Source of the DNA: a virus
IMG/VR virus record: IMGVR_UViG_3300021085_000017
Location: 28,116-92,115 of that record
Reading direction: 5' to 3' (one strand)
DNA: 64,000 bases
In this document: piece by piece, positions 1 to 64,000 of the stretch
How the letters are laid out: each line of letters begins with the position of its first letter
Position numbering within the stretch: position 1 is the first letter of the stretch
Position numbers and translations under genes: made by a program
Notes under the pieces: model-generated
What the model saw: only the letters and a program-made list of their open reading frames with translations
Database searches by the model: none
What the model was told of the DNA's origin: nothing

Positions 1-422
1 TCACCCTCAGACATTCCTGACGCTTTCATAAGACGCTCAACTGCTTTTGTAGTTTTCTTTTCTTGGACTAACTGTTTACCCATTGTGGTATTAAGACCAT
101 CGAATAGTGAACCAAAGCCACCAAACTTTTTATCAATGTCTCTTAATACTCTTTGGCTCGTGTTTGCGTTTGTAGTATCTTTTGCTGTTTGTTTATCAAT
201 ACTTCTTTGAAGTTTTGCACCTTCACCAATTGCTTTACCTGCCTGTTTAACAGTAACAGATTGACCACTCATCATTTTAGTTAAGAGTTCAATTATCTTT
301 GTATTTTGGCTACCAATTTTTTTTAATGCACCTGCCATTTGAGAGGCAGTTGCTTCAGTACTCCACTGGGCAACGTTACCGCCTACACCTGTAATAAAAA
401 CGTCTTGTGAATCATCTGCCAT
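1..422 (-). CDS. Probable tail tape-measure protein, N-terminal part (runs off the window)
   Basis: The start codon lies at 422 on the minus strand and the frame stays open to base 1, so only about the first 140 residues are seen. The protein begins MADDSQDVFITGVGGNVAQW and continues as a predicted helical, Lys/Gln/Thr-rich sequence with no cysteine. The place next to baseplate hub genes gp26 and gp51 and the helical composition suit a tape-measure or other tail structural protein. No diagnostic motif is visible, so this is inference from composition and context. A GATAAATA late promoter at 514-521 on this strand could drive it. Confidence 0.45.
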   Translation of the reverse strand, partial: MADDSQDVFITGVGGNVAQWSTEATASQMAGALKKIGSQNTKIIELLTKMMSGQSVTVKQAGKAIGEGAKLQRSIDKQTAKDTTNANTSQRVLRDIDKKFGGFGSLFDGLNTTMGKQLVQEKKTTKAVERLMKASGMSEG

Positions 423-468
423 GATAAACCTTTAATTTAGTTATAAAAACTTCGTAGTTATTGTTGAA

Positions 469-476
469 GATAAATA
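469..476 (+). promoter_or_regulatory. T4-type late promoter GATAAATA upstream of gp26
   Basis: GATAAATA lies about 58 bases before the gp26 start codon. It differs from the T4 late consensus TATAAATA only at the first base, and the same octamer recurs before other structural genes in this window. It should be read by the gp55 sigma factor encoded at 9684-10553. Confidence 0.6.
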
Positions 477-513
477 ATTATGTATATACTTAATTACTAA
501 CCTTATTATACTG

Positions 514-521
514 TATTTATC
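514..521 (-). promoter_or_regulatory. T4-type late promoter GATAAATA facing the tape-measure-like gene
   Basis: The plus strand reads TATTTATC, which is GATAAATA on the minus strand. It points at the minus-strand gene starting at 422. With the plus-strand copy at 469-476 it forms a pair of divergent transcription signals whose 5' leaders overlap. Confidence 0.5.
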
Positions 522-534
522 AAAGGACAAACAA

Positions 535-1383
535 ATGAACACCAATGAGAACCCATTATCCAAATATTTTCGTAAACCGGGAATATATGTACAAATTCCG
601 ACTGGTGGCAGATTTAATCCAGAAATAGAAAAAACTGTATTGGACGAGTTACCTATACTTCCGATGACTGCTATTGATGAAATATCAATGCAAAATCCTG
701 ACGAACTATTAAACGGAGAGGCATTAATAAATCTTATCCGTAGTTGTGTACCATCAATACCTAATCCAAGAAATCTATGTAATATCGATGCAGAGATGAT
801 ATTCTTGGCAATCAAATACGCAACGTATGGTAACGAAGTAGAACATACACACACTTGTTCTGAATGTAGTGAACAAGCAGATTACAATATTGACATCAAT
901 AGCATATTAGGTAAATTCCCAGAAATTTCTGACATTGAGCCAATAAAATACGAAGACCTTAAAATCTTTGTAACTCCGCCAAAAATAGAAAGTCTAACAA
1001 GACTTGCACTTATGGAAGTAGAACAGGCTAGAATTCTAAGTAATATGAGTTCTAATAAGATTGAAGGCGAAGAAGACGAGTTGGCAATGGCAAAAGCATT
1101 TGCTACTAGTTTCAGAAAAGTGTCTAAACAAAACGTAGACTTATTAGTAAGTTCTATAGACAGGATTGAAACTCCAGAAAATGTTATTTTTGAAAAAGAG
1201 ATGATTACAGAATTCATGGATAATATACCAGCAGATGTTGTTAAGAAAATAAATGAAACTGTAAACAATGTTTCACCAAATATAAGTGATATAGCAACAT
1301 TTGAGTTTACTTGTGAGGCATGTAAACACACAGAGGAAGTCACATTTGACATGAACCCTGTAAATTTTTCCTCCGCTGGTTGA
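535..1383 (+). CDS. 26: Baseplate hub assembly protein gp26-like (T4_baseplate family)
   Basis: This 282-residue protein resembles the gp26 / T4 baseplate family seen in T4-like marine phages. The opening region contains YFRKPGIYVQIPTGG, typical of the family. Two Cys pairs are visible, CSEC near residue 109 and CEAC near residue 262, suggesting a zinc-binding site built from both ends of the protein. In T4, gp26 takes part in assembling the baseplate hub. Its stop codon overlaps the TTG start of the next gene (TTGA), so the two are probably translationally coupled. The divergent neighbour upstream is also a tail gene. Confidence 0.75.
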   Translation: MNTNENPLSKYFRKPGIYVQIPTGGRFNPEIEKTVLDELPILPMTAIDEISMQNPDELLNGEALINLIRSCVPSIPNPRNLCNIDAEMIFLAIKYATYGNEVEHTHTCSECSEQADYNIDINSILGKFPEISDIEPIKYEDLKIFVTPPKIESLTRLALMEVEQARILSNMSSNKIEGEEDELAMAKAFATSFRKVSKQNVDLLVSSIDRIETPENVIFEKEMITEFMDNIPADVVKKINETVNNVSPNISDIATFEFTCEACKHTEEVTFDMNPVNFSSAG

Positions 1384-1601
1384 AGACTGCCAGCGATACT
1401 GACGTAAGAGCGAAACAAGAGTCCTACGAAAAATCACTTGACGCTCTGCACAAATCTTTGTATAAACTTACGTGGTATATGCGTGGTGGCGTTAGTATAT
1501 CCGAGTTACATGACATGCCAGCGGGTCACATCCAACACTTAAATGAGATAGTTTCTGAGAACTTTGAGTTAAGTAAACAGGCTGGAACACCTATTTTATA
1601 A
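1380..1601 (+). CDS. 51: Baseplate hub assembly protein gp51-like
   Basis: This 73-residue protein starts at a TTG that overlaps the gp26 stop by four bases. Its central WYMRGGVSISELHDM segment and Lys-rich end fit the short gp51 proteins of T4-like marine phages, which follow gp26 in the same way. In T4, gp51 is needed for hub assembly but is not kept in the virion. The match rests on length, position and one motif. A later start is unlikely because no other initiator leaves a protein of the usual size. Confidence 0.6.
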   Translation: MKTASDTDVRAKQESYEKSLDALHKSLYKLTWYMRGGVSISELHDMPAGHIQHLNEIVSENFELSKQAGTPIL

Positions 1602-1628
1602 AAAATATAAAAAAAGTTACAAAAAAGG

Positions 1629-1657
1629 TTGACATCCCTTTTCCACTATGTTAGTAT
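1629..1657 (+). promoter_or_regulatory. Sigma70-type promoter, TTGACA-N17-TAGTAT
   Basis: A perfect -35 box TTGACA (1629-1634) is followed after 17 bases by TAGTAT (1652-1657), four of six matches to TATAAT. It lies just after gp51 and points into the hairpin-rich region 1660-2290 and the GIY-YIG gene. The same layout recurs at five other places in the window, always before accessory or early genes. Confidence 0.65.
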
Positions 1658-1659
1658 GG

Positions 1660-2290
1660 TCACCATAACTAATATAAATCGATACAAATCTAATACAAAT
1701 CCCAAAACCTGATACAAAATCTAAAGATATTAAGGCTAATAATGATTCTAATAAGGCAATACATAGTGGAACTGTTAGTCGGGCTGCCGACTCGGGATTG
1801 AGGGCGTATATTATACATACGTTCGGACAAGTTGGGTGAACTCCGACACTGCTTCTCGTTAACCACAAGAACTGTTTGTATCGAAACATTCGTTACTCTA
1901 AAGGTAATTGAATGACTAGTATTTACCGTACAGAAATGTACAAACCGCAGGTAGGTTTCTAAAACACTACCAACTTTGATGATATTTTATTCTATGTGGA
2001 TTATTCAAAGTGCCGTTGGGTCGAAAGACGCAATACTAAGTTACGAGGGAATCGCCAACCGACCTCGCCATTGCTAGTGGCTAACTTAGACATAGAATCT
2101 GATGAACTTATCAAGTATCTCAGCAGTTGCCCTGTGGATGGGCAATTGTGTCTTCCAAACTATCAAGCAGTTATAATCATGGATATAATATTGATATATA
2201 ATTATATGGAAGAAATAAATATCGATGAAATCTTCTTTGAGTGAAACGAAAAGAAATTTCTGAAGATATTAGGTCTTTAGACCTATTAAG
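1660..2290 (+). ncRNA. Hairpin-rich region, candidate structured RNA (coding status unclear)
   Basis: This stretch follows a strong promoter and contains several stable helices. AGTCGG/CCGACT closes a four-base loop at 1777-1792. At 2036-2089 an 8-base helix (CTAAGTTA/TAACTTAG) encloses two further hairpins, CGAGG/CCTCG and CCA/TGG, giving a three-way junction. CAGTTGCCC pairs with GGGCAATTG around a seven-base loop at 2124-2148. GTC-GAAA-GAC lies at 2020-2029, and TAGGTC/GACCTA near the end at 2270-2285. The upstream part repeats ATACAAATC-like words at 1683-1720. It is richer in G+C than its surroundings. The family is not recognised; large phage RNAs or an intron relic are possible. A conflicting reading is the interrupted frame at 1912-2244. 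Confidence 0.4.
1912..2244 (+). pseudogene. Possible broken or readthrough gene, interrupted by one in-frame TAA
   Basis: An ATG at 1912 opens a 16-codon frame ending at TAA (1960-1962). The same frame then stays open for 94 codons to 2244 and includes DDILFYVDYSKCRWVERR, followed by an acidic, hydrophobic C-terminus. A GTG at 1996 could start a shorter 82-residue product. Such a long open run is unusual in AT-rich DNA, so a degraded gene, a readthrough product or a short downstream gene are all possible. The region also folds well as RNA, which argues that the open frame may be accidental. No family is recognised. Confidence 0.3.
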
Positions 2291-2310
2291 ATATAAACAA
2301 TGAGATAGCA

Positions 2311-2748
2311 ATGAGTGATTGGACATACAATAATAAAGTTGTAAATGATTTACCTGATAATGTTGAGGGATTTGTATATTTGATTACGAATCTTACAAAT
2401 GACCGAAAATACATAGGTAAGAAGTTAGCAAGATTTAAAACCACTAAACCACCTCTTAAGGGACGTAAGAACAAAAGACGTGGTTATAAAGAAAGTGATT
2501 GGAGAACCTATTGGGGTTCGTCTGACCATTTGAATGCGGACGTAAAAAAATTAGGTCCCGATAAATTTTCACGTGAAATTCTACACTATTGCCCGAGTCG
2601 TGGTGCATTAAGTTATGTAGAAGCCAAAGAACAGTTTGACCGTAGAGTGCTTGAAACGGATGAGTACTATAATGGTATTATCAATGTACGAGTAGGAAGT
2701 TCAAAGATTCTTACTGAGTATCTAAACAGCGTTAAAGAAAAAATATAG
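2311..2748 (+). CDS. GIY-YIG family endonuclease (homing-type)
   Basis: The 145-residue protein has the GIY-YIG catalytic fold near its start: FVYLIT (residues 22-27), then KYIGKK about ten residues later. The later EAKEQF carries the expected glutamate and YYNGIINVR the conserved asparagine. This domain fills the protein, and no separate DNA-binding tail as in I-TevI is evident, so it resembles free-standing phage GIY-YIG nucleases such as the Seg enzymes. It lies beside a hairpin-rich non-structural patch between tail genes, typical of mobile homing genes. Its last 17 bases overlap the convergent minus-strand gene. Confidence 0.75.
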   Translation: MSDWTYNNKVVNDLPDNVEGFVYLITNLTNDRKYIGKKLARFKTTKPPLKGRKNKRRGYKESDWRTYWGSSDHLNADVKKLGPDKFSREILHYCPSRGALSYVEAKEQFDRRVLETDEYYNGIINVRVGSSKILTEYLNSVKEKI

Positions 2749-2983
2749 GCGCTAATATCCACTGATATATTCCTATTACATCAATACATAAGAAAAATAT
2801 ATTTTGTACTATTAAAGGTTTATCTTTTAATATCGCAAAAACGTATATTGCAATCAGATGTCCCGAAGCAAATAATGGAAATGCATATTTAGATTGTGGT
2901 AGATTCAAAGATATGAGTGTTCCAGCACATACAAACATAAGTGTAGCGAGCCACTTTGTGCGTTCTATTGATTTCGGTGACAT
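2732..2983 (-). CDS. Small multi-pass membrane protein
   Basis: The 83-residue product has three predicted hydrophobic segments, roughly residues 10-27, 33-52 and 57-82. Its layout resembles small hypothetical membrane proteins common in marine T4-like phages, and no enzymatic motif is seen. The ATG at 2983 is chosen because a strong Shine-Dalgarno run (AGAGGAG) lies about seven bases upstream. The 3' end overlaps the GIY-YIG gene on the other strand. It could be expressed by readthrough of the terminator at 3023-3052 from the promoter at 3193-3221. Confidence 0.6.
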   Translation of the reverse strand: MSPKSIERTKWLATLMFVCAGTLISLNLPQSKYAFPLFASGHLIAIYVFAILKDKPLIVQNIFFLCIDVIGIYQWILAPIFFL

Positions 2984-3011
2984 GATGGGCTCCTCTAAGA
3001 TACAAGTATTT

Positions 3012-3052
3012 AGGTAAAAGAAAAACCCAACATCATTTCTGACATTGGGTTT
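3012..3052 (-). terminator. Intrinsic terminator, minus strand
   Basis: AAACCCAA and TTGGGTTT form an eight-base stem (3023-3030 with 3045-3052). On the minus strand the stem is followed by TTTTTCTTTT. The plus strand lacks a good T tract, so it acts leftward. It would end transcripts of the long minus operon and of the small RNA candidate. Confidence 0.65.
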
Positions 3053-3186
3053 CCCGCCTTACATTTCCTTTTTGTGCTTTTTAGAGTGGTACGTTAAGGT
3101 CTAACCCACCCAACCCCTTTGGGCTGAAGCAACAAGTAGTCTATGTCGATGAGAGAGGTTTAGAGGAGACATAGGCACCTGTTGAT
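3012..3186 (-). ncRNA. Candidate small RNA with its own promoter and terminator
   Basis: A TTGACA-N17-TACTAT promoter predicts transcription starting near 3186. The first transcribed bases form a long hairpin: AACAGGT (3183-3177) pairs with ACTTGTT with one G-U pair, and beyond a small internal loop CTATGTC pairs with GACATAG around a 20-base loop. The unit ends in a terminator hairpin (3052-3023) with a T-rich tail. About 170 bases with promoter, 5' hairpin and intrinsic terminator, and no convincing open frame, fit a phage small RNA. It could instead be a structured leader of the gene at 2983 controlled by attenuation. Confidence 0.5.
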
Positions 3187-3192
3187 TAATAT

Positions 3193-3221
3193 ATAGTAAC
3201 ACAAGCACGAATCAATGTCAA
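3193..3221 (-). promoter_or_regulatory. Sigma70-type promoter, TTGACA-N17-TACTAT, minus strand
   Basis: TTGACA reads leftward at 3221-3216 and TACTAT at 3198-3193, 17 bases apart. The -35 box overlaps the last codon and stop of the oxygenase-like gene ending at 3218. It serves the small RNA candidate and perhaps the membrane protein at 2732-2983. Confidence 0.6.
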
Positions 3222-3757
3222 GCGTTTTTTGATGTTTTTTTAATATTTTTTTTATATTGAATAGGTCCTTGCTCTGGAGAGATATAATCTTTAAACTCTT
3301 CTAATGCCTGGTTGTATGTTCGGTCAAATATGCTAAATTTTAATACATGTCTTTCTTCTTGCCAAGAGATAATGCTATGTCTTTGTGTTACATCCAATAA
3401 CGCACAATGGTAAGTAAAATCGCCCCAATCTTCGAAATTTACTGGTGCATTATCTTCTGATATTAAAATATTTATACAACAAAGTGTATCTATATCTGCA
3501 TGTGGAGGCACACTATGATACGCATGTTGTTTATAAAATTTAGCCTTTCCTTTTATTAATTCGTTAATTTTAGACACAAATGGCATTTCGTAAGTATCAT
3601 CAACTTTCGCTTGTTCCCAGTGTGGCGCATGTTTAAAGAACCCCTCCTTTATCGAAGAGTCTGAAAATGGAATAAACGTTGCGTTATTCATATCTTCTTT
3701 TAACCCATCTCTATCAATAAGATGCTCTAAATTAAGAAATGTTATTGGACGTATCAT
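3218..3757 (-). CDS. 2-oxoglutarate/Fe(II) oxygenase-like protein
   Basis: The 179-residue protein carries a plausible double-stranded beta-helix metal site: PPHADID supplies an HxD pair near residue 86, and RHSI plus the RHVLKFSIF strand could supply the distal histidine and the 2-oxoglutarate-binding arginine. Such small oxygenases are frequent in marine T4-like phages, usually with unknown substrates. It overlaps the preceding TauD-like gene by four bases (ATGA) and is the last gene of the minus operon. The fold assignment rests on motif spacing, so it is tentative. Confidence 0.5.
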   Translation of the reverse strand: MIRPITFLNLEHLIDRDGLKEDMNNATFIPFSDSSIKEGFFKHAPHWEQAKVDDTYEMPFVSKINELIKGKAKFYKQHAYHSVPPHADIDTLCCINILISEDNAPVNFEDWGDFTYHCALLDVTQRHSIISWQEERHVLKFSIFDRTYNQALEEFKDYISPEQGPIQYKKNIKKTSKNA

Positions 3758-4371
3758 ATGTGTACATATGCTCTATAAAGACTTCTTGTTCCTGACACAT
3801 TCTTGTTTGGAGTTCGTCTATGTAACGTTGCAATGTTGTTTGATATCACAACTCTACCAGATATCCACTCTATTTCTTGTATTTCGTTTTTAAAGACTGC
3901 TTCTTCTAATGATTCGTTTCTATATGATGACATTGGACACCATCTAGTGTAATAACCTATATCATCTTGTAGAATGATTGGTCTTTTACCTTTGTAAATC
4001 TTTTTTAAATAATACCTTTTATGTGATTCTTTTTCAAATCTATAAAACAATCCATCATCTATTGCTTCTTTGAATTCATAACCCTCTACGACATCAATGT
4101 GCTTTAGAGCCTCTTCTTCTGATATTCTTGTAGAAACATACTGTGTAGATGGACATTCTTCTTCAGCATGTGAACACCATAATGCTTGATACTGTGGTTG
4201 GTGTTCTATTTGTAAACCATCTTGGTGCCAAATTTGTTCAGTGACTTCTTTAGTCTCTTTACTTGTAATGACTGGCAAGTCTATATCTCTGTTAACTGTT
4301 CCATACTTTTCTAATTCTTTTATAAAATCTTCTTTTGTATGAATGTTATCTATGATTTCAATATCTCGCAT
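3754..4371 (-). CDS. TauD-like 2-oxoglutarate-dependent oxygenase
   Basis: The 205-residue protein has WHQDG (the HxD iron ligands, near residue 49) and a C-terminal segment with ATLHRRTP and RSLYRAYVHI, matching the distal histidine and the 2-oxoglutarate-binding arginine of the TauD/clavaminate synthase group. Family members hydroxylate or cleave small molecules using oxygen and 2-oxoglutarate; the substrate here is unknown. It overlaps both neighbours by a few bases, so the three small enzymes at the end of the operon are probably translated together. A link to lipid modification with the nearby desaturase is possible but unproven. Confidence 0.6.
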   Translation of the reverse strand: MRDIEIIDNIHTKEDFIKELEKYGTVNRDIDLPVITSKETKEVTEQIWHQDGLQIEHQPQYQALWCSHAEEECPSTQYVSTRISEEEALKHIDVVEGYEFKEAIDDGLFYRFEKESHKRYYLKKIYKGKRPIILQDDIGYYTRWCPMSSYRNESLEEAVFKNEIQEIEWISGRVVISNNIATLHRRTPNKNVSGTRSLYRAYVHI

Positions 4372-4868
4372 ACTTCTTGTTCAACTCCATTTATATCTCT
4401 ATAACCCTCTAATCTGTTATAGTGCCAATTCTCTGGCAAATATTTCTTTGCATATTCAATAGTTAAGTCCATGGTTTTTCCTGGACGTTTGTATAATTCT
4501 GTTGACCAAAATAACTTATTATACCCCATTTTATCTGCCATTTCAATCTGATAAGGTGCTAGATACTTCCACGGATAGCGAATTCTATCACCTCTTATTT
4601 TATATTGTCTAAACTTTGGTGCTATATAACAACGTGAATTGACCCTTGGTGTATTGTCTTCCCAATCGCCAAAAGGCTCGGGCCACAATGGTTTACGTTG
4701 TAATCCACTGAACCCAACTATATCATCATTATACATCAACATACAGAAACATATCATTTCTTGTAACTTTATATTTTCTAATGTATAATTGTCTTTTAGT
4801 TTATCGTTACCACCTGCTATGTCATCAAGTAACCATTGAGGTGGTGCTTCTTCTATTATCTTAAACAC
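4350..4868 (-). CDS. GNAT-like acetyltransferase (tentative)
   Basis: The 172-residue protein has the rough plan of a GNAT domain: an N-terminal helical part, a central strand DDIVGFSGLQ, then CYIAPKFRQYKIRGDR, which could be strand 4 and the acyl-CoA pyrophosphate loop, and a helix containing APYQIEMADKMGYNKLF. The canonical Q/RxxGxG/A motif is not clear, so the call is weak. It overlaps the desaturase by 13 bases and the TauD-like gene by 22 bases. Confidence 0.4.
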   Translation of the reverse strand: MFKIIEEAPPQWLLDDIAGGNDKLKDNYTLENIKLQEMICFCMLMYNDDIVGFSGLQRKPLWPEPFGDWEDNTPRVNSRCYIAPKFRQYKIRGDRIRYPWKYLAPYQIEMADKMGYNKLFWSTELYKRPGKTMDLTIEYAKKYLPENWHYNRLEGYRDINGVEQEVCEILKS

Positions 4869-5494
4869 TTTTCAATTATAATTCCTGATATATCATACTT
4901 ACTTAATTTTATCTGTTTACTATTACTATGATGAACATCGTGTGGTCCTTCTCCGCCAGATAAAAGATTTATAAATCTATTAGTGACTGGCTTTCCATCT
5001 TTGTGACCTAGTGAGTTGAATATTCCATAACTCAACCATCCAAATATGAAAGGAGAAACTACAAATATAAGAAAGAATTCTGATGATATCAGTAGAGAAA
5101 TTATTCCTGTAATTCCCCATATCTTTTTCCAATGCTTATGAAAAAACATAACTCTTTTGTTTGTGTACAAATCTCTAACGTATGTTATAGGAATTTCTTT
5201 CACTTTCCAAGTACTGAATAGTACATTAAAAAATCCTATATGTAATGGACTATGTGGGTCTTTTTTAGTGTCAGAATATCTATGGTGAATTCTATGTGCG
5301 CCAATCCATCCTAGTGGACTACGTGAACCTGCTAACAACGATAAAAATAAAACCAATGTCTCCCAAAACGAAGAAAGATATTTAAATTTAAACTGGTTGT
5401 GTGCAAAATATCTATGCAATCCAATAGATAGACCAATTACGCTGATGAATTGGTACCAAATAAATCCTAGCAATATAATAACAAATATACTCAT
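4856..5494 (-). CDS. Fatty-acid desaturase (delta-9 acyl desaturase type)
   Basis: All three histidine boxes of membrane di-iron desaturases are present: HRYFAH (27-32), HRIHH (67-71) and HDVHH (185-189). Hydrophobic spans lie at about 2-22, 43-56 and 118-145. The protein is short (212 residues) beside most acyl-CoA or acyl-lipid desaturases, but the catalytic boxes are complete. Family enzymes introduce a double bond into acyl chains in the membrane using oxygen and electrons from ferredoxin or cytochrome b5. Carriage by a phage suggests remodelling of host membrane lipids during infection, which is inference. The start at 5494 gives a normal first membrane span. Confidence 0.85.
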   Translation of the reverse strand: MSIFVIILLGFIWYQFISVIGLSIGLHRYFAHNQFKFKYLSSFWETLVLFLSLLAGSRSPLGWIGAHRIHHRYSDTKKDPHSPLHIGFFNVLFSTWKVKEIPITYVRDLYTNKRVMFFHKHWKKIWGITGIISLLISSEFFLIFVVSPFIFGWLSYGIFNSLGHKDGKPVTNRFINLLSGGEGPHDVHHSNSKQIKLSKYDISGIIIEKCLR

Positions 5495-5512
5495 ATCTGT
5501 ATTTATGACTGA

Positions 5513-6097
5513 CTATTTTACGCCAGATAATGCAAATCTGTTAAAGACGTTAAGTTCTAATGTGTTTTCGTATGATATTTTGCTGAGAGGATATTTACTT
5601 TTAAAGTCATCTAGTGACTTGCAATTGTTTATATGGTCTTCGATTACCAGATTGTTGCTTTGTATAACAAGTTGAGTTCCTGGTTTAATTCTCTTGTACC
5701 AATCGGTAGTCATGTGTTCACAACTTAGATTGATAATAGTATCAAACTCGTTGATTGCTTCGAATTCATCGATGTTTATAGATTCGTGACCTAGATAGTT
5801 TTTGAATGTGTAATTGAAGCGACCACTAACTTCTTTACATCTTGTGTCCATATCAACTTCATAGAAGTTTATAGATGGATATTTTTCAACTAATGCTCTA
5901 GTAAGAAAGCCTAGCCATGACCCAATGTATAACACTTTTTCAGCATTACTACTTATTGAATCAAAGGCTAGGCTTGCTTGTTTTTTGCTTTGAATTTGAT
6001 TTGTATGGAATGCATCCCGCACTTCTTCGATAGTTAGATGTTTCGCAATCTCACTGTCGTACATCATATCTAAGAATTTTGGAATATATTCTTCCAT
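5513..6097 (-). CDS. Class I SAM-dependent methyltransferase-like protein
   Basis: The 194-residue protein has a Rossmann-type opening, KVLYIGSWLGFLTRALVEKY (residues 54-73), in which GSWLG takes the place of the SAM-binding GxGxG loop. FYEVDMD then supplies the acidic residue that would bind the ribose. FDTIINLSCEHM is the likely motif at the end of the fourth strand. The substrate is unknown. It sits between the desaturase and the small basic protein in the minus operon, with only a few bases between genes. Confidence 0.6.
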   Translation of the reverse strand: MEEYIPKFLDMMYDSEIAKHLTIEEVRDAFHTNQIQSKKQASLAFDSISSNAEKVLYIGSWLGFLTRALVEKYPSINFYEVDMDTRCKEVSGRFNYTFKNYLGHESINIDEFEAINEFDTIINLSCEHMTTDWYKRIKPGTQLVIQSNNLVIEDHINNCKSLDDFKSKYPLSKISYENTLELNVFNRFALSGVK

Positions 6098-6105
6098 ACA
6101 ATTAA

Positions 6106-6282
6106 TTACATATTGTTCTTTTTGTCTTGGATTTCTGCTCTACGAACTTTCGTAAGTTTGCCAATATCGCCTAGTGCTTTTCTGGCACGAGCCGCAGATG
6201 CTTTCACACCCTTTTCTTCAAACTTGGCATTTTCTGCTAAGTATTCTTCCATTAATCTTTGTATTTCTGCATTAGTACTCAT
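6106..6282 (-). CDS. Small basic histone-like protein
   Basis: This 58-residue protein is highly basic and rich in Ala, Lys and Arg, with KASAARARKALGDIGKLTK in the middle, resembling the Ala/Lys-rich tails of histone H1-like and Hc1 proteins. Similar short proteins are found near recombination genes in marine T4-like phages. A clear Shine-Dalgarno (AGGAG) lies eight bases before the ATG. The gene fills the gap between gp46 and the methyltransferase. A role in DNA binding is inferred from composition only. Confidence 0.65.
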   Translation of the reverse strand: MSTNAEIQRLMEEYLAENAKFEEKGVKASAARARKALGDIGKLTKVRRAEIQDKKNNM

Positions 6283-6291
6283 ATGTTACTC

Positions 6292-8076
6292 CTATTTGTT
6301 GTACATGGCGCTTTCTTCTTCATGTGAAAAACTTGTAAAGCCATTTTCTTTTATTACATTAAGGACACTTTCTACTCTTCCTTGTAATTCGTCTTTGTGT
6401 GAAATCAGATACACACTTCTATTTCCATCTCTTGCCATTTTCTTAAGAATACCAAGTGATGATTCTACTCCGTTTGTATCCATGCCACTATCTATCAATT
6501 CGTCTACAAATAAGACGTTTATTGTGCTGTATAATGACTCGAATATGTCACGGAAACTCCAACTTAGACCTAAAATAAGTCTATTTCTTTCACCTCTACT
6601 TAAGTTATCAAAGTCTAAGTCACGACCTAATTCAGTAATTTCTACTGTTAAATCACTCTGGAATACAACATCATGTGGTAATCCTAACTTATCTAAGTAG
6701 TATGCTAACCTAGAATTTAAGTAACTTAAGTTCTGGTCTATAATCTTTTTACGAATAAAACTATCTTTGTTAGTTAGCAATTTCAACAAGAAGTCTTGGT
6801 GTTCTAGCAAAGAAACTAAAGAATTCATATGACCATAGTCTACATCTTCTAATGCACTATCACGCATATCTGCAATCTGGTCAGCATATGGGTCTTCAGT
6901 ATTTTTATTCAATTCAATTTGTTCTGCCAATTTTTCCACAGAATTTTGATGTTCATATGCATCAGATAATGTAGAGTAAAATGTTTTAGGTTTCTCACCA
7001 ATACTACCAATACTCTCAACTAAACTGTTATGTTCTTTGAGTGATGCTTCATTTGTTTTAATCTGTTCTACTGCTTCGTTCTTTAGTGAAGTCTTACTTG
7101 AAAGAATTTCGCCTTGTTTTTCATCGTGGATATCTTGACCACAAGAATGGCATTTATGCTCTTCAATAAGTTTTATTTCACCATCTAAGCGTTCAATAAG
7201 TTTAGACTGCTTAGTGTTATCTGCTTCGATACTAGTAATCCAAGATGTTGCTTGGTTCTTAGCAGTTAAGTTTTCATTGTAAGTTACAAGTAAAGCATGT
7301 TGTTCTAATTCGTTCTTAATGTCTACATGAGATAATGAATCAAGTGCGGTCTCTAATGCTTCTAAGTCTGTAGATAGTTTGCTACTCCAAACTTTCTGTC
7401 TACGTTCAATATCTTTGATACTCTTTAGAATACGAGCATTGGTGTCTTCTTTACCTTTAAGTGAATATTCTTCTTCTTTAATTTGCTCTTTTGTATTCTT
7501 TGAAATCTCTTTAAGTTTATCTGCTTTACGAGAGAGTTCTGTGATACCTAATAGTTCTTCAATCAACTCTCTTTGGTCACCTGCTTTTAGTGACAAGAAA
7601 GGTTCAGTGTATGTGTTTAGTGCAACAATGTGTTTGAACATTGAATGAGAAAGACCAATAACATTTTCTACTTCTACTTGAGTCATTCGCATTTCGCCTT
7701 GACCAGCGTTTTCAATATCGTTGTCGCCAAGTTCCATGCCATCTCTTAAGAAATGAAATACATTCGGTGAACGACCACGTTCAATACGATAATCATTTCC
7801 GTTGTATGCGAAATCAACTGTGACCATCATGCCTTTGCCGTTAGTCTTGTTGATTAGGTTGTTCTGCTTAATGTTTGTAAGTGCTTTACCATATAGTCCA
7901 TATGATAGTGCATTGATTAAAGTGGTCTTACCAGTTCCGTTACGAGAACCATCACCACCTAAATCGACATTATTGCCCAAGACTAAAGTTAGTTCATCTT
8001 GGTTCAGATTAACAGCCTGTGTGACATTACCCACACTCATAAAATTTCTTATTGTTATGTTCTTAATTGTTAACAA
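6292..8076 (-). CDS. 46: Recombination endonuclease subunit gp46 (Rad50/SbcC-like)
   Basis: The 594-residue SMC-type ATPase has a Walker A loop NGTGKTT at residues 46-52, long coiled-coil arms, a zinc hook CHSCGQ near residue 310 and a C-terminal ABC signature LSRGERNRL with Walker B-like VLFVDELID. T4 gp46 pairs with gp47 to resect DNA ends for recombination-dependent replication and host DNA breakdown. Its length is close to T4 gp46. An SDR-type gene separates it from gp47, an unusual insertion in a normally tight pair. Confidence 0.95.
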   Translation of the reverse strand: MLTIKNITIRNFMSVGNVTQAVNLNQDELTLVLGNNVDLGGDGSRNGTGKTTLINALSYGLYGKALTNIKQNNLINKTNGKGMMVTVDFAYNGNDYRIERGRSPNVFHFLRDGMELGDNDIENAGQGEMRMTQVEVENVIGLSHSMFKHIVALNTYTEPFLSLKAGDQRELIEELLGITELSRKADKLKEISKNTKEQIKEEEYSLKGKEDTNARILKSIKDIERRQKVWSSKLSTDLEALETALDSLSHVDIKNELEQHALLVTYNENLTAKNQATSWITSIEADNTKQSKLIERLDGEIKLIEEHKCHSCGQDIHDEKQGEILSSKTSLKNEAVEQIKTNEASLKEHNSLVESIGSIGEKPKTFYSTLSDAYEHQNSVEKLAEQIELNKNTEDPYADQIADMRDSALEDVDYGHMNSLVSLLEHQDFLLKLLTNKDSFIRKKIIDQNLSYLNSRLAYYLDKLGLPHDVVFQSDLTVEITELGRDLDFDNLSRGERNRLILGLSWSFRDIFESLYSTINVLFVDELIDSGMDTNGVESSLGILKKMARDGNRSVYLISHKDELQGRVESVLNVIKENGFTSFSHEEESAMYNK

Positions 8077-8078
8077 AC

Positions 8079-8675
8079 TTATACCTCTCTTGCGTAAGTT
8101 CCTAATTGTATTGGGTCAATCGATAATTCGTTGACATTAATATATTCTGGTTGATTGATTGTCCAAACGACTAACTCTGCGATGTACTCAACATCAATCA
8201 ATTTTCTGTCAGGATGTTTTTTCATTACACTTGTTGTTGTTAAACTTCCTGGTGAAATTAGTGTTGTTTTAATATTACTGCCACCCATTGCTTTATAAGT
8301 TAAGTCTCTATTGTAAGCCTTGAGTGCTTTCTTTTCTGTTGGATATCTCCAAGTTCTTCCTTTTACTCCCGTATCAGCAGTAGAACCTATGTTTATAATA
8401 TGTCCTTTTCTATCTGCTTCTTCCATAGCATTGAATACACATTCAACAATCATAACTTGTTGAAACTTCCAAATGGCAGAGTTGTTAATAAAGATATCAA
8501 AGTTGCCTTCAATATAATATTCTGCAAGTTTTCTCTGGCCTTCAGAAGTATCTAAGTGATAACCATTACTTCTACTGGCTGTTTCATATTCGATATCGGG
8601 CATTGTGTCAAATAGATTGCACATAGCCTCGCATAAGCCGTACTTACGACTTCCTGTGATTAGTATCTTTCTCAT
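8079..8675 (-). CDS. Short-chain dehydrogenase/reductase (SDR)
   Basis: The 198-residue protein opens with KILITGSRKYGL, a variant of the glycine-rich NAD(P)-binding loop. FDIFINNSAIW matches the NNAG-type motif, INIGSTAD provides the catalytic serine, and YPTEKKAL is a YxxxK catalytic pair. SPGSLTT matches the PG motif after the sixth strand. Substrate and direction are unknown. It lies between gp47 and gp46, overlaps the gp47 stop region by four bases and ends two bases before gp46. Confidence 0.75.
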   Translation of the reverse strand: MRKILITGSRKYGLCEAMCNLFDTMPDIEYETASRSNGYHLDTSEGQRKLAEYYIEGNFDIFINNSAIWKFQQVMIVECVFNAMEEADRKGHIINIGSTADTGVKGRTWRYPTEKKALKAYNRDLTYKAMGGSNIKTTLISPGSLTTTSVMKKHPDRKLIDVEYIAELVVWTINQPEYINVNELSIDPIQLGTYAREV

Positions 8676-9691
8676 AAGTTGTTGTATATTTCTATAAGTA
8701 TGTTCTTGTCAAAACTGCCGCTACTATCTAATGATGCTAATTGTGATACTACAATTTCATCTATTGTCTCAAAGTGAATTTCAGCACCAGTGTCATTTTC
8801 ATGTTCATTGCTTTTAACTGGCACTAATGTTACGTCTCGTAACTTGTATGTTTCTACAAATGTATCCTTAATAAAGTTTGCTTCTTCATAAGAAATATCG
8901 ATATCTAGTGTTATCTTTACTGATGTTTTAGGTAATAGATATTTGTCTGGACCATCTAATAGTTTTGATAACGCAATTGTTCTGTATTTTGGTGCGTCTT
9001 TCCAAGTGAAGAACTCTGGTTCTTTATCCCACTCTAAGTACATCCAACCTCTATCATCATCCCAATTATCTGAGAAGTTATGAGGGAATGCATTACCAAT
9101 ATAAATTACATTGTCTTTTACTTGACGTTGATGAAAGTGTCCAGTGAACACATAATCTTGGTTCTTAAACATACTGCCTTTAAGACCACCGTGGTCAGGC
9201 ATTTCAATCATTGCATTGAGTTTGAATGTAGGTAACTCTAAATGACTAAAGATGTACTTTGTCTTTATCTTAGGAATTTTCTTCCATTCATCACCGACTA
9301 ACCATGGCACAATAGCGACATCACCTTCAATAAGTGTGTCACGTACTAATACAATGTTAGGCAAATCATCAATGAATTCCATTGAGTTTACGTCACGTGT
9401 TTCACGGTAGAATAAATCGTGGTTGCCTAGAATAACATAAACTTTTTCAAATGCCGCACTAAGTCTACGAAGACCAGCAAGACTGTATTTCATTGTTGAT
9501 ATGTTTAGACTTGACCGATTATGATGCCAGTCGCCTAAGAATATACAAGTTTCGCAATCTCTTTTCTTTGCGTCCTCGATAAACCAATCAACGAAATCTA
9601 AACAATCTTCGTTGTGTTGTTTCGCATTGTTCTTCATACCCCAATGGATATCTGTAAAACATGCGGCTTTTTTGAATAGATTATTAGTCAT
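8672..9691 (-). CDS. 47: Recombination endonuclease subunit gp47 (Mre11/SbcD-like)
   Basis: The metallophosphoesterase motifs are all visible: FTDIHWG, GDWHHNR, GNHD, FSHLE and GHFHQRQ. I place the start at 9691 (MTNNLFKK) because it overlaps the gp55 stop as ATGACTAA and gives 339 residues, which I recall as the T4 gp47 length; the frame could extend 14 codons further into gp55. The protein supplies the nuclease activity of the gp46/gp47 complex. Confidence 0.95.
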   Translation of the reverse strand: MTNNLFKKAACFTDIHWGMKNNAKQHNEDCLDFVDWFIEDAKKRDCETCIFLGDWHHNRSSLNISTMKYSLAGLRRLSAAFEKVYVILGNHDLFYRETRDVNSMEFIDDLPNIVLVRDTLIEGDVAIVPWLVGDEWKKIPKIKTKYIFSHLELPTFKLNAMIEMPDHGGLKGSMFKNQDYVFTGHFHQRQVKDNVIYIGNAFPHNFSDNWDDDRGWMYLEWDKEPEFFTWKDAPKYRTIALSKLLDGPDKYLLPKTSVKITLDIDISYEEANFIKDTFVETYKLRDVTLVPVKSNEHENDTGAEIHFETIDEIVVSQLASLDSSGSFDKNILIEIYNNL

Positions 9692-10553
9692 TGTCGGCAT
9701 AAATCTCTTTAATGGTTTCTGTTGGAATAGCATCGTCTGTAATTTTTGTTTTTACGACTTTCTGCCAACGCTCCTGAGATTTCATTTCGTGTGCCAATTG
9801 TCTTGTCCAACTTGGCGCCTGTCCTGCTTTTTCGAGCAAGTCATCACGTATGCCTTGATTTTTCTTTTCTATGTTAAGAACACGAGTGAATGAATTGTTC
9901 ACTACTGTTGTGTAGTAAGCAAATGGATTATCACTCTTGTCTTCGTTAAATTGTAATCCAATTTGTGCTAATTGTAGCAACGCTTGACCACGCATCTCAT
10001 CGATGTATGTGTATCCACGCCAATTAGAACGCTGAGAGTATCTTTCTACTAGTTTGATATACATTGTCGCCAAAATAGCAGTAATCTTACCAGCACCTAA
10101 ATCAAATTCTTTATCTTTGTTATAGTGTGAGATACCCACTTCGTTGATTTTTCCATCTACAAATGTATAGTGCTTGAACGCTGGAAATGGCAATTTTACT
10201 TTACGGTCAGCAACAGTTTTAGGATTGGCTTTGCGTCCAGGTTCATCTGGTATATGCTCAAATGTCATTACACGAAATACAATTTCATCTTCGGTAAAAG
10301 AAGTAGGGTCAACTTCAAAGTCAACTTGTTTCTTTTTCTTGTCTTCGTTTGCATCCCAAGCCAATTTTTGTAATCGTTTTGCTTTGTTTTGTCTTGCCTG
10401 TTCTACAGAATCAGCGATTTCTTTAGTTGAATACAGAATAATATCATGCTGATGGTGTTTGTCCCTATCTTCAAACCAAGAATAGTTTGACTTAGAAATA
10501 TGTATTTGTTTCAACATATCCTTGTTATTTAAATAGTTTTGTCTTCTTGCCAT
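9684..10553 (-). CDS. 55: Late-transcription sigma factor gp55
   Basis: The 289-residue protein contains a sigma region-2-like block, including RGQALLQLAQIGLQFNEDKS followed by NPFAYYTTVVNNSFTRVLN, typical of T4 gp55. gp55 directs host RNA polymerase to TATAAATA late promoters, several of which occur in this window. The protein is longer than T4 gp55, with an N-terminal extension of about 100 residues rich in charged sequence. It is the first gene of the minus operon, behind a perfect sigma70 promoter, which fits expression before late genes. Confidence 0.9.
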   Translation of the reverse strand: MARRQNYLNNKDMLKQIHISKSNYSWFEDRDKHHQHDIILYSTKEIADSVEQARQNKAKRLQKLAWDANEDKKKKQVDFEVDPTSFTEDEIVFRVMTFEHIPDEPGRKANPKTVADRKVKLPFPAFKHYTFVDGKINEVGISHYNKDKEFDLGAGKITAILATMYIKLVERYSQRSNWRGYTYIDEMRGQALLQLAQIGLQFNEDKSDNPFAYYTTVVNNSFTRVLNIEKKNQGIRDDLLEKAGQAPSWTRQLAHEMKSQERWQKVVKTKITDDAIPTETIKEIYADND

Positions 10554-10579
10554 AGTGTATTTCTCCTAATTTAATACCA

Positions 10580-10609
10580 ATTATAACACATATAGTTGAC
10601 CTATGTCAA
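10580..10609 (-). promoter_or_regulatory. Consensus sigma70 promoter, TTGACA-N18-TATAAT, minus strand
   Basis: Both hexamers are perfect: TTGACA at 10609-10604 and TATAAT at 10585-10580, 18 bases apart. It starts the operon gp55-gp47-SDR-gp46 and the auxiliary genes down to 3218. A Shine-Dalgarno AGGAG lies before the gp55 ATG. Confidence 0.85.
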
Positions 10610-10670
10610 GTGTTAATACATTATATATAGAAAAAATGCACAAATACCAAAAGTTCGTAGATAATACAAC

Positions 10671-10678
10671 GATAAATA
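10671..10678 (+). promoter_or_regulatory. T4-type late promoter GATAAATA before the baseplate genes
   Basis: GATAAATA lies 28 bases before the ATG at 10706, which has a good ribosome site (TAGGAG). It is divergent from the gp55 promoter, separating the early operon from the structural module. Confidence 0.65.
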
Positions 10679-10705
10679 CTGTTATAATGATTTAGGAGTA
10701 AAGTT

Positions 10706-11326
10706 ATGGCAACCCCATATTATACAAAACAACCAGTATATCTGAAAGACCCGAGTGGTAGATTCTCTAATATTTTGAGAAGCAGTGAACCATTAGTGGG
10801 TGATGCCGCTAAAAGGGCAATGAGGACTAACAAAGACACAATATTGAATTTTCCTTTTACTCCTACAATATCAGTAATTCAAAGTGCAAACTATAATCAA
10901 TATGATTTTGACCATTCAAACTTTCAACAACGAACATTTGTTAGTCATTCGAACATGGATTTAAACGTCACTGCACCAATGCTTGTCAGAAGTGAAGAAG
11001 AGGCAGAATATGTTTATAATGCCGCAGTGTGGCTTAGAAGTACAATGAAAATGTCATGGAAAAATGATGACAATCCTGGTTTGCCACCGCCTATTTTGCG
11101 TTTCTATTCTCATGGAATATATGAGAATGTTCCGTGTGTCGTTAGAGACTTTACTTGGAACTTAGATGCTGACATAGATTATGTTGAAACCGCAGGTGGT
11201 ATGAGAGTACCAGTTATGAACACATTTGTTCTATCATTATCTGTTACACATTCTCCTAAAAGTATAAGAGAATTTAGTGTTAAAGACTATCTTGCAGGAA
11301 ATTTAAAGGACCAAGGTTATGTATAA
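10706..11326 (+). CDS. Baseplate tail-tube cap-like protein (gp48-like)
   Basis: The 206-residue protein contains GLPPPILRFYSHGIYENVPC and a preceding WLRSTMKMSW helix, features I associate with gp48 and related tail-tube-fold proteins of T4-like marine phages. gp48 caps the baseplate and starts tail-tube polymerisation. It is shorter than T4 gp48 and overlaps gp53 by eight bases. gp54 or another tube-like protein cannot be excluded. Confidence 0.5.
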   Translation: MATPYYTKQPVYLKDPSGRFSNILRSSEPLVGDAAKRAMRTNKDTILNFPFTPTISVIQSANYNQYDFDHSNFQQRTFVSHSNMDLNVTAPMLVRSEEEAEYVYNAAVWLRSTMKMSWKNDDNPGLPPPILRFYSHGIYENVPCVVRDFTWNLDADIDYVETAGGMRVPVMNTFVLSLSVTHSPKSIREFSVKDYLAGNLKDQGYV

Positions 11327-11609
11327 AGAAAACTCGCCATGGAATAAAACTTCAATAATCGATAATACTGTATTAGACATTATGAACAAGAGAATTTTAT
11401 TTCCTGACCCAAACGATGAGGTATATGTCATACCACAAGAGTTTGATGAAAGACCTGATTTGTGTAGTTATGAAATGTATGGAACTGCAAAGTACTGGTG
11501 GATTTTTGCCGTAAGAAACTCTAATGATATCGAAGACCCGATTAGAGACTTCTCAGCAGGAAAAACTATTAGACTACCAACAATAGAAAATATTGAGAAT
11601 ATGGTGTAA
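11319..11609 (+). CDS. 53: Baseplate wedge protein gp53
   Basis: The 96-residue protein shows the gp53 signature: ERPDLCSYEMYGTAKYWWIF followed by RNSNDIEDPIRDF and a C-terminal GKTIRLP. gp53 completes the baseplate wedge in T4. T4 gp53 is longer; this is the short form seen in marine relatives. It overlaps the gp48-like gene and is followed after five bases by the next structural gene. Confidence 0.85.
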   Translation: MYKENSPWNKTSIIDNTVLDIMNKRILFPDPNDEVYVIPQEFDERPDLCSYEMYGTAKYWWIFAVRNSNDIEDPIRDFSAGKTIRLPTIENIENMV

Positions 11610-11614
11610 TTAAC

Positions 11615-14600
11615 ATGAGTGGTTTAAAAAAGTTAGCAGAACAATACAACTATCTTTATAATGAATTAGATGAATTTGATTCTTACACTTATTCATTAGA
11701 ATGGTTTGTTGCTGACAAGAAAAGTACTAGAGAGTTTCAATTACAAGAGGCAGCATTAGCAAAGACTATTGCTAATAATGGTTGGCCGACGACCACAGAT
11801 AACGTAATCACAATAGCAAAAACTGGATATACAACAGAATTCAATGTAACTGATTTAACAGTTGAGGCTGTTGGTGTTGGAAATTCTAATTATAGTAAAA
11901 TAGCAGGTACAGCCACTAAACTAGAATTCACTTGTACACAAGTTGGAAATACTAGTCTAGCAGAAACCCTACAGACTGCGGTAGCATTATGTGGATATGT
12001 TTCTATATCAGATGCTTCTTACTTTATGAAGATTAATTTTATAGGTTACGCAAACGGTGTACCAAAAACTTTAAATCAGACAAAAGTTATTCCATTCAAA
12101 ATCAGAGACTACCAAAATATAAACACATCCACAGATGTTAGAGGAACTACTACTGTTCTAAATGGTACAGTTCTTGCTGATACTGTTGTAATGAATTCAG
12201 ATGTTTCATTGTCCGAATTTAAGTTTACCTACAATAGAGATAAAACACTAGAGAAATGTTTGAACAACTTTTTTAAGATGCTAAACACCGAAATACATGA
12301 AAATAATAACACACAATTAGGTTCTAATCTTAAACATTCTTACAAGTACACATTTTCAGAAAAGTTCAAACGTGAATTTGGCTCAGGAAGTATGGAAGGT
12401 ATTGACGATAACGTACAAAAAGACATGACACCAAAGGGCACAAATGATGCAGTTGAAATAGGTACAGTTAAGTCAGGTCAGGCTATTTACTCTACGATAG
12501 AAGAAATATGTCACGTTTCTGAAAAACTTAGAAATGAAATGATAACAGATAACGCAGGATATACTAAAGTTCTGAATATTACTCCTTATATTGTATTAAA
12601 AGAAAATGGATTTAATCCAATAAAAGGTACACAATCATATGAGGTAGAATATTTTATTGACTATACCCTTAGACTAGTTGAACAAAATATGCCAGATTAT
12701 TTTACAAAGACAAAAAATAATGAGAAAAATACTAGAAAGATATTTGATGACGGACATGTTAACAAATATTATAATTTCTTATTCACTGGTAAAAATGACC
12801 AAATCATAGATTTTAATATCTCATTAGATGCAGAATTGATAAAAGTCTTTACATCTCCAAATGATGTATGGTCATATGAAGATTATAAGAAAAATAATGA
12901 CACTAGTGTTTTTATAACAAAAGAACAAGAGGCTTTAATAGAGAAAGCACAAGCAGACTTTGAAGAATCAAGTAGAGTGTTCAGTGAAAAAGAAGTTAGT
13001 TTTAATGCAATCAATACTCGAAATAAGGATTTTGTAGATGACTCTAAAACAAAAATCTTATCAGAGATAGCGAATTCGACAGACGAAATGTCAGCACAAG
13101 ATGTTGAAGATAAATTCGGTGAGTATACATTAGAAGAAATTTTTAGAGAGTTTGGAATTAAAGAACCGCCTGCAGTAGAGGTTCAGCAATCTGGTAGAAA
13201 AGGTCCAAATCCTAAGAGACTTAGAATGATTGGAGATTTAGACGTACAAAAAATATGGGCTAACAAAAAATCACTTGACTTTGCAATTAAAAAAGCACGT
13301 GAGGCATATGAAGCGGCTAAGACAAATAAAACTACATTAAACAATGCATTTATTGGACTTCAGGAAGATGTCTATGCTAATCAACTTACTCAATTTTCAC
13401 CAGATACTCAAATAAATGAGAGTGACAATGTTTTCAGAGATATTAGAAGATTTCGCGGCCCACAAATCATATTAGCAGAAGAATTGGGCGATAATTATAT
13501 CACCACTACGACTGGCGAAGAATTTAAAAATATTCTTAAAGCACAGATGCAGAACCCTATAACATTTCAAAGGCTGATACAAAAGAAATCAAAAGGCGGA
13601 ATAACAACTCATAGTGAGGCAGAACCAACTGACTTGGCCCTTGCTAAAGAAAAGTACTATGAAACAAAAGCAGGCAGACTAAGTATGATTTACGCCCAGA
13701 TGACTATTAAGGGTGACCCTTATTGGTTAGAAGGACATATGCCACCAAAAACAAAAGATAAGATATACAACAGCACCGGAAAAGATGAAGGCGCAATCGG
13801 ATGGGCAGCCACAACATTTAATGGTTATCCTCATCTAGTTTTAGAATCTAATAAATCAAGTGGAGTAGACGAAAACGAAAATGTTAAAATAACTGGATTG
13901 GTAATGAGCCTTTATGCAGTTAGGTCTATAACAAGTTCTTTCAGCCAAGGAGTCTTTACTCAAGTATTAGATATGGTTAAAAACTCATCAGCAGAGTTTT
14001 TTCCAAAAACTGACGTTGAAGTTGTTGAAGAATTAGGTGATGGAGATGGAGCAATACGAGTAGTAGCAGGCACAGGCGCTGAAGGACCAGCCGGTGGTGC
14101 TGGTAACGGTAATGGTAATCTGTCTGGAACTGGTACAACAAAAGTGCCTCTTACCGCTGACCAACAACTTGCAGTAGATATGGCTTTATCAAATCATATG
14201 GAGAGAAATGATGGGTTCCCATTAGGTGGTGCTTATGGACTAGGAGTCAATAAAACTCCAAGTGATAATACATTTAAAAAGTTCGTGGGTGACGCATTCA
14301 CTACTATTGGCGAAACTGTTAGTGGTATATTCACTGAAGACCCAGAAGAAGTTGCGGAAGATATGATTGAAAATTCCGATGAACAGATGGAAATACTTGA
14401 TGAAGTTAATAATCCAACAGTAGAAGTGAATCCAACACAAAAACTAGGACAAATAAATCCAGACCTGCAACTCTTAGATAATACGAATCGTCAAAATCAA
14501 GCATTATTTTATTTAGAAAATGTTAAAGATATGAGAGCCGAATGTGCAGGTGGCAACCAGGCTGTATGTACACAACTACATAAAACTAAAGCAGATTTAC

Positions 14601-16195
14601 TAGCAACGCTTCCTCTAAATTTAACAGAAGCCGATGTTGGAAATCCAGCAACTATTACAGCAGTAGAAGATTATTTTAATGGAGTTATCGCTGATGGTGA
14701 TACAAACGCAGACTTTAATCTTGGTTTACATGAGATAGCGGCATACGAGTATGCTCTTGGTGGAAAAATGTCCATAACTGGAAAAGATGACCAAGAGTTT
14801 CAGATTGACAGAATCGCAAAGAGTTTCTATGGAGAAAGAAACGCAGAAATAATAGTAGAAGAATTACAAAATGAAGAAATTGGCGAGTTGTGGTCATCAG
14901 TAGGACACAATGCTTTAATAAATGGCAAATCATCATTTGTTAACAGTGAGATGCCAGCAGTTGATATTGGTAATGTATCTGATAATAGTGATATAATAAA
15001 CGAATCTGTAAATGAAGCAAGGGTTTTTAATCCAGAGACAAGAAGACTTGAAATAGAAAAGATACAAACTGGAACTCTAACAGCGACAGAAACACAAGAT
15101 GTTAAGACGTTGAATGAAGAGATTAATAGTGTAATCAATGAGGCTATTGAAACATATCCAACAACGTGGCCGAGAGACTTCACGGGACAAGTTTTAGAAA
15201 AGAAACAAGAAGAGTGGTTTGAAAACAGTGCGACAGTCTTAGATGAAAAGATAAAAGAAGCAGGAATAACAGTATCTGAGGCCGAAAGAACAGAGATGCT
15301 TCAAAAGATTGCTGAAAAGATTAGCAATGAAGGCAGAATAAGTGTACTGTCAGACACAGAATTTAAAAAAGTTGAGGGGTATGCAACAGCAATTAATACT
15401 ATTAATAATAACTCTAAATTGGGTAACAGAGGAGTAGTAGCCGAAACAGTTATAGCAAACGAAACAGTCACTGAAATAGCAACATTAAAAAGTGAGCATG
15501 AAAATCTTGTGGCAAACATGTATCCCAATTTGGATCCTGTCACACTTAAAGCAGACATGGACAGAAAAAGAGAAATAGAATTACAAATTGCTGAAAAAGA
15601 ATTAGCATTATCGGTTGAAAGTGCATCATATATAAGAACTATACCAGGAGAAGCAGGCACATATACGCATGTTCCAATAATGGAACCTGTTAATAGTGGA
15701 GTTACTTCGGCAGAACGTTCATTTTTGAAACAAGAATCTACTGGTGAATTTGTTCTTATTCCACCATCCGATGCCACAAGTGACCAGTTAGCAATGTATA
15801 ATGCAACTACAAATCAAGCAGAGCAAATAAATCAAGCAAATGCGATATACGATGCTATGACTCAAAATGTACCACGATTTACGGGTACAGATGACTTTGG
15901 TCCATATGAAGTAAATGATTACAATAATTTAGCAGATATATCATATGTAGATGCAAATGGTGATACTCAGACAATTAAAAATCCTAGTAACGAATTTGGA
16001 CTATATACAAATAGTTATGATGAAATGTATCCTGGTGTTATTGCAGACCACGAGACATTGATGCAAGATATTGCAAAATTGTTTCCTGATGTTTATGCCG
16101 AAACGCCATCACCACCATCAACTTCAGATGGCGGACCGCTAAAGGTTATAATGACTGTACCAAAGTTTTATATAAAAGATAAAGAGAATAATTGA
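11615..16195 (+). CDS. Very large virion structural protein, probably baseplate/hub
   Basis: The 1526-residue protein is not assigned to a T4 gene. Residues 1-300 are beta-rich with tail-protein character. From about 430 to 620 it is charged and helical (coiled-coil-like). A Gly-rich linker, GPAGGAGNGNGNLSGTG, lies near residue 825. The C-terminal 600 residues are helical, acidic and Gln/Asn/Thr-rich. Its place between gp53 and gp5 suggests it fills a hub or gp27-like role with large extensions, which is inference. The next gene starts two bases after its stop. Confidence 0.55.
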   Translation: MSGLKKLAEQYNYLYNELDEFDSYTYSLEWFVADKKSTREFQLQEAALAKTIANNGWPTTTDNVITIAKTGYTTEFNVTDLTVEAVGVGNSNYSKIAGTATKLEFTCTQVGNTSLAETLQTAVALCGYVSISDASYFMKINFIGYANGVPKTLNQTKVIPFKIRDYQNINTSTDVRGTTTVLNGTVLADTVVMNSDVSLSEFKFTYNRDKTLEKCLNNFFKMLNTEIHENNNTQLGSNLKHSYKYTFSEKFKREFGSGSMEGIDDNVQKDMTPKGTNDAVEIGTVKSGQAIYSTIEEICHVSEKLRNEMITDNAGYTKVLNITPYIVLKENGFNPIKGTQSYEVEYFIDYTLRLVEQNMPDYFTKTKNNEKNTRKIFDDGHVNKYYNFLFTGKNDQIIDFNISLDAELIKVFTSPNDVWSYEDYKKNNDTSVFITKEQEALIEKAQADFEESSRVFSEKEVSFNAINTRNKDFVDDSKTKILSEIANSTDEMSAQDVEDKFGEYTLEEIFREFGIKEPPAVEVQQSGRKGPNPKRLRMIGDLDVQKIWANKKSLDFAIKKAREAYEAAKTNKTTLNNAFIGLQEDVYANQLTQFSPDTQINESDNVFRDIRRFRGPQIILAEELGDNYITTTTGEEFKNILKAQMQNPITFQRLIQKKSKGGITTHSEAEPTDLALAKEKYYETKAGRLSMIYAQMTIKGDPYWLEGHMPPKTKDKIYNSTGKDEGAIGWAATTFNGYPHLVLESNKSSGVDENENVKITGLVMSLYAVRSITSSFSQGVFTQVLDMVKNSSAEFFPKTDVEVVEELGDGDGAIRVVAGTGAEGPAGGAGNGNGNLSGTGTTKVPLTADQQLAVDMALSNHMERNDGFPLGGAYGLGVNKTPSDNTFKKFVGDAFTTIGETVSGIFTEDPEEVAEDMIENSDEQMEILDEVNNPTVEVNPTQKLGQINPDLQLLDNTNRQNQALFYLENVKDMRAECAGGNQAVCTQLHKTKADLLATLPLNLTEADVGNPATITAVEDYFNGVIADGDTNADFNLGLHEIAAYEYALGGKMSITGKDDQEFQIDRIAKSFYGERNAEIIVEELQNEEIGELWSSVGHNALINGKSSFVNSEMPAVDIGNVSDNSDIINESVNEARVFNPETRRLEIEKIQTGTLTATETQDVKTLNEEINSVINEAIETYPTTWPRDFTGQVLEKKQEEWFENSATVLDEKIKEAGITVSEAERTEMLQKIAEKISNEGRISVLSDTEFKKVEGYATAINTINNNSKLGNRGVVAETVIANETVTEIATLKSEHENLVANMYPNLDPVTLKADMDRKREIELQIAEKELALSVESASYIRTIPGEAGTYTHVPIMEPVNSGVTSAERSFLKQESTGEFVLIPPSDATSDQLAMYNATTNQAEQINQANAIYDAMTQNVPRFTGTDDFGPYEVNDYNNLADISYVDANGDTQTIKNPSNEFGLYTNSYDEMYPGVIADHETLMQDIAKLFPDVYAETPSPPSTSDGGPLKVIMTVPKFYIKDKENN

Positions 16196-16196
16196 C

Positions 16197-17450
16197 ATGG
16201 CAGATAATACATTAAAACAATCACAAGATGAACAACATGCTAAAATGGCAAACCCAATGGTTCCTAAGTTGGGCAATATATACAAAGCAATTACAGTCAC
16301 AGAAACACCTTCTGGCGAATCACTAATTGACCCTATGGGACAAGGAAGAATTGCGGCATATATTCCAGCATTAGGAGAAAGTCCTGATAATCCAACGATA
16401 TTCAAACTTGCAAGAAGTTCATCTATATTTAATGTTCCAGATAAAACGGGAATAACTGTGCTTGTCTTTTTTGCAGATATTGATTCTACTAAAGACGCAT
16501 ATTGGTTTGCTATCGATAACCCAGTAGTAGATATAGTTGCTGGTGGTCCTTTAGGAAATCCACAAGTTGATGGCAGTGGTATAGGCGAAGGTGCTTATGC
16601 GGATGTTTCTGTTATGAAAGATTTTACAAAAGTAACAGATACAGAAGTAGACGGTGCTGAACTTCCCAACTCAGCGTTCAATAAAATACTTGCTGACCAA
16701 GGCACGTTGTCCGATGAACATAGAGGACCAACAACGACAAGTTCTTACAGAGATGCGGCATATGAGACAGTGCAACATGCAAAAGTTATGGGTTTCAAAA
16801 CATCTGGTGGTTCATCTGTTTCTATAGATGACGGAAGTATTGCAGATGACGGTACAATTCATGCAGAACAAATAAAGATAACAACATCTTCTGGTGCGGC
16901 AATCACATGTGATGGCGGCAACGACTTTATTTACATAGTGAATAGTACTGGTTCTGGATGGGTAGAAATCGGTGCTGGTGGTGAAGTCATGGTGTATGCT
17001 GAAGGCTCTTTAAACATGAGAACTCAAAAAGATTTTAACTTACGAGCGGACAAAAATATAAACATGGAAGCCGGAGAAGATATAAACATTCGTAGTTTCC
17101 GTAATACTAAAATTAACACAGATAAAGAACTACATTTAAGAAGTACAGGAACACAGTTCTTACAAAGTGAAGCAGGAATGAATATTAATGTTGGTGTTAA
17201 TTGTGTTGTATCAACTTATGGAGTATTGCATCTAAACGGACCATTAGCACCAGAATCAGAACTTATCTTAACTAGTGATATGCCAGATATAGAAGACTTA
17301 GAAGCAACAGAACTTAAAAAAACAATTGTATCTGAACTGCCAACACATGAACCTTTTATTAGACCACATGCTAAAGACCCAGACACAAGTAATTTTGCAA
17401 AATTAATGGCTAGTGATGATGGCTTAGATAAATCAGGATTAACAAAATGA
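16197..17450 (+). CDS. 5: Baseplate central spike protein gp5-like, without lysozyme domain
   Basis: Residues 40-115 fit the OB-fold that opens gp5/VgrG spikes (GRIAAYIPALGE and TVLVFFADID). From about 225 to 330 a run of alternating short strands follows, with phrases such as DFNLRADKNINMEAGEDINI, typical of the triple-stranded beta-helix needle. In T4 a GH24 lysozyme lies between these parts; here the central region is only a linker, and a lysozyme-like protein follows as a separate gene overlapping by four bases. The protein should form the membrane-piercing spike at the baseplate centre. Confidence 0.8.
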   Translation: MADNTLKQSQDEQHAKMANPMVPKLGNIYKAITVTETPSGESLIDPMGQGRIAAYIPALGESPDNPTIFKLARSSSIFNVPDKTGITVLVFFADIDSTKDAYWFAIDNPVVDIVAGGPLGNPQVDGSGIGEGAYADVSVMKDFTKVTDTEVDGAELPNSAFNKILADQGTLSDEHRGPTTTSSYRDAAYETVQHAKVMGFKTSGGSSVSIDDGSIADDGTIHAEQIKITTSSGAAITCDGGNDFIYIVNSTGSGWVEIGAGGEVMVYAEGSLNMRTQKDFNLRADKNINMEAGEDINIRSFRNTKINTDKELHLRSTGTQFLQSEAGMNINVGVNCVVSTYGVLHLNGPLAPESELILTSDMPDIEDLEATELKKTIVSELPTHEPFIRPHAKDPDTSNFAKLMASDDGLDKSGLTK

Positions 17451-18079
17451 TATACGATAAACGTCCCGGCTCATTACTAAATTACATACAAATGCCATTA
17501 AATGTCATAACGGACAATGGTACTTTCTTAGGAACGGGATACCACGAGAATGGTAATCCAACTTATATACTATCGCATATAAGAGTACAAGTTAGTAATA
17601 TTAATGATTTGACTTTTTCGCCTGTGAGTAAAAATGCTATTATACTTGATAACAAACCATCACTCACTGTTAAAGATAATATAGTTGGATATAATTATAA
17701 AATTTCAGATACTGAAGTTGATTATGGATATATCACTGTTGCTTCTACTCGTGTAGATATTTCTGTTGGTAAAATAACAAAAGGCATGGCAGAGTTTATC
17801 TTAGAAAAACAATTAAGAAACATAGGTAATGTATTAGAGAAATTCATTACTGTAAAGATTTCACAGCCACAATATGATGCGTTATTGTATCACTTTTACT
17901 ATGAAGGTGTTAGCACTATAGAAACTAGTCCAATTATAAAACTTATAAATGAAAAAGATTGGTACTCAATCACAGATGAAATTCAAAGCAATATAAAGAA
18001 GAATGGCAAAGTAGATACTAAACTAGCACAAAGAAAAATGAAAACTTCAAAAATGTTTAGTAACGTTCCTGGATTCTAA
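17447..18079 (+). CDS. GH24 phage lysozyme-like protein, possibly degenerate
   Basis: The C-terminal two thirds of this 210-residue protein follow the T4-lysozyme plan: [14 protein letters not shown], then [18 protein letters not shown], a segment equivalent to the lsqxqxdALvsfxfNxG block, and an end with [13 protein letters not shown], like the RRxxE tail. The N-terminal catalytic block is poor: the EG and TIGYGH signatures are replaced by VGYNYKIS and VDYGYITV. It may be inactive or use altered residues. The position after gp5 suggests a split of the T4 gp5 fusion. Confidence 0.6.
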
Positions 18080-18666
18080 CGCTTATCTATAACTTTATCT
18101 GCTAGTCCAAAAGCAACAGTTTCTTCAGCAGACATAAAGTTGTCTCGCTCCATCGCTTCAGTCAACTCTTCGAATGTTTTTCCAGCAGTATTATGTGAAA
18201 CATATATTCCAGTTAGTCTTTCTTTCATCTTAAGAATTTCTTTTACTTGAATTTCCATATCAGTTGCTTGTCCACCAGCACCACCGCTTGGTTGATGAAT
18301 CATTGTGCGACTATTCGGTAATACATATCTTTTGTCTTTAGCACCTGCTTGAGCAAGTAGTGAACCCATAGAACACGCTTGACCCATCACAGTAGTTGAT
18401 ACTGGAGATGAAATAAACTGCATAGTATCATATATTGCCATGCCAGAAGTCACTGCACCACCGGGTGAATTGATATAGAAATGAATATCTTTTTCTGAAT
18501 TTTCTGCTTCTAAGAACAACAACTGGGCACAAATCAAGTCTGCCTGATAGTCATTTACTTCACTTGTCAGAAATATAACTCTTTCTTTCAGCAAACGAGA
18601 GAAAATATCATAACTACGCTCTCCACTTGTTGACTGGTCAACGACCATTGGTACTAAATTTGGCAT
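18076..18666 (-). CDS. clpP: ClpP-type serine protease
   Basis: The 196-residue protein is a full-length ClpP with the Ser99-His124-Asp175 triad in [13 protein letters not shown] and [10 protein letters not shown], and the conserved INSPGG strand. ClpP forms a barrel that degrades proteins delivered by ClpA/ClpX partners, or may mature virion proteins. It is on the minus strand inside the baseplate module, with its own strong sigma70-like promoter, so it is probably an early auxiliary gene. Its stop codon shares bases with that of the convergent lysozyme-like gene (CTAA). Confidence 0.95.
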
Positions 18667-18707
18667 TATTTTATCCTTAGTTGTGTTTAATAATATTATT
18701 TAGTACT

Positions 18708-18736
18708 ATAATAACAGAATTGAGTCTATTTGTCAA
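18708..18736 (-). promoter_or_regulatory. Sigma70-type promoter, TTGACA-N17-TATTAT, for clpP
   Basis: TTGACA (18736-18731) and TATTAT (18713-18708) are separated by 17 bases on the minus strand, about 40 bases before the clpP ATG. It gives clpP transcription independent of the surrounding late genes. Confidence 0.75.
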
Positions 18737-18761
18737 TCTAAAACTACGAATATTATGTGGA

Positions 18762-18769
18762 GATAAATA
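18762..18769 (+). promoter_or_regulatory. T4-type late promoter GATAAATA before gp25
   Basis: GATAAATA lies 33 bases before the gp25 ATG, back to back with the clpP promoter on the other strand. Confidence 0.6.
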
Positions 18770-18802
18770 CATGTAACATAAACTACAGAGAAAAAAAGAG
18801 TT

Positions 18803-19159
18803 ATGGCGTTATACAGCGGTTTCAGTACCAAAAACAAAAAGGCGATAAACCACGAGTTACAAGATAAAGACTTAGTGATTGAAGACCTGATGAACCAAAT
18901 AATGACCCGAAAGGGAGAACGTGTCATGTTGCCTAATTATGGGTCGATTATACATGAGATGACGTTTGAGCCATTGACTGAATTGACAACTGAATTAATT
19001 AAAGAAGACCTAACCAATATTATAAATGATGACCCGAGATGCAAATTTGTTAGTATACAAGTAGCAGACTCTGACCACACAATAAATGCTATTTTGAAAA
19101 TTGAAATTCTACCGTTCAACGAGCCAGTAGAATTAAATATAGATTTAGACAGAGAATAA
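18803..19159 (+). CDS. 25: Baseplate wedge protein gp25
   Basis: The 118-residue protein matches the gp25/lysozyme-like wedge family: an N-terminal DLVIEDLMNQIMTRKGERVM followed by LPNYGSIIHEMTFEP, the conserved core that clamps the baseplate sheath-initiator region, and a beta-rich end. Despite the family's historic lysozyme name, it is structural. It is followed after 13 bases by gp6, as in T4. Confidence 0.9.
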   Translation: MALYSGFSTKNKKAINHELQDKDLVIEDLMNQIMTRKGERVMLPNYGSIIHEMTFEPLTELTTELIKEDLTNIINDDPRCKFVSIQVADSDHTINAILKIEILPFNEPVELNIDLDRE

Positions 19160-19172
19160 CAGAGAGAACGAT

Positions 19173-22100
19173 ATGAGCCAAGAACGTACAGACAATCTAT
19201 TCGCAAGTGAAAGTTGGACAGCGGTATATACTGCCTATTCAAACATCAGTCTTAAAGCATATGACTTCGATACCATTAGAACTGCATTACTAGATTACAC
19301 AGCACAAACTTATCCTGAGAAATTTAATGACTTCGTAGCGAGTTCTGAGTTTATCGCAATCTTAGACTTGGTTGCATATTTAGGACACAGTCTATCATTC
19401 AGATTAGACATGAACACTAGAGAAAACTTCATGGACACAGCAGAACGTAGAGCAAGTGTTCTTCAGATGGCTAAATCTCTAGGTTATAATAAAACTAGAC
19501 CAATCAACGCAAAAGGTTTTATGAAAATCTCCAGCGTTTCAACTACTGAAGCAGTTAAAGATAATGAAGGTGTCTCTCTCGCCGGCAAAACTATTAACTG
19601 GAATGACAGTAACAATGCAGATTGGTATGAAAACTTTATTAGTATTCTAAATTCTTCATTCGCTGGTAATACAAAAATTCAAAACCCATCTTCAGAATTA
19701 ACAATCGCAGATGTAGAACATGCATTGTATGAAATAAATGAAGACACATTATCAAAGAATATAAATTATTCTTTCGGAGCAAACATCTCAGGTGCAAATA
19801 GAAACTTTGAGGCAGTTCGTGTTGTTGCAGACAAACTTACATCAACAATTTATGAAGATGAGCCAAATGCTAATAAAAACTTTACAATCATAAACAGAAA
19901 TGACAACCTAGGTTCTTCAAGTGACAGAACTGGTTTCTTTGTTTACGCTAGTGCAGGAACATTACAGTTACAAGATAACAATTATAGTACTGTAATTTCT
20001 AACAGAATAGCGAAAGTTGAAGACATTGATATATCACACACAGACGTTTGGGTACAAAAAATAAATTCTCAAAAACAGTATGTCTCTAGTGTTACTAAAG
20101 TAGACAATAACACACGTGAAACTGCAATTTACAATGCATTAAGAAGTGGCTCAGGCGATATAGTAAGTGTCACTACATTAGACAATAACTCAATTCAACT
20201 TACTTATCCTGATGGTATATTTGGAAACGCCGCATCAGGTGGATACAGAACTTGGTATAGAAAAGTAGATAATGATGATTTCTCTGTAAATGCAAGTGAT
20301 ATTACAAATTCAATAATAACAATTCCATACGTTGCTACTGATAATAGAGTTTATAGATTAACATTTACACTAACAAGTACTAGAGACTTTACTGAAAACT
20401 ACTCTGGTGAAACATACGCAAGTGTACGTAGAATTGCACCAAGAAGTTATTACTCACAAGATAGAATGGTAAACGCACAAGATTATAATGTTTACCCATT
20501 AACACTTGGTACTAATGTTGTCAGAAAATTAAAATCAGTTAATACATCATTCGCAGGAAACTCTCGTTTCTTTGAGATGGATGACGTATTAGGTCATCAC
20601 TCTAATCTAAGTGTAACAGGTTCAGACGGTACATTGTTTGTAGAAGATGAAACAATAAAAATGCCATTGAGATATAATAAGACACAAGGTAATAGTGACA
20701 ACTTCATTAGAAATGAACTTACAAAAGCAATCAAACATCCAAGTCTTTTAAATTATTTCTTCTATCAGAACAAAGATAATGTAGCAGTAAACGTTGCGAT
20801 TGCATTATCATACTCAGTTTCTACCAGTGATACAATGGTGATTAACACTAACATACCTTCATCTACAGCGACAATATATGAAGGAGATATGTTTGAATTG
20901 CAAGTTGGCACAAATATGACTTGGGCAAAAGTTATCACTTGTTCTGCCGCTTTATCTGACGGTTCAAAGAACTACACATTAAACAAAGCAATACCAGATA
21001 ATGGTACAGTAGTACGTGCAGTTAGAGGTCTAAGAACAAGATTTACAGATTCTGAAATCACCGATATAAAAACAAAAATTGACAGTGCAACAGAATCTAC
21101 CTTTACTATAAAATATAGTTTAATCACAAGTACAGCAAGTCAATGGCAATGGCAAGTACATGAAGGCGCCACGCCATCTGACGCACATGTTGTATTCAAC
21201 TATGCTTCTGGTATTAGAGATAACGAATCAGAATACGTAGCAGAAATTATAGGTAAAAAAGTTGCATTTGAAAGTAGAGACCAAGTTAAGTTTTTCTACG
21301 GGAATACAACAAACGTTGTTGACAACGAAACGAAACTAGCAACAAGAGACAAAATACTTCTTAACTACAAAACTTCTAGTAGTGATACAAACTTTAATGC
21401 ATCACAAGATAGTCCTAGTGTTACTATTGGACAAGGTAAAGTAAAAAATGCAGTTGCATACAATACAGTTGGAGCAGAGTTTGATGCAGACTTCTTACAT
21501 ACTGGCGCAAGAGAAACGTATACATTCGTAGATACACAAGATGCGATATCAGGAGTAACTTATGAACATTTTCTTATCTCAGAAGATGGATTAGATTATA
21601 AATTAGATTCTTCAGACATAGTTGCACCTACTAGTGCTTCTGGTAATAAAATTGGTGATGCTACTGATTTGGGAGATGGAATAGATAAACTTAAAATACA
21701 AATTGATAATCTGGCTACTGTAGTTTCACTTGGTGTATTAGTTGGTGCAAACAACACTACAACAGCCACTTCAGAAGAAAACTTATCAAATGCTAATCTT
21801 GTTATAAACTATGATGGCACTGAAGACGATTCAAATGCAGAAAGTAGTTTTACTACTATATCTACTAATGACTTGACCACTAAAGGGTTTAAAGGCGACA
21901 CATCACAATCTACTCTATTAACTTATTTTGCTACGGCTACTTCTACTAGCAACTTCGTTTTCAGAGATGTAGGTGATGGAATAGAACAAAACGAAATAGT
22001 TACAACTTACGATTCTAATACTGATACATATAAATTTGTATTACCATTCCAACATGCAGACACAGATGCGTCTACCGCTGGAAATCAAAACGTATTAAAC

Positions 22101-23447
22101 ATTACACCAGCAGATGCCGATATTAAATTTAAACAGAAAGCATATGGTGAATTCACTATCGCAAGTTCAACACCACTTACATCTAGTAATGTTGTTCTAA
22201 GAACAGACAGTGGCACATACATTGATACTGACCACGTAACTATTACAAACACATCGGGACTTAATTATAAGATTGTATTCTGGACATATCCAGTTTCAGT
22301 AAATGATTTGATTGATGTGAATATAGGTACAGGAGCAACATTGTCAGACCTTACGAATTCATCGGTCAGAGTTAAAGCATCTTTTGCCTTGGCAAGAGTT
22401 GGTGTAACAACTACATCGGTATATCAATCAGTTGCATCGTATGTGTATGATGACTATTTGACAAATGCTGGATATAAAGATAGTACAAAAGTTAAATTGA
22501 ATGCCGGAAGTGTAGATGACCATCCGTTTGCTTTACTTGATGTTACGTCAGGTTCAACAGTAGTAATGGAAAACTATACAAAAGATAATATCGAATATCA
22601 GAGAACATCAAAATATGCAGTGGCAGCCGCACAGATAAGTGCTGGTATTCCAGATAATTCAATGCCTTCAACTGCTACATTATGGTTCAACACTACTACA
22701 AGTACTTGGTACAAACGTATTGCAGGTTCATGGAATACTAACTTTGCAAAAGTACCAGGGACAAACAATGTAATAACACACGGAACAGTAACATATACAC
22801 CAACAGAAGGTGTAACATTTGTTGAAGATGAGTTTACAAGTTTCAGATGGGACCATTACGCAGACCTAGATAAGAGAATTGACCCTAGTACAAGTAATAT
22901 TATTGACATGTATGTATTGGGTTCAGACTATGTAAGAAACGTAGAGAAGTGGTCAGCAAATGGATTTAAAACAGCGACACCAATCGCACCAAATAATTAT
23001 GAGTTATCAAAATTAATGAAAACTATTGAGCCTAAGGCAGCCATAGGTGACCATATTGCTTATATTCCGGTAGAGTTTAAATATCTATTCGGCTCTTATG
23101 CAAAAAATGAAAACCAAGCAACGTTTAAGGTCATTAAGAAGTTGGGAGTAGGATATACTGATAGTGAAATTAAAACAGCAGTGTCTAACAAAGTAAACGA
23201 ATACTTCTCAATTGATAACTGGGACTTTGGTGCTACATTCTATTTCTCAGAACTAGCGGCGTATCTACACAAAGAATTAGCAGATTATATTTCGAGTGTA
23301 GTAATTACTCCTAAATATTCTACAAATGAATTTACAAAGTTACTTAGTATCTCATCTTCATTAAATGAAATATTTATGGCAGTCACTACATCTAATGATG
23401 TAAAAATAATAAAACAATTATCACAATCTGAATTAGTGGGCGAATAA
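19173..23447 (+). CDS. 6: Baseplate wedge protein gp6 (large form)
   Basis: The N-terminal 120 residues are typical of gp6, including FNDFVASSEFIAILDLVAYL and DTAERRASVLQMAKSLGY. The C-terminal 120 residues (YTDSEIKTAVSNKVNEYF and following) match the gp6/gpJ end. At 1424 residues it is about twice T4 gp6; the extra length lies in a central beta-rich region of Ser/Thr/Asp-rich sequence. gp6 forms the ring that joins the baseplate wedges. It starts after gp25 and ends one base before the next gene. Confidence 0.85.
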   Translation: MSQERTDNLFASESWTAVYTAYSNISLKAYDFDTIRTALLDYTAQTYPEKFNDFVASSEFIAILDLVAYLGHSLSFRLDMNTRENFMDTAERRASVLQMAKSLGYNKTRPINAKGFMKISSVSTTEAVKDNEGVSLAGKTINWNDSNNADWYENFISILNSSFAGNTKIQNPSSELTIADVEHALYEINEDTLSKNINYSFGANISGANRNFEAVRVVADKLTSTIYEDEPNANKNFTIINRNDNLGSSSDRTGFFVYASAGTLQLQDNNYSTVISNRIAKVEDIDISHTDVWVQKINSQKQYVSSVTKVDNNTRETAIYNALRSGSGDIVSVTTLDNNSIQLTYPDGIFGNAASGGYRTWYRKVDNDDFSVNASDITNSIITIPYVATDNRVYRLTFTLTSTRDFTENYSGETYASVRRIAPRSYYSQDRMVNAQDYNVYPLTLGTNVVRKLKSVNTSFAGNSRFFEMDDVLGHHSNLSVTGSDGTLFVEDETIKMPLRYNKTQGNSDNFIRNELTKAIKHPSLLNYFFYQNKDNVAVNVAIALSYSVSTSDTMVINTNIPSSTATIYEGDMFELQVGTNMTWAKVITCSAALSDGSKNYTLNKAIPDNGTVVRAVRGLRTRFTDSEITDIKTKIDSATESTFTIKYSLITSTASQWQWQVHEGATPSDAHVVFNYASGIRDNESEYVAEIIGKKVAFESRDQVKFFYGNTTNVVDNETKLATRDKILLNYKTSSSDTNFNASQDSPSVTIGQGKVKNAVAYNTVGAEFDADFLHTGARETYTFVDTQDAISGVTYEHFLISEDGLDYKLDSSDIVAPTSASGNKIGDATDLGDGIDKLKIQIDNLATVVSLGVLVGANNTTTATSEENLSNANLVINYDGTEDDSNAESSFTTISTNDLTTKGFKGDTSQSTLLTYFATATSTSNFVFRDVGDGIEQNEIVTTYDSNTDTYKFVLPFQHADTDASTAGNQNVLNITPADADIKFKQKAYGEFTIASSTPLTSSNVVLRTDSGTYIDTDHVTITNTSGLNYKIVFWTYPVSVNDLIDVNIGTGATLSDLTNSSVRVKASFALARVGVTTTSVYQSVASYVYDDYLTNAGYKDSTKVKLNAGSVDDHPFALLDVTSGSTVVMENYTKDNIEYQRTSKYAVAAAQISAGIPDNSMPSTATLWFNTTTSTWYKRIAGSWNTNFAKVPGTNNVITHGTVTYTPTEGVTFVEDEFTSFRWDHYADLDKRIDPSTSNIIDMYVLGSDYVRNVEKWSANGFKTATPIAPNNYELSKLMKTIEPKAAIGDHIAYIPVEFKYLFGSYAKNENQATFKVIKKLGVGYTDSEIKTAVSNKVNEYFSIDNWDFGATFYFSELAAYLHKELADYISSVVITPKYSTNEFTKLLSISSSLNEIFMAVTTSNDVKIIKQLSQSELVGE

Positions 23448-23448
23448 C

Positions 23449-26400
23449 ATGGCAAAGAAGATTTATGACTTTTTACCAGGACATCTAAAAAACCGTGAGT
23501 TAGAATCGATTTTCGAAACGACACTTAACCGTGCTTTCTCTGTCGGTGAGATGGAGAAAACAAAAGCATTTGTAGGTAGAAAGGAAAAGGGAATATTTAA
23601 GAATGATGACATTTATCTATCTTTCCCACCAACATCATATGCAAGAGATAATTACGGATTAGAACCAACATTTACAAATACAACGACAACTGATAACGTT
23701 TTCTACGATGACTTGTTAAATGCATTGTATAATAAAGGTGCGTTAACAAACGACCACAGAAGATTATTCAATAGTAAATCCACATTAAGCACAGTTGCAC
23801 TACCTATAGATTTAGATAAGTTTATAAACTATAGTATGTATTATTGGGTTTCGCCAAACTTTCACGCCCACATTACGGGTTCAGTAAACAAGCATTATGT
23901 CACAATCAATAGAACTACCACACCAACAAACTGGTGGTCAAAAAATAACTATTGGTATCACTACGATGACATTAAGGACTTTATATTTGATAGTAACTCT
24001 GGTGAAATAACACAAGCAACAAGACCAATTATTGAATTTGATGAAGACATAGAATTAAGTAATGAAAGTGCCGCAGTATCATTGACACAAACAGTATCTG
24101 CAATTGCTGGTGCTTTTGTAGTAGGTTCTACATATACCATCGCTTCTGTAGGAACGACAGACTTCACATTAATAGGTGCATCAGATAATGAGGTTGGCAC
24201 AACATTCACTGCAACAGACGTAGGTTCTGGTACAGGTTCAGCATCTTGGCAATACATACCAACTTTCAAAGCATATAATTCTTCTAATGTATATACAAAT
24301 GATATAAACATATTTCACTATGTAGTTAGTGAAAATTACACATTAGACAGACAGTTGGGATTTAAGCCAAAATTAAAAGCCGGCGATTTTCAAAGTGAGT
24401 ATGTGTTCAATATTGATTTGACAAATGACTTGACATACAAGTTGAAAAATGACTACAAGTCTCTGACACTTAAAACTGATTTTGATTACAGAAACTTAAG
24501 ACAAGAAATCGGCGACAAAGTAGATGCTACTAGTATTGAATTACTTCAGGCTCCTAAAAGTATTAACGCAATAGACATATATGTAAACGGACAAAAACAA
24601 ATAGGAAACTATTCATACTCTAGTTCTGATAAGAAAATTACATTAAATTCATCAGTTACTGGAAACATATATGTTGATTATTGTACAAATACTCCAGTTG
24701 TATTCGACGGTGACGGTGTATTCCAAAGAATTAATCCTGCATTAGAATATAACGTTGATAATAAATCGTATTCAAATTCAGAGATGACATTCTCTTTAGT
24801 TTATGAACACTTTGTTCGTATAATTGAGACAGCACCTGGATTGACTGGTAGCCCAGACGCAGGAAATAACTATAGAAAAATAGGTGATAATTCAGATAAA
24901 CTAAGACATGCAAGTCAAGGTAGTGTTCTAGTTACGAACAGTGTAGATATTAAAGAGGCATACTTTGCATTGACTAGAGAAGACTATAACCCTATCAAAG
25001 CAACAGAGTTCTTATCTAACTCTTATAACGGTTACAAAAACAAGTTTCTAACTACAATTATTGAAACCTTATCTGATAGTGCAAGTGATACAAAAAGTGA
25101 TTTACTTATCTTAGAAGAAGCAATTAACACAATATCTATGGGCAAACAAACAAGCGTAAGTATCTTTAGAGATAGCACTATGCTAAACTTTGGTGAAATT
25201 CATGCTCACTATGAAGAACTTGACGTAACTGTGATTGATGGTGCATCAGAACAAGTTATGCCTACGTTCAGAGATTCTATATTATATGATAAAAATATAG
25301 TTGTAATATTAGATGGTGTTGTACAAAGATTGAATGTAGATTACACATTGTCTTCTGGTGCTACAGAAATTCTTTTCACATCAACAAGAGCATCAAGTGA
25401 TATAATCAAAGTAAGACACTACACTAACATTAAAGAAACATATATTCCACCTAGTGCAACATCACTTGCTATAACACCGGCACATATTCCAGAGATTATT
25501 ACAGATAATGGATATGAAACGCCTACTAAATTTATTAAGGGACATGATGGCTCATTAGTACCAGCATACCCGTTAGTTAATGGTCAAGTAAACAGAATAG
25601 ATACAATCTTACTTGCGTTTGAAACTTTAATCTTTAATAACCTAACAGACAATACGAGTTCTGATATTGTAAGCATGGAATATGCGATATATGGAACAAC
25701 AGGCTCAGATTATTCAAACTCTGAAAAGAAATACATCATGTATCCATTCTTTAAGAAATGGATGATGAGAAATAGCATTGATGATTTAAATAACGAATCA
25801 TTTGATTCATCACCATCTGAATACAAGACATGGAACTATAGAGCGAAAAATGATAGTGCGGCAGGTTATTGGAGAGGTCAATTATTATATTCTTATGGCA
25901 CAGATAGACCACTACAAGAGCCTTGGAAAGCAATAAAGAAATCACAAAAGCCAGCAAACTTTGATACAACTTACGGTTCAGATTATACTACGATTGCATT
26001 TTGGAATGCACTCATTTCAAAAAATTCTTTGAATTGTCCAGTGCCAGTTGATGGTTCTGGTAATCTGAAAACTCCAGCAGTGTTATTCTTTGGTGATGAT
26101 ATATCATCTAGTGATGTATTGGAAATGGACCAAGCATGGGAATTTGGCGATAACTCACCAGTTGAATTAGCATGGACACGTAGTAGTGAGTTTGCTTTTG
26201 CCGAATTTATGTTAATGTTATTATCAAAACCATTTGAGATTATGGACTCATATAGTTCACAAATAGCAAACATTATTTCTTACTCAAACAAGAGTGAAGG
26301 CATAAACAATGATAATGTAATTGCTGACAAACAAAACTATACATTCAAATTGGGTTCTAAGTTAGGTGGATTTGTAAACAACTTTAAATTACAAACAGAA

Positions 26401-29400
26401 AACAACTCGCTATCAAATAGTAGATACACTGAGTTACCAGAAGATAACTTTAATCTATTCGTACATCCTGGTGTACCGAATAGAAGTGAATTCTTCAGTG
26501 CAATAGTATTAGAAAAAGTATCGATAGAAGACAAATATCCCGTATATGCATATACAGACTTGTCAAGTTATGTTGAGGGTGATATTGTTTTAAATTCAAA
26601 TGATAACAAGTACTATAAAAGAAAAGTAACTGGACTATCATCAAAAGAATCGACAACTCCAGCAGGCTCATTTATAGTTGGAACGACATATAAAATTAAT
26701 CATGTTGGTACAACTGACTTTACATTAGTTGGTTCTACAGATAATAATATTGGCACTTCATTCGTAGCGACTGGTATAGGTTCAGGCGATGGTAATGTTA
26801 GCCTAATAAACTTTGATTATGGTCAATGGACATTAATATCACAGCCTAAAATTAACAAGTTTGGTTTTAGAATACATGGATATGATGAAATTAATCCTAC
26901 ATTTTACGCAATGGGTTGGGACAAAGCAAGTGGAGAAAAAGCATTTCAAACAGAAGGCGACAAACTTCAGTTAAAAACTTGGAATGCTGGTGAATATTAC
27001 AGAGTAGATTCTTATATATTAAGAAACAATGTTCCTTATGTTTGTCTTAACAGCCACACTGCTCCATCAGATTTTGATGAAAGTATTAAAAATTGGAAAC
27101 CAGTTTCTAAGTGGCCGACAACAAATAAAGTTCAAGCAATGGGCTACAATAAGTTAGTAGATGACACGGTAAAGAATTATAATTACGGTGACGTGCTACA
27201 AACACTAGACGAAGTTGCACATCTAATAATGGGATATGAAGAGTATCTAAAATTAGTAGGATGGGAATTCACAGATTCAACTGACTTTGGTGACCCAGTA
27301 GATTGGGAAAATCTATTATTAAAATTCTTAGAATGGCAGTCTGAAAACAATTCAGTAGGTGATTTTATTACTCTTACTCCGTTGTTAACTGGTGGTATAT
27401 TCAACACAGATTATGGTGTTGCTAGTGTTTCAACAGAAACTTTTAAAAACTATTATCGTATCTTAGATGCATCGGGTAGACGCATACCAACATCTGAAGT
27501 TGACTTCCACACAGATGGTTCAAAACTCACATTTGCAAGTAATGTTCCTATCTATGGAATGAAAATGGACATAAGAGATGTAGAACATGCATTTGTTGTA
27601 GATAGAGTTGACAGTTATGGTGACATTATATATGACCCACATTCACATACTAGAAATCTTAGAATGCAAATCGATTGTAACAGAACTATTGATTGGGATG
27701 GTACATTAACTGTTGATGGATATATTGTCCACAATGACAAACTGATACCAAACTTTGACACAATGATTGCTGAGACTAAGTTCTATAGAGACACATTAGT
27801 TGACCAAGGTCTATCTATATTAAACAATTTGAAATCAAACCAATATGGATATACTACAAGAGCATATCTAACAAATCACGGTATTGAAAGAGAATCACAA
27901 TTAGAATTCTATAAAGGTTTCTTATCTCATAAAGCAACTGTTTCTAGTATCAATAAGATTGTCAATAAAAATGGCGACTTTGAAAACATCACACACTCGG
28001 ATATATGGGCAGTAAGATTAAGTGACTACGGTTACCAATCATCAAAATATACAATGTCAAAAGACATTACAGTATCTGATATGGTACAAAATCCATTCTT
28101 AGTGCAATTCTTAGACAACACTAAAGAACTTTTACCAGTTACTAAGAAAAATAATATAGCAATTAAAACTACTGGTTACGTGAACGAATCAGATGTGACA
28201 TACATTACTGGCACTTATGATTCCTTAACATCACTGACTGGTGTTACATTATATGAAGGCGATACTGCTTGGTTACAAACAGATGAAGATAGAGATTGGG
28301 ACGTTGTCCGTCTTAGTGAAGTTGCTGAAATAAGTTATGTAGGTGAAACATCAGACAACCAACTATATATTGGTACTGCATCTGCAATTAATTCTACATC
28401 TATTACTAAACCAATTTATCTAAAAATTGATGCCGATGAGATAAGTCCAACAATTGCAGGATATTATTTGTTATCTGCAAATGGAACAAAAACAGTAAAC
28501 GGCACAGTCATACATGAATATCTAATATTCGAAGAAGACTTCGAACCATTAACTATTGAAATTGACTCAGCAACAACTAATAGTATATTTGTTCCTACAA
28601 GTACAAATTCTGGTGTTGAAGCGATTGGTTCTATTAGTAATCCAGTTTTCGAAAGTGGAGATATTATAACAATAGATGGCACACAACACACTTATGCCCC
28701 ATCTGGTGCAACTAGTTCTGGTATAACAATACTAGGCACAGTTGCAAACTCGGTAGTTACAGAAGGAGAACAAGCAAGTTTTGTAGTATACAATAATGAT
28801 GGATTAGTTGAAAATGGAACGAACACAACAGTAACATTCTCAGGAACTGTAGCAACTACAACTGGCTCATTTAGTTCAACACAAGGTGACCAGGTAACAA
28901 TAGATGGCACAACATTGACCATTGATTATAGTCAGTCTAGTACTATATCAGAAACTACAACTGCTACAAGAAGTTCTTCACTAACTACAGGCAACACAGT
29001 TATTATCGATGCAACGACAAAGACAGTTGCAGATTTAACAGTCACAGGCACAGTTACTTCGCCAACAATGACATCTACGAAGCCGTTGACAATTAATGGT
29101 GACACTATTTCACTAACAAGTGGAGATGATTTAACAGCAATCGTAACTGCAATTAATACAGGAACAAGTCAAGTTGTTGCATCAACATCTTCAAATCAAT
29201 TAGTTTTGACCACTTCATTGCCACAATTGACTATGACTGGTGGGTCGTTGATTGACTTAGGACTATCAACAACAAACTCATATACAGATTCTAAATTGGA
29301 TAATTTAGCATCAGACTTAACTACAATATCTGATATAACTGCTACAATAGATTCTAATAACCGTATGACAATAGTAAGTTCTGGAAGTTCAATGGTAATT

Positions 29401-32400
29401 TCTGGCACAGCATTAAGTGAATTGGGCATAACTGCTGGAACATATGAGACTAATCAAAATCCAACGATAGATAGTGTTGCTACACAGATTAATGCAAGGT
29501 CTATTTCGGGTGTCACAGCGACAGTAGTAACAGGAACACTTAAGATATCAAGTACAAATCATAACTTAGATATCGTTGAAGTGACTTCTGGTGCTATGAG
29601 TAGATTGGGCTTCGCAACAACTACAGTTGCGATAGATGCCACAGACACAATAGTATCTGACCTAAACGCACAAGTATTCACTATATCAACTGCATTTGCA
29701 GTTAAATCTGATAGACAGGTAAAAATAACAAGTTCAGAAAAGACAATAATTGTTTCTAATATTCTTGGAAACCCACTTTCTGATATGGGAATAACAGCAG
29801 GCACATATACTAACACAGTATCAACAAGTCCTACTGCATTAGAATTCGCTAGTCAGATAACATCAGCATCTGATGTTGTCGTTGGTGTATCAAGTGATGG
29901 TAGAATGATATTCACAAATGATAGTGTATCAATGTCATTCTCAGGAACTCCTGATGCAATACTGACTAAGGTAGGACTATCATTAACATATTCTAACGTA
30001 ACATCAAATGCAAACTTCAAAGCAATGCTTTGGAAGTCAGTAAGATATACTCCAGATTATAACGGCACAACAAGACTTGAATTCGAACAAGAATTAGGGT
30101 TGAATAGTGCAAGTAAGTTGTGGATAGATGATTATGATACTGTCGGATGGGCAGTACTAAGTTATAGTCCAATTGCTGGTAAAACAGTACACGCAAAACA
30201 GGCATCAGTTATAGATACTAATCTAACAAAACGTTTGATTGTCAAAGATGGTGAAGACTTTACAGTTCATAACATTTATGACCCACTAAATCTTAAGATG
30301 GCAGGGTCAACTATTTCTAAACTAGATTATGTTATGTGGACTGACCCAGCAAAATATGATACAGCATCAAGTAATGATGCTTGGTTAGATGAAAGATTAA
30401 ACAAAATGTGGTGGGATACAGACTTAGCACGTTTCTATCGCTATAATGATTATGGTGATTCTGCTGGTAACTTGAATATTGATTTCGTAAGAAGATATTG
30501 GGGTAAGACTGTAGATAATTCTAAACTGATAGTAAAGAAATGGACAAAATCTAGGACTCTACCAGTTGGCGTTGAAGCATATAATTCGAAGAAGTTCTTT
30601 GACGAAGATGCAGGAAGAGAAGTCATTGAATACTTCTTCTGGTCATCAACAGACAAAGATGCAAAAGATTTGTCATTACTGTTGGCATCAAACGGACCTA
30701 GAAACAAATTCTTACCAGTCGGTAAGCGAAGTGTTATTATGAGTAATGATTCTAAATCATATAATAGTCAAACACTTACAGCATCATTAGAGTATCAAGT
30801 AGAAGAAGGAATTGTTAAAGAACATTCAGATTGGCAATTATTACCAGAGAATGACCATACACCAGTTCCTGATTTATTCTTAGATGACCTGATTAACTCG
30901 GTATCTGGTACTACAATTATGCAGTCATATGCAACTAAACTTATTGCATCTCAACTAACAGATGTTAACTTTGCAGTTGTTACGCCAGTTGATAGTATGG
31001 GTGTACAATTCATGTCTGGTCTAACAATAGATGATATCGCAGTGACAACTGATGGTAGAACTGTAAATGCTGAATACTTAACGATTGATGGTTCTAACTT
31101 AAAGATATCTCAAACACATACTATGACTGTCGGAGATGTTCTAAGAGTTTATAGAGTAGAAGACACAGAGAATAATTGGTTTACAAACAAATATGCAATG
31201 AGAGATAACTTCTCAACAGTTGTAAACGATGCAATGAGTAGAAAACTATTACAGACAGAATATTATAATTATGAACAGTATATAGACACTGATGATTATA
31301 TCTTTAGTCTAGGTGATTGGTATATTGATGATTCGTTTAAAAAGATTGATAACTTTGCGTATCTATCAACTACCAGAGAATTTGATATGCTTGAAAGATA
31401 CGAGAATGGTATATCATCATTTAAGTTAAAACTACCTACACATAATGAATTCTATTTTGAATATAATGGTGAATTAAGATTAGTCAATAGAAGCAATAGT
31501 GTTCTGAACATTTCATTGGGCTTCAATGAATTTACATACCCAGAAACAGTTTCAGCAGGAGAATTTGTAATCGGAAACACTTATGAGATATTAGAAGTAG
31601 GAACAACAGACTTTGTATCACTGGGTGCTAATAGTAATTCAAGTGGTGGTAAATTTGTAGCAACTGGTATTGGTTCTGGAACAGGTACAGCATTTAGTCA
31701 ATATTATAATAATGCAACTGGTATTCAGATACATGAATTGATGAACTTGATTAGAAATCGTTCTAAGACAGAGTTTATCAATAATATATTCTATAGAATG
31801 ATTGATTATCTTTATACAGAAAAATCTTATCCTGATTGGCTATTTAAAACAAGTTACTTTGATTTAGATTTACACAGTAGACCACTCAAGCAACACGCAG
31901 TATACCAAAGAGAGAGCGAAGAAGATATCTTAGAGTATATTAGAGAAACAAAACCATATCATGCTAAGATAAGAAATATTAAGAGACTTAATCAATTATC
32001 AGACACAGCATCAGTCACAATGTCAGCAGAAGAAAAACTGAAGATGACTTTAGACTTCGGTGAAGCAAGTAGATATGGCGAGGCAGTATATGATGGTATC
32101 GCTACAGATGATATTGCTGATGGCGAATATGAACAAGGTGGTTTAATAAGATATAGACCATTAGCAACTACAGAAAGTGGTGGATTTGATACAGGCGAAG
32201 TAAATGCTAGAGCCGTCGAATCATCAGTTGTGGTAATTCAAAATTACTTAGATGCTCCGGGTGGTGCAGATGCAGATGTTTCTGGTATACAGAATTTAGG
32301 AAATTTACACCTTGACAAGACAGACTTTTTCGTGTATGATGTATATGGTAGAGGGTATAATATACCAGTTAAGGCATCATGTGCCGTGGCAGAAGATGTA

Positions 32401-32973
32401 GTAATCACTGCTGGTTCGTTTGTTGTAGGCAGAACATATACTATTGTGAAACCTGGAACAACAGATTTTGTCAGTGAACAGGGTGCTAGTGCAAACACAG
32501 TGGGTACAGAATTCGTAGCAACAGTAGTGGGTTCAGGAACAGGTACTGCTAGTGGTCCATTTATGATAACATCATCTGGACTTACAAATGCACAGTTGGT
32601 TGCCTCTAAGAAGAACAAGAGATTGATAGCAGTTATGAAAGCATCATCGCATACTCATAACGCTGGAAAGTTTAAGATTGGAGAACAATACAAAATTGAT
32701 ACAATAGGCACAACAGACTTTACATTAGTTGGTGGTGTTTCTAATACAGTTGGTGGTATATTTACAGCATCAGGAGTAGGTGAAGGCACCGGTACTGCTA
32801 CATGTAAAGAAGGCAACGATATTGAGTTTATGATGTATGATAAACACACATCTGGAACACTTAATATCGATGATAGAGGTCTATATACTACAATGACATA
32901 CGACTTTAAGCAAGGCGATAGAGTGTTTTTACTTGATACTCCACTTGCATTAGTATTACAAGACCCCAAATAG
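23449..32973 (+). CDS. Giant baseplate/tail protein (gp7-like), with repeat modules
   Basis: This 3174-residue protein is the largest in the window. It opens with IYDFLPGHLKNRELESIFE and ALPIDLDKFINYSMYYWVSP, as in the large proteins after gp6 in marine T4-like phages, so a gp7-like wedge role is likely. Five copies of a module of about 45 residues with a GTTDF core lie near residues 220, 1072, 2703, 2988 and 3072. A Thr/Ser-rich part from about 1700 to 2180 looks adhesin-like, and its second half contains repeats resembling the IN motif of flagellar cap/hook proteins. It may combine wedge initiation with host-binding surface. A gp8 gene is not seen separately. Confidence 0.65.
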   Translation: MAKKIYDFLPGHLKNRELESIFETTLNRAFSVGEMEKTKAFVGRKEKGIFKNDDIYLSFPPTSYARDNYGLEPTFTNTTTTDNVFYDDLLNALYNKGALTNDHRRLFNSKSTLSTVALPIDLDKFINYSMYYWVSPNFHAHITGSVNKHYVTINRTTTPTNWWSKNNYWYHYDDIKDFIFDSNSGEITQATRPIIEFDEDIELSNESAAVSLTQTVSAIAGAFVVGSTYTIASVGTTDFTLIGASDNEVGTTFTATDVGSGTGSASWQYIPTFKAYNSSNVYTNDINIFHYVVSENYTLDRQLGFKPKLKAGDFQSEYVFNIDLTNDLTYKLKNDYKSLTLKTDFDYRNLRQEIGDKVDATSIELLQAPKSINAIDIYVNGQKQIGNYSYSSSDKKITLNSSVTGNIYVDYCTNTPVVFDGDGVFQRINPALEYNVDNKSYSNSEMTFSLVYEHFVRIIETAPGLTGSPDAGNNYRKIGDNSDKLRHASQGSVLVTNSVDIKEAYFALTREDYNPIKATEFLSNSYNGYKNKFLTTIIETLSDSASDTKSDLLILEEAINTISMGKQTSVSIFRDSTMLNFGEIHAHYEELDVTVIDGASEQVMPTFRDSILYDKNIVVILDGVVQRLNVDYTLSSGATEILFTSTRASSDIIKVRHYTNIKETYIPPSATSLAITPAHIPEIITDNGYETPTKFIKGHDGSLVPAYPLVNGQVNRIDTILLAFETLIFNNLTDNTSSDIVSMEYAIYGTTGSDYSNSEKKYIMYPFFKKWMMRNSIDDLNNESFDSSPSEYKTWNYRAKNDSAAGYWRGQLLYSYGTDRPLQEPWKAIKKSQKPANFDTTYGSDYTTIAFWNALISKNSLNCPVPVDGSGNLKTPAVLFFGDDISSSDVLEMDQAWEFGDNSPVELAWTRSSEFAFAEFMLMLLSKPFEIMDSYSSQIANIISYSNKSEGINNDNVIADKQNYTFKLGSKLGGFVNNFKLQTENNSLSNSRYTELPEDNFNLFVHPGVPNRSEFFSAIVLEKVSIEDKYPVYAYTDLSSYVEGDIVLNSNDNKYYKRKVTGLSSKESTTPAGSFIVGTTYKINHVGTTDFTLVGSTDNNIGTSFVATGIGSGDGNVSLINFDYGQWTLISQPKINKFGFRIHGYDEINPTFYAMGWDKASGEKAFQTEGDKLQLKTWNAGEYYRVDSYILRNNVPYVCLNSHTAPSDFDESIKNWKPVSKWPTTNKVQAMGYNKLVDDTVKNYNYGDVLQTLDEVAHLIMGYEEYLKLVGWEFTDSTDFGDPVDWENLLLKFLEWQSENNSVGDFITLTPLLTGGIFNTDYGVASVSTETFKNYYRILDASGRRIPTSEVDFHTDGSKLTFASNVPIYGMKMDIRDVEHAFVVDRVDSYGDIIYDPHSHTRNLRMQIDCNRTIDWDGTLTVDGYIVHNDKLIPNFDTMIAETKFYRDTLVDQGLSILNNLKSNQYGYTTRAYLTNHGIERESQLEFYKGFLSHKATVSSINKIVNKNGDFENITHSDIWAVRLSDYGYQSSKYTMSKDITVSDMVQNPFLVQFLDNTKELLPVTKKNNIAIKTTGYVNESDVTYITGTYDSLTSLTGVTLYEGDTAWLQTDEDRDWDVVRLSEVAEISYVGETSDNQLYIGTASAINSTSITKPIYLKIDADEISPTIAGYYLLSANGTKTVNGTVIHEYLIFEEDFEPLTIEIDSATTNSIFVPTSTNSGVEAIGSISNPVFESGDIITIDGTQHTYAPSGATSSGITILGTVANSVVTEGEQASFVVYNNDGLVENGTNTTVTFSGTVATTTGSFSSTQGDQVTIDGTTLTIDYSQSSTISETTTATRSSSLTTGNTVIIDATTKTVADLTVTGTVTSPTMTSTKPLTINGDTISLTSGDDLTAIVTAINTGTSQVVASTSSNQLVLTTSLPQLTMTGGSLIDLGLSTTNSYTDSKLDNLASDLTTISDITATIDSNNRMTIVSSGSSMVISGTALSELGITAGTYETNQNPTIDSVATQINARSISGVTATVVTGTLKISSTNHNLDIVEVTSGAMSRLGFATTTVAIDATDTIVSDLNAQVFTISTAFAVKSDRQVKITSSEKTIIVSNILGNPLSDMGITAGTYTNTVSTSPTALEFASQITSASDVVVGVSSDGRMIFTNDSVSMSFSGTPDAILTKVGLSLTYSNVTSNANFKAMLWKSVRYTPDYNGTTRLEFEQELGLNSASKLWIDDYDTVGWAVLSYSPIAGKTVHAKQASVIDTNLTKRLIVKDGEDFTVHNIYDPLNLKMAGSTISKLDYVMWTDPAKYDTASSNDAWLDERLNKMWWDTDLARFYRYNDYGDSAGNLNIDFVRRYWGKTVDNSKLIVKKWTKSRTLPVGVEAYNSKKFFDEDAGREVIEYFFWSSTDKDAKDLSLLLASNGPRNKFLPVGKRSVIMSNDSKSYNSQTLTASLEYQVEEGIVKEHSDWQLLPENDHTPVPDLFLDDLINSVSGTTIMQSYATKLIASQLTDVNFAVVTPVDSMGVQFMSGLTIDDIAVTTDGRTVNAEYLTIDGSNLKISQTHTMTVGDVLRVYRVEDTENNWFTNKYAMRDNFSTVVNDAMSRKLLQTEYYNYEQYIDTDDYIFSLGDWYIDDSFKKIDNFAYLSTTREFDMLERYENGISSFKLKLPTHNEFYFEYNGELRLVNRSNSVLNISLGFNEFTYPETVSAGEFVIGNTYEILEVGTTDFVSLGANSNSSGGKFVATGIGSGTGTAFSQYYNNATGIQIHELMNLIRNRSKTEFINNIFYRMIDYLYTEKSYPDWLFKTSYFDLDLHSRPLKQHAVYQRESEEDILEYIRETKPYHAKIRNIKRLNQLSDTASVTMSAEEKLKMTLDFGEASRYGEAVYDGIATDDIADGEYEQGGLIRYRPLATTESGGFDTGEVNARAVESSVVVIQNYLDAPGGADADVSGIQNLGNLHLDKTDFFVYDVYGRGYNIPVKASCAVAEDVVITAGSFVVGRTYTIVKPGTTDFVSEQGASANTVGTEFVATVVGSGTGTASGPFMITSSGLTNAQLVASKKNKRLIAVMKASSHTHNAGKFKIGEQYKIDTIGTTDFTLVGGVSNTVGGIFTASGVGEGTGTATCKEGNDIEFMMYDKHTSGTLNIDDRGLYTTMTYDFKQGDRVFLLDTPLALVLQDPK
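24106..24243 (+). repeat. GTTDF module, copy 1
   Basis: The encoded module has the plan AGxFxVGxxYxI, then GTTDF, an Asn-Xaa-Xaa-Gly turn and a GSGTG end. It is the first of five copies in the giant protein, far from the next. Confidence 0.8.
26661..26802 (+). repeat. GTTDF module, copy 2
   Basis: It encodes the same plan as copy 1 with GTTYKI, GTTDFTLVG and a GSGDG end. It lies in the middle of the gp7-like region. Confidence 0.8.
29080..29990 (+). repeat. Tandem IN-motif-like repeats in the giant protein
   Basis: About five units of roughly 55-65 residues follow one another. Each has a helix such as VATQINAR or IVTAINTG, a short strand with V(T/V)A, a Leu/Met-x-Ile/Phe strand ending in TS or SS, and an end such as LGITAG, LGLS or MGITAG. 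This pattern resembles the IN motif of FliD/flagellin hook proteins. The similarity is read from sequence and needs a profile search. Confidence 0.5.
31555..31692 (+). repeat. GTTDF module, copy 3
   Basis: The unit encodes AGEFVIGNTYEI, GTTDFVSLG and GSGTGTA. It follows the C-terminal gp7-like region. Confidence 0.8.
32410..32553 (+). repeat. GTTDF module, copy 4
   Basis: The unit encodes AGSFVVGRTYTI, GTTDFVSEQGAS and GSGTGTA. It is slightly longer than the others by an insertion after GTTDF. Confidence 0.8.
32662..32802 (+). repeat. GTTDF module, copy 5
   Basis: The unit encodes AGKFKIGEQYKI, GTTDFTLVGG and GEGTGTA, close to the end of the giant protein. Confidence 0.8.
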
Positions 32974-33004
32974 ATGTATTAGAATAGAAGTATTGAGAGA
33001 AACG

Positions 33005-33028
33005 TATAAATACAATAGTAGATAAATA
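33005..33028 (+). promoter_or_regulatory. Late promoter pair, TATAAATA and GATAAATA
   Basis: A perfect T4 late promoter TATAAATA (33005-33012) is followed by GATAAATA (33021-33028), 30 to 50 bases before the ATG at 33059. They likely drive the three structural genes that follow. Confidence 0.7.
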
Positions 33029-33058
33029 TAAGATATAATCTAAGAGACGGATATAAAC

Positions 33059-33718
33059 ATGTTTAAAGATGTAATAAAATCACAAGTAGTAGGCACACTC
33101 AAAATCTACGATAAAGAGAGTGGCGAAGTACTTGTACAAAAGAAGAATGCAATTCATCCAGGAAATATGGCATATGTATTGGCTTCAGCCATGGGCGGCA
33201 AAGCAACGAGTGTAAACTCATCAGGTTCTGCCCCATATATCAATTGGATGCAATTCGGCAAGGGTGGTAGTACCTCAACTACAACTCTTTCTTATCGTTC
33301 TCCTAGAGTCTACCCAACGTATGACCAACTATCAATATCGGCGAGTAACGCTTCATTGTATGTTCCAACTTACGAACAAGAGACAATTAATACAGTGTAC
33401 TATCCAGGAGAGGACATGGGTGCTGGATCCATAGTACCAAACAATACAGCAAAAGTAAAATTCAGTGTAGATGTAAGTCACACTGATTATGCAACCGCTG
33501 TCAGTGGAACAATTCCAACAAGTGACAGTTCTGCAACGTCTACACAAGCAGAACAATTCACTTTTGATGAAATTGGACTACTATCGGGAGTAACCAATAG
33601 TGGTTCACTTGATAAGACAAAAACATTAATGATGACGCACGTGACTTTTCATCCCGTGTTACTTGCGGCAAACCGAACGATTGTAATTGATTATACAGTT
33701 ACAATACAAATTAGTTAA
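33059..33718 (+). CDS. Virion structural protein, tail-fibre/baseplate type
   Basis: The 219-residue protein has a beta-rich plan with an opening GTLKIYDKESGEVLVQKKNA, a Ser/Thr-rich middle and a hydrophobic end HVTFHPVLLAANRTIVIDYT. This end resembles phage tail-fibre or baseplate attachment proteins that form trimers. No T4 homologue is recognised. It follows the giant baseplate protein behind a late promoter pair. Confidence 0.5.
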   Translation: MFKDVIKSQVVGTLKIYDKESGEVLVQKKNAIHPGNMAYVLASAMGGKATSVNSSGSAPYINWMQFGKGGSTSTTTLSYRSPRVYPTYDQLSISASNASLYVPTYEQETINTVYYPGEDMGAGSIVPNNTAKVKFSVDVSHTDYATAVSGTIPTSDSSATSTQAEQFTFDEIGLLSGVTNSGSLDKTKTLMMTHVTFHPVLLAANRTIVIDYTVTIQIS

Positions 33719-33735
33719 AATTTAGGAGTATAACA

Positions 33736-34653
33736 ATGGCTTCAGGCTCAATTATAAACTACGCGGACTTAGCAAGTCTTCGCAACAAATTAAATGAAAT
33801 TCTAAATGGAACGGGCGTTCATGGTGGATATAACCAATCACACACCATCGCGGCAAATCCATCGACTGGCGATGTAATTGATGATGCATATCACGATTCA
33901 ATTCATAGTGCGGCAGCAAAACTTTCAAATTACTACAATATTTCAAATCCATTCACAGCAGTAAATGCCGGTACAGTAATCGACTGGGACCATTATGGTG
34001 CCGAGGCGTCTGCCTTTGTTACAGCAATCGATACACGCTTTGACTCACCTTGGTCTTATTCAGATTGGGACACAAGTGTTCAAAACGAATCTTCAGAATC
34101 AGCATCAAACTGGAATGGTACTAGAACTCAAATCGTTAAATTTGCATTCGGTTCACAAGCAAATTTAAATGCTTGGTTCGCCGCAGGTGGTGAACTTAGA
34201 GTTTCAGCATCACATAGTGACACATCTGGCAACCAACAGGGTACTTCTTGGGAACAACTTACGTCTGAATTAGGTACATTCACTTACTCAGTAAGACCTG
34301 AAGATTCATCAGATGTAGGAACACGTACAAGATATAAGCATAGTGACGTTGGAACATCTTATACTGTTCATAAGAAAGAATTAGCAGATGATTCAGATTA
34401 CAGTGCAAACTATCTACAAGTTTCAGCACAAACTGCCAACAGCGGTGCAGACTTGTACATTAAAACAGAATTAGTAGACGCACACGTTGCCCGTTCAGGC
34501 AGTGGTTCTGGTTATGCTGGAGCATGGTCATGGACTGGTGCTGACAGTGTACCAGGTGATTCTACTGTTACTATTGCATCGAAGAGATTAACAAACGCAA
34601 GTGGCTCAGTTACTTTAACTAATCCAACTGTTACTGTTACTGATTCTTTATAA
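33736..34653 (+). CDS. Virion structural protein, fibre-like paralogue A
   Basis: The 305-residue protein starts with a short helical part (YADLASLRNKLNEILNGTG) and is then beta-rich with a FAAGGELRVSAS segment and a C-terminal NYLQVSAQ. It shares its layout and several phrases with the next gene, for example a GGE(L/I)R strand and a Y..NxLxVSA strand, so the two are paralogues. The final 50 residues are Ser/Thr/Val-rich. Binding of host surface is plausible but not shown. Confidence 0.5.
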   Translation: MASGSIINYADLASLRNKLNEILNGTGVHGGYNQSHTIAANPSTGDVIDDAYHDSIHSAAAKLSNYYNISNPFTAVNAGTVIDWDHYGAEASAFVTAIDTRFDSPWSYSDWDTSVQNESSESASNWNGTRTQIVKFAFGSQANLNAWFAAGGELRVSASHSDTSGNQQGTSWEQLTSELGTFTYSVRPEDSSDVGTRTRYKHSDVGTSYTVHKKELADDSDYSANYLQVSAQTANSGADLYIKTELVDAHVARSGSGSGYAGAWSWTGADSVPGDSTVTIASKRLTNASGSVTLTNPTVTVTDSL

Positions 34654-34677
34654 TCTAAAAGTTGTGGGAAGATGTAA

Positions 34678-35649
34678 ATGGCACCACAGAGTTATTATTT
34701 AACAGGACTATCGCAAAAACAGGATTTAGTTAAATTATTTAACTCTTTTGCAGATGATATCAACAACATTGTTGGTATAGGAACAGGAGATTCGGGATAT
34801 GGTCAAAATCATCTCGTAGTCAACTATGCAGTAGACGAAGTTACTACACCATTGTGGGATGAACTTTTGACCTCAATGTTCTATGCAGGCCGACATCAAG
34901 GCACACCTTTATTTTCGCCAGTTAGCACCTCAAGTGCTGACTGGCCAATAGATGACGTTTACAGTGTCATCTCATCTATTAAAACAGACATTGCAAATAT
35001 AGTAGGTAATAAACTTAACAGTGCTATAGTGTATATGACTGCAAACGCTAATAGAATATCTTCAGCAAAAACATATGTAGACCCTAGTTTAGGTACTCCT
35101 ATATGGACTAATGCTAATCAAATATATTATGAAACAAGAGTGCGTTACTCAGATGCTAATGCTCGTAGACACTTCTTTAACTCTGGCGGTGAAATAAGAA
35201 TCGATTCGGTTCTTTCTGCCATTGACAATTCTCATGCTCAAAGTAATGACTGGAAAACAATGCTAGATGCTATTGCTGTTGTTAAAATAAAGCATTCTAT
35301 CACTGAAGCATCTACGGGTGCAGGCACAGAAGGCTATGGATTTAGTATGCTCACATCATCTTATCAAGTAGTATACACAAAAGGTGGAACAGGTGATTAT
35401 TCCGGTAACCAACTAAATGTTTCAGCAAGACTTGGCGGAACTTCAGATGTAGAAATAAAAATAGGATTTGACGATTCTCATGTTGCTGATTCTGGCAACT
35501 GGTCTACTCCACCTTATTCTGGAACATGGATAGGAAGCGATTATGTTGCTGGTAATCTACAAGTAACAGTTGATGAATTCGTTGCATCTGACACACCAGA
35601 TGGCGTAAATATTACTAGCCCTACATATTTTCCACTTTCTCAACTTTAA
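34678..35649 (+). CDS. Virion structural protein, fibre-like paralogue B
   Basis: The 323-residue protein opens with helical residues and GDSGYGQNHLVVNYAVDEV, then has FNSGGEIRIDS and SGNQLNVSARLGGTSDVEIK, matching paralogue A in order. It is the last gene of the structural run; the sigma70-like promoter at 35653-35681 follows its stop at once. Function beyond virion structure cannot be stated. Confidence 0.5.
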   Translation: MAPQSYYLTGLSQKQDLVKLFNSFADDINNIVGIGTGDSGYGQNHLVVNYAVDEVTTPLWDELLTSMFYAGRHQGTPLFSPVSTSSADWPIDDVYSVISSIKTDIANIVGNKLNSAIVYMTANANRISSAKTYVDPSLGTPIWTNANQIYYETRVRYSDANARRHFFNSGGEIRIDSVLSAIDNSHAQSNDWKTMLDAIAVVKIKHSITEASTGAGTEGYGFSMLTSSYQVVYTKGGTGDYSGNQLNVSARLGGTSDVEIKIGFDDSHVADSGNWSTPPYSGTWIGSDYVAGNLQVTVDEFVASDTPDGVNITSPTYFPLSQL

Positions 35650-35652
35650 CTA

Positions 35653-35681
35653 TTGACTTTTACCCCAAATTACTGTATTAT
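35653..35681 (+). promoter_or_regulatory. Sigma70-type promoter, TTGACT-N17-TATTAT, for the biosynthetic island
   Basis: TTGACT (five of six) and TATTAT (five of six) are 17 bases apart, and the ATG at 35707 follows with AGGAG upstream. No other clear promoter is seen in the next 20 kb of abutting genes, so this may transcribe the entire island. Confidence 0.65.
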
Positions 35682-35706
35682 TAGTACTAATACAGGAGAA
35701 TAATTT

Positions 35707-36081
35707 ATGGTAGATAATACAACAACAGAAGAAGCAGTTCAGAGACTAGAAAAAGCACTAGACTTTTCTAATACAATGAAGACCTTCAATATTAACAAAA
35801 ACAATCTTAAAGTAAAAACACAAAACTTATTAAGTTATAGTACGTCTGGTGGTTCTTTTACAGTAGACCAGTCACTTATATCTTTTATGAACTTTGTTGT
35901 TTCTAGTGGTAAAACAGAAATATCAATACTTGATAAGAACGATATACCTGTTCATATCGAAGATACCGAAAAGTTTCTAACTGAAGTTTCAAGTTTGTAC
36001 TTCGAAGTAGTAAATGATTATTACAATGATTATCAGAAATTAAGAAGTTCTCGTAAAATAGAGAAAGTACTAGAGATTTAA
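35707..36081 (+). CDS. Conserved hypothetical protein
   Basis: The 124-residue protein is mixed helical and strand. It has FTVDQSLISFMNFVV, then ILDKNDIPVHIEDTEKFLTE, and a basic helical end. Similar small proteins of unknown role occur in marine T4-like phages. It is the first gene behind the island promoter and is followed one base after its stop by a glycosyltransferase-like gene. Confidence 0.55.
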   Translation: MVDNTTTEEAVQRLEKALDFSNTMKTFNINKNNLKVKTQNLLSYSTSGGSFTVDQSLISFMNFVVSSGKTEISILDKNDIPVHIEDTEKFLTEVSSLYFEVVNDYYNDYQKLRSSRKIEKVLEI

Positions 36082-36082
36082 T

Positions 36083-36952
36083 ATGAGTCGAGGCATTATA
36101 GTATTTGCCCAGAATAATGGGTACGTTAACTATGCTAAACAAGCCTGTGCTTGTGCTGGCTATGTTAGAAAACATCTATCTCTTTATGATGAGATTTGCT
36201 TAGTTACAAACACAGAAACACTAGAATCCGAAAAGAATCTAATTGATGAGTATTTTGATAACGTAATAGTTAGCGATACTTTTCAACCAGACAATGTAAG
36301 GTTATTCAAAGATACTACACGTGATACCGAATATGCTTCGTTTAGAAACATGGGTAGAAGTGATGTATATGAATTGTCACCTTATGATGAAACTCTTGTA
36401 ATAGATAGTGATTACTTCATTATGAACAACGTACTAGACCAAGTATGGAACAGTGCCAATGATGTAATGATTAATTGTAAGTATAGAGATGTATCTGAAA
36501 GACACAAAGATAACATATCATACCTTGACAACTTTAGTATTCCTATGTATTGGGCAACAGTATTTTACTTTAAAAAATCTGATTTTGCCGAAAATCTATT
36601 CACTCTCATAAGTCATATAAAATATAATTACAAGTATTATTATTACCTATATAACTGTAGTGGTAATCTATTCAGAAATGACTTTGCCTTTTCTATGGCA
36701 TTACATATACTGAATGGTAGTGTTGCATTTGATGTACCATCATTACCAATTGATTATCTGAATAACAGTTTTGACCTTGACGATATTTTTAGGGTCAATT
36801 CACATGATGATATTATTATGTATTGTGCAGATGCTGAAAGAATTACTGACCATCTACTATCACGTTTCACCTGTACAGATTTACATATTATGAATAAGAA
36901 AGCAGTAAGTAGATTTATAGATGATTTCTTATTACATGGAGAAAGCAAATGA
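36083..36952 (+). CDS. Glycosyltransferase-like protein (GT-A/GT8-like) 1
   Basis: The 289-residue protein opens with MSRGIIVFAQNNGYVNYAKQ and contains SPYDETLVIDSDYFI, where DSD is the DxD-like metal and nucleotide-sugar site of GT-A enzymes. The next gene has the same plan (PYDETVILDCDM), so these are tandem paralogues. Sugar donor and acceptor are unknown. The stop overlaps the next start by four bases (ATGA). Confidence 0.6.
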   Translation: MSRGIIVFAQNNGYVNYAKQACACAGYVRKHLSLYDEICLVTNTETLESEKNLIDEYFDNVIVSDTFQPDNVRLFKDTTRDTEYASFRNMGRSDVYELSPYDETLVIDSDYFIMNNVLDQVWNSANDVMINCKYRDVSERHKDNISYLDNFSIPMYWATVFYFKKSDFAENLFTLISHIKYNYKYYYYLYNCSGNLFRNDFAFSMALHILNGSVAFDVPSLPIDYLNNSFDLDDIFRVNSHDDIIMYCADAERITDHLLSRFTCTDLHIMNKKAVSRFIDDFLLHGESK

Positions 36953-37806
36953 GTAGAGGATATATAACTATCGCACAGAATAGTGAAGACATTGATTACT
37001 TAGAAATGGCTTATGCACTTGCTCTTAGTCTTGGAGCAACTCAAAAAATTAGCAATCTATGTGTGTGCGTTGACGAAGCAACCAAAAAATTAATAACTGA
37101 TAAACATAAAAAAGTGTTTGATGCTATTGTTGATATTCCATGGAATGACGATGCTAAAGGCGACAAATGGAAGATACATAATAAGTGGAAGTATCAACAT
37201 ATGACTCCTTATGATGAGACAGTCATACTTGATTGTGATATGATATTCACTAGTAGCGTAGACTATTGGTGGGACTATCTTACTAAGAAAGAAGTTTGGT
37301 GTTGTACTAATGTTAAAACTTTTAGAAATGAAGACGTAACAAGTGATTACTATAGAAAAAAGTTTACTCAATTAAACTTACCAAACGTATATAGTAACTT
37401 CACTTACTTTAAGAACTCTGGTCTATCACATGAATTCTTTAGAATGGTTGAACTTATTATGGTTCACTGGAATGTATACTATGATAAATTTCTTAAAGGT
37501 ACAGGACAAGACTGGATGAGTGCCGATGTAGCATATGCATTAGCCATTCAACTGTTAGATATTGAAGAAGAAACATGTGATTACGATATTAAAGATGTTC
37601 CTACATTTGTTCATATGAAAAGTATGATACAGAATGTGCCTGTAAATCAGATACAAAACAACTGGACAAAGAGTATCACTAGTGAACTGAGTGATGATTT
37701 ATCTGTTAAGATTGGTAATTTCACTCAAACATTACCTGTACATTATGTAGAGAAGAATTGGATGGATGAAAGTAAAATTAAACAATTAGAGGATGCAGTA
37801 TTATGA
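36949..37806 (+). CDS. Glycosyltransferase-like protein (GT-A/GT8-like) 2
   Basis: The 285-residue paralogue of the preceding gene opens with MSRGYITIAQNSEDIDYLEM and has PYDETVILDCDMIF as the DxD region. KYQHMTPYD before it and NVYSNFTYFKNSG after it suit a GT8-like fold. It overlaps its neighbours on both sides by four bases. It probably transfers a sugar in the same pathway as copy 1. Confidence 0.6.
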   Translation: MSRGYITIAQNSEDIDYLEMAYALALSLGATQKISNLCVCVDEATKKLITDKHKKVFDAIVDIPWNDDAKGDKWKIHNKWKYQHMTPYDETVILDCDMIFTSSVDYWWDYLTKKEVWCCTNVKTFRNEDVTSDYYRKKFTQLNLPNVYSNFTYFKNSGLSHEFFRMVELIMVHWNVYYDKFLKGTGQDWMSADVAYALAIQLLDIEEETCDYDIKDVPTFVHMKSMIQNVPVNQIQNNWTKSITSELSDDLSVKIGNFTQTLPVHYVEKNWMDESKIKQLEDAVL

Positions 37807-38375
37807 TAAGTCTTATAAACAAAACAGATACATGTCGTGCTGTTTACTTTGACTCCTTTAGTAAAATCTCACAAATCACAAACAAAATAATAGATACAAA
37901 AGATTTATTTGCATGGTTTGAGATAGAAGACATTAAGCCATTCCTTGAAGGCACATATAAGTTTTCTGATTATATAGTCAGTAGAACAAGTAATCCTCTC
38001 GTATACGAAATTGTGAAAACAAAAGTAGATATTAAGAGAAGAAACAAAGATAACCAATTACATAAAGTTATGATTGAGGAAGATGCTGATATTATTCTTT
38101 CGTTAGATGATGAGGGAATACAATTTGAAGCAGATGAAAAACTAAAAGATACAATAGGTATCGACCCTAATCAACTCTTAACTGTTGCTGGAAAGACTGA
38201 CCATGTGTTCTTTATCTGCTATAAAGATAGACCAGAGTTCTTAATTAAGACAATAGAGATACCATTTTCAGAGTTATTGTCTACTGGAAAACATGTTAAG
38301 TTGTCATATAATAAATACAACGTAAGTGTATATACGCAGAAGTATTTCGACAAGTATTCGTGGAGGAAAGTATGA
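37803..38375 (+). CDS. Unknown protein in the glycan island
   Basis: The 190-residue protein is acidic and mixed alpha/beta, with ADIILSLDDEGIQFEADEKL and a C-terminal YNKYNVSVYTQKYFDKY. No family is recognised and no signal peptide, membrane span or Cys motif is seen. The stop overlaps the ATG of the next gene (ATGA), so it is translated with the flanking glycosyltransferase-like genes. Confidence 0.5.
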   Translation: MISLINKTDTCRAVYFDSFSKISQITNKIIDTKDLFAWFEIEDIKPFLEGTYKFSDYIVSRTSNPLVYEIVKTKVDIKRRNKDNQLHKVMIEEDADIILSLDDEGIQFEADEKLKDTIGIDPNQLLTVAGKTDHVFFICYKDRPEFLIKTIEIPFSELLSTGKHVKLSYNKYNVSVYTQKYFDKYSWRKV

Positions 38376-39358
38376 AAGAAACAAAAGTAGTTCTTGGTGA
38401 CTTAGATGTATTCTACATTAGTTACGATGAACCAGCAAAAGAAGAACATTGGTCAAATCTAATAATGAAATTCCCATTTGCTAAAAGAGTAGATGGTGTG
38501 AAAGGTTTTGACAACGCACACAAAGAATGTGCGAGACAAAGTGAGACAGAAAGATTTATTACTATCGATGGTGACAACATTGTCGATGAGAAGTTTTTTG
38601 ACCTAGAAATAACATTTCCGGCAGGCACAGACTTAGAAAACTCTATTGTGAGTTGGAGTGCTAAGAACATGGTTAATGGTTTAGTATACGGTAACGGCGG
38701 TATCAAATGCTGGCCAGTAGATTTAGTTTTAGAAATGAAAACACATGAGAACGCAGAAGACGAAACAAAGAAAGTAGATTTCTGTTGGGACCTAAACTAT
38801 ATTCAAATGAATAACATTTATTCTCAAGTACTCAACGCAGGTTCACCATTTCAGGCATTCCGTGCGGGATACCGTGAGGGTGTTAAAATGTCACTAGATG
38901 AGGGCAAACAAGTTCCAGTTGAAGACTTTCAGAAAAGAATATGGCCGAAGAACTATGAAAGACTAATAACATGGTGCAATATCGGTGCTGATGTAGAGAA
39001 TGGAATATGGGCTTGCTTTGGTGCAAGACTAGGATGTTATGATGTTAACTTTGTAGAAGATTACAAACTAGAAAACATCTCTTCTTTTGATTGGTTTAAA
39101 ACTTATTTTGAAGAAGAAATTCTAACACTATGTGAGGGCGGTGATGAAAAATGTAGCCGCACTGGAGTTGAATGGGATTATGATAAACTATTTGATGAGT
39201 GCTTACGTATTGGTGACATTCTTACTGATAAGATAGGTATGGAGTTAGTAGACCCAACACCAGAACTATCAATATTTTGGAAGAGAACATATCATAATCC
39301 ACCAAGAGTTAATAATCCATTAGCAACAGAAAAGCAAACCGGGTGGAGCGGACACTAA
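38372..39358 (+). CDS. Glycosyltransferase-like protein (GT-A type)
   Basis: The start at 38372 (MKETKVV) is preferred over a GTG 12 bases upstream because GGAGG lies seven bases before it and it overlaps the previous stop as ATGA. The 328-residue protein has VFYISYDEPAKEEHW near its start and RFITIDGDNIV, where DGDN is the DxD-like donor site. Similar proteins in marine phages are called glycosyltransferases. It directly precedes the first radical SAM gene. Confidence 0.6.
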   Translation: MKETKVVLGDLDVFYISYDEPAKEEHWSNLIMKFPFAKRVDGVKGFDNAHKECARQSETERFITIDGDNIVDEKFFDLEITFPAGTDLENSIVSWSAKNMVNGLVYGNGGIKCWPVDLVLEMKTHENAEDETKKVDFCWDLNYIQMNNIYSQVLNAGSPFQAFRAGYREGVKMSLDEGKQVPVEDFQKRIWPKNYERLITWCNIGADVENGIWACFGARLGCYDVNFVEDYKLENISSFDWFKTYFEEEILTLCEGGDEKCSRTGVEWDYDKLFDECLRIGDILTDKIGMELVDPTPELSIFWKRTYHNPPRVNNPLATEKQTGWSGH

Positions 39359-41152
39359 ATGGCTAATTACGATGATGATGCTAACGTAACCAAACTAGAA
39401 TTAAATAAGTTATCGCCATCAATGTGCATGGCGAAATGGTTACAAGTTAGTTTACATCTACCACAAGGACGAACACACAGTTGTTATCATCCACCAACAC
39501 ATCCTATTCCATTAGATGAGTTGAAAGATAATCCAAACGCACTTCATAATACGAAATTCAAATTAGAAGAACGTAGGCAGATGAAAAATGGTGAGAGACC
39601 GAAAGGTTGTCAGTACTGTTGGAACGTAGAAGACGCAAACAAAGATGCATTAAGTGATAGACATTATCGTTCAAGTGAATGGTGGGTAAAAGATGCATGG
39701 GAAGAAGTTGTACAACAACCATGGGACCACGATATTAAGCCACGTTATGTAGAAGTAAACTTCAATCAGGCATGCAACTTTAAGTGTTCATATTGTTCAC
39801 CTCATCTTAGTACAGCATGGGAAGATGACATCAAACAACATGGGTCGTTTAGATTTTCTGATGGTGGTGGTCATAACAATATACAAGAACTTAAAACTAT
39901 TGGCTTGATGCCTTTAGAAGTTGCACGTAAAGACAATCCGTATATCGAAGCATTTTGGAAATGGTTTCCAGAAACGTATCCTAATCTGAAGATTTTTCGT
40001 ATGACAGGTGGTGAACCTCTCATGGACAAGAATACATTCAAAGTATTAGATTATATAAAAGAAAATCCAAATCCTGATTTAGAAGTTTCAATGACTACAA
40101 ACATGTGTCCACCTGACGATGCGTTGTTTGATAAGTTTATTGAGAAAGTAAAACTATTAGAAAAGCCAGTAATTGATGAGAATGACCCTACGGTTATACC
40201 AGTAGACTTCAAAGATTTGTTATTTAAAACACCACCACCGAATAAAAGAAGTGTCTTATTTTATGCAGTAGACCCAGGAGATGGAAGTTCATGGAACGAA
40301 TGGAAACAGTATATCATTGAAGAAACACTTCATGGTGTTGACCCATGGCTGATACAGCCAAATGTAGATACACTTCCATCATCTGAGATTAAACAGAAAT
40401 TTAAAGGTGTTGGTCCTTGTGAAGATGCAGATAATAATTCTTTTCTATATCTAAACAACTATGAAAAAGACAAACAATGGAATAAGTGGACACATCTATT
40501 TGAAAATGTTTCAGTTAAACATATTAGTGTGTTTATCAGTGTTGATGGTATAGGACCACAAGCAGAGTACATACGAGACGGACTAGATTGGGAAAAACTA
40601 AAGACAAACGTTGATAGGCTTCTTTCTGAGACAAGTAGAGTGAGTGTTACCTTTATCAATACATTTAATCTGTTGAGTATTCCATCACTACGTGGTTTCT
40701 TAGATTACATACTAGAACTCAGAGAAAAGTATGGTTATGTATATCAAGTAGACAATGGACATAAAGTATTACAACAAAAAATCTGGTTTGACGTTCCTTA
40801 CATGCGAGACCCAAGTTGGTTTAACATACAAGTAGCAGATGCAGATATGTTACAAATAATACAAGACAATATTGATTACATGAAAGAAAAAGTTTTACCA
40901 GACGAGGAATATGGAAAATCTTTTCTTGGTTTTAAAAATTACGAAGTATTAAAATTACAAAGAGATTTAGCATGGGCAGAACAAGGCATAGAAATAAGTG
41001 ATGATGACCTAAGTGATAGACTAATTAGATTTTATGAGTTCTTTTCTCAATATGATAAGAGACGTGGATTTGATTTCTTAGAAACATTTCCTGAATTTAC
41101 AGAGTTCTGGAATGAAGCGAAAGAAGAGTATGTAGAGAAATATGCACCATGA
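39359..41152 (+). CDS. Radical SAM protein 1, with N-terminal twitch-like motif
   Basis: The core cluster motif is CNFKCSYC (Cys139, 143, 146) and MTGGEP is the SAM-binding GGE motif. Before it lies Cys23-x13-Gly37-x4-Cys42 and a Cys84-x2-Cys87 pair, the spacing known for twitch/SPASM auxiliary iron-sulfur domains, which normally follow the core. The protein (597 residues) is longer than its paralogues by an insertion around 240-340. These enzymes make a 5'-deoxyadenosyl radical to attack unreactive C-H bonds. The substrate is unknown; the neighbours suggest a sugar or a glycan-linked group. Confidence 0.8.
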   Translation: MANYDDDANVTKLELNKLSPSMCMAKWLQVSLHLPQGRTHSCYHPPTHPIPLDELKDNPNALHNTKFKLEERRQMKNGERPKGCQYCWNVEDANKDALSDRHYRSSEWWVKDAWEEVVQQPWDHDIKPRYVEVNFNQACNFKCSYCSPHLSTAWEDDIKQHGSFRFSDGGGHNNIQELKTIGLMPLEVARKDNPYIEAFWKWFPETYPNLKIFRMTGGEPLMDKNTFKVLDYIKENPNPDLEVSMTTNMCPPDDALFDKFIEKVKLLEKPVIDENDPTVIPVDFKDLLFKTPPPNKRSVLFYAVDPGDGSSWNEWKQYIIEETLHGVDPWLIQPNVDTLPSSEIKQKFKGVGPCEDADNNSFLYLNNYEKDKQWNKWTHLFENVSVKHISVFISVDGIGPQAEYIRDGLDWEKLKTNVDRLLSETSRVSVTFINTFNLLSIPSLRGFLDYILELREKYGYVYQVDNGHKVLQQKIWFDVPYMRDPSWFNIQVADADMLQIIQDNIDYMKEKVLPDEEYGKSFLGFKNYEVLKLQRDLAWAEQGIEISDDDLSDRLIRFYEFFSQYDKRRGFDFLETFPEFTEFWNEAKEEYVEKYAP

Positions 41153-42555
41153 GTAGAAAGCCAGACACAGAATCATTTTTAGATTATAGAACTAGGGTAA
41201 TGGATCCTAAAAGTTCTTCGTTCTGTGGCGCAAAATGGCATAATGCAACTATATGGTTAGGACACGGACAGACAGTCAGTTGTCACTTGCCCGCTTCACA
41301 TGATATAAATGTTGAAGAGTTAAAAGATAATCCAACCGCAATACACAACACTTCGCACAAAAAGAAAATGCGTAAGATGATGCTTGAAGGCGAAAGACCA
41401 CCAGAGTGTTACAAATGCTGGGCAGTCGAAGACGAAGGACATGATAGAATATCTGACCGAGTTTTAAAGACTCGAATGTTCACTGACGAAGATTTAGATG
41501 AGATACCTTTGAAGAAATGGGATGATGATACCTTCTTAAGAACACTAGAGATATCATTTGACAAAGCCTGTAACTTTGCATGTTCATATTGTAATCCTTC
41601 ATTTAGTTCTACATGGGTGAAAGATATAAAAGACAACGGACCATACGACAATATCATTTCAGATGAAAGAGAACATTTTTCAAATTCTGCCGAATGGACA
41701 GTAAGTGCAGGTCGCACAGATGAAGAGAACCCATATATCTCTGCATTCTGGGAATGGTGGGAAGCAGATGGTGGATTGGTAGATACACTAGAGGCTATAA
41801 GAATTACAGGTGGCGAACCTATTATGCATCCAAGTGTGTGGAAATTGTTTGATTGGTTTAAGAATAATCCAGAACGTGGCAAGAATATGAGATTTGCTAT
41901 AAACTCAAATCTTGTTCCAGAAAAAGAAAAGACATTCCAAAGATTATTAGATGTGATAGATTATGTGCCACGGTTTGAAATGTTTACAAGTTGCGAAGCA
42001 ACTGGAATACAAGCAGAATATATACGTGATGGCATAGATTATGACAAGTGGTTAAGTAATTGTAAAAGACTATTAGAACAACCAAAGTTAAATAGAATGT
42101 ATATAATGATGACTATCAATGCATTGTGTCTGTGTTCAATAACAGACTTTATGGATGATATGTTAGATATGAGAGAATCAAATGCAGTTGGACCTATATT
42201 ATCATTGAATCCTGTTTATAATCCAGAGTTTCAAAGTCTGTCTACATTTCCTACATATATACTAGAACACTACCATGAAAAACTTAAAGCATGGTACGAT
42301 AGAAGAGCAAGTGAATTAGTAGACGTAGAAGAGGTACATGTCACAAGACTTATATATCTCTTAGAGAAAACAATACGTAATCCACATTCAGAAGAAGTAC
42401 TAAGAAAACGCCAAGGAGATTTCAAATCATTTTATATGCAATATGATAAGAGACGTGGCAAAGATTTTGTGTCAACATTTGACCCGATTGTAGTAGATTG
42501 GTATAACAGTTTGACACCAACAAGAGTATTCAATATAGAGGCGAATAATGGCTAG
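41149..42555 (+). CDS. Radical SAM protein 2, with N-terminal twitch-like motif
   Basis: The 468-residue protein repeats the plan of its neighbour: Cys26-x13-Gly40-x4-Cys45, Cys87-x2-Cys90 (ECYKCW), then the radical SAM motif CNFACSYC at 141-148 and ITGGEP. It is clearly a paralogue of the flanking genes and shares phrases such as SFSSTWVKDIKD. It overlaps both neighbours by four to eight bases. Confidence 0.8.
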   Translation: MSRKPDTESFLDYRTRVMDPKSSSFCGAKWHNATIWLGHGQTVSCHLPASHDINVEELKDNPTAIHNTSHKKKMRKMMLEGERPPECYKCWAVEDEGHDRISDRVLKTRMFTDEDLDEIPLKKWDDDTFLRTLEISFDKACNFACSYCNPSFSSTWVKDIKDNGPYDNIISDEREHFSNSAEWTVSAGRTDEENPYISAFWEWWEADGGLVDTLEAIRITGGEPIMHPSVWKLFDWFKNNPERGKNMRFAINSNLVPEKEKTFQRLLDVIDYVPRFEMFTSCEATGIQAEYIRDGIDYDKWLSNCKRLLEQPKLNRMYIMMTINALCLCSITDFMDDMLDMRESNAVGPILSLNPVYNPEFQSLSTFPTYILEHYHEKLKAWYDRRASELVDVEEVHVTRLIYLLEKTIRNPHSEEVLRKRQGDFKSFYMQYDKRRGKDFVSTFDPIVVDWYNSLTPTRVFNIEANNG

Positions 42556-44083
42556 AAAACACCAAGAGACACTTCATCAATATAAAGAACGAATCATTGA
42601 CCCTATTAGTAAGTCATACTGTGCCGCCAAGTGGTACAATGCTACTATCTGGCTGGGACATGGACAAACTACGAGTTGTCATCACCCACCGGGACATTGG
42701 ATTCCTTTAGAAGAACTTGAAAGTAATCCATCAGCGATTCATAATACGCCACATAAGAAAAAGATGCGTAAGATGATGCAAGAGGGTGAACGTCCAGCAG
42801 AGTGTGAGTACTGTTGGAAAGTTGAAGATATGGGAAAACAACATATATCTGACCGTGTGTTTAAGACTGAAATATTTAAAGACGAAGACATTGCTAAGAC
42901 TTCAACAATGCCATGGGAAGAGAATGTAAATCTAAAAACACTTGAGATTTCATTTGACCGAGCATGTAATTTTAAATGTTCATATTGTAATCCGGCATTT
43001 AGTACTGCTTGGGTGAAAGACATTAAAGACTTTGGTGGATATAAAAACATTCAATCAGATGGTAGAGGACACTTTGCCGATACTGCACCATATGCCGAAC
43101 CAGCAACAAGAAGACAAGAAGACAACCCATACATACAAGCATTTCATAAGTGGTGGGAAAGCGACTTAGCAGACTCTTTAGAAGAGATACGTATCACTGG
43201 TGGTGAACCTATCATGCATAAAGGCACATGGAAATTATTTGAATGGTTTAAAGATAATCCAGACAGAGGACAAGATATGCGTTTTGCTATTAACTCAAAT
43301 ATGTGTCCTGATACTCCTAAAGTTTTAGATAGACTTGTAAAAGAATCATGGCATATTCCACACTTAGAAGTGTATACAAGTATGGAAGCAACCGGCATTC
43401 AAGGTGAATACATCAGAGATGGACTTGACTATGACTTATGGATAAACAACATACACAGAGTCTTAAATGAAAGTAATGTAGAGAAACTACATATGATGAT
43501 GACTATTAACTCTCTTTGCCTAGATTCTATTACAGATTTTATGGACCAAATGCTTGACCTGAGAGAAACATACGGTCAAAAGGCACCAACGATGACGTTG
43601 AATATCTTAAGATTCCCATCATTCCAAAGTGCGGCAATACTACCAGAAGACATCAAAACATTCTACAAAGAGAAGTTAGATAATTGGTTTCACTCTGAAC
43701 GCCCACAAGAAATGATGAGTGACGGTGAGAAAGAAAGTGTTCGAAGATTGATTGATTACTTAGATATTGTTAAGACACCACATAAGAATACAGCAGAAAC
43801 ACCAAAGTTATATAACGACTTCAAGGTGTTCTTTGCACAGTATGATGTGAGAAGAAATAAAGATTTTGTAACTACATTTCCTGGACCATTAGCAGACTGG
43901 TTCGCATCTATAGATGCAGAAGTGCCATCAAAACAAGATATTCTTACTGGTGCAAAAACATCTTTTGTATATGATATAGATGATATTGACCCAGCAACAA
44001 CCAAAGAGTATGATGGTGGCGATGACACACATGAACAGAATGTACCCGGATGGAATACAGACACTGATACGTTAGGTGGATAA
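42548..44083 (+). CDS. Radical SAM protein 3, with N-terminal twitch-like motif
   Basis: The 511-residue protein has Cys25-x13-Gly39-x4-Cys44, CEYCWKVED, then CNFKCSYC and ITGGEP, in the same order as radical SAM 2, its closest relative. It has an acidic tail of about 50 residues after the shared KDFVTTF region, absent from copy 2. Its stop shares bases with the next start. Confidence 0.8.
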   Translation: MARKHQETLHQYKERIIDPISKSYCAAKWYNATIWLGHGQTTSCHHPPGHWIPLEELESNPSAIHNTPHKKKMRKMMQEGERPAECEYCWKVEDMGKQHISDRVFKTEIFKDEDIAKTSTMPWEENVNLKTLEISFDRACNFKCSYCNPAFSTAWVKDIKDFGGYKNIQSDGRGHFADTAPYAEPATRRQEDNPYIQAFHKWWESDLADSLEEIRITGGEPIMHKGTWKLFEWFKDNPDRGQDMRFAINSNMCPDTPKVLDRLVKESWHIPHLEVYTSMEATGIQGEYIRDGLDYDLWINNIHRVLNESNVEKLHMMMTINSLCLDSITDFMDQMLDLRETYGQKAPTMTLNILRFPSFQSAAILPEDIKTFYKEKLDNWFHSERPQEMMSDGEKESVRRLIDYLDIVKTPHKNTAETPKLYNDFKVFFAQYDVRRNKDFVTTFPGPLADWFASIDAEVPSKQDILTGAKTSFVYDIDDIDPATTKEYDGGDDTHEQNVPGWNTDTDTLGG

Positions 44084-44709
44084 TGAAAGTTTTAATAACG
44101 GCTTGTCATGGTAGAACAGGAACAACTATATTACAAGATATAATTACAAAAAAATCTGGTATTATAAATTATGGTGAAGGCATTGATATACACAATGGCG
44201 AAAGAGGATTTAACAATTCTATAGAAAAGTTTCGTCAAGCAGAAAACGGATGCTGTAAATTATTCTTTGACATGAGTTATCAAACAACTAGTGATGTAAA
44301 TTCCTGGTACAAGCCCATGGAGGTGCCGGATATCATACAGCCAAATTTGATTATCAATAGTTTCAGAGAAGATATATTTGACTTGTTTCTAAGTTGGCAA
44401 ATCTCTTACCATAATAATAAATGGAATGCTACAAATAAATTAAACTACCATAGTATTGAAGTGTTACATGTAGAAGAAACTGTAGATAAATTTGTCAAAG
44501 AGTTAAAACTTTATGAGAAAGATTTAGAAATATTAAGAGAGAATTTTAAAGTACTAAATATCTCATATGAAGATATCGTAAACAATAACGTTGATGATTT
44601 AGAATTCGATAATTATATTGGAGTTGCAAAACAAAATACGTTAGAAGAGAAAATAAGACTTGTTGATAATATAGACGAAGTAAAGGAACAGTGGCAAAAG
44701 TATGTTTGA
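44083..44709 (+). CDS. Sulfotransferase-like protein (P-loop)
   Basis: The 208-residue protein begins ITACHGRTGTTILQDII, a typical sulfotransferase 5'-phosphosulfate loop, and has NSFREDIFDLFLSWQISYH, where R and S positions fit the 3'-phosphate binding segment. Family enzymes move sulfate from PAPS to sugars or other acceptors. It is embedded between radical SAM genes, and an APS-kinase-like domain that could make PAPS is encoded at 57933-59231. Acceptor unknown. Confidence 0.65.
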   Translation: MKVLITACHGRTGTTILQDIITKKSGIINYGEGIDIHNGERGFNNSIEKFRQAENGCCKLFFDMSYQTTSDVNSWYKPMEVPDIIQPNLIINSFREDIFDLFLSWQISYHNNKWNATNKLNYHSIEVLHVEETVDKFVKELKLYEKDLEILRENFKVLNISYEDIVNNNVDDLEFDNYIGVAKQNTLEEKIRLVDNIDEVKEQWQKYV

Positions 44710-45940
44710 CTATGGTGAAATAAAACAGTTGGATTTAGAGGCAAGTAGTCTTTGCAATGCTGAGTGCCCATCATGTGGTCGTAGAGCAAGTGGTGGCTTG
44801 AAAAATACTATTATGACCGAGACTTATGTGAGTTTAGAACAAGCAAAAGAATGGTTTACAGAAGACTTCATTAAGGGATTACGAATGTTATCTATGTGTG
44901 GTAACTATGGTGACTCTATGACTAATCCAGATTTAATTCCTATTTTGAAATATTTTAGGTCTTGTAATCCAGATATTGAACTTTACATGAATACAAACGC
45001 AAGTGGCAGAGATGCAGAGTTCTGGCAAGACTTAGGTAATATTTTTAAACATAAAGGTTGTCTAGTGTTCAGTGTTGATGGACTTGAAGATACTAATTGG
45101 ATATATCGTAAAGGCACTCACTGGGATAAAATTATGACGGCTATGACAAACTACATATCAACTGGTGCAGAAGCCAGATGGGAGTTTCTTGTATTTCGCC
45201 ACAATCAACATCAGATAGAAGAAGCAACTGAACTATCAAAGAAGTTAGGATTTAAACAGTTCTATGCAAAGAAGGCAATGGGGTTTACTAACTTCACTGA
45301 TTCTTCTGGCAAATGGGGACATGATATGAAAGTCCACGGACAAGAAGGTCATTTACAATACACTATCAAACCACCCATTGGTATAGAACTTGAACAAAGA
45401 AAATGGGATTCAGAACCAATGCCAGAACCAGATAGTTTGGAAACTGGATATTTAGAAGATATAAAAAAACAATTGGCAAAGTCTGTTGTTCCTCTAACAC
45501 CTATCAAATGGCACCATAATCCAACAAGAGAATGGAAATTAGATAAAACAGTTCAGTTATCAGAGTATGATAAAAAGTTGAGTGAATATGATATCAACTG
45601 CGAAGCCATAGCACATAAAAAGATTTTTGTAAACAGTTATGGAATGGTTTTTCCATGTTGCTACTTAGCATCTATATATGATGACCAATACGGCCAAGGT
45701 GATACAGTAGCGGCATTATTAGCATTTATAAATAGATATGGAAAAGATAGCATATCATTACAACATACATCTCTTAAAGATATAATAGGTGGCGAGATGT
45801 ACACAACAGGATACCTCGAGTCATTTGAAGATAGAGATATACGAAACAAAAGATTAAAAGCATGTTCTGTCTTTTGTGGCAAAGAAACAGAAATTTCGAA
45901 AACAAAACAGAGCATGTTATCGGAGAATAATCTAATATGA
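44702..45940 (+). CDS. Radical SAM protein 4, canonical order with C-terminal twitch/SPASM-like motif
   Basis: The cluster motif CNAECPSC is at Cys18, 22, 25 near the N-terminus. The C-terminal part contains C-x13-G-x4-C (from CEAIAHKK to MVFPCC) and a final CSVFC pair, the usual SPASM/twitch arrangement. This is the opposite domain order to the five other radical SAM proteins here. It has 412 residues. It overlaps the sulfotransferase by eight bases and the next gene by four. Confidence 0.8.
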   Translation: MFDYGEIKQLDLEASSLCNAECPSCGRRASGGLKNTIMTETYVSLEQAKEWFTEDFIKGLRMLSMCGNYGDSMTNPDLIPILKYFRSCNPDIELYMNTNASGRDAEFWQDLGNIFKHKGCLVFSVDGLEDTNWIYRKGTHWDKIMTAMTNYISTGAEARWEFLVFRHNQHQIEEATELSKKLGFKQFYAKKAMGFTNFTDSSGKWGHDMKVHGQEGHLQYTIKPPIGIELEQRKWDSEPMPEPDSLETGYLEDIKKQLAKSVVPLTPIKWHHNPTREWKLDKTVQLSEYDKKLSEYDINCEAIAHKKIFVNSYGMVFPCCYLASIYDDQYGQGDTVAALLAFINRYGKDSISLQHTSLKDIIGGEMYTTGYLESFEDRDIRNKRLKACSVFCGKETEISKTKQSMLSENNLI

Positions 45941-47340
45941 AAATTATACCAATCTGGAAAGATGACGGGAGTTGTGCTGAAGAAAGTGAGAACAAAACTT
46001 TCTGTATGGCGCCGTGGACACACACTTACATTTCACCACAAGGTGAGAGAAGAATGTGCTGTGCTTCACGTGAAGAACACCAGTTTCAGAAGCAATACAT
46101 TGATGCATCAAATGATGATTCGTATGGTATAGAAAAGAAAGTCAAAACTAAAGCAGATGATTTTAATCCACTTACATTAGAAGAACACTGGAACTCACCA
46201 TACATGATGGACATAAGAAAGAAACTTATGGCAGGTGAAACTATTCCACAGTGTGACGTTTGTAACGATGACATCCTAAGTTTGAGTTCATATAAGAAAT
46301 GGTTTACCGGTCATCTATTCAAGCATAAGATTGAAGAAGCATTTGAGAAGACAGATGATGAGGGTAGAACATCTATGCCTACTATCTCATTTGATTATCG
46401 CTTTAGTAATCTATGTAACTTTAAGTGTAGAATGTGTGGAGAATTATTGAGTTCAAGTTGGGAAGCAGAAAAGAAGACACACAAGTTATGGTCACCTGAA
46501 GAACATCCTTTTATGATACCAGATGTGAAGAAGAAAATGAATTCATTTACTGTTGATGTTGTAGAGCCAGAGTTTAGAAAAGCAATTGATGAAGGCATAG
46601 TTGAAGAAATATATTGGGTTGGTGGTGAACCACTCATGTATGAAATACATTGGGAAACATTAGAAAATATGACACAGGCAGGAACTGCAAAGGACTGTTT
46701 TCTAAGATACAATTCTAACTTGTCCCGTGTAACATACAAAGGTAAAAACTTGTATGACTATTTGCCACAGTTCAAAGATTGGATGATGTGTGCAAGTATT
46801 GACGGTACAGGTAAGATTGGTGAATTCATTCGAACTGGTTTAGTATGGGAAGAGTGGTTAGAAAACTTTAAACAAGGAGTTGCATTGCCTGGTGGTAAAG
46901 ACAAGATGTTATTAGACTTGACTATTACTGGACCTGGTATGTTCTCATTAAAAGAATTATTTGATTTGAGCCAAGAACTTGGTGTAAGAATGGAAACAAA
47001 GATGATGTTTGCATTCCATCCAGATATGGTATTCTCTCCATTTGCATGGCCTAGACACATACTTGATAAAGTAATACAAGAAAACTTAGATTACATGGAA
47101 CCAATAGCAGAGAAGAACCAAGAAACGTTGATTAATACATTACGTGAAATGAAATCGAGGCCAACATTTGCACAACAATGGAATGACCACCACAAGCCAT
47201 CAGTTGGCGGTAGACAGTTCCAAGCAAAATTAAGTGAAATAAGAAAAGATAAACAAATTGGTATGCCTACAATCGAAGACATTTACCAAGAGCATTGTCC
47301 TGAATTGTATGATTGGTGGATGGAGTGTTGGGATGAGTAA
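45937..47340 (+). CDS. Radical SAM protein 5, with N-terminal twitch-like motif
   Basis: The 467-residue protein has FCMAPW: Cys23-x12-Gly36-x4-Cys41, then CDVC, and the radical SAM motif CNFKCRMC near residues 160-167, with VGGEP. The N-terminal part closely resembles a SPASM domain (PW and CC features) placed before the core. It is more distant from copies 1-3 and closer to copy 6. Confidence 0.8.
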   Translation: MKIIPIWKDDGSCAEESENKTFCMAPWTHTYISPQGERRMCCASREEHQFQKQYIDASNDDSYGIEKKVKTKADDFNPLTLEEHWNSPYMMDIRKKLMAGETIPQCDVCNDDILSLSSYKKWFTGHLFKHKIEEAFEKTDDEGRTSMPTISFDYRFSNLCNFKCRMCGELLSSSWEAEKKTHKLWSPEEHPFMIPDVKKKMNSFTVDVVEPEFRKAIDEGIVEEIYWVGGEPLMYEIHWETLENMTQAGTAKDCFLRYNSNLSRVTYKGKNLYDYLPQFKDWMMCASIDGTGKIGEFIRTGLVWEEWLENFKQGVALPGGKDKMLLDLTITGPGMFSLKELFDLSQELGVRMETKMMFAFHPDMVFSPFAWPRHILDKVIQENLDYMEPIAEKNQETLINTLREMKSRPTFAQQWNDHHKPSVGGRQFQAKLSEIRKDKQIGMPTIEDIYQEHCPELYDWWMECWDE

Positions 47341-48625
47341 GACATTCTGTAAACTACCTTGGATCCATTTAGCGAGTCACCCACATGGTGGAACTACATT
47401 ATGTTGTGTTGCTGACCATCACAATGGCATATCTAGGTCTAGGAATTATACAAAACATTCAAATACCAATCCCAGAGAAGTAGATGGAGATATATTTTTA
47501 GACTTAAAAAATCATTCGATAGAAGAGATTATGAATGGTGATTCATATAATCAAGTTCGACTAGAGATGTTAAATGGTGACGAACCAGAAGCATGTAAGA
47601 GATGTTATAGAGAAGAAGAGTCTGGTGTATGGAGTAAAAGAGCAAAAGAAAATCAACTTTATGATACATTCACACTTGAAGAGGCGAAAAGCAGAACTAA
47701 TGATGATGGTTCATTAAACAAAGTTGAGTTAGAATTTATAGAACTAAGATTAGGGAATATATGTAACGCAAAATGTAGGTCATGTAATCCTTGGAGTAGT
47801 AGTAAATGGATTACAGATTACAATAAAATGAGAAAGAAGTTTACTACACTTCATCTTTTTGATAAAGAAATGAATCAATTTGATTGGCCGGAACAAGAAA
47901 GATTTTGGGATGACCTATTTGAAAAATCAAAGAATGCAAAAGTATTCTATATTAATGGTGGCGAGCCAACACTAATCAAAGAGCATTTTAAATTTCTACA
48001 AAGAATGATTGATGCTGGTAGAACTAATGTAAAATTATGGTATAACATCAACTGTACACAAATGACCGATGAGATAATCAACATATGGAGACAGTTTGAT
48101 GAAGTTGAAGTTGGCTTGAGTATTGACGATGTTGAAGCAAGAAACGAATTCATAAGACATCCAACTAAGTGGAAAGATGTTTCGAATACTATAGATATGT
48201 TAATAGCCGCAAGAGATGGTGAAGAATTGAAGTTTTATGAGAAATCTAATATATCGATAAACATAACACAGACTGTTACTTGGATGAACTATTTCTACTT
48301 AGATGAAATGATGGATTTCGCTTCAGAGAAAGATATAAGAGTACATCATAACTTTGTAACTCAGCCAGAAGAATTTTCTGTAAATGTTTTGCCATTAGAA
48401 CTTAGAAAAGAAATAAACGATAGAATGGAACCATTCTTTCCAGACGATTGGGATCCTGGTAAGATGGCAATGATGAGGCGTAATGAACAAAAGCCCACAG
48501 ATTTGAAGTTGTTACAAAAAGCAATGGACTACACTTCTGAACTAGATAGATTAAGAAATGAAAACTTTCAAATAACGTTCCCAGAATTATGGGACGAAAT
48601 ACGAGATTACGTAGATGGCGATTAG
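47333..48625 (+). CDS. Radical SAM protein 6, with N-terminal twitch-like motif
   Basis: The start at 47333 (MSKTFCKLPW) is chosen because it overlaps the previous stop and begins right at the conserved Cys motif; the frame is open further upstream inside the previous gene. Cys6-x12-Gly19-x4-Cys24 and CKRCYREEE precede the core motif CNAKCRSC near 144-151 and NGGEP. The protein has 430 residues from this start. Confidence 0.8.
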   Translation: MSKTFCKLPWIHLASHPHGGTTLCCVADHHNGISRSRNYTKHSNTNPREVDGDIFLDLKNHSIEEIMNGDSYNQVRLEMLNGDEPEACKRCYREEESGVWSKRAKENQLYDTFTLEEAKSRTNDDGSLNKVELEFIELRLGNICNAKCRSCNPWSSSKWITDYNKMRKKFTTLHLFDKEMNQFDWPEQERFWDDLFEKSKNAKVFYINGGEPTLIKEHFKFLQRMIDAGRTNVKLWYNINCTQMTDEIINIWRQFDEVEVGLSIDDVEARNEFIRHPTKWKDVSNTIDMLIAARDGEELKFYEKSNISINITQTVTWMNYFYLDEMMDFASEKDIRVHHNFVTQPEEFSVNVLPLELRKEINDRMEPFFPDDWDPGKMAMMRRNEQKPTDLKLLQKAMDYTSELDRLRNENFQITFPELWDEIRDYVDGD

Positions 48626-49481
48626 AAACGAAAGCAACGAAACGATAGATGACAAACGAGATTATTCTCCATTTGTAAAACAAGTTTTACAACATTCAAA
48701 TAAAAATCCTCTAACAGACGATGGATATTACGAAATGGACGATGGTTGGAATAATGAGTTACAAACAAGAAGTACCATGTCGCCTATAGAACCAAACGAC
48801 AAGATTGTACTTTTAGTAGGTGATAGTTTTACATTCGGTGATGGAATGTTACACAAGGATACATTTGGTGCTTTACTACAAAATACAAAACTCTTTGAAA
48901 ATTATAAAGTAATAAACATTGCTCAACGTGGCGCATCAAATAGTTTGATTAATCTAATACTTACTCGATGGTGTAATGTATATGGAAGTCAAGTAGAAAT
49001 GGTAATTATTGGATACACTTTTCGTTCCAGAAGGCTCTATTTCGCATCAGCAGATAAATTACCAGAGTTTGGTTGTTGTACCAATATCAATCCGGGACAT
49101 GTACCAACAGGAAGATTTGATAAGCCTTGGCTAAAAGAAGTATACAAAGCCAACTTGACGTTGAGTACATTTGAGAATGACACAAATGATTTTGAGACAA
49201 ACGTACTTATGACTAAAGGCTTAGGCAAGATACACAACTTTAAAACATATTGGTGGTCTATCGAAGAAAATGAAAGATGGAACCAAGAATCAAAAAGACT
49301 TGAAAATAACACAGAATTAGTCGATGATGATAATTTTAAGTTTATAAACATTGCTAAACAGTTTGGTAAGACATACGAAGAAGAATTAGTATACCACATA
49401 TCAGCAGAAGATGGACATTGGAGTAAAAACGGTCACTCTGCCATTGCAGATAGAATTATTGAAGCGATAGATGAATGTTAA
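48615..49481 (+). CDS. SGNH-family hydrolase/acyltransferase-like protein
   Basis: The 288-residue protein has VLLVGDSFTFGDG, the GDS block with the catalytic serine, GASNS as a likely block II glycine, and DGHWSKNGH, the DxxH block near the C-terminus. SGNH enzymes remove or add acyl groups on sugars. It resembles the C-terminal half of the fusion at 57933-59231. It overlaps both neighbours, so it is part of the island operon. Confidence 0.7.
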   Translation: MAIRNESNETIDDKRDYSPFVKQVLQHSNKNPLTDDGYYEMDDGWNNELQTRSTMSPIEPNDKIVLLVGDSFTFGDGMLHKDTFGALLQNTKLFENYKVINIAQRGASNSLINLILTRWCNVYGSQVEMVIIGYTFRSRRLYFASADKLPEFGCCTNINPGHVPTGRFDKPWLKEVYKANLTLSTFENDTNDFETNVLMTKGLGKIHNFKTYWWSIEENERWNQESKRLENNTELVDDDNFKFINIAKQFGKTYEEELVYHISAEDGHWSKNGHSAIADRIIEAIDEC

Positions 49482-50692
49482 CATTAAACATCAACCATTT
49501 ATATTTCAAACATTTAGGAGACTCTGAATGGTGGAAACATCTAAATTTTAATTTTAATTATTGGAATATAGATTTTAACCAGCAGATAGAATTCGGAGAT
49601 AGTAACAAACTAATATACGAGCCTAATATATCACAAGAGTTAGGAAATAAAGGTATAGACATTGTTAAAGATGGCAGTGTAGTTAAGATTATACCACCAT
49701 TTACAAGAGTTGCAATTAGCACAGTACAAGAACCTATATGTGTAACTGGTGATTACTTTTACCACGAGAATATAGATATTAATGAAAAACTGGAAATAGC
49801 AGGTGCAGACGTAGACTGTGTATGTTGGGTATCAGGTGATTATTTTGCACCAGAAAAAAATACATCTAACATCAAAACGTTCTTTGTTCCTGGATGGAAT
49901 CATTTTTACTGGGAAGAGAAATACGAAATACCAGACGAAGTTATTGATAGTCGAACATTTGACCATACGTTTCTTAGTTTCAACAGAATACACAAACCAC
50001 ATAGAATGTACTTTCTATTAAGATTGCGTGAACTAGGCATGATGGAAAACAATCTAATAAGTTGTGCCAAAACCATGGACGGTGAGACATTTGAAGAACA
50101 CATTGAATGGATTGTAAAAGACAAGGAAAACTGGAAAGATGTATACGACAAGTACAATCTTGTCAACAAAGATAAATTGAGAACAGAAGCGAACAGTTTT
50201 ATGAAGGAGTTGCCATTAGTACTTGATGTAGAAGACTTCCAAGACAATGGTTGTTTTTTTGATGATACAGTATGGAGTTCAGCATCTTTTTATCAAAACT
50301 CTTTTATGAGTGTTCTTACTGAAAGCAGTGCTGTTGGTCCAGGCTGTTACATATCAGAAGTTATATTCAAAGCAATTGTATTCATGCATCCTTTTATGAT
50401 TATAGGGCAACCAAGAACACTAGAAGTTCTTAGAGAATGGGGATTTGATACATTCGATGACGTTTTTGATAATAGTTATGACCTAGAAGATGACATGTTC
50501 AAACGCATAGAGATGGTGTTACAGCAAATGGAAATCATCAATCAATTATCACCAGAGGAATTAAAAGAGAAAACACTTGAATTGAAGGACAGATTAGTGT
50601 ATAATAAAAACAGATACTTCAGTACAGAATTTAAAGAAATAACAAAATCATATTTTGAAGATGTGTATAACTGGTTAGATAATGAGATATAA
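49475..50692 (+). CDS. Glycosyltransferase-like protein (GT-B-like) 1
   Basis: The 405-residue protein contains FLSFNRIHKPHRMYFLLRLR and, near the C-terminus, ISEVIFKAIVFMHPFMIIGQ followed by GFDTFDDVFDNSYD. The gene at 60533 has the same blocks (SEKAYKPLACGMPFVIWG and GYHTFEDW), so these are paralogues. The C-terminal block resembles the E-x7-E donor-binding region of GT-B glycosyltransferases. The family is not firmly named. Confidence 0.5.
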   Translation: MLTLNINHLYFKHLGDSEWWKHLNFNFNYWNIDFNQQIEFGDSNKLIYEPNISQELGNKGIDIVKDGSVVKIIPPFTRVAISTVQEPICVTGDYFYHENIDINEKLEIAGADVDCVCWVSGDYFAPEKNTSNIKTFFVPGWNHFYWEEKYEIPDEVIDSRTFDHTFLSFNRIHKPHRMYFLLRLRELGMMENNLISCAKTMDGETFEEHIEWIVKDKENWKDVYDKYNLVNKDKLRTEANSFMKELPLVLDVEDFQDNGCFFDDTVWSSASFYQNSFMSVLTESSAVGPGCYISEVIFKAIVFMHPFMIIGQPRTLEVLREWGFDTFDDVFDNSYDLEDDMFKRIEMVLQQMEIINQLSPEELKEKTLELKDRLVYNKNRYFSTEFKEITKSYFEDVYNWLDNEI

Positions 50693-51083
50693 GAAAATTA
50701 AAGATAATAGTAAAACAGAAATGGTATCTGCCGACATCTTTGAAGATGACCGTGGTACAATTTTTAGTTTTCCCATTGATGACAACTTAACTGAATACAA
50801 TCTTATGGTCACCAAGAAAGGTGATGAAAGAGGATATCATTATCATCCAGAGTTCAATGAGTATATGATGGTGGTTTCGGGAAGTTGTGAGTATACTGAG
50901 TTTTCTTCTGGCGAAGACATCACTGTTAGATTATATATAGGTGATAGCATTCGTATACCAATTGGCACATCACATAAGTTTAGAGCATTAGAAGATTATT
51001 CTTTTGTGAGTATGTTAACAAAACACTGGGATAAATGTGATGACCCAATTGTGAAAGTGAACAAAAATGGAAATGCAATTTAA
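50682..51083 (+). CDS. Cupin, dTDP-sugar isomerase/epimerase-like
   Basis: The 133-residue protein is a single cupin barrel with GYHYHPEFNEYMMVVSGSC as the first metal-binding-type motif and IPIGTSHKFRALE as the second. This resembles FdtA/QdtA-type ketoisomerases and related sugar 3,4- or 3,5-isomerases that work on dTDP-4-keto sugars. A sugar role fits the neighbours. Residue-level identification is not possible from motifs alone. Confidence 0.6.
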   Translation: MRYKKIKDNSKTEMVSADIFEDDRGTIFSFPIDDNLTEYNLMVTKKGDERGYHYHPEFNEYMMVVSGSCEYTEFSSGEDITVRLYIGDSIRIPIGTSHKFRALEDYSFVSMLTKHWDKCDDPIVKVNKNGNAI

Positions 51084-51873
51084 ATTCGATAACAACGAAA
51101 CCCTAACACTTGATGTATTCGACACGGAAACGAATCGGAGAGTATTAGAACTTTGTAAAGAATGTAAAACAAATAATGTTGGAGTATATCAAAGGCGAAT
51201 GATAGCAGAAATAGGACGCTCTTATGATGGTCATTGGATGGCAAAAACATCAGTTAGTGCGTTAGATAATATAAGAAAAGGTTTTGAATACACTGGCATT
51301 GAACCACCTGTTAAAATTGGTAATTCATTAACTATTGAAGAATGTAATATACTACATAGAGTGTTTACAACAAAAATTAAAGATAAAAAATATGATAGAC
51401 AAGTTTTGCATTTAATCAATCACGGTGTACATGAATATGAAGATTCTTTAGTCACTCCTAATTATATGAAGATACAACCAACTGTTGGCGAAGATTACAT
51501 TCTTGGATTTGAGGTTGACGATTCGGTACAAAACATGTCAAAGTATACTTTTAATATACGTGATGAACATGGCAATATGTCCGCTGATGTATATTTGAAT
51601 GACGAATGTAGAGTTGGAAGAAGTTATGAAGAAGCATGGGCACAAGATGATAATCCTAGTAACTCGGATATAATGAATATAGATGGCGTAGGTCCTATAT
51701 TTCTTTTTCAGAATGAAAGACGTAAGAAACTATATAGTAGTGATTCTTTTCGTAATTGGATAGGAAAATATAACATTACAGAAAAAGAATACGCTGATGT
51801 TCCATTTGCGAATATAGTAGATGGTAATTATGAAAACGCCATTACTGGAAATTTGACAGAGATAACATGCTAA
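51067..51873 (+). CDS. Unknown protein in the glycan island
   Basis: The 268-residue protein has an opening beta-rich part with TLDVFDTETNRRVLELCKEC, a central helical part and an acidic end. No catalytic motif is recognised. It overlaps the cupin gene by 17 bases and the aminotransferase gene by seven, so it belongs to the same transcription unit. A structural or sugar-binding role would be a guess. Confidence 0.5.
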   Translation: MEMQFKFDNNETLTLDVFDTETNRRVLELCKECKTNNVGVYQRRMIAEIGRSYDGHWMAKTSVSALDNIRKGFEYTGIEPPVKIGNSLTIEECNILHRVFTTKIKDKKYDRQVLHLINHGVHEYEDSLVTPNYMKIQPTVGEDYILGFEVDDSVQNMSKYTFNIRDEHGNMSADVYLNDECRVGRSYEEAWAQDDNPSNSDIMNIDGVGPIFLFQNERRKKLYSSDSFRNWIGKYNITEKEYADVPFANIVDGNYENAITGNLTEITC

Positions 51874-52472
51874 ATCCATTTGACAAAGTACATGAGTTCG
51901 AAAGAATAGTAGCCGAGTATGCTAATGCTCCTTATAGCATTGCAACAGACTGTTGCAGTCATGCTATTTTTTTAAGTGCTATATACTATAAGAAGAAACA
52001 TGGAACTTGTACTGTTAAAATACCAAAGCACACTTATGTTAGTGCGCCTATGCAAATGATACATGCTGGGTTTGGTGTTGAATTCACAGACAGACAATGG
52101 TCTGGTGTATATCCAATTGAACCAACAAATATTGTAGATGGTGCTCCTCGCTTTACTGAGAATATGTATATCAAGGGAACTTACCAATGTTTGAGTTTTC
52201 AATTTAAGAAAATACTAAGCACTATTAAAGGTGGAATGATACTCACTGATGATAAAGATTTCTATGATTGGGCCCAACGTGCAGTGCATGATGGCAGAGA
52301 TATGAGCGTACCATACGAAGATGACAAGATGACAGTTTTAGGATATCATATGTTTATGACACCAGAGACTGCGGCTATGGGTCTTGAAAACTTTAAGAAG
52401 ACGAAAACAGTTAACAAAGATATTGCAGGGTCATATACGTATCCCGATATCAGTTACATAAAGGATTTATAA
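51867..52472 (+). CDS. Short DegT/DnrJ/EryC1-type aminotransferase-like protein
   Basis: The 201-residue protein has the large-domain features of sugar aminotransferases: NIVDGAPRF (Asp for the PLP ring nitrogen), SFQFKKILSTIKGG (the PLP lysine within FKK), and a YHMFMTPETAAMGLENF block. Full-length members have about 370 residues; the C-terminal small domain is missing and the gene stops cleanly before the next ATG. It may be a minimal enzyme or one that works with a partner. A role in making an amino sugar is likely. Confidence 0.6.
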   Translation: MLNPFDKVHEFERIVAEYANAPYSIATDCCSHAIFLSAIYYKKKHGTCTVKIPKHTYVSAPMQMIHAGFGVEFTDRQWSGVYPIEPTNIVDGAPRFTENMYIKGTYQCLSFQFKKILSTIKGGMILTDDKDFYDWAQRAVHDGRDMSVPYEDDKMTVLGYHMFMTPETAAMGLENFKKTKTVNKDIAGSYTYPDISYIKDL

Positions 52473-53671
52473 TGGCAAATATAAAACAAATAGAACAATG
52501 CAGAAGTTGTGACAGTAAAGAACTCACTACTGTATTTGATATTGGTGATTTGAAAATTAATGCATTTGTCAAAGAACCAAACTTAGATGTAGGAACAGCA
52601 CCACTTACCTTAGTGCATTGTGAAGAATGTGACCTAGTTCAACTGACACATACTGTAAGAGAAGAAGACTTATATAAAAATTATTGGTATCTATCTAGGT
52701 TGAACAAAAAGATTGTTGATAACTTAGAGAGCATAACAGTAGACGCATCATATGAAGTGGAACTAAATGACGATGACTTGGTTGTTGACATTGGTGCAAA
52801 TGATGGAACACTTCTAAGTTTTTATCCTGATAACGTGATAAAAGTTGGAATTGACCCGGCACAGAATATTCACAATGAATTGAAAGAGAACTGTGATATT
52901 ATGATAGGTGACTTCTTTAACAGGGAGAACTGGGACAAACAAATCGGCGACTGGTATGGTCCAGTAAAGATTGTAACTACTGTTGCTATGTTCTATGACT
53001 TAGATAATCCAAACGAGTTCGTACAAGATATCAAACACATATTACATGAGAGTGGCGTATGGGTTTGTCAATTGATGACAGCAAGACCAATGTTAGATAC
53101 AAATGACTTAGGTAATGTGATACATGAACACATCGAATACTATTCATACAAAGCATTAGTAAACTTATTAGAACGTAATGGATTAGAGATATATCAAGTA
53201 CGTGAGAATGATATTAATGGTGGCAGTTATCAACTTTATATTCAACACTTGAATGAAGGTAGTTGTGAGTATGAAGAGAATTGTTCAGTAGAACGATATG
53301 ATACTTGGAAAGCGAACATCGATAAGAACCGAGATGAGACTATGAACTTCTTACGTTCAGAAGTAGCAGATGGCAAGAAAGTTTATATCATGGGTGCTAG
53401 TACTAAGGGTAACACAATCATGCAATACTATGGACTAGATAGTGATGTGATTAGTGGTGCCGCTGAGATACATCCAGATAAGATTGGTAAGTATCTAGTT
53501 GGCAGTAGTATTCCTATTGTACATGAAGACGAAGCAAAAGAGAAAGCAGATTACTTCTTAGTATTCCCATTTCATTTTAAAGAACTGTTTGTTAATAGAA
53601 TTTTAAAAGACTGGATTGAAGACGGTGGTAAACTTGTATTCTGTACACCAGAGTTTGAGGTAGTAGGCTAA
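52472..53671 (+). CDS. Sugar C-methyltransferase-like protein (TylC3 type)
   Basis: The 399-residue protein has the three parts of this family: an N-terminal zinc-binding piece with CRSC and CEEC, a SAM-binding domain with VVDIGANDGTLLSFY, and a C-terminal domain with GASTKGNTIMQYYGL and CTPEFEV. EHIEYYSYKAL fits the catalytic Glu-His/Tyr region. Members add a methyl group to C-3 of dTDP-4-keto sugars. Its stop and the next start share a base. Confidence 0.8.
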   Translation: MANIKQIEQCRSCDSKELTTVFDIGDLKINAFVKEPNLDVGTAPLTLVHCEECDLVQLTHTVREEDLYKNYWYLSRLNKKIVDNLESITVDASYEVELNDDDLVVDIGANDGTLLSFYPDNVIKVGIDPAQNIHNELKENCDIMIGDFFNRENWDKQIGDWYGPVKIVTTVAMFYDLDNPNEFVQDIKHILHESGVWVCQLMTARPMLDTNDLGNVIHEHIEYYSYKALVNLLERNGLEIYQVRENDINGGSYQLYIQHLNEGSCEYEENCSVERYDTWKANIDKNRDETMNFLRSEVADGKKVYIMGASTKGNTIMQYYGLDSDVISGAAEIHPDKIGKYLVGSSIPIVHEDEAKEKADYFLVFPFHFKELFVNRILKDWIEDGGKLVFCTPEFEVVG

Positions 53672-54186
53672 TGTTATTGACAAGTGAAAATATGATAGGT
53701 AAGAAAGCACATCCAATTGACGATGTTAAGGGCGTAAGACTAGTAATGATTATTTGTAACCATTGTCCTTATGTCTTGTTTAGAATGCCGGCAATATCAA
53801 AGATAGTAAAAGAGTACAACGATAGAGTGCATTGTATTGCAGTCAACAGTAACGATGCAAGTCCAGATACAGACGATAGTAGTCCAGAAGATGCACCAGA
53901 GTTTATGGAAGATTTTAAGAATAAGTATGGATTGGCATGTGATTATATATTCGATGAAGACCAAAGTATAGCAAAGGCATATGGTGCAGTTTGTACTCCA
54001 GAGTTTTATGTTATTGACGAAGATGATACTATTGTGTATCATGGCGAACTAGACCCAAGTCATACAAGCAATGATTTGATGCCAACAGGTAGCAGTCTAC
54101 GTCATGCATTAGATTTAACATTAGCAGGCAAGTCAATTGATTGGGAACCAAACCCATCATTTGGTTGTAGTGTAAAGTGGAAATGA
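53671..54186 (+). CDS. Thioredoxin-fold protein (AhpC/TSA-like)
   Basis: The 171-residue protein matches the redoxin family with CNHCPYV at the active site, a CxxC motif, followed by IAVNSNDAS, DYIFDEDQSIAKAYGAVCTP (conserved cis-proline region) and the GCSVKWK end. Members reduce disulfides or peroxides. In this island it may keep iron-sulfur or disulfide sites of other enzymes reduced, but that is speculation. It overlaps the next gene. Confidence 0.8.
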   Translation: MLLTSENMIGKKAHPIDDVKGVRLVMIICNHCPYVLFRMPAISKIVKEYNDRVHCIAVNSNDASPDTDDSSPEDAPEFMEDFKNKYGLACDYIFDEDQSIAKAYGAVCTPEFYVIDEDDTIVYHGELDPSHTSNDLMPTGSSLRHALDLTLAGKSIDWEPNPSFGCSVKWK

Positions 54187-54767
54187 ATGAGTATTATAAA
54201 ATAATAAGTCCACTTTTTTCTATTATAAAAGACAAGACAGTACTAGAATATGGATGCTTCATAGGTGATTGGTGGCAAATGTTTGAACTTCATTCACCAA
54301 AGAAAGTGACAGCGATTGACCCACGAAGGCATCCTGATATTGAAAGTAATATCATTAAGTATAATCACTTTGTAGATTTCAAACAGATTGGTTATGAAAG
54401 TTTAGAAAAAGACACAGAACATGATGTGATTGTTTGTGCGGGTGTGTTATATAAAATGTCTAGTCCATTCCATTTAATTGAAGACATAGTAAGTAGAAAT
54501 CCTGAACACATATTGTTTGAAACAACAGGCAGATATGAAGAAGAAACACAAAATCTGATATCTCTTATCAGATGGGAAGACAATGGTAGTAATAGAAATT
54601 GGAACGAAGACATTAAGAGATTACAATGGTCATTGAGTATCAAACCAAGAACTGTGGTGGAAGCATTTGAGTTTCTAGGTTATGATTTTGAAACTCATAT
54701 AAATATTCAATGTGAAGAGTATCCTTCAAAACAAAACGTATCAATGATGAAATTTATAAGAAAATGA
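54183..54767 (+). CDS. SAM-dependent methyltransferase-like protein
   Basis: The ATG at 54183 is used because it overlaps the previous stop (ATGA); a GTG six bases upstream is possible. The protein of about 194 residues has TVLEYGCFIGDWWQMFELH as the SAM-binding region and TAIDPRRHPDI as the acidic strand. DVIVCAGVLYKMSSPFHLIE fits the fourth strand of methyltransferase 11/23-type enzymes. Substrate unknown, perhaps a sugar hydroxyl. Confidence 0.65.
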   Translation: MNEYYKIISPLFSIIKDKTVLEYGCFIGDWWQMFELHSPKKVTAIDPRRHPDIESNIIKYNHFVDFKQIGYESLEKDTEHDVIVCAGVLYKMSSPFHLIEDIVSRNPEHILFETTGRYEEETQNLISLIRWEDNGSNRNWNEDIKRLQWSLSIKPRTVVEAFEFLGYDFETHINIQCEEYPSKQNVSMMKFIRK

Positions 54768-55555
54768 AAATAGGATTAGTAGGATTAGGAGTAGTTGGCA
54801 AAGCATGTAAGACTGGCTTTGAACATTGTGGGTACACAGTTATACCACATGACATTACACTTGACACAAAAATAGAAGACTTATTAGAGGCAGAGATTGT
54901 TTATCTATGTGTACCTACGCCGACAAACGACAAAGGTGAATGTGACACAAGTATTGTAGAAAGTGTTGTTGCTGAGTTGCGTCAAGCAAACTACGAAGGC
55001 GTAATAGGTATTAAGTCAACAGTAGAACCAGGAACAACAGAGAGATTAATCTCAGAGTATGATGATAGAATTGTATTTGTTCCAGAGTTCTTAAAAGAAC
55101 GAAGTGCAGAGTATGACTTTATATTTGACCACAAGTTGTTACTAGTTGGAACAGACAATGTAAACTATTACTATCTCGTACAACGTTCACATGGTAAACT
55201 GCCAGAAGATATTATGAGAGTTTCACCAACAGAAGCAGAACTGATGAAGTATTATCACAATACATTCAATGCGTTGCGTGTAGTATTCTCTAATGTAATG
55301 TTTGAGATAAGTGATAAGATGGATGCAGATTACGATAAAATAAAAGAAGCATTCTTACGTAACACTGATTTGCCAGATGAGTACTTGGATGTTAAGCCAG
55401 AACTCAGAGGATACGGCGGTGCTTGTTTACCGAAAGATGTACTAGCGATGAACAACGCATGTAAGAAACTAGGCATACCAAATAAACTATTTGAGTATAT
55501 TGATAAAGAAAATAAACTGTTTAAGAAAACAGTGTTTGAGGGTATGAGAAAATGA
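54764..55555 (+). CDS. UDP-glucose/GDP-mannose dehydrogenase-like protein, short form
   Basis: The 263-residue protein has the NAD-binding start KIGLVGLGVVGKA, VYLCVPTPTND, IKSTVEPGTTERL, and the catalytic GGACLPKD with the nucleophile cysteine. It ends soon after, so the C-terminal nucleotide-sugar-binding domain of the usual 400-residue enzyme is absent. Family enzymes oxidise UDP-sugars to uronic acids. The short form may be complete in this group. A full-length relative is encoded at 59228-60454. Confidence 0.75.
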   Translation: MKIGLVGLGVVGKACKTGFEHCGYTVIPHDITLDTKIEDLLEAEIVYLCVPTPTNDKGECDTSIVESVVAELRQANYEGVIGIKSTVEPGTTERLISEYDDRIVFVPEFLKERSAEYDFIFDHKLLLVGTDNVNYYYLVQRSHGKLPEDIMRVSPTEAELMKYYHNTFNALRVVFSNVMFEISDKMDADYDKIKEAFLRNTDLPDEYLDVKPELRGYGGACLPKDVLAMNNACKKLGIPNKLFEYIDKENKLFKKTVFEGMRK

Positions 55556-56445
55556 AAATACTAATAACTGGCGCCTCTGGATTTATCGGTCAAGCATTAG
55601 CAAAGCAACTAGAGAATAGTGAGCATGATGTTAGATTAACCGATATACATGAGCCTGCTAACACATACGGACACATTTTTGACACATGTGATTTGACTGA
55701 CAATGAAAGAGTGGCATCTTTACCTGAAGCAGATATAGTTTATCATTTGTGTGCATACAATAATACCGCACACTTCTATACAAAGCCATTGTCTGTTATA
55801 GATAGTACATTGACTCCTACAGTAAATCTAATTCATAGATACAAGCATTCGAAAACGAAGTTCGTATATGCAAGTAGCAGTGAGATTTATGCTGGTGGTG
55901 TCCAACTGGGTATCACAGAAATACCGACACCAGAAATCAATGTAGGTGTAATCAACGAAATAGACAACACAAGATGGAGTTATGCTGGTAGTAAACTTAT
56001 GGGTGAGATTGCGGTACATGCCGCACATGAAGAATACGGACTAGAGTATGTTATTATTAGATATCACAATGCGTATGGCAAAGACCAAAAGAACCATTTT
56101 ATTCCTGAATATGCTGATAGACTAAGAGAAGGTGATAATGTATTATTTGGACACGATGAAACTCGTGCGTTTATCTATATCGATGATGCCGCAGAACTAA
56201 CTCTTGCAGTTGGAGAAAAACTCAACAACGATACAATTCATATTGGTAATCCAATAGAGAGTTCGATAGGAGACGTAGCAAAGATTGTGCGTGAGATTAT
56301 TGGAGTTGATAGAGAACCAACATACAAAAACGCACCTGCTGGAAGTGTTTCCAGAAGATGCGCCGATGTTTCTAAAATGTTGTCTTTAGTTGGTGATTAT
56401 GAATTCACTTCACTTAAAGACGGGTTAATCAAAACACTAACTTAG
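55552..56445 (+). CDS. NAD-dependent sugar epimerase/dehydratase (extended SDR)
   Basis: The 297-residue protein begins MKILITGASGFIGQALAKQL, the extended-SDR NAD-binding loop, with YASSSEIYAGG supplying the serine and SYAGSKLMGE the YxxxK pair. YHNAYGKDQ and FIYIDDAAE are typical of UDP-sugar epimerases and dehydratases. Its stop shares two bases with the convergent lipoprotein gene (TTAG). It is the last gene of the plus island. Confidence 0.85.
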   Translation: MKILITGASGFIGQALAKQLENSEHDVRLTDIHEPANTYGHIFDTCDLTDNERVASLPEADIVYHLCAYNNTAHFYTKPLSVIDSTLTPTVNLIHRYKHSKTKFVYASSSEIYAGGVQLGITEIPTPEINVGVINEIDNTRWSYAGSKLMGEIAVHAAHEEYGLEYVIIRYHNAYGKDQKNHFIPEYADRLREGDNVLFGHDETRAFIYIDDAAELTLAVGEKLNNDTIHIGNPIESSIGDVAKIVREIIGVDREPTYKNAPAGSVSRRCADVSKMLSLVGDYEFTSLKDGLIKTLT

Positions 56446-57857
56446 TCCTTCTTTGAAATTAGATGCTTAGTTTGGTGTGGCATCAATAACTCTAAGTTTG
56501 ATATATCACCATTGTTTAGTAATACAGAACCATTAGTGCGTGGTCTATGTGCATGTAAGAATACATCCATATCACCATCATCGTCTAAGTCTCTAAACTT
56601 AATTGAGAGAATGTGATTGTTCCATGGGTTAGCCTCAGAAGACGCAACATAGCCCTCGGGTGCTGGAAGCACTTCAATTATACCATGAGATTTGAACTTC
56701 TTATTGCCCAAGTTTTCAATTACACTTACCGCAGTACCGCCATAAAGATATCCTGCTCTACTTAACACCAAATCTAAGTCTCCGTCACCATCTATGTCTC
56801 CCATTGATGCTTCTGGTACATTAAAGTAAACTTCACCATGTTGTGGTAGATGTGTAGTGTTGTGTTTGCTAAAGTTACCTCTGCCGTCATTCCAGATAAT
56901 TCCAGTAATCATACAATGTTTACATTCTGATTTTTCTAATCCACCTGTGAACAAATCTAAATCACCATCACCATCCAGGTCACCAAGTTCAATTCCAAAA
57001 GCAAAATGACCACCACATCCACGTTTCTTAAGAAAGCCTGTGCCGTCATTCATCCAGCACATCAATCTATGAGATTGTCCATGTGAAGTTGGACCAGTAA
57101 AAGTAACAACAACGTCCATGTCACCATCGCCATCAATGTCGCCATTAGCACCACCGTGACTGAAACCCATAAAGTTAGAATGACTTAGGTGTGTATCAGA
57201 TGATTCCAACCAAGTACCATTCGGCTGACTTAGATAATAACTATCAGGCCAACCATCATCACCACCAGTTCCGTGGTCGTTGATGAAGAAATCTAAAATA
57301 CCATCATTGTTATAATCGGCAACTTGTGCCCCTTTACCTAAAGATAAACCTGGGTCTTCACGGTTATCAATGATAAGGGCAGACCTTTTAAGTGGCCCAC
57401 TTTCTGAACCCAACCATAACTCAGGCATTTGCTTTGGTCCTGGACATGCTTTTGATTCGCATAGATGTCCTGTTCGTTGATATCTTTTTTTCTCTTCTTC
57501 CGTGGTCTCATACTTCATACCACCGATGTATAGAAAGTCTGTGTAACCATCTTTATTAAAGTCATTAGCATGCCATGTATCTTTATGCATGAACCTGTAA
57601 AATCCAACAGTTGGTGCAGAATACCATCCTTTATTGGGGTCGTTCTCAGTATCAATACCCGCTCTCGCTGTCACTGTTGTTTTACCAGATTTTGACTTAA
57701 TAGCATTGCCATTTTCTGGACATTTGTAAACCCAGTATCCACCGGCATCAACTTTCACTGCCTCGACTCCATTTCCACATGAAGGTTGGGCTAGTGTTGC
57801 GCCTGTACATCCCCATAGCGACATTGCTACTAGAGTAAATGCTAACATCTTGTTCAT
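56442..57857 (-). CDS. Secreted FG-GAP/VCBS repeat lipoprotein-like protein
   Basis: The 471-residue protein starts with a hydrophobic signal sequence, LAFTLVAMSLWGC, with Cys17 as a possible lipid site, or cleavage after LAQ. The rest is a run of Ca-binding FG-GAP-type blades: DFNKDGYTDF, DYNNDGILDF, DIDGDGDMDV, DLDGDGDLDL, DIDGDGDLDL and DLDDDGDMDV, likely forming a beta-propeller. Such proteins act outside the cytoplasm as adhesins or binding domains; this is unusual for a phage gene. It has a perfect sigma70 promoter and Shine-Dalgarno GAGAGG, and is opposite in strand to the island. Confidence 0.8.
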   Translation of the reverse strand: MNKMLAFTLVAMSLWGCTGATLAQPSCGNGVEAVKVDAGGYWVYKCPENGNAIKSKSGKTTVTARAGIDTENDPNKGWYSAPTVGFYRFMHKDTWHANDFNKDGYTDFLYIGGMKYETTEEEKKRYQRTGHLCESKACPGPKQMPELWLGSESGPLKRSALIIDNREDPGLSLGKGAQVADYNNDGILDFFINDHGTGGDDGWPDSYYLSQPNGTWLESSDTHLSHSNFMGFSHGGANGDIDGDGDMDVVVTFTGPTSHGQSHRLMCWMNDGTGFLKKRGCGGHFAFGIELGDLDGDGDLDLFTGGLEKSECKHCMITGIIWNDGRGNFSKHNTTHLPQHGEVYFNVPEASMGDIDGDGDLDLVLSRAGYLYGGTAVSVIENLGNKKFKSHGIIEVLPAPEGYVASSEANPWNNHILSIKFRDLDDDGDMDVFLHAHRPRTNGSVLLNNGDISNLELLMPHQTKHLISKKD

Positions 57858-57891
57858 ATTATATACCTCTCATCATTGTTAATATACATAT

Positions 57892-57919
57892 ATTATAGCA
57901 CTGATTCGGGATTTGTCAA
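57892..57919 (-). promoter_or_regulatory. Consensus sigma70 promoter, TTGACA-N16-TATAAT, for the FG-GAP gene
   Basis: Both hexamers are perfect on the minus strand, TTGACA at 57919-57914 and TATAAT at 57897-57892, with 16 bases between them. It lies about 35 bases before the ATG of the FG-GAP lipoprotein gene and is independent of the upstream genes. Confidence 0.8.
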
Positions 57920-57932
57920 GTTTTTAGAGTAA

Positions 57933-59231
57933 TTAGTACCAGTTTTTTGATTTGTTATACAATGTATCTGCTATCTTACCCGTGCCCTTTGTGTTCCAAT
58001 GCCCATCATTCTTTATTTTGTAAATGTCATCCCATAGTCTAAAGTCTTTGATATCACCCCAAATAACATTTTTATGAATACTTATAAAGTTATTAATAAG
58101 GTACCGCTCTTTTTCAGACAGCAAGTCAAACGTATCGAAAAAGAATACATTAAATCCATAAGTATTTGACATATGTATAATTGACATAATGAACGATTCT
58201 AACTTTGCCATTGAATCTTTTTTAGACACCAACTGTTCAAATCGTTTATGTGCATATTTAAAAACATTATTCATTTCTTTTGGTACAGATGAGGGGACAT
58301 AGAAGAATGGATGTAAACTTCTGCCTGGTCTACAGACTTCGGCTAAGTCATAAACTGTATCATCCCATCCCACACTAGGGTCAGTTGGCCAGTAGTTTTC
58401 TCTCATAATATCAGATATGCCAACATAAACTGTGTCTACTTTTTTACCATATGAATTACACCATTGTTGTAAACGTAAAAGAGAAAATGTATTATTCGCT
58501 CCTGGCAGGGATAAATTAAAACATGAATACTCATCTGAGTTTACATGATTACTAAATTGACTTGCTAAATCATCTTCTCTTTTTAATCCATGACCAAAGA
58601 TAAAACTATCACCTAGAAATAGTATATGTTTGTTTTTGCTAATAGTTTCTTCATTTATTATACTTCTGGAATGATAATCGTTCTCCCACTTCTCTTCACC
58701 AACAACTTCGCCTTCATCATTTTTAACTTCAGATGCAAAGAAGCCATTGTGTTGCCACCAACAATCAGGTCTAGCAAATGAACTCCACTTTTGTAAATCG
58801 TGGTGAAACTTACAATAGATATCAGAACTCTTTATTATACTTGATAGGTTATCGGTGTTAACATTCTTTTCGCTATCCCACCAATCAACTTCCTTGCTTG
58901 ATGGATACTCAAACATTTGATTAGTATCTTCGTACCTGCTCTCTTGTATAGTATTTAAAAATATACTATAGTCAGCATCAAATATTTTTCTTGTTTCATT
59001 AGTAGGACAAACAAAGTCAACAACAACAGTAAAGCCTTGAGAAACTAACTCATCAGCCATATCTCTCATTCTTTTTGCTTGCCTTAATCTACCTTCTGGT
59101 GAAAAGTCCCAGTCATTTAATCTTTTTCTTTCTTCATCTGCATTTATTCTTTCTGCATCTAAGATAGTTCCTAACTTGTCTGCTAGTGTAGTTTTGCCAC
59201 TGCCCGGCAGTCCAAAGATTAATATCTTCAT
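57933..59231 (-). CDS. Fusion: APS kinase-like P-loop kinase plus SGNH hydrolase-like domain
   Basis: The 432-residue protein begins ILIFGLPGSGKTTLADKLG (P-loop at 7-15), followed by RINADEERKRLNDWDFSPEG, which resembles the D-x-x-R and DLGFS regions of adenylylsulfate kinase (CysC), and GFTVVVDFVCPTNETRKIF, like the later ISP-type strand. From about residue 200 an SGNH domain follows: LFLGDSFIFGHG, then DGHWNTKGTGKI near the end. The second domain resembles the gene at 48615. The fusion is not a standard enzyme; a general nucleotide kinase remains possible. Confidence 0.65.
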   Translation of the reverse strand: MKILIFGLPGSGKTTLADKLGTILDAERINADEERKRLNDWDFSPEGRLRQAKRMRDMADELVSQGFTVVVDFVCPTNETRKIFDADYSIFLNTIQESRYEDTNQMFEYPSSKEVDWWDSEKNVNTDNLSSIIKSSDIYCKFHHDLQKWSSFARPDCWWQHNGFFASEVKNDEGEVVGEEKWENDYHSRSIINEETISKNKHILFLGDSFIFGHGLKREDDLASQFSNHVNSDEYSCFNLSLPGANNTFSLLRLQQWCNSYGKKVDTVYVGISDIMRENYWPTDPSVGWDDTVYDLAEVCRPGRSLHPFFYVPSSVPKEMNNVFKYAHKRFEQLVSKKDSMAKLESFIMSIIHMSNTYGFNVFFFDTFDLLSEKERYLINNFISIHKNVIWGDIKDFRLWDDIYKIKNDGHWNTKGTGKIADTLYNKSKNWY

Positions 59232-60454
59232 CTTGTGTTTCCATAATGATTGACTTCTATGTTATCATTGCCTATAAACTTACGCCACGGGTCAACTACT
59301 ACTGAACCATCTGGTATATCACAATACAACTTATCATTATCATCACCCTCTTCTTGCATATACTTGTAAGTTGTACTTGCACTGTGAGCCAATAAAAACA
59401 CACACGCACTCTCAGGTTGATTATCATCACCTGTTAATGGGTCTACATATGTTACTTTGTTTCCACGTTCTTCTAAGTAATGACCAATCAACATACTATA
59501 ACTGCCGTCTAGGTATGGAACTCCTGGCTTATATGCTTTGCCATGAATCACAATAGGCAAGTTTCTTTCACTAGAATAATACTCTAATCGTTTTGCTAAG
59601 TTGTCTGCTTGTATCTCTCGTGCATTCATAATTGCATCAAACAAGTCGTAACCTAAATCTAACTCATCTGCCATATAACGCAATGCAATGTTATCACGTG
59701 GATGACAACCGCCACCATCTCCCATACCAGCAGTCATGTATTGTGGTCCCATGATACGCATTGTGGATTTAGCAAGAGCATTAGTTACGACATCAACGTT
59801 TATGTTGCCTTGCTTCTCGGCTACGTCTTGTATCATATTCACTAGACCAATCTTGGCACTAATGAATGTATTGTAGAACACTTTAATACACTCACATTCA
59901 TCCCATGTACCAATCTCGTATCTTGGTTCGTTTTCCATTATAGACTTGTAGAAGTCTACTAGTTCTTTTGCATCACCTGTTTCACTTCCGTCTTCGGTAC
60001 CAATCATAACCATTTCTGGATTAATCATGTCCCATGCCACTGAACCCATTGCGATTAAGTATGGATTGTATACAAATCTTGTATTAGTCACATGCTTTAC
60101 AAATTCTCTTCTGACAGTACCAGGAAGAACAGTAGAGATAAGAACAAGCAACTGTTTCTTATTCATATGTTTGTTTGCTCTTTGTATAACATCAATGACA
60201 GTATCATAACCAAAATCTTTTGGTTTCAAATGGGCAGTTGGTGCATTGCCATCATATGATTTGTCGTGTGGAGTAGGAACTGCAATGAATACTATATCTC
60301 TATCTTTAACAGCCTCTGATATCGTAGTAAACATAGTAACATATCTGGTATCTTTAATTTCTATATCATATCCGGTCACGTCATGTCCTTTTTGTGAAAC
60401 CACTTCTGCACATGGCATTCCTAATTTTCCAACACCTATAAAACCAATCTTCAT
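59228..60454 (-). CDS. UDP-sugar dehydrogenase-like protein (full length)
   Basis: The 408-residue protein has KIGFIGVGKLGMPCAEVV at the NAD-binding start, DIVFIAVPTPHDK, and GDGGGCHPRDN at the active site, where the usual CxPKD is CHPRD: the nucleophile cysteine is kept but the lysine is replaced by arginine. The C-terminal half contains VIHGKAYKPGVPYLDGS, the conserved nucleotide-sugar binding segment. It overlaps the kinase-SGNH gene by four bases. It likely makes a uronic acid or related sugar; substrate unknown. Confidence 0.75.
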   Translation of the reverse strand: MKIGFIGVGKLGMPCAEVVSQKGHDVTGYDIEIKDTRYVTMFTTISEAVKDRDIVFIAVPTPHDKSYDGNAPTAHLKPKDFGYDTVIDVIQRANKHMNKKQLLVLISTVLPGTVRREFVKHVTNTRFVYNPYLIAMGSVAWDMINPEMVMIGTEDGSETGDAKELVDFYKSIMENEPRYEIGTWDECECIKVFYNTFISAKIGLVNMIQDVAEKQGNINVDVVTNALAKSTMRIMGPQYMTAGMGDGGGCHPRDNIALRYMADELDLGYDLFDAIMNAREIQADNLAKRLEYYSSERNLPIVIHGKAYKPGVPYLDGSYSMLIGHYLEERGNKVTYVDPLTGDDNQPESACVFLLAHSASTTYKYMQEEGDDNDKLYCDIPDGSVVVDPWRKFIGNDNIEVNHYGNTR

Positions 60455-60483
60455 TTCTATTCCTTGTTAATTAATTATATACG

Positions 60484-60491
60484 TATTTATC
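60484..60491 (-). promoter_or_regulatory. T4-type late promoter GATAAATA, minus strand
   Basis: The plus strand reads TATTTATC. It lies 30 bases before the minus-strand dehydrogenase ATG and three bases from the plus-strand copy, making a divergent late promoter. Confidence 0.6.
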
Positions 60492-60494
60492 TAA

Positions 60495-60502
60495 GATAAA
60501 TA
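60495..60502 (+). promoter_or_regulatory. T4-type late promoter GATAAATA, plus strand
   Basis: GATAAATA lies 31 bases before the ATG at 60533. It pairs with the minus copy at 60484-60491. Confidence 0.6.
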
Positions 60503-60532
60503 TACATATAATTAGGTTATGGATAAAACAGA

Positions 60533-61990
60533 ATGAGCAAAATGAAATCTGAAGAATTAACAAATATATCAAAGAAAAGTATGTATCATAAGTTTGATAT
60601 TAAGACTGATAGAGAAGAGACTGTTATTCCTGCTTCTAAGCATTTAATGTATCTTCCTATCATTGAACCAACCGAGACTGATGTTGGCTTTTCATACATC
60701 ACGTATCTAAGACTTAGCGTTATAGACCATGGTGACTACTTAACTCAGACTACCTTAGAAAATCCAGAACATCCGTTATTAAATAAAACTGATTGGATGG
60801 AACAGGGAAAGAAAAAATACAGAGACACATTGATACCAAAATTTGTACACAAAGACTTAGCGTCAGGTAGATGTGTTAAACTAATACTAGATTACTCACT
60901 TGAAGGTTTTCATAAAGTAGACTGGGATTATATCAGTGAATTATTTGGTGTAGAACAATCTAAGATAGTATGGCTTACTAGTGTAACGAATCCAGAATGG
61001 ATGGACGCACAAAGTGATGTTACAGTTCTTTATCATAACTTCTGGGAACAATTTGTAAATTCACTGACAAACAGGAATGTCCAAACAACAATAGAGTACC
61101 AAGAAGGTCTCAGACAGCAATTCAAAGATATAGATGAATTAAAAATTAGAAATCATCATGGATTAAATTACAACCGTAGACCACATCCTCATAGAGTTTA
61201 TATTCTTACTAAATTGATATCATTAAATATTTTAGATAAAATATCATATAGTTGGGGTGGCATTCACATGACACTTCCAGAAGATTGGTATGAAACTACT
61301 GATGTGACACTAAAAGACCAAGCGATGCAAGAAAGAACACAAAAGTTTATGGATAACAAACAAGAAGAACTTTGGAACGCCGTAGAGTCTAACAGAATTA
61401 TTGGTGGTGAAAGGGACTGGGAAAGTCTGGGTACTCTTGTAAATATGGAACAGAAGAGTTTTCCTGATGAAGATTTGAAAATTAACAAAGCAGATAGTCT
61501 AAACTTTGACCATGTTAGAGATGTATACTTTCAGATAGTGTCTGAAACTTTCGCACTACACAATGACCCAGATTGTTTCTTATCAGAGAAAGCATATAAA
61601 CCATTAGCATGTGGTATGCCATTTGTTATATGGGGACCTAGAAATTCTGTGTTAACATTAGCCAAACAAGGATATCACACATTCGAAGACTGGATTAACC
61701 ACGATTATGATGGCATTGAAGACTCTGCGTCCAGAATGGGACGTTTAATAGAAGAGATAGAAAGATTGTGTGCTATCCCACCAGAAGAGTGGAGCATTAT
61801 GTTAAAAGAAATGTTACCAAAGTTGATAGATAATGCTATGATGATTAGAAATCTTAGTAACGAATCGTTAAGAAGAATACCCCCATCTGATTATGTAAAA
61901 GAAGACTTTAATGTGTTTGAATTTAAAGTCGATGGTCTTGATAAGTTTTACAACGACTTCATTACATTAGATATGGATAGAATACTTTAA
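60533..61990 (+). CDS. Glycosyltransferase-like protein (GT-B-like) 2
   Basis: The 485-residue protein has NYNRRPHPHRVYILTKL and, near residue 367, FLSEKAYKPLACGMPFVIWG then GYHTFEDWINHDYDG, matching the paralogue at 49475. The second block resembles a GT-B donor-binding region. It stands alone behind a late promoter on the plus strand, divergent from the sugar dehydrogenase. Its stop shares bases with that of the convergent decarboxylase gene. Confidence 0.5.
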   Translation: MSKMKSEELTNISKKSMYHKFDIKTDREETVIPASKHLMYLPIIEPTETDVGFSYITYLRLSVIDHGDYLTQTTLENPEHPLLNKTDWMEQGKKKYRDTLIPKFVHKDLASGRCVKLILDYSLEGFHKVDWDYISELFGVEQSKIVWLTSVTNPEWMDAQSDVTVLYHNFWEQFVNSLTNRNVQTTIEYQEGLRQQFKDIDELKIRNHHGLNYNRRPHPHRVYILTKLISLNILDKISYSWGGIHMTLPEDWYETTDVTLKDQAMQERTQKFMDNKQEELWNAVESNRIIGGERDWESLGTLVNMEQKSFPDEDLKINKADSLNFDHVRDVYFQIVSETFALHNDPDCFLSEKAYKPLACGMPFVIWGPRNSVLTLAKQGYHTFEDWINHDYDGIEDSASRMGRLIEEIERLCAIPPEEWSIMLKEMLPKLIDNAMMIRNLSNESLRRIPPSDYVKEDFNVFEFKVDGLDKFYNDFITLDMDRIL

Positions 61991-62364
61991 AACTCTATCT
62001 CGTTTAGACCAAACTCTCTATCTAAATATTTGTATTCTACTTTGACTGGGTCCCAAACTTGAATGTGTTCTATAACTGCATTCGGGTCAAACGGTCCACA
62101 AGTGTAGACATCCAATTGTATCAAGGCTGGGTCAACATCATTCCACACATGACATGCGAAGTGTGATGTTTCAATGATGACAACACATGTTGGCCCATTG
62201 TTGCCTGGCATATAATCTATGTTTGCTGATATAGGACCTGCTAGAATTTTCATTCCGATTTTATCTACGAGTTCAACCATCCATTCTTTTAGTTCGTCCT
62301 CTAATGGTGGCTTGTTTGCTTCTATTCTTAATATAATGTGCTTATGCACTAGGTCGGCGCTCAT
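61987..62364 (-). CDS. S-adenosylmethionine decarboxylase-like protein (SpeD/SpeH type)
   Basis: The 125-residue protein has IETSHFACHVW and LDVYTCGPFDP, equivalent to the ESH and FTCG segments of prokaryotic AdoMet decarboxylase, which self-cleaves to form a pyruvoyl group and feeds spermidine synthesis. The serine and histidine are kept but the residue before the serine is Thr rather than Glu, so processing may differ. AAAGGAGG lies just before the ATG. Related genes are known in marine T4-like phages. Confidence 0.75.
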   Translation of the reverse strand: MSADLVHKHIILRIEANKPPLEDELKEWMVELVDKIGMKILAGPISANIDYMPGNNGPTCVVIIETSHFACHVWNDVDPALIQLDVYTCGPFDPNAVIEHIQVWDPVKVEYKYLDREFGLNEIEF

Positions 62365-62390
62365 CTAACTCCTCCTTTGGTAGATGCTTC

Positions 62391-62492
62391 TTAACTCATT
62401 AAGTATAGACCAAGTTCCATAGTTAGCCAAACTGATGTTATAAAATATAACACGTTTAGCCATTTACGGTTTAGTCTTTCTATTTCTGACAT
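62391..62492 (-). CDS. Small single-span membrane peptide (33 aa)
   Basis: A short frame opens at 62492 with GGAATA upstream. The product has a charged start, MSEIERLNRKW, and one hydrophobic span, LNVLYFITSVWLTMELGLYL. It fits the gap between the coiled-coil gene and the decarboxylase in the same direction. Short phage membrane peptides are common, but this one rests on layout alone. Confidence 0.4.
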   Translation of the reverse strand: MSEIERLNRKWLNVLYFITSVWLTMELGLYLMS

Positions 62493-62505
62493 ATTATTCC
62501 TGTTG

Positions 62506-62961
62506 TTAGCCTGCTAATGGATTACTTGCTTTCAATCTATTTGATTCAATCTTCTCGTCTTGTAGTTCGTTTTCTTTCTCAACGATACGTACCTTCTTGT
62601 CCATTTCAGTTAAAGTATCTTTCATTGCACCCAAGTCTGCGCCAATACCATCTAGTTTTTCTGAGATTGCTACTTCGACTTCTTCGATTGCCAACTCTAA
62701 TTCAACTAAGTCTAGTTCATTACCTGCTTCTACTTGTTCTTTTAATGCAGTAATTCTATCTAGTATATCAACTTCTAAAGATGATACTTTGTCGTTTATT
62801 ACTGAGATTTTGCTTTCTAGTGGAGCAACGTTCACAGATGGTGCGTTTTCAATTGCATCAAGGCGAGTATTAAACTCTCCCCAAGCATAAAATCCACCAC
62901 CGATTGCACCGATGACGCCCACAAGAGATGCGTAAGATGTTAATTTATTCATTAAGTTCAT
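62506..62961 (-). CDS. Membrane-anchored coiled-coil protein
   Basis: The 151-residue protein has one N-terminal hydrophobic span, SLVGVIGAIGGGFYAW, followed by a long acidic heptad-rich region (about 60-140) that should form a coiled coil. No enzymatic motif is seen. The ATG at 62952 (MNKLTSY) overlaps the previous stop and is an alternative start. It may be a spanin-like or anchoring protein, but that is a guess. Confidence 0.6.
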   Translation of the reverse strand: MNLMNKLTSYASLVGVIGAIGGGFYAWGEFNTRLDAIENAPSVNVAPLESKISVINDKVSSLEVDILDRITALKEQVEAGNELDLVELELAIEEVEVAISEKLDGIGADLGAMKDTLTEMDKKVRIVEKENELQDEKIESNRLKASNPLAG

Positions 62962-64000
62962 TTTCTAATTCCTCCAGTTCTGCCTCTAATCGGCTTATGT
63001 TTTCGTTAGTGTTATTTATCTCTTCCTCATACACTGCCATAGGGTCATTATCAGCATACTCTCCTAGTGTTCTATCTTGGTAAACTGACCTGCCATATAC
63101 TTCCAAGATGGTACTCTCAGCATACCAATCATTATTATCTGGTAGTTGCACTGGGTCATATAATACTTGTGATGTATATTCACTTATGTCTGGTTGAGAA
63201 TCAATCATTGCTTGTGCTAAAACAAACGAGGTCGCTTTAAGTTTTAAATCAATACGAGTAAGATTTGCTTCAATACGAGCAATAACTCTTTCGATACTTG
63301 CTTGTATTTCTTCTACCTGTGCTTCTATCTCTGCATCAGTTACCTCAACTTCACCATCTGCCTCTACATCAGTTTCAGCATCAGTTTCAGTTTCTTCTTG
63401 TTCTTCTACTTCAGTTCCTTCAGTATCTTCAGTGGCTTCATCATCAGTTGACCCGTTTGATGATTCAGAACTTTCCTCAGTTGCTTCGTCACTATCCACT
63501 GACTCTTCCACATCACCACTGGACTCTTCTTCTGTCGCCTCTTCATTGTTTTCTTCCTCTACTGTTTGTTCTGTTTCCTCTTCAACAGGAGTCTCTTCTT
63601 CAACTGGTGCTTCTTCTTCAACAGGAGTCTCTTCTTCAACTGGTGTTTCAGTTGGTGTTTCAGTTGGTGTTTCTTCAAGTTCTTCAAGTGTTTCTTCTGA
63701 ACCTGCTGTGTTTTGTACTTCCTCTTCCATTGGTGCCTCTTCGATTGGCATCTCTTCTTCCATTGGTGCTTCTTCTATCATAGGAGTATCTTCAATAGGA
63801 GCCTCTTCTACTATAGGCGTTTCTTCAACAACAGGAGTTTCCATTGTTACTTCTGGTGTGCCCATCTCTTCTGCCATAACATCCTGAACCTCTTCAAAGA
63901 ATTGTTCTTCAGTTATATTCTCTTCTGCTAATGCATCAGAGAACTCTTGTTCCATTCCTGCTTCTTCTATAATACTAGTGAATGCTTCTTCGAATGATTG
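62945..64000 (-). CDS. Acidic repeat protein, 5' end outside the window
   Basis: The frame is open through base 64000, so the start is missing; an internal ATG lies at 63955. At least 350 residues are seen. The first part has many short Glu/Pro/Thr units, variants of PVEEETPVEEE, followed by a Ser/Glu/Asp-rich stretch. The last 130 residues are different, with a predicted helical VEEIQASIERVIARIEANLT and a C-terminal coiled coil. No function is recognised. Repeats of this kind evolve by expansion and contraction. Confidence 0.65.
   Translation of the reverse strand, partial: QSFEEAFTSIIEEAGMEQEFSDALAEENITEEQFFEEVQDVMAEEMGTPEVTMETPVVEETPIVEEAPIEDTPMIEEAPMEEEMPIEEAPMEEEVQNTAGSEETLEELEETPTETPTETPVEEETPVEEEAPVEEETPVEEETEQTVEEENNEEATEEESSGDVEESVDSDEATEESSESSNGSTDDEATEDTEGTEVEEQEETETDAETDVEADGEVEVTDAEIEAQVEEIQASIERVIARIEANLTRIDLKLKATSFVLAQAMIDSQPDISEYTSQVLYDPVQLPDNNDWYAESTILEVYGRSVYQDRTLGEYADNDPMAVYEEEINNTNENISRLEAELEELENELNE
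63540..63860 (-). repeat. Glu/Pro/Thr-rich short repeats
   Basis: Degenerate units of 9 to 15 bases encode EETP, EEAP and PVEE words repeated along this stretch on the minus strand. The plus strand shows many TTCTTC and TTGGTG runs as a mirror of them. Length variation among related phages is likely. Confidence 0.7.

Follow-up and report, generated by a model that had tools for sequence, protein, structure and literature searches.

A phage gene joining an APS-kinase-like kinase module to an SGNH-fold domain

Introduction

The P-loop kinase module of PHROG 10255 (Pfam AAA_33 / APS_kinase) usually occurs in phages either alone or together with an HxGH nucleotidyltransferase, to which it is fused or next to which it lies. 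When fused, it forms the N-terminal part of a two-domain protein that has an NMN-adenylyltransferase-like HxGH enzyme at its C-terminus; such fusions are present in the cultured Stenotrophomonas phages Bhz60 and DLP_6, where they are annotated as 'kinase' or hypothetical. SGNH-like proteins are also found in phages, among them the stand-alone proteins of DUF6071 (PF19547), a family of unknown function whose members are about 215 amino acids long. Enzymes with the SGNH fold include TesA, the GDSL esterases, and the O-acetyltransferase PatB, all SGNH/GDSL hydrolases. Pelagimyophages have host-recognition clusters that contain glycosyltransferases and radical-SAM cassettes (PMC7029224).

Here we describe a phage gene in which the kinase module is N-terminal, as in the nucleotidyltransferase fusions, but is followed by an SGNH domain instead of the HxGH enzyme. 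The sequence analyzed (the window) is a 64,000-nucleotide stretch that covers positions 28116-92115 of a virus record 92,115 bases long.

Results

The fusion gene is intact and lies in a glycan/radical-SAM cluster

T4-like structural genes, which we read from their sequences as including those for capsid, portal and baseplate proteins, occupy the record up to the start of the window and continue through the first 35 kb of the window itself. The fusion gene (Table 1) is located in the large hypervariable cluster of this T4-like phage, which begins at 36 kb and encodes several radical-SAM proteins, a cupin, a DegT-type aminotransferase, a C-methyltransferase, an AdoMet decarboxylase, two sugar-nucleotide dehydrogenase-family proteins and an NAD-dependent epimerase. 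Several radical-SAM genes follow one another at 39359-48625, and the product of 41149-42555 passes the cut-off of NCBIfam NF033640 ('twitch domain-containing radical SAM').

An earlier note on this DNA had proposed that two domains are joined in one 432-residue protein, while raising the concern that two genes had been wrongly fused. The intact frame, the domain matches and the predicted folds described below agree with the proposal. The reading frame is unbroken from its ATG, which overlaps the stop codon of the upstream dehydrogenase gene by four bases (ATGA), and there is no usable start ahead of the SGNH core: no in-frame ATG, GTG or TTG occurs between codons 106 and 276. Because the catalytic GDSF is encoded by codons 207-210, the whole SGNH domain can therefore be made only as part of the fusion. 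The gene is a genuine joining of two known, mobile phage modules; it is probably lineage-specific, and its product is probably a cytosolic enzyme.

Table 1. Features of the fusion gene and its surroundings, in window coordinates
Feature	Position	Strand	Evidence or remark
Kinase-SGNH fusion gene	57933..59231	(-)	432 aa; single ATG ORF, no internal start codons 106-276
Kinase module, residues 1-138, APS-kinase-like P-loop fold	58818..59231	(-)	Pfam/PHROG, AlphaFold, Foldseek, conserved residues
Walker A / P-loop GLPGSGKT, residues 7-14	59190..59213	(-)	Sequence; conserved across 36 kinases
Linker (about residues 139-164) and SGNH domain (about 165-432)	57936..58817	(-)	AlphaFold; Foldseek
SGNH block I GDSF, nucleophile Ser209	58602..58613	(-)	Gly and Ser invariant, alignments A4, A10
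Block III region GISDIMR (271-277), Arg277	58401..58421	(-)	Alignment A10
Block V DGHW, Asp409 and His411	57996..58007	(-)	His invariant, Asp nearly invariant, alignment A4
UDP-glucose/GDP-mannose dehydrogenase family gene	59228..60454	(-)	Pfam UDPG_MGDP_dh; PHROG 9148 1e-103; 4-base overlap with fusion
Predicted sigma-70-like promoter TTGACA-16-TATAAT, between fusion and FG-GAP gene	57892..57919	(-)	12/12 match; kept in relative G003
FG-GAP repeat protein gene, downstream neighbour	56442..57857	(-)	Pfam FG-GAP_3; collinear in G003
Stand-alone SGNH paralogue, 288 aa	48615..49481	(+)	E=5e-16 to SGNH half of fusion

The N-terminal half is a phage kinase module

The kinase half matched PHROG 10255 'kinase' with E=2e-27, and its matches to Pfam AAA_33 (2e-11) and APS_kinase (3e-8) each exceeded the respective cut-off. 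An AlphaFold model built from a 36-sequence alignment had a pLDDT of 92.9 and a pTM of 0.87, with a final helix at residues 126-138; when it was compared with the PDB using Foldseek, APS kinases ranked at the top and gluconate kinase was also among the best matches. Every column that is invariant across the 36 kinases is retained. The profile match and the active-site motifs (GLPGSGKT, NADxxR, NDWDFSPEGR, DFVCPT and EDTNxMF) place it within PHROG 10255, whose fold it has in common, and on the predicted model it is a complete phage kinase module. An anti-phage defence role was also considered but found no support, PADLOC having given weak P-loop matches only.

APS kinases are the best fold match, with similar P-loop, D-x-x-R and FS(P)E-R segments. 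However, the phage module is shorter, and it scored 27.6 bits against the APS-kinase equivalog TIGR00455, for which the cut-off is 138.7. The two also differ in the segment of human APS kinase that reads EEN-VRR, to which LRQ-AKR aligns in the fusion. Within this stretch Gln51 is invariant in the phage kinase family, as judged from the 36-kinase alignment; the Asn of the E-N-x-R-R segment in APS kinases is presumably the residue that binds APS. With a score so far below the curated cut-offs and a differing aligned stretch, the label 'APS kinase' is not warranted on sequence grounds.

The C-terminal half has an SGNH fold with an altered block III

When searched alone, the SGNH half had no match in Pfam or PHROG. 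A profile built from its relatives reaches solved GDSL esterases, and it is more distantly related to SGNH proteins that come mostly from planctomycete genomes. Within the window it resembles the stand-alone protein encoded at 48615 (E=5e-16, 32% identity over 113 amino acids), as the earlier note had claimed. The two halves were modelled as separate domains because combined full-length alignments seemed to misplace the SGNH rows. The SGNH model (pTM 0.75, core pLDDT about 90) has low confidence at residues 137-164 and about 279-323 of the fusion protein. Its alpha/beta/alpha fold matched GDSL esterases, TesA and PatB in the PDB by Foldseek (prob 1.00, TMt up to 0.76). Structure prediction, suggested earlier as a check, thus gave both a kinase fold and an SGNH fold, each matched to solved enzymes.

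Like the SGNH/GDSL hydrolases, to which it is about 10-13% identical, the domain keeps the nucleophile Ser209 in block I, Gly244 in block II, and the Asp-x-His pair Asp409 and His411 in block V (alignments A4 and A10). Unlike them, it follows an N-terminal kinase and lacks the canonical block-III Asn (GxND), the sequence being GISD in the fusion and GYTF in the 48615 protein; Arg277 lies in this region and does not vary across the 11 aligned phage proteins (A10). Because the Asn is missing, we file the domain as an SGNH fold rather than as a proven canonical SGNH hydrolase, and from its sequence we regard hydrolase activity as uncertain.

DUF6071 proteins have the same block-I pattern and a conserved Arg, and they sit in the same kind of gene cluster (loci L018 and L078); unlike the fusion they stand alone, and the fusion protein did not match the DUF6071 model. 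Members of this Asn-less, Arg-bearing family of SGNH-like phage proteins are encoded at 2457-3098 and 5273-6004 of L018, 3002-3664 and 5132-5998 of L078, 13218-14105 of L096, and 48615-49481 of the window. Two of these are DUF6071 proteins.

The kinase usually has a nucleotidyltransferase partner

A survey of the kinase recovered 373 loci, which reduced to 185 distinct modules, nearly all from viral contigs; the counts refer to loci retained by the search, a sample biased to close relatives of the queries. Within it, 80 of the 185 modules are fused to an HxGH nucleotidyltransferase and 49 adjoin a separate one, while six adjoin a separate SGNH-like gene and another 49 have neither partner, some being truncated by contig ends. 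Only one is fused to an SGNH domain, namely that of the window. Examples of the NMN-adenylyltransferase-like HxGH domain fused to or behind the kinase lie at 4992-5732 of L132, 4001-4732 of L133 and 5986-6765 of L021, with many more elsewhere. The GRxQPxHxGH motif was found neither in the fusion nor in any adjacent ORF.

The earlier note knew of no standard enzyme with this pairing and called for a search of public genomes for the same architecture. That statement holds: no second kinase-SGNH fusion was found in 50,697 phage records or among the 185 kinase modules, and we found no description of one in the literature searched. With the SGNH half alone as query, a direct search of viral contigs gave no relative, and neither did tblastn in phages. 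The kinase and SGNH halves are each common in phages, and their fusion is so far unique.

In six other sequences, which represent about three lineages, an SGNH-like gene adjoins the stand-alone kinase gene and overlaps it slightly. In L018, L295-L297 and L078 the SGNH-like gene lies directly before the kinase, and this gene is conserved at 56-71% identity across L018 and L295-L297. In L022 a GCSLT-type gene comes immediately after the kinase, overlaps it by 4 bases and separates it from its nucleotidyltransferase, an arrangement that parallels the fusion. This gene had no match in the profile libraries; we class it as SGNH-like solely on its motifs and on how it aligns with one other ORF of this type. 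Because SGNH-like genes are frequent in these clusters and some adjacency is expected by chance, the adjacency is only suggestive of joint function. A NodU-like carbamoyltransferase-type gene precedes the SGNH gene in L295-L297 (the profile match was tested on L295), and carbamoyltransferase-looking genes of the NodU type occur among the SGNH and kinase genes of L295-L298, L078 and L022.

A collinear relative carries the kinase without the SGNH half

In the relative G003 (IMGVR_UViG_3300031608_001091), a dehydrogenase gene, a kinase gene and an FG-GAP (lipoprotein) gene occur in the same order as in the window. Its kinase is 133 amino acids long, with no SGNH half behind it, and is sister to the fusion kinase with support of 99/86; over residues 1-112 the two are 73% identical, with a dN/dS of about 0.16. 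The G003 copy of the promoter-like TTGACA-16-TATAAT overlaps the end of the kinase gene. The simpler reading is that the window lineage gained the SGNH domain, because kinases without it are the rule; the alternative is that the SGNH half was lost in G003, where the kinase gene ends inside the promoter.

When the dehydrogenase was used to look for further collinear loci, L195 was the only one of 80 with a kinase, which lies about 5 kb away and is encoded on the other strand; the dehydrogenase-kinase pair thus looks restricted to this phage group. A search of viral contigs with single-protein patterns gave no relative of the downstream FG-GAP protein. SGNH-like and methyltransferase genes have been exchanged between the otherwise collinear clusters of the window phage and the relative, whose locus L096 has SGNH-like genes at 6973-7719 and 15374-16243 that are absent from the window.

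Discussion

The reading we favour, by a little over an even chance, is that the fusion is a real two-domain protein in which a captured SGNH domain and the kinase are both active and are coupled on the same or a neighbouring intermediate. On this proposal, the window lineage would have acquired an SGNH gene at the 3' end of its kinase gene. The kinase would phosphorylate a small metabolite that bears a hydroxyl group, for instance a sugar or nucleotide-type precursor, and the SGNH half would remove or transfer an acyl group on that or a neighbouring intermediate; tethering would set the ratio and location of the two activities, and the end product would serve to modify a glycan of the phage or of the host surface. 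It is plausible that both halves serve one glycan-tailoring route, the fusion being surrounded by genes for a sugar-nucleotide dehydrogenase, an epimerase, an aminotransferase and a C-methyltransferase. Against this, the usual partner of the kinase is a nucleotidyltransferase and not an SGNH protein.

The same observation favours a neutral fusion, in which an SGNH cassette happened to be inserted in frame after the kinase gene and both domains work on unrelated substrates, so that their linkage has no functional meaning. The coming and going of SGNH and methyltransferase genes between clusters, as in L096, and the SGNH-like gene that in L022 parts the kinase from its nucleotidyltransferase are consistent with this explanation; the recurrence of SGNH genes beside the kinase, and their conservation in L018 and L295-L297, argue against it, and we consider it rather unlikely.

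It is likewise doubtful that the SGNH half is no hydrolase but either an acyltransferase with a modified active site or a binding domain that presents substrate to the kinase. The replacement of the block-III Asn by Ser together with the invariant Arg, the PatB O-acetyltransferases among the fold matches, and the two related phage proteins in DUF6071 all point this way, but the nucleophile Ser, the block-II Gly and the Asp-x-His pair are retained.

More specifically than the favoured reading, the protein could be a glycan-tailoring enzyme with two functions, of a kind not described before: an ATP-dependent small-molecule kinase and an SGNH-type acyl hydrolase or transferase, whose active site is non-canonical and contains an Arg, would act sequentially on one precursor and replace the usual kinase-nucleotidyltransferase pairing; we give this version a low probability.

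That the kinase half is an APS kinase making PAPS for a putative sulfotransferase encoded at 44083, with the SGNH half incidental, is improbable. APS kinases lead both its fold and its sequence matches, and the 44083 protein carries a GRTGTT motif, which occurs in sulfotransferases, but the score against the NCBIfam cut-off, the LRQ-AKR segment and the invariant Gln51 all speak against it. By eye the product of 44083-44709 (208 amino acids, GRTGTT near its start) resembles a sulfotransferase; this identity found no support in any profile library searched or in PDB sequences. Finally, although a single contig carries the fusion, an assembly chimera of two genes is highly improbable, since the joint is in frame and at the domain boundary, the G+C contents of the two halves are alike (0.34 and 0.33), and an independent contig has the two neighbouring genes in collinear order.

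The gene illustrates how the surface-modification clusters of phages assemble enzymes from interchangeable modules. The fusion links two widespread phage families of unknown function, namely the kinase module that resembles APS kinases and the SGNH-like proteins that carry an Arg close to block III, and so offers a handle for guessing the pathway common to both. That the kinase is so often tied to an HxGH nucleotidyltransferase may be of wider importance than the fusion itself, since it suggests that the kinase product is normally activated with a nucleotide. In phage Bhz60 a NADAR-domain gene is next to the kinase, a hint that NAD or nucleotide metabolism may be involved.
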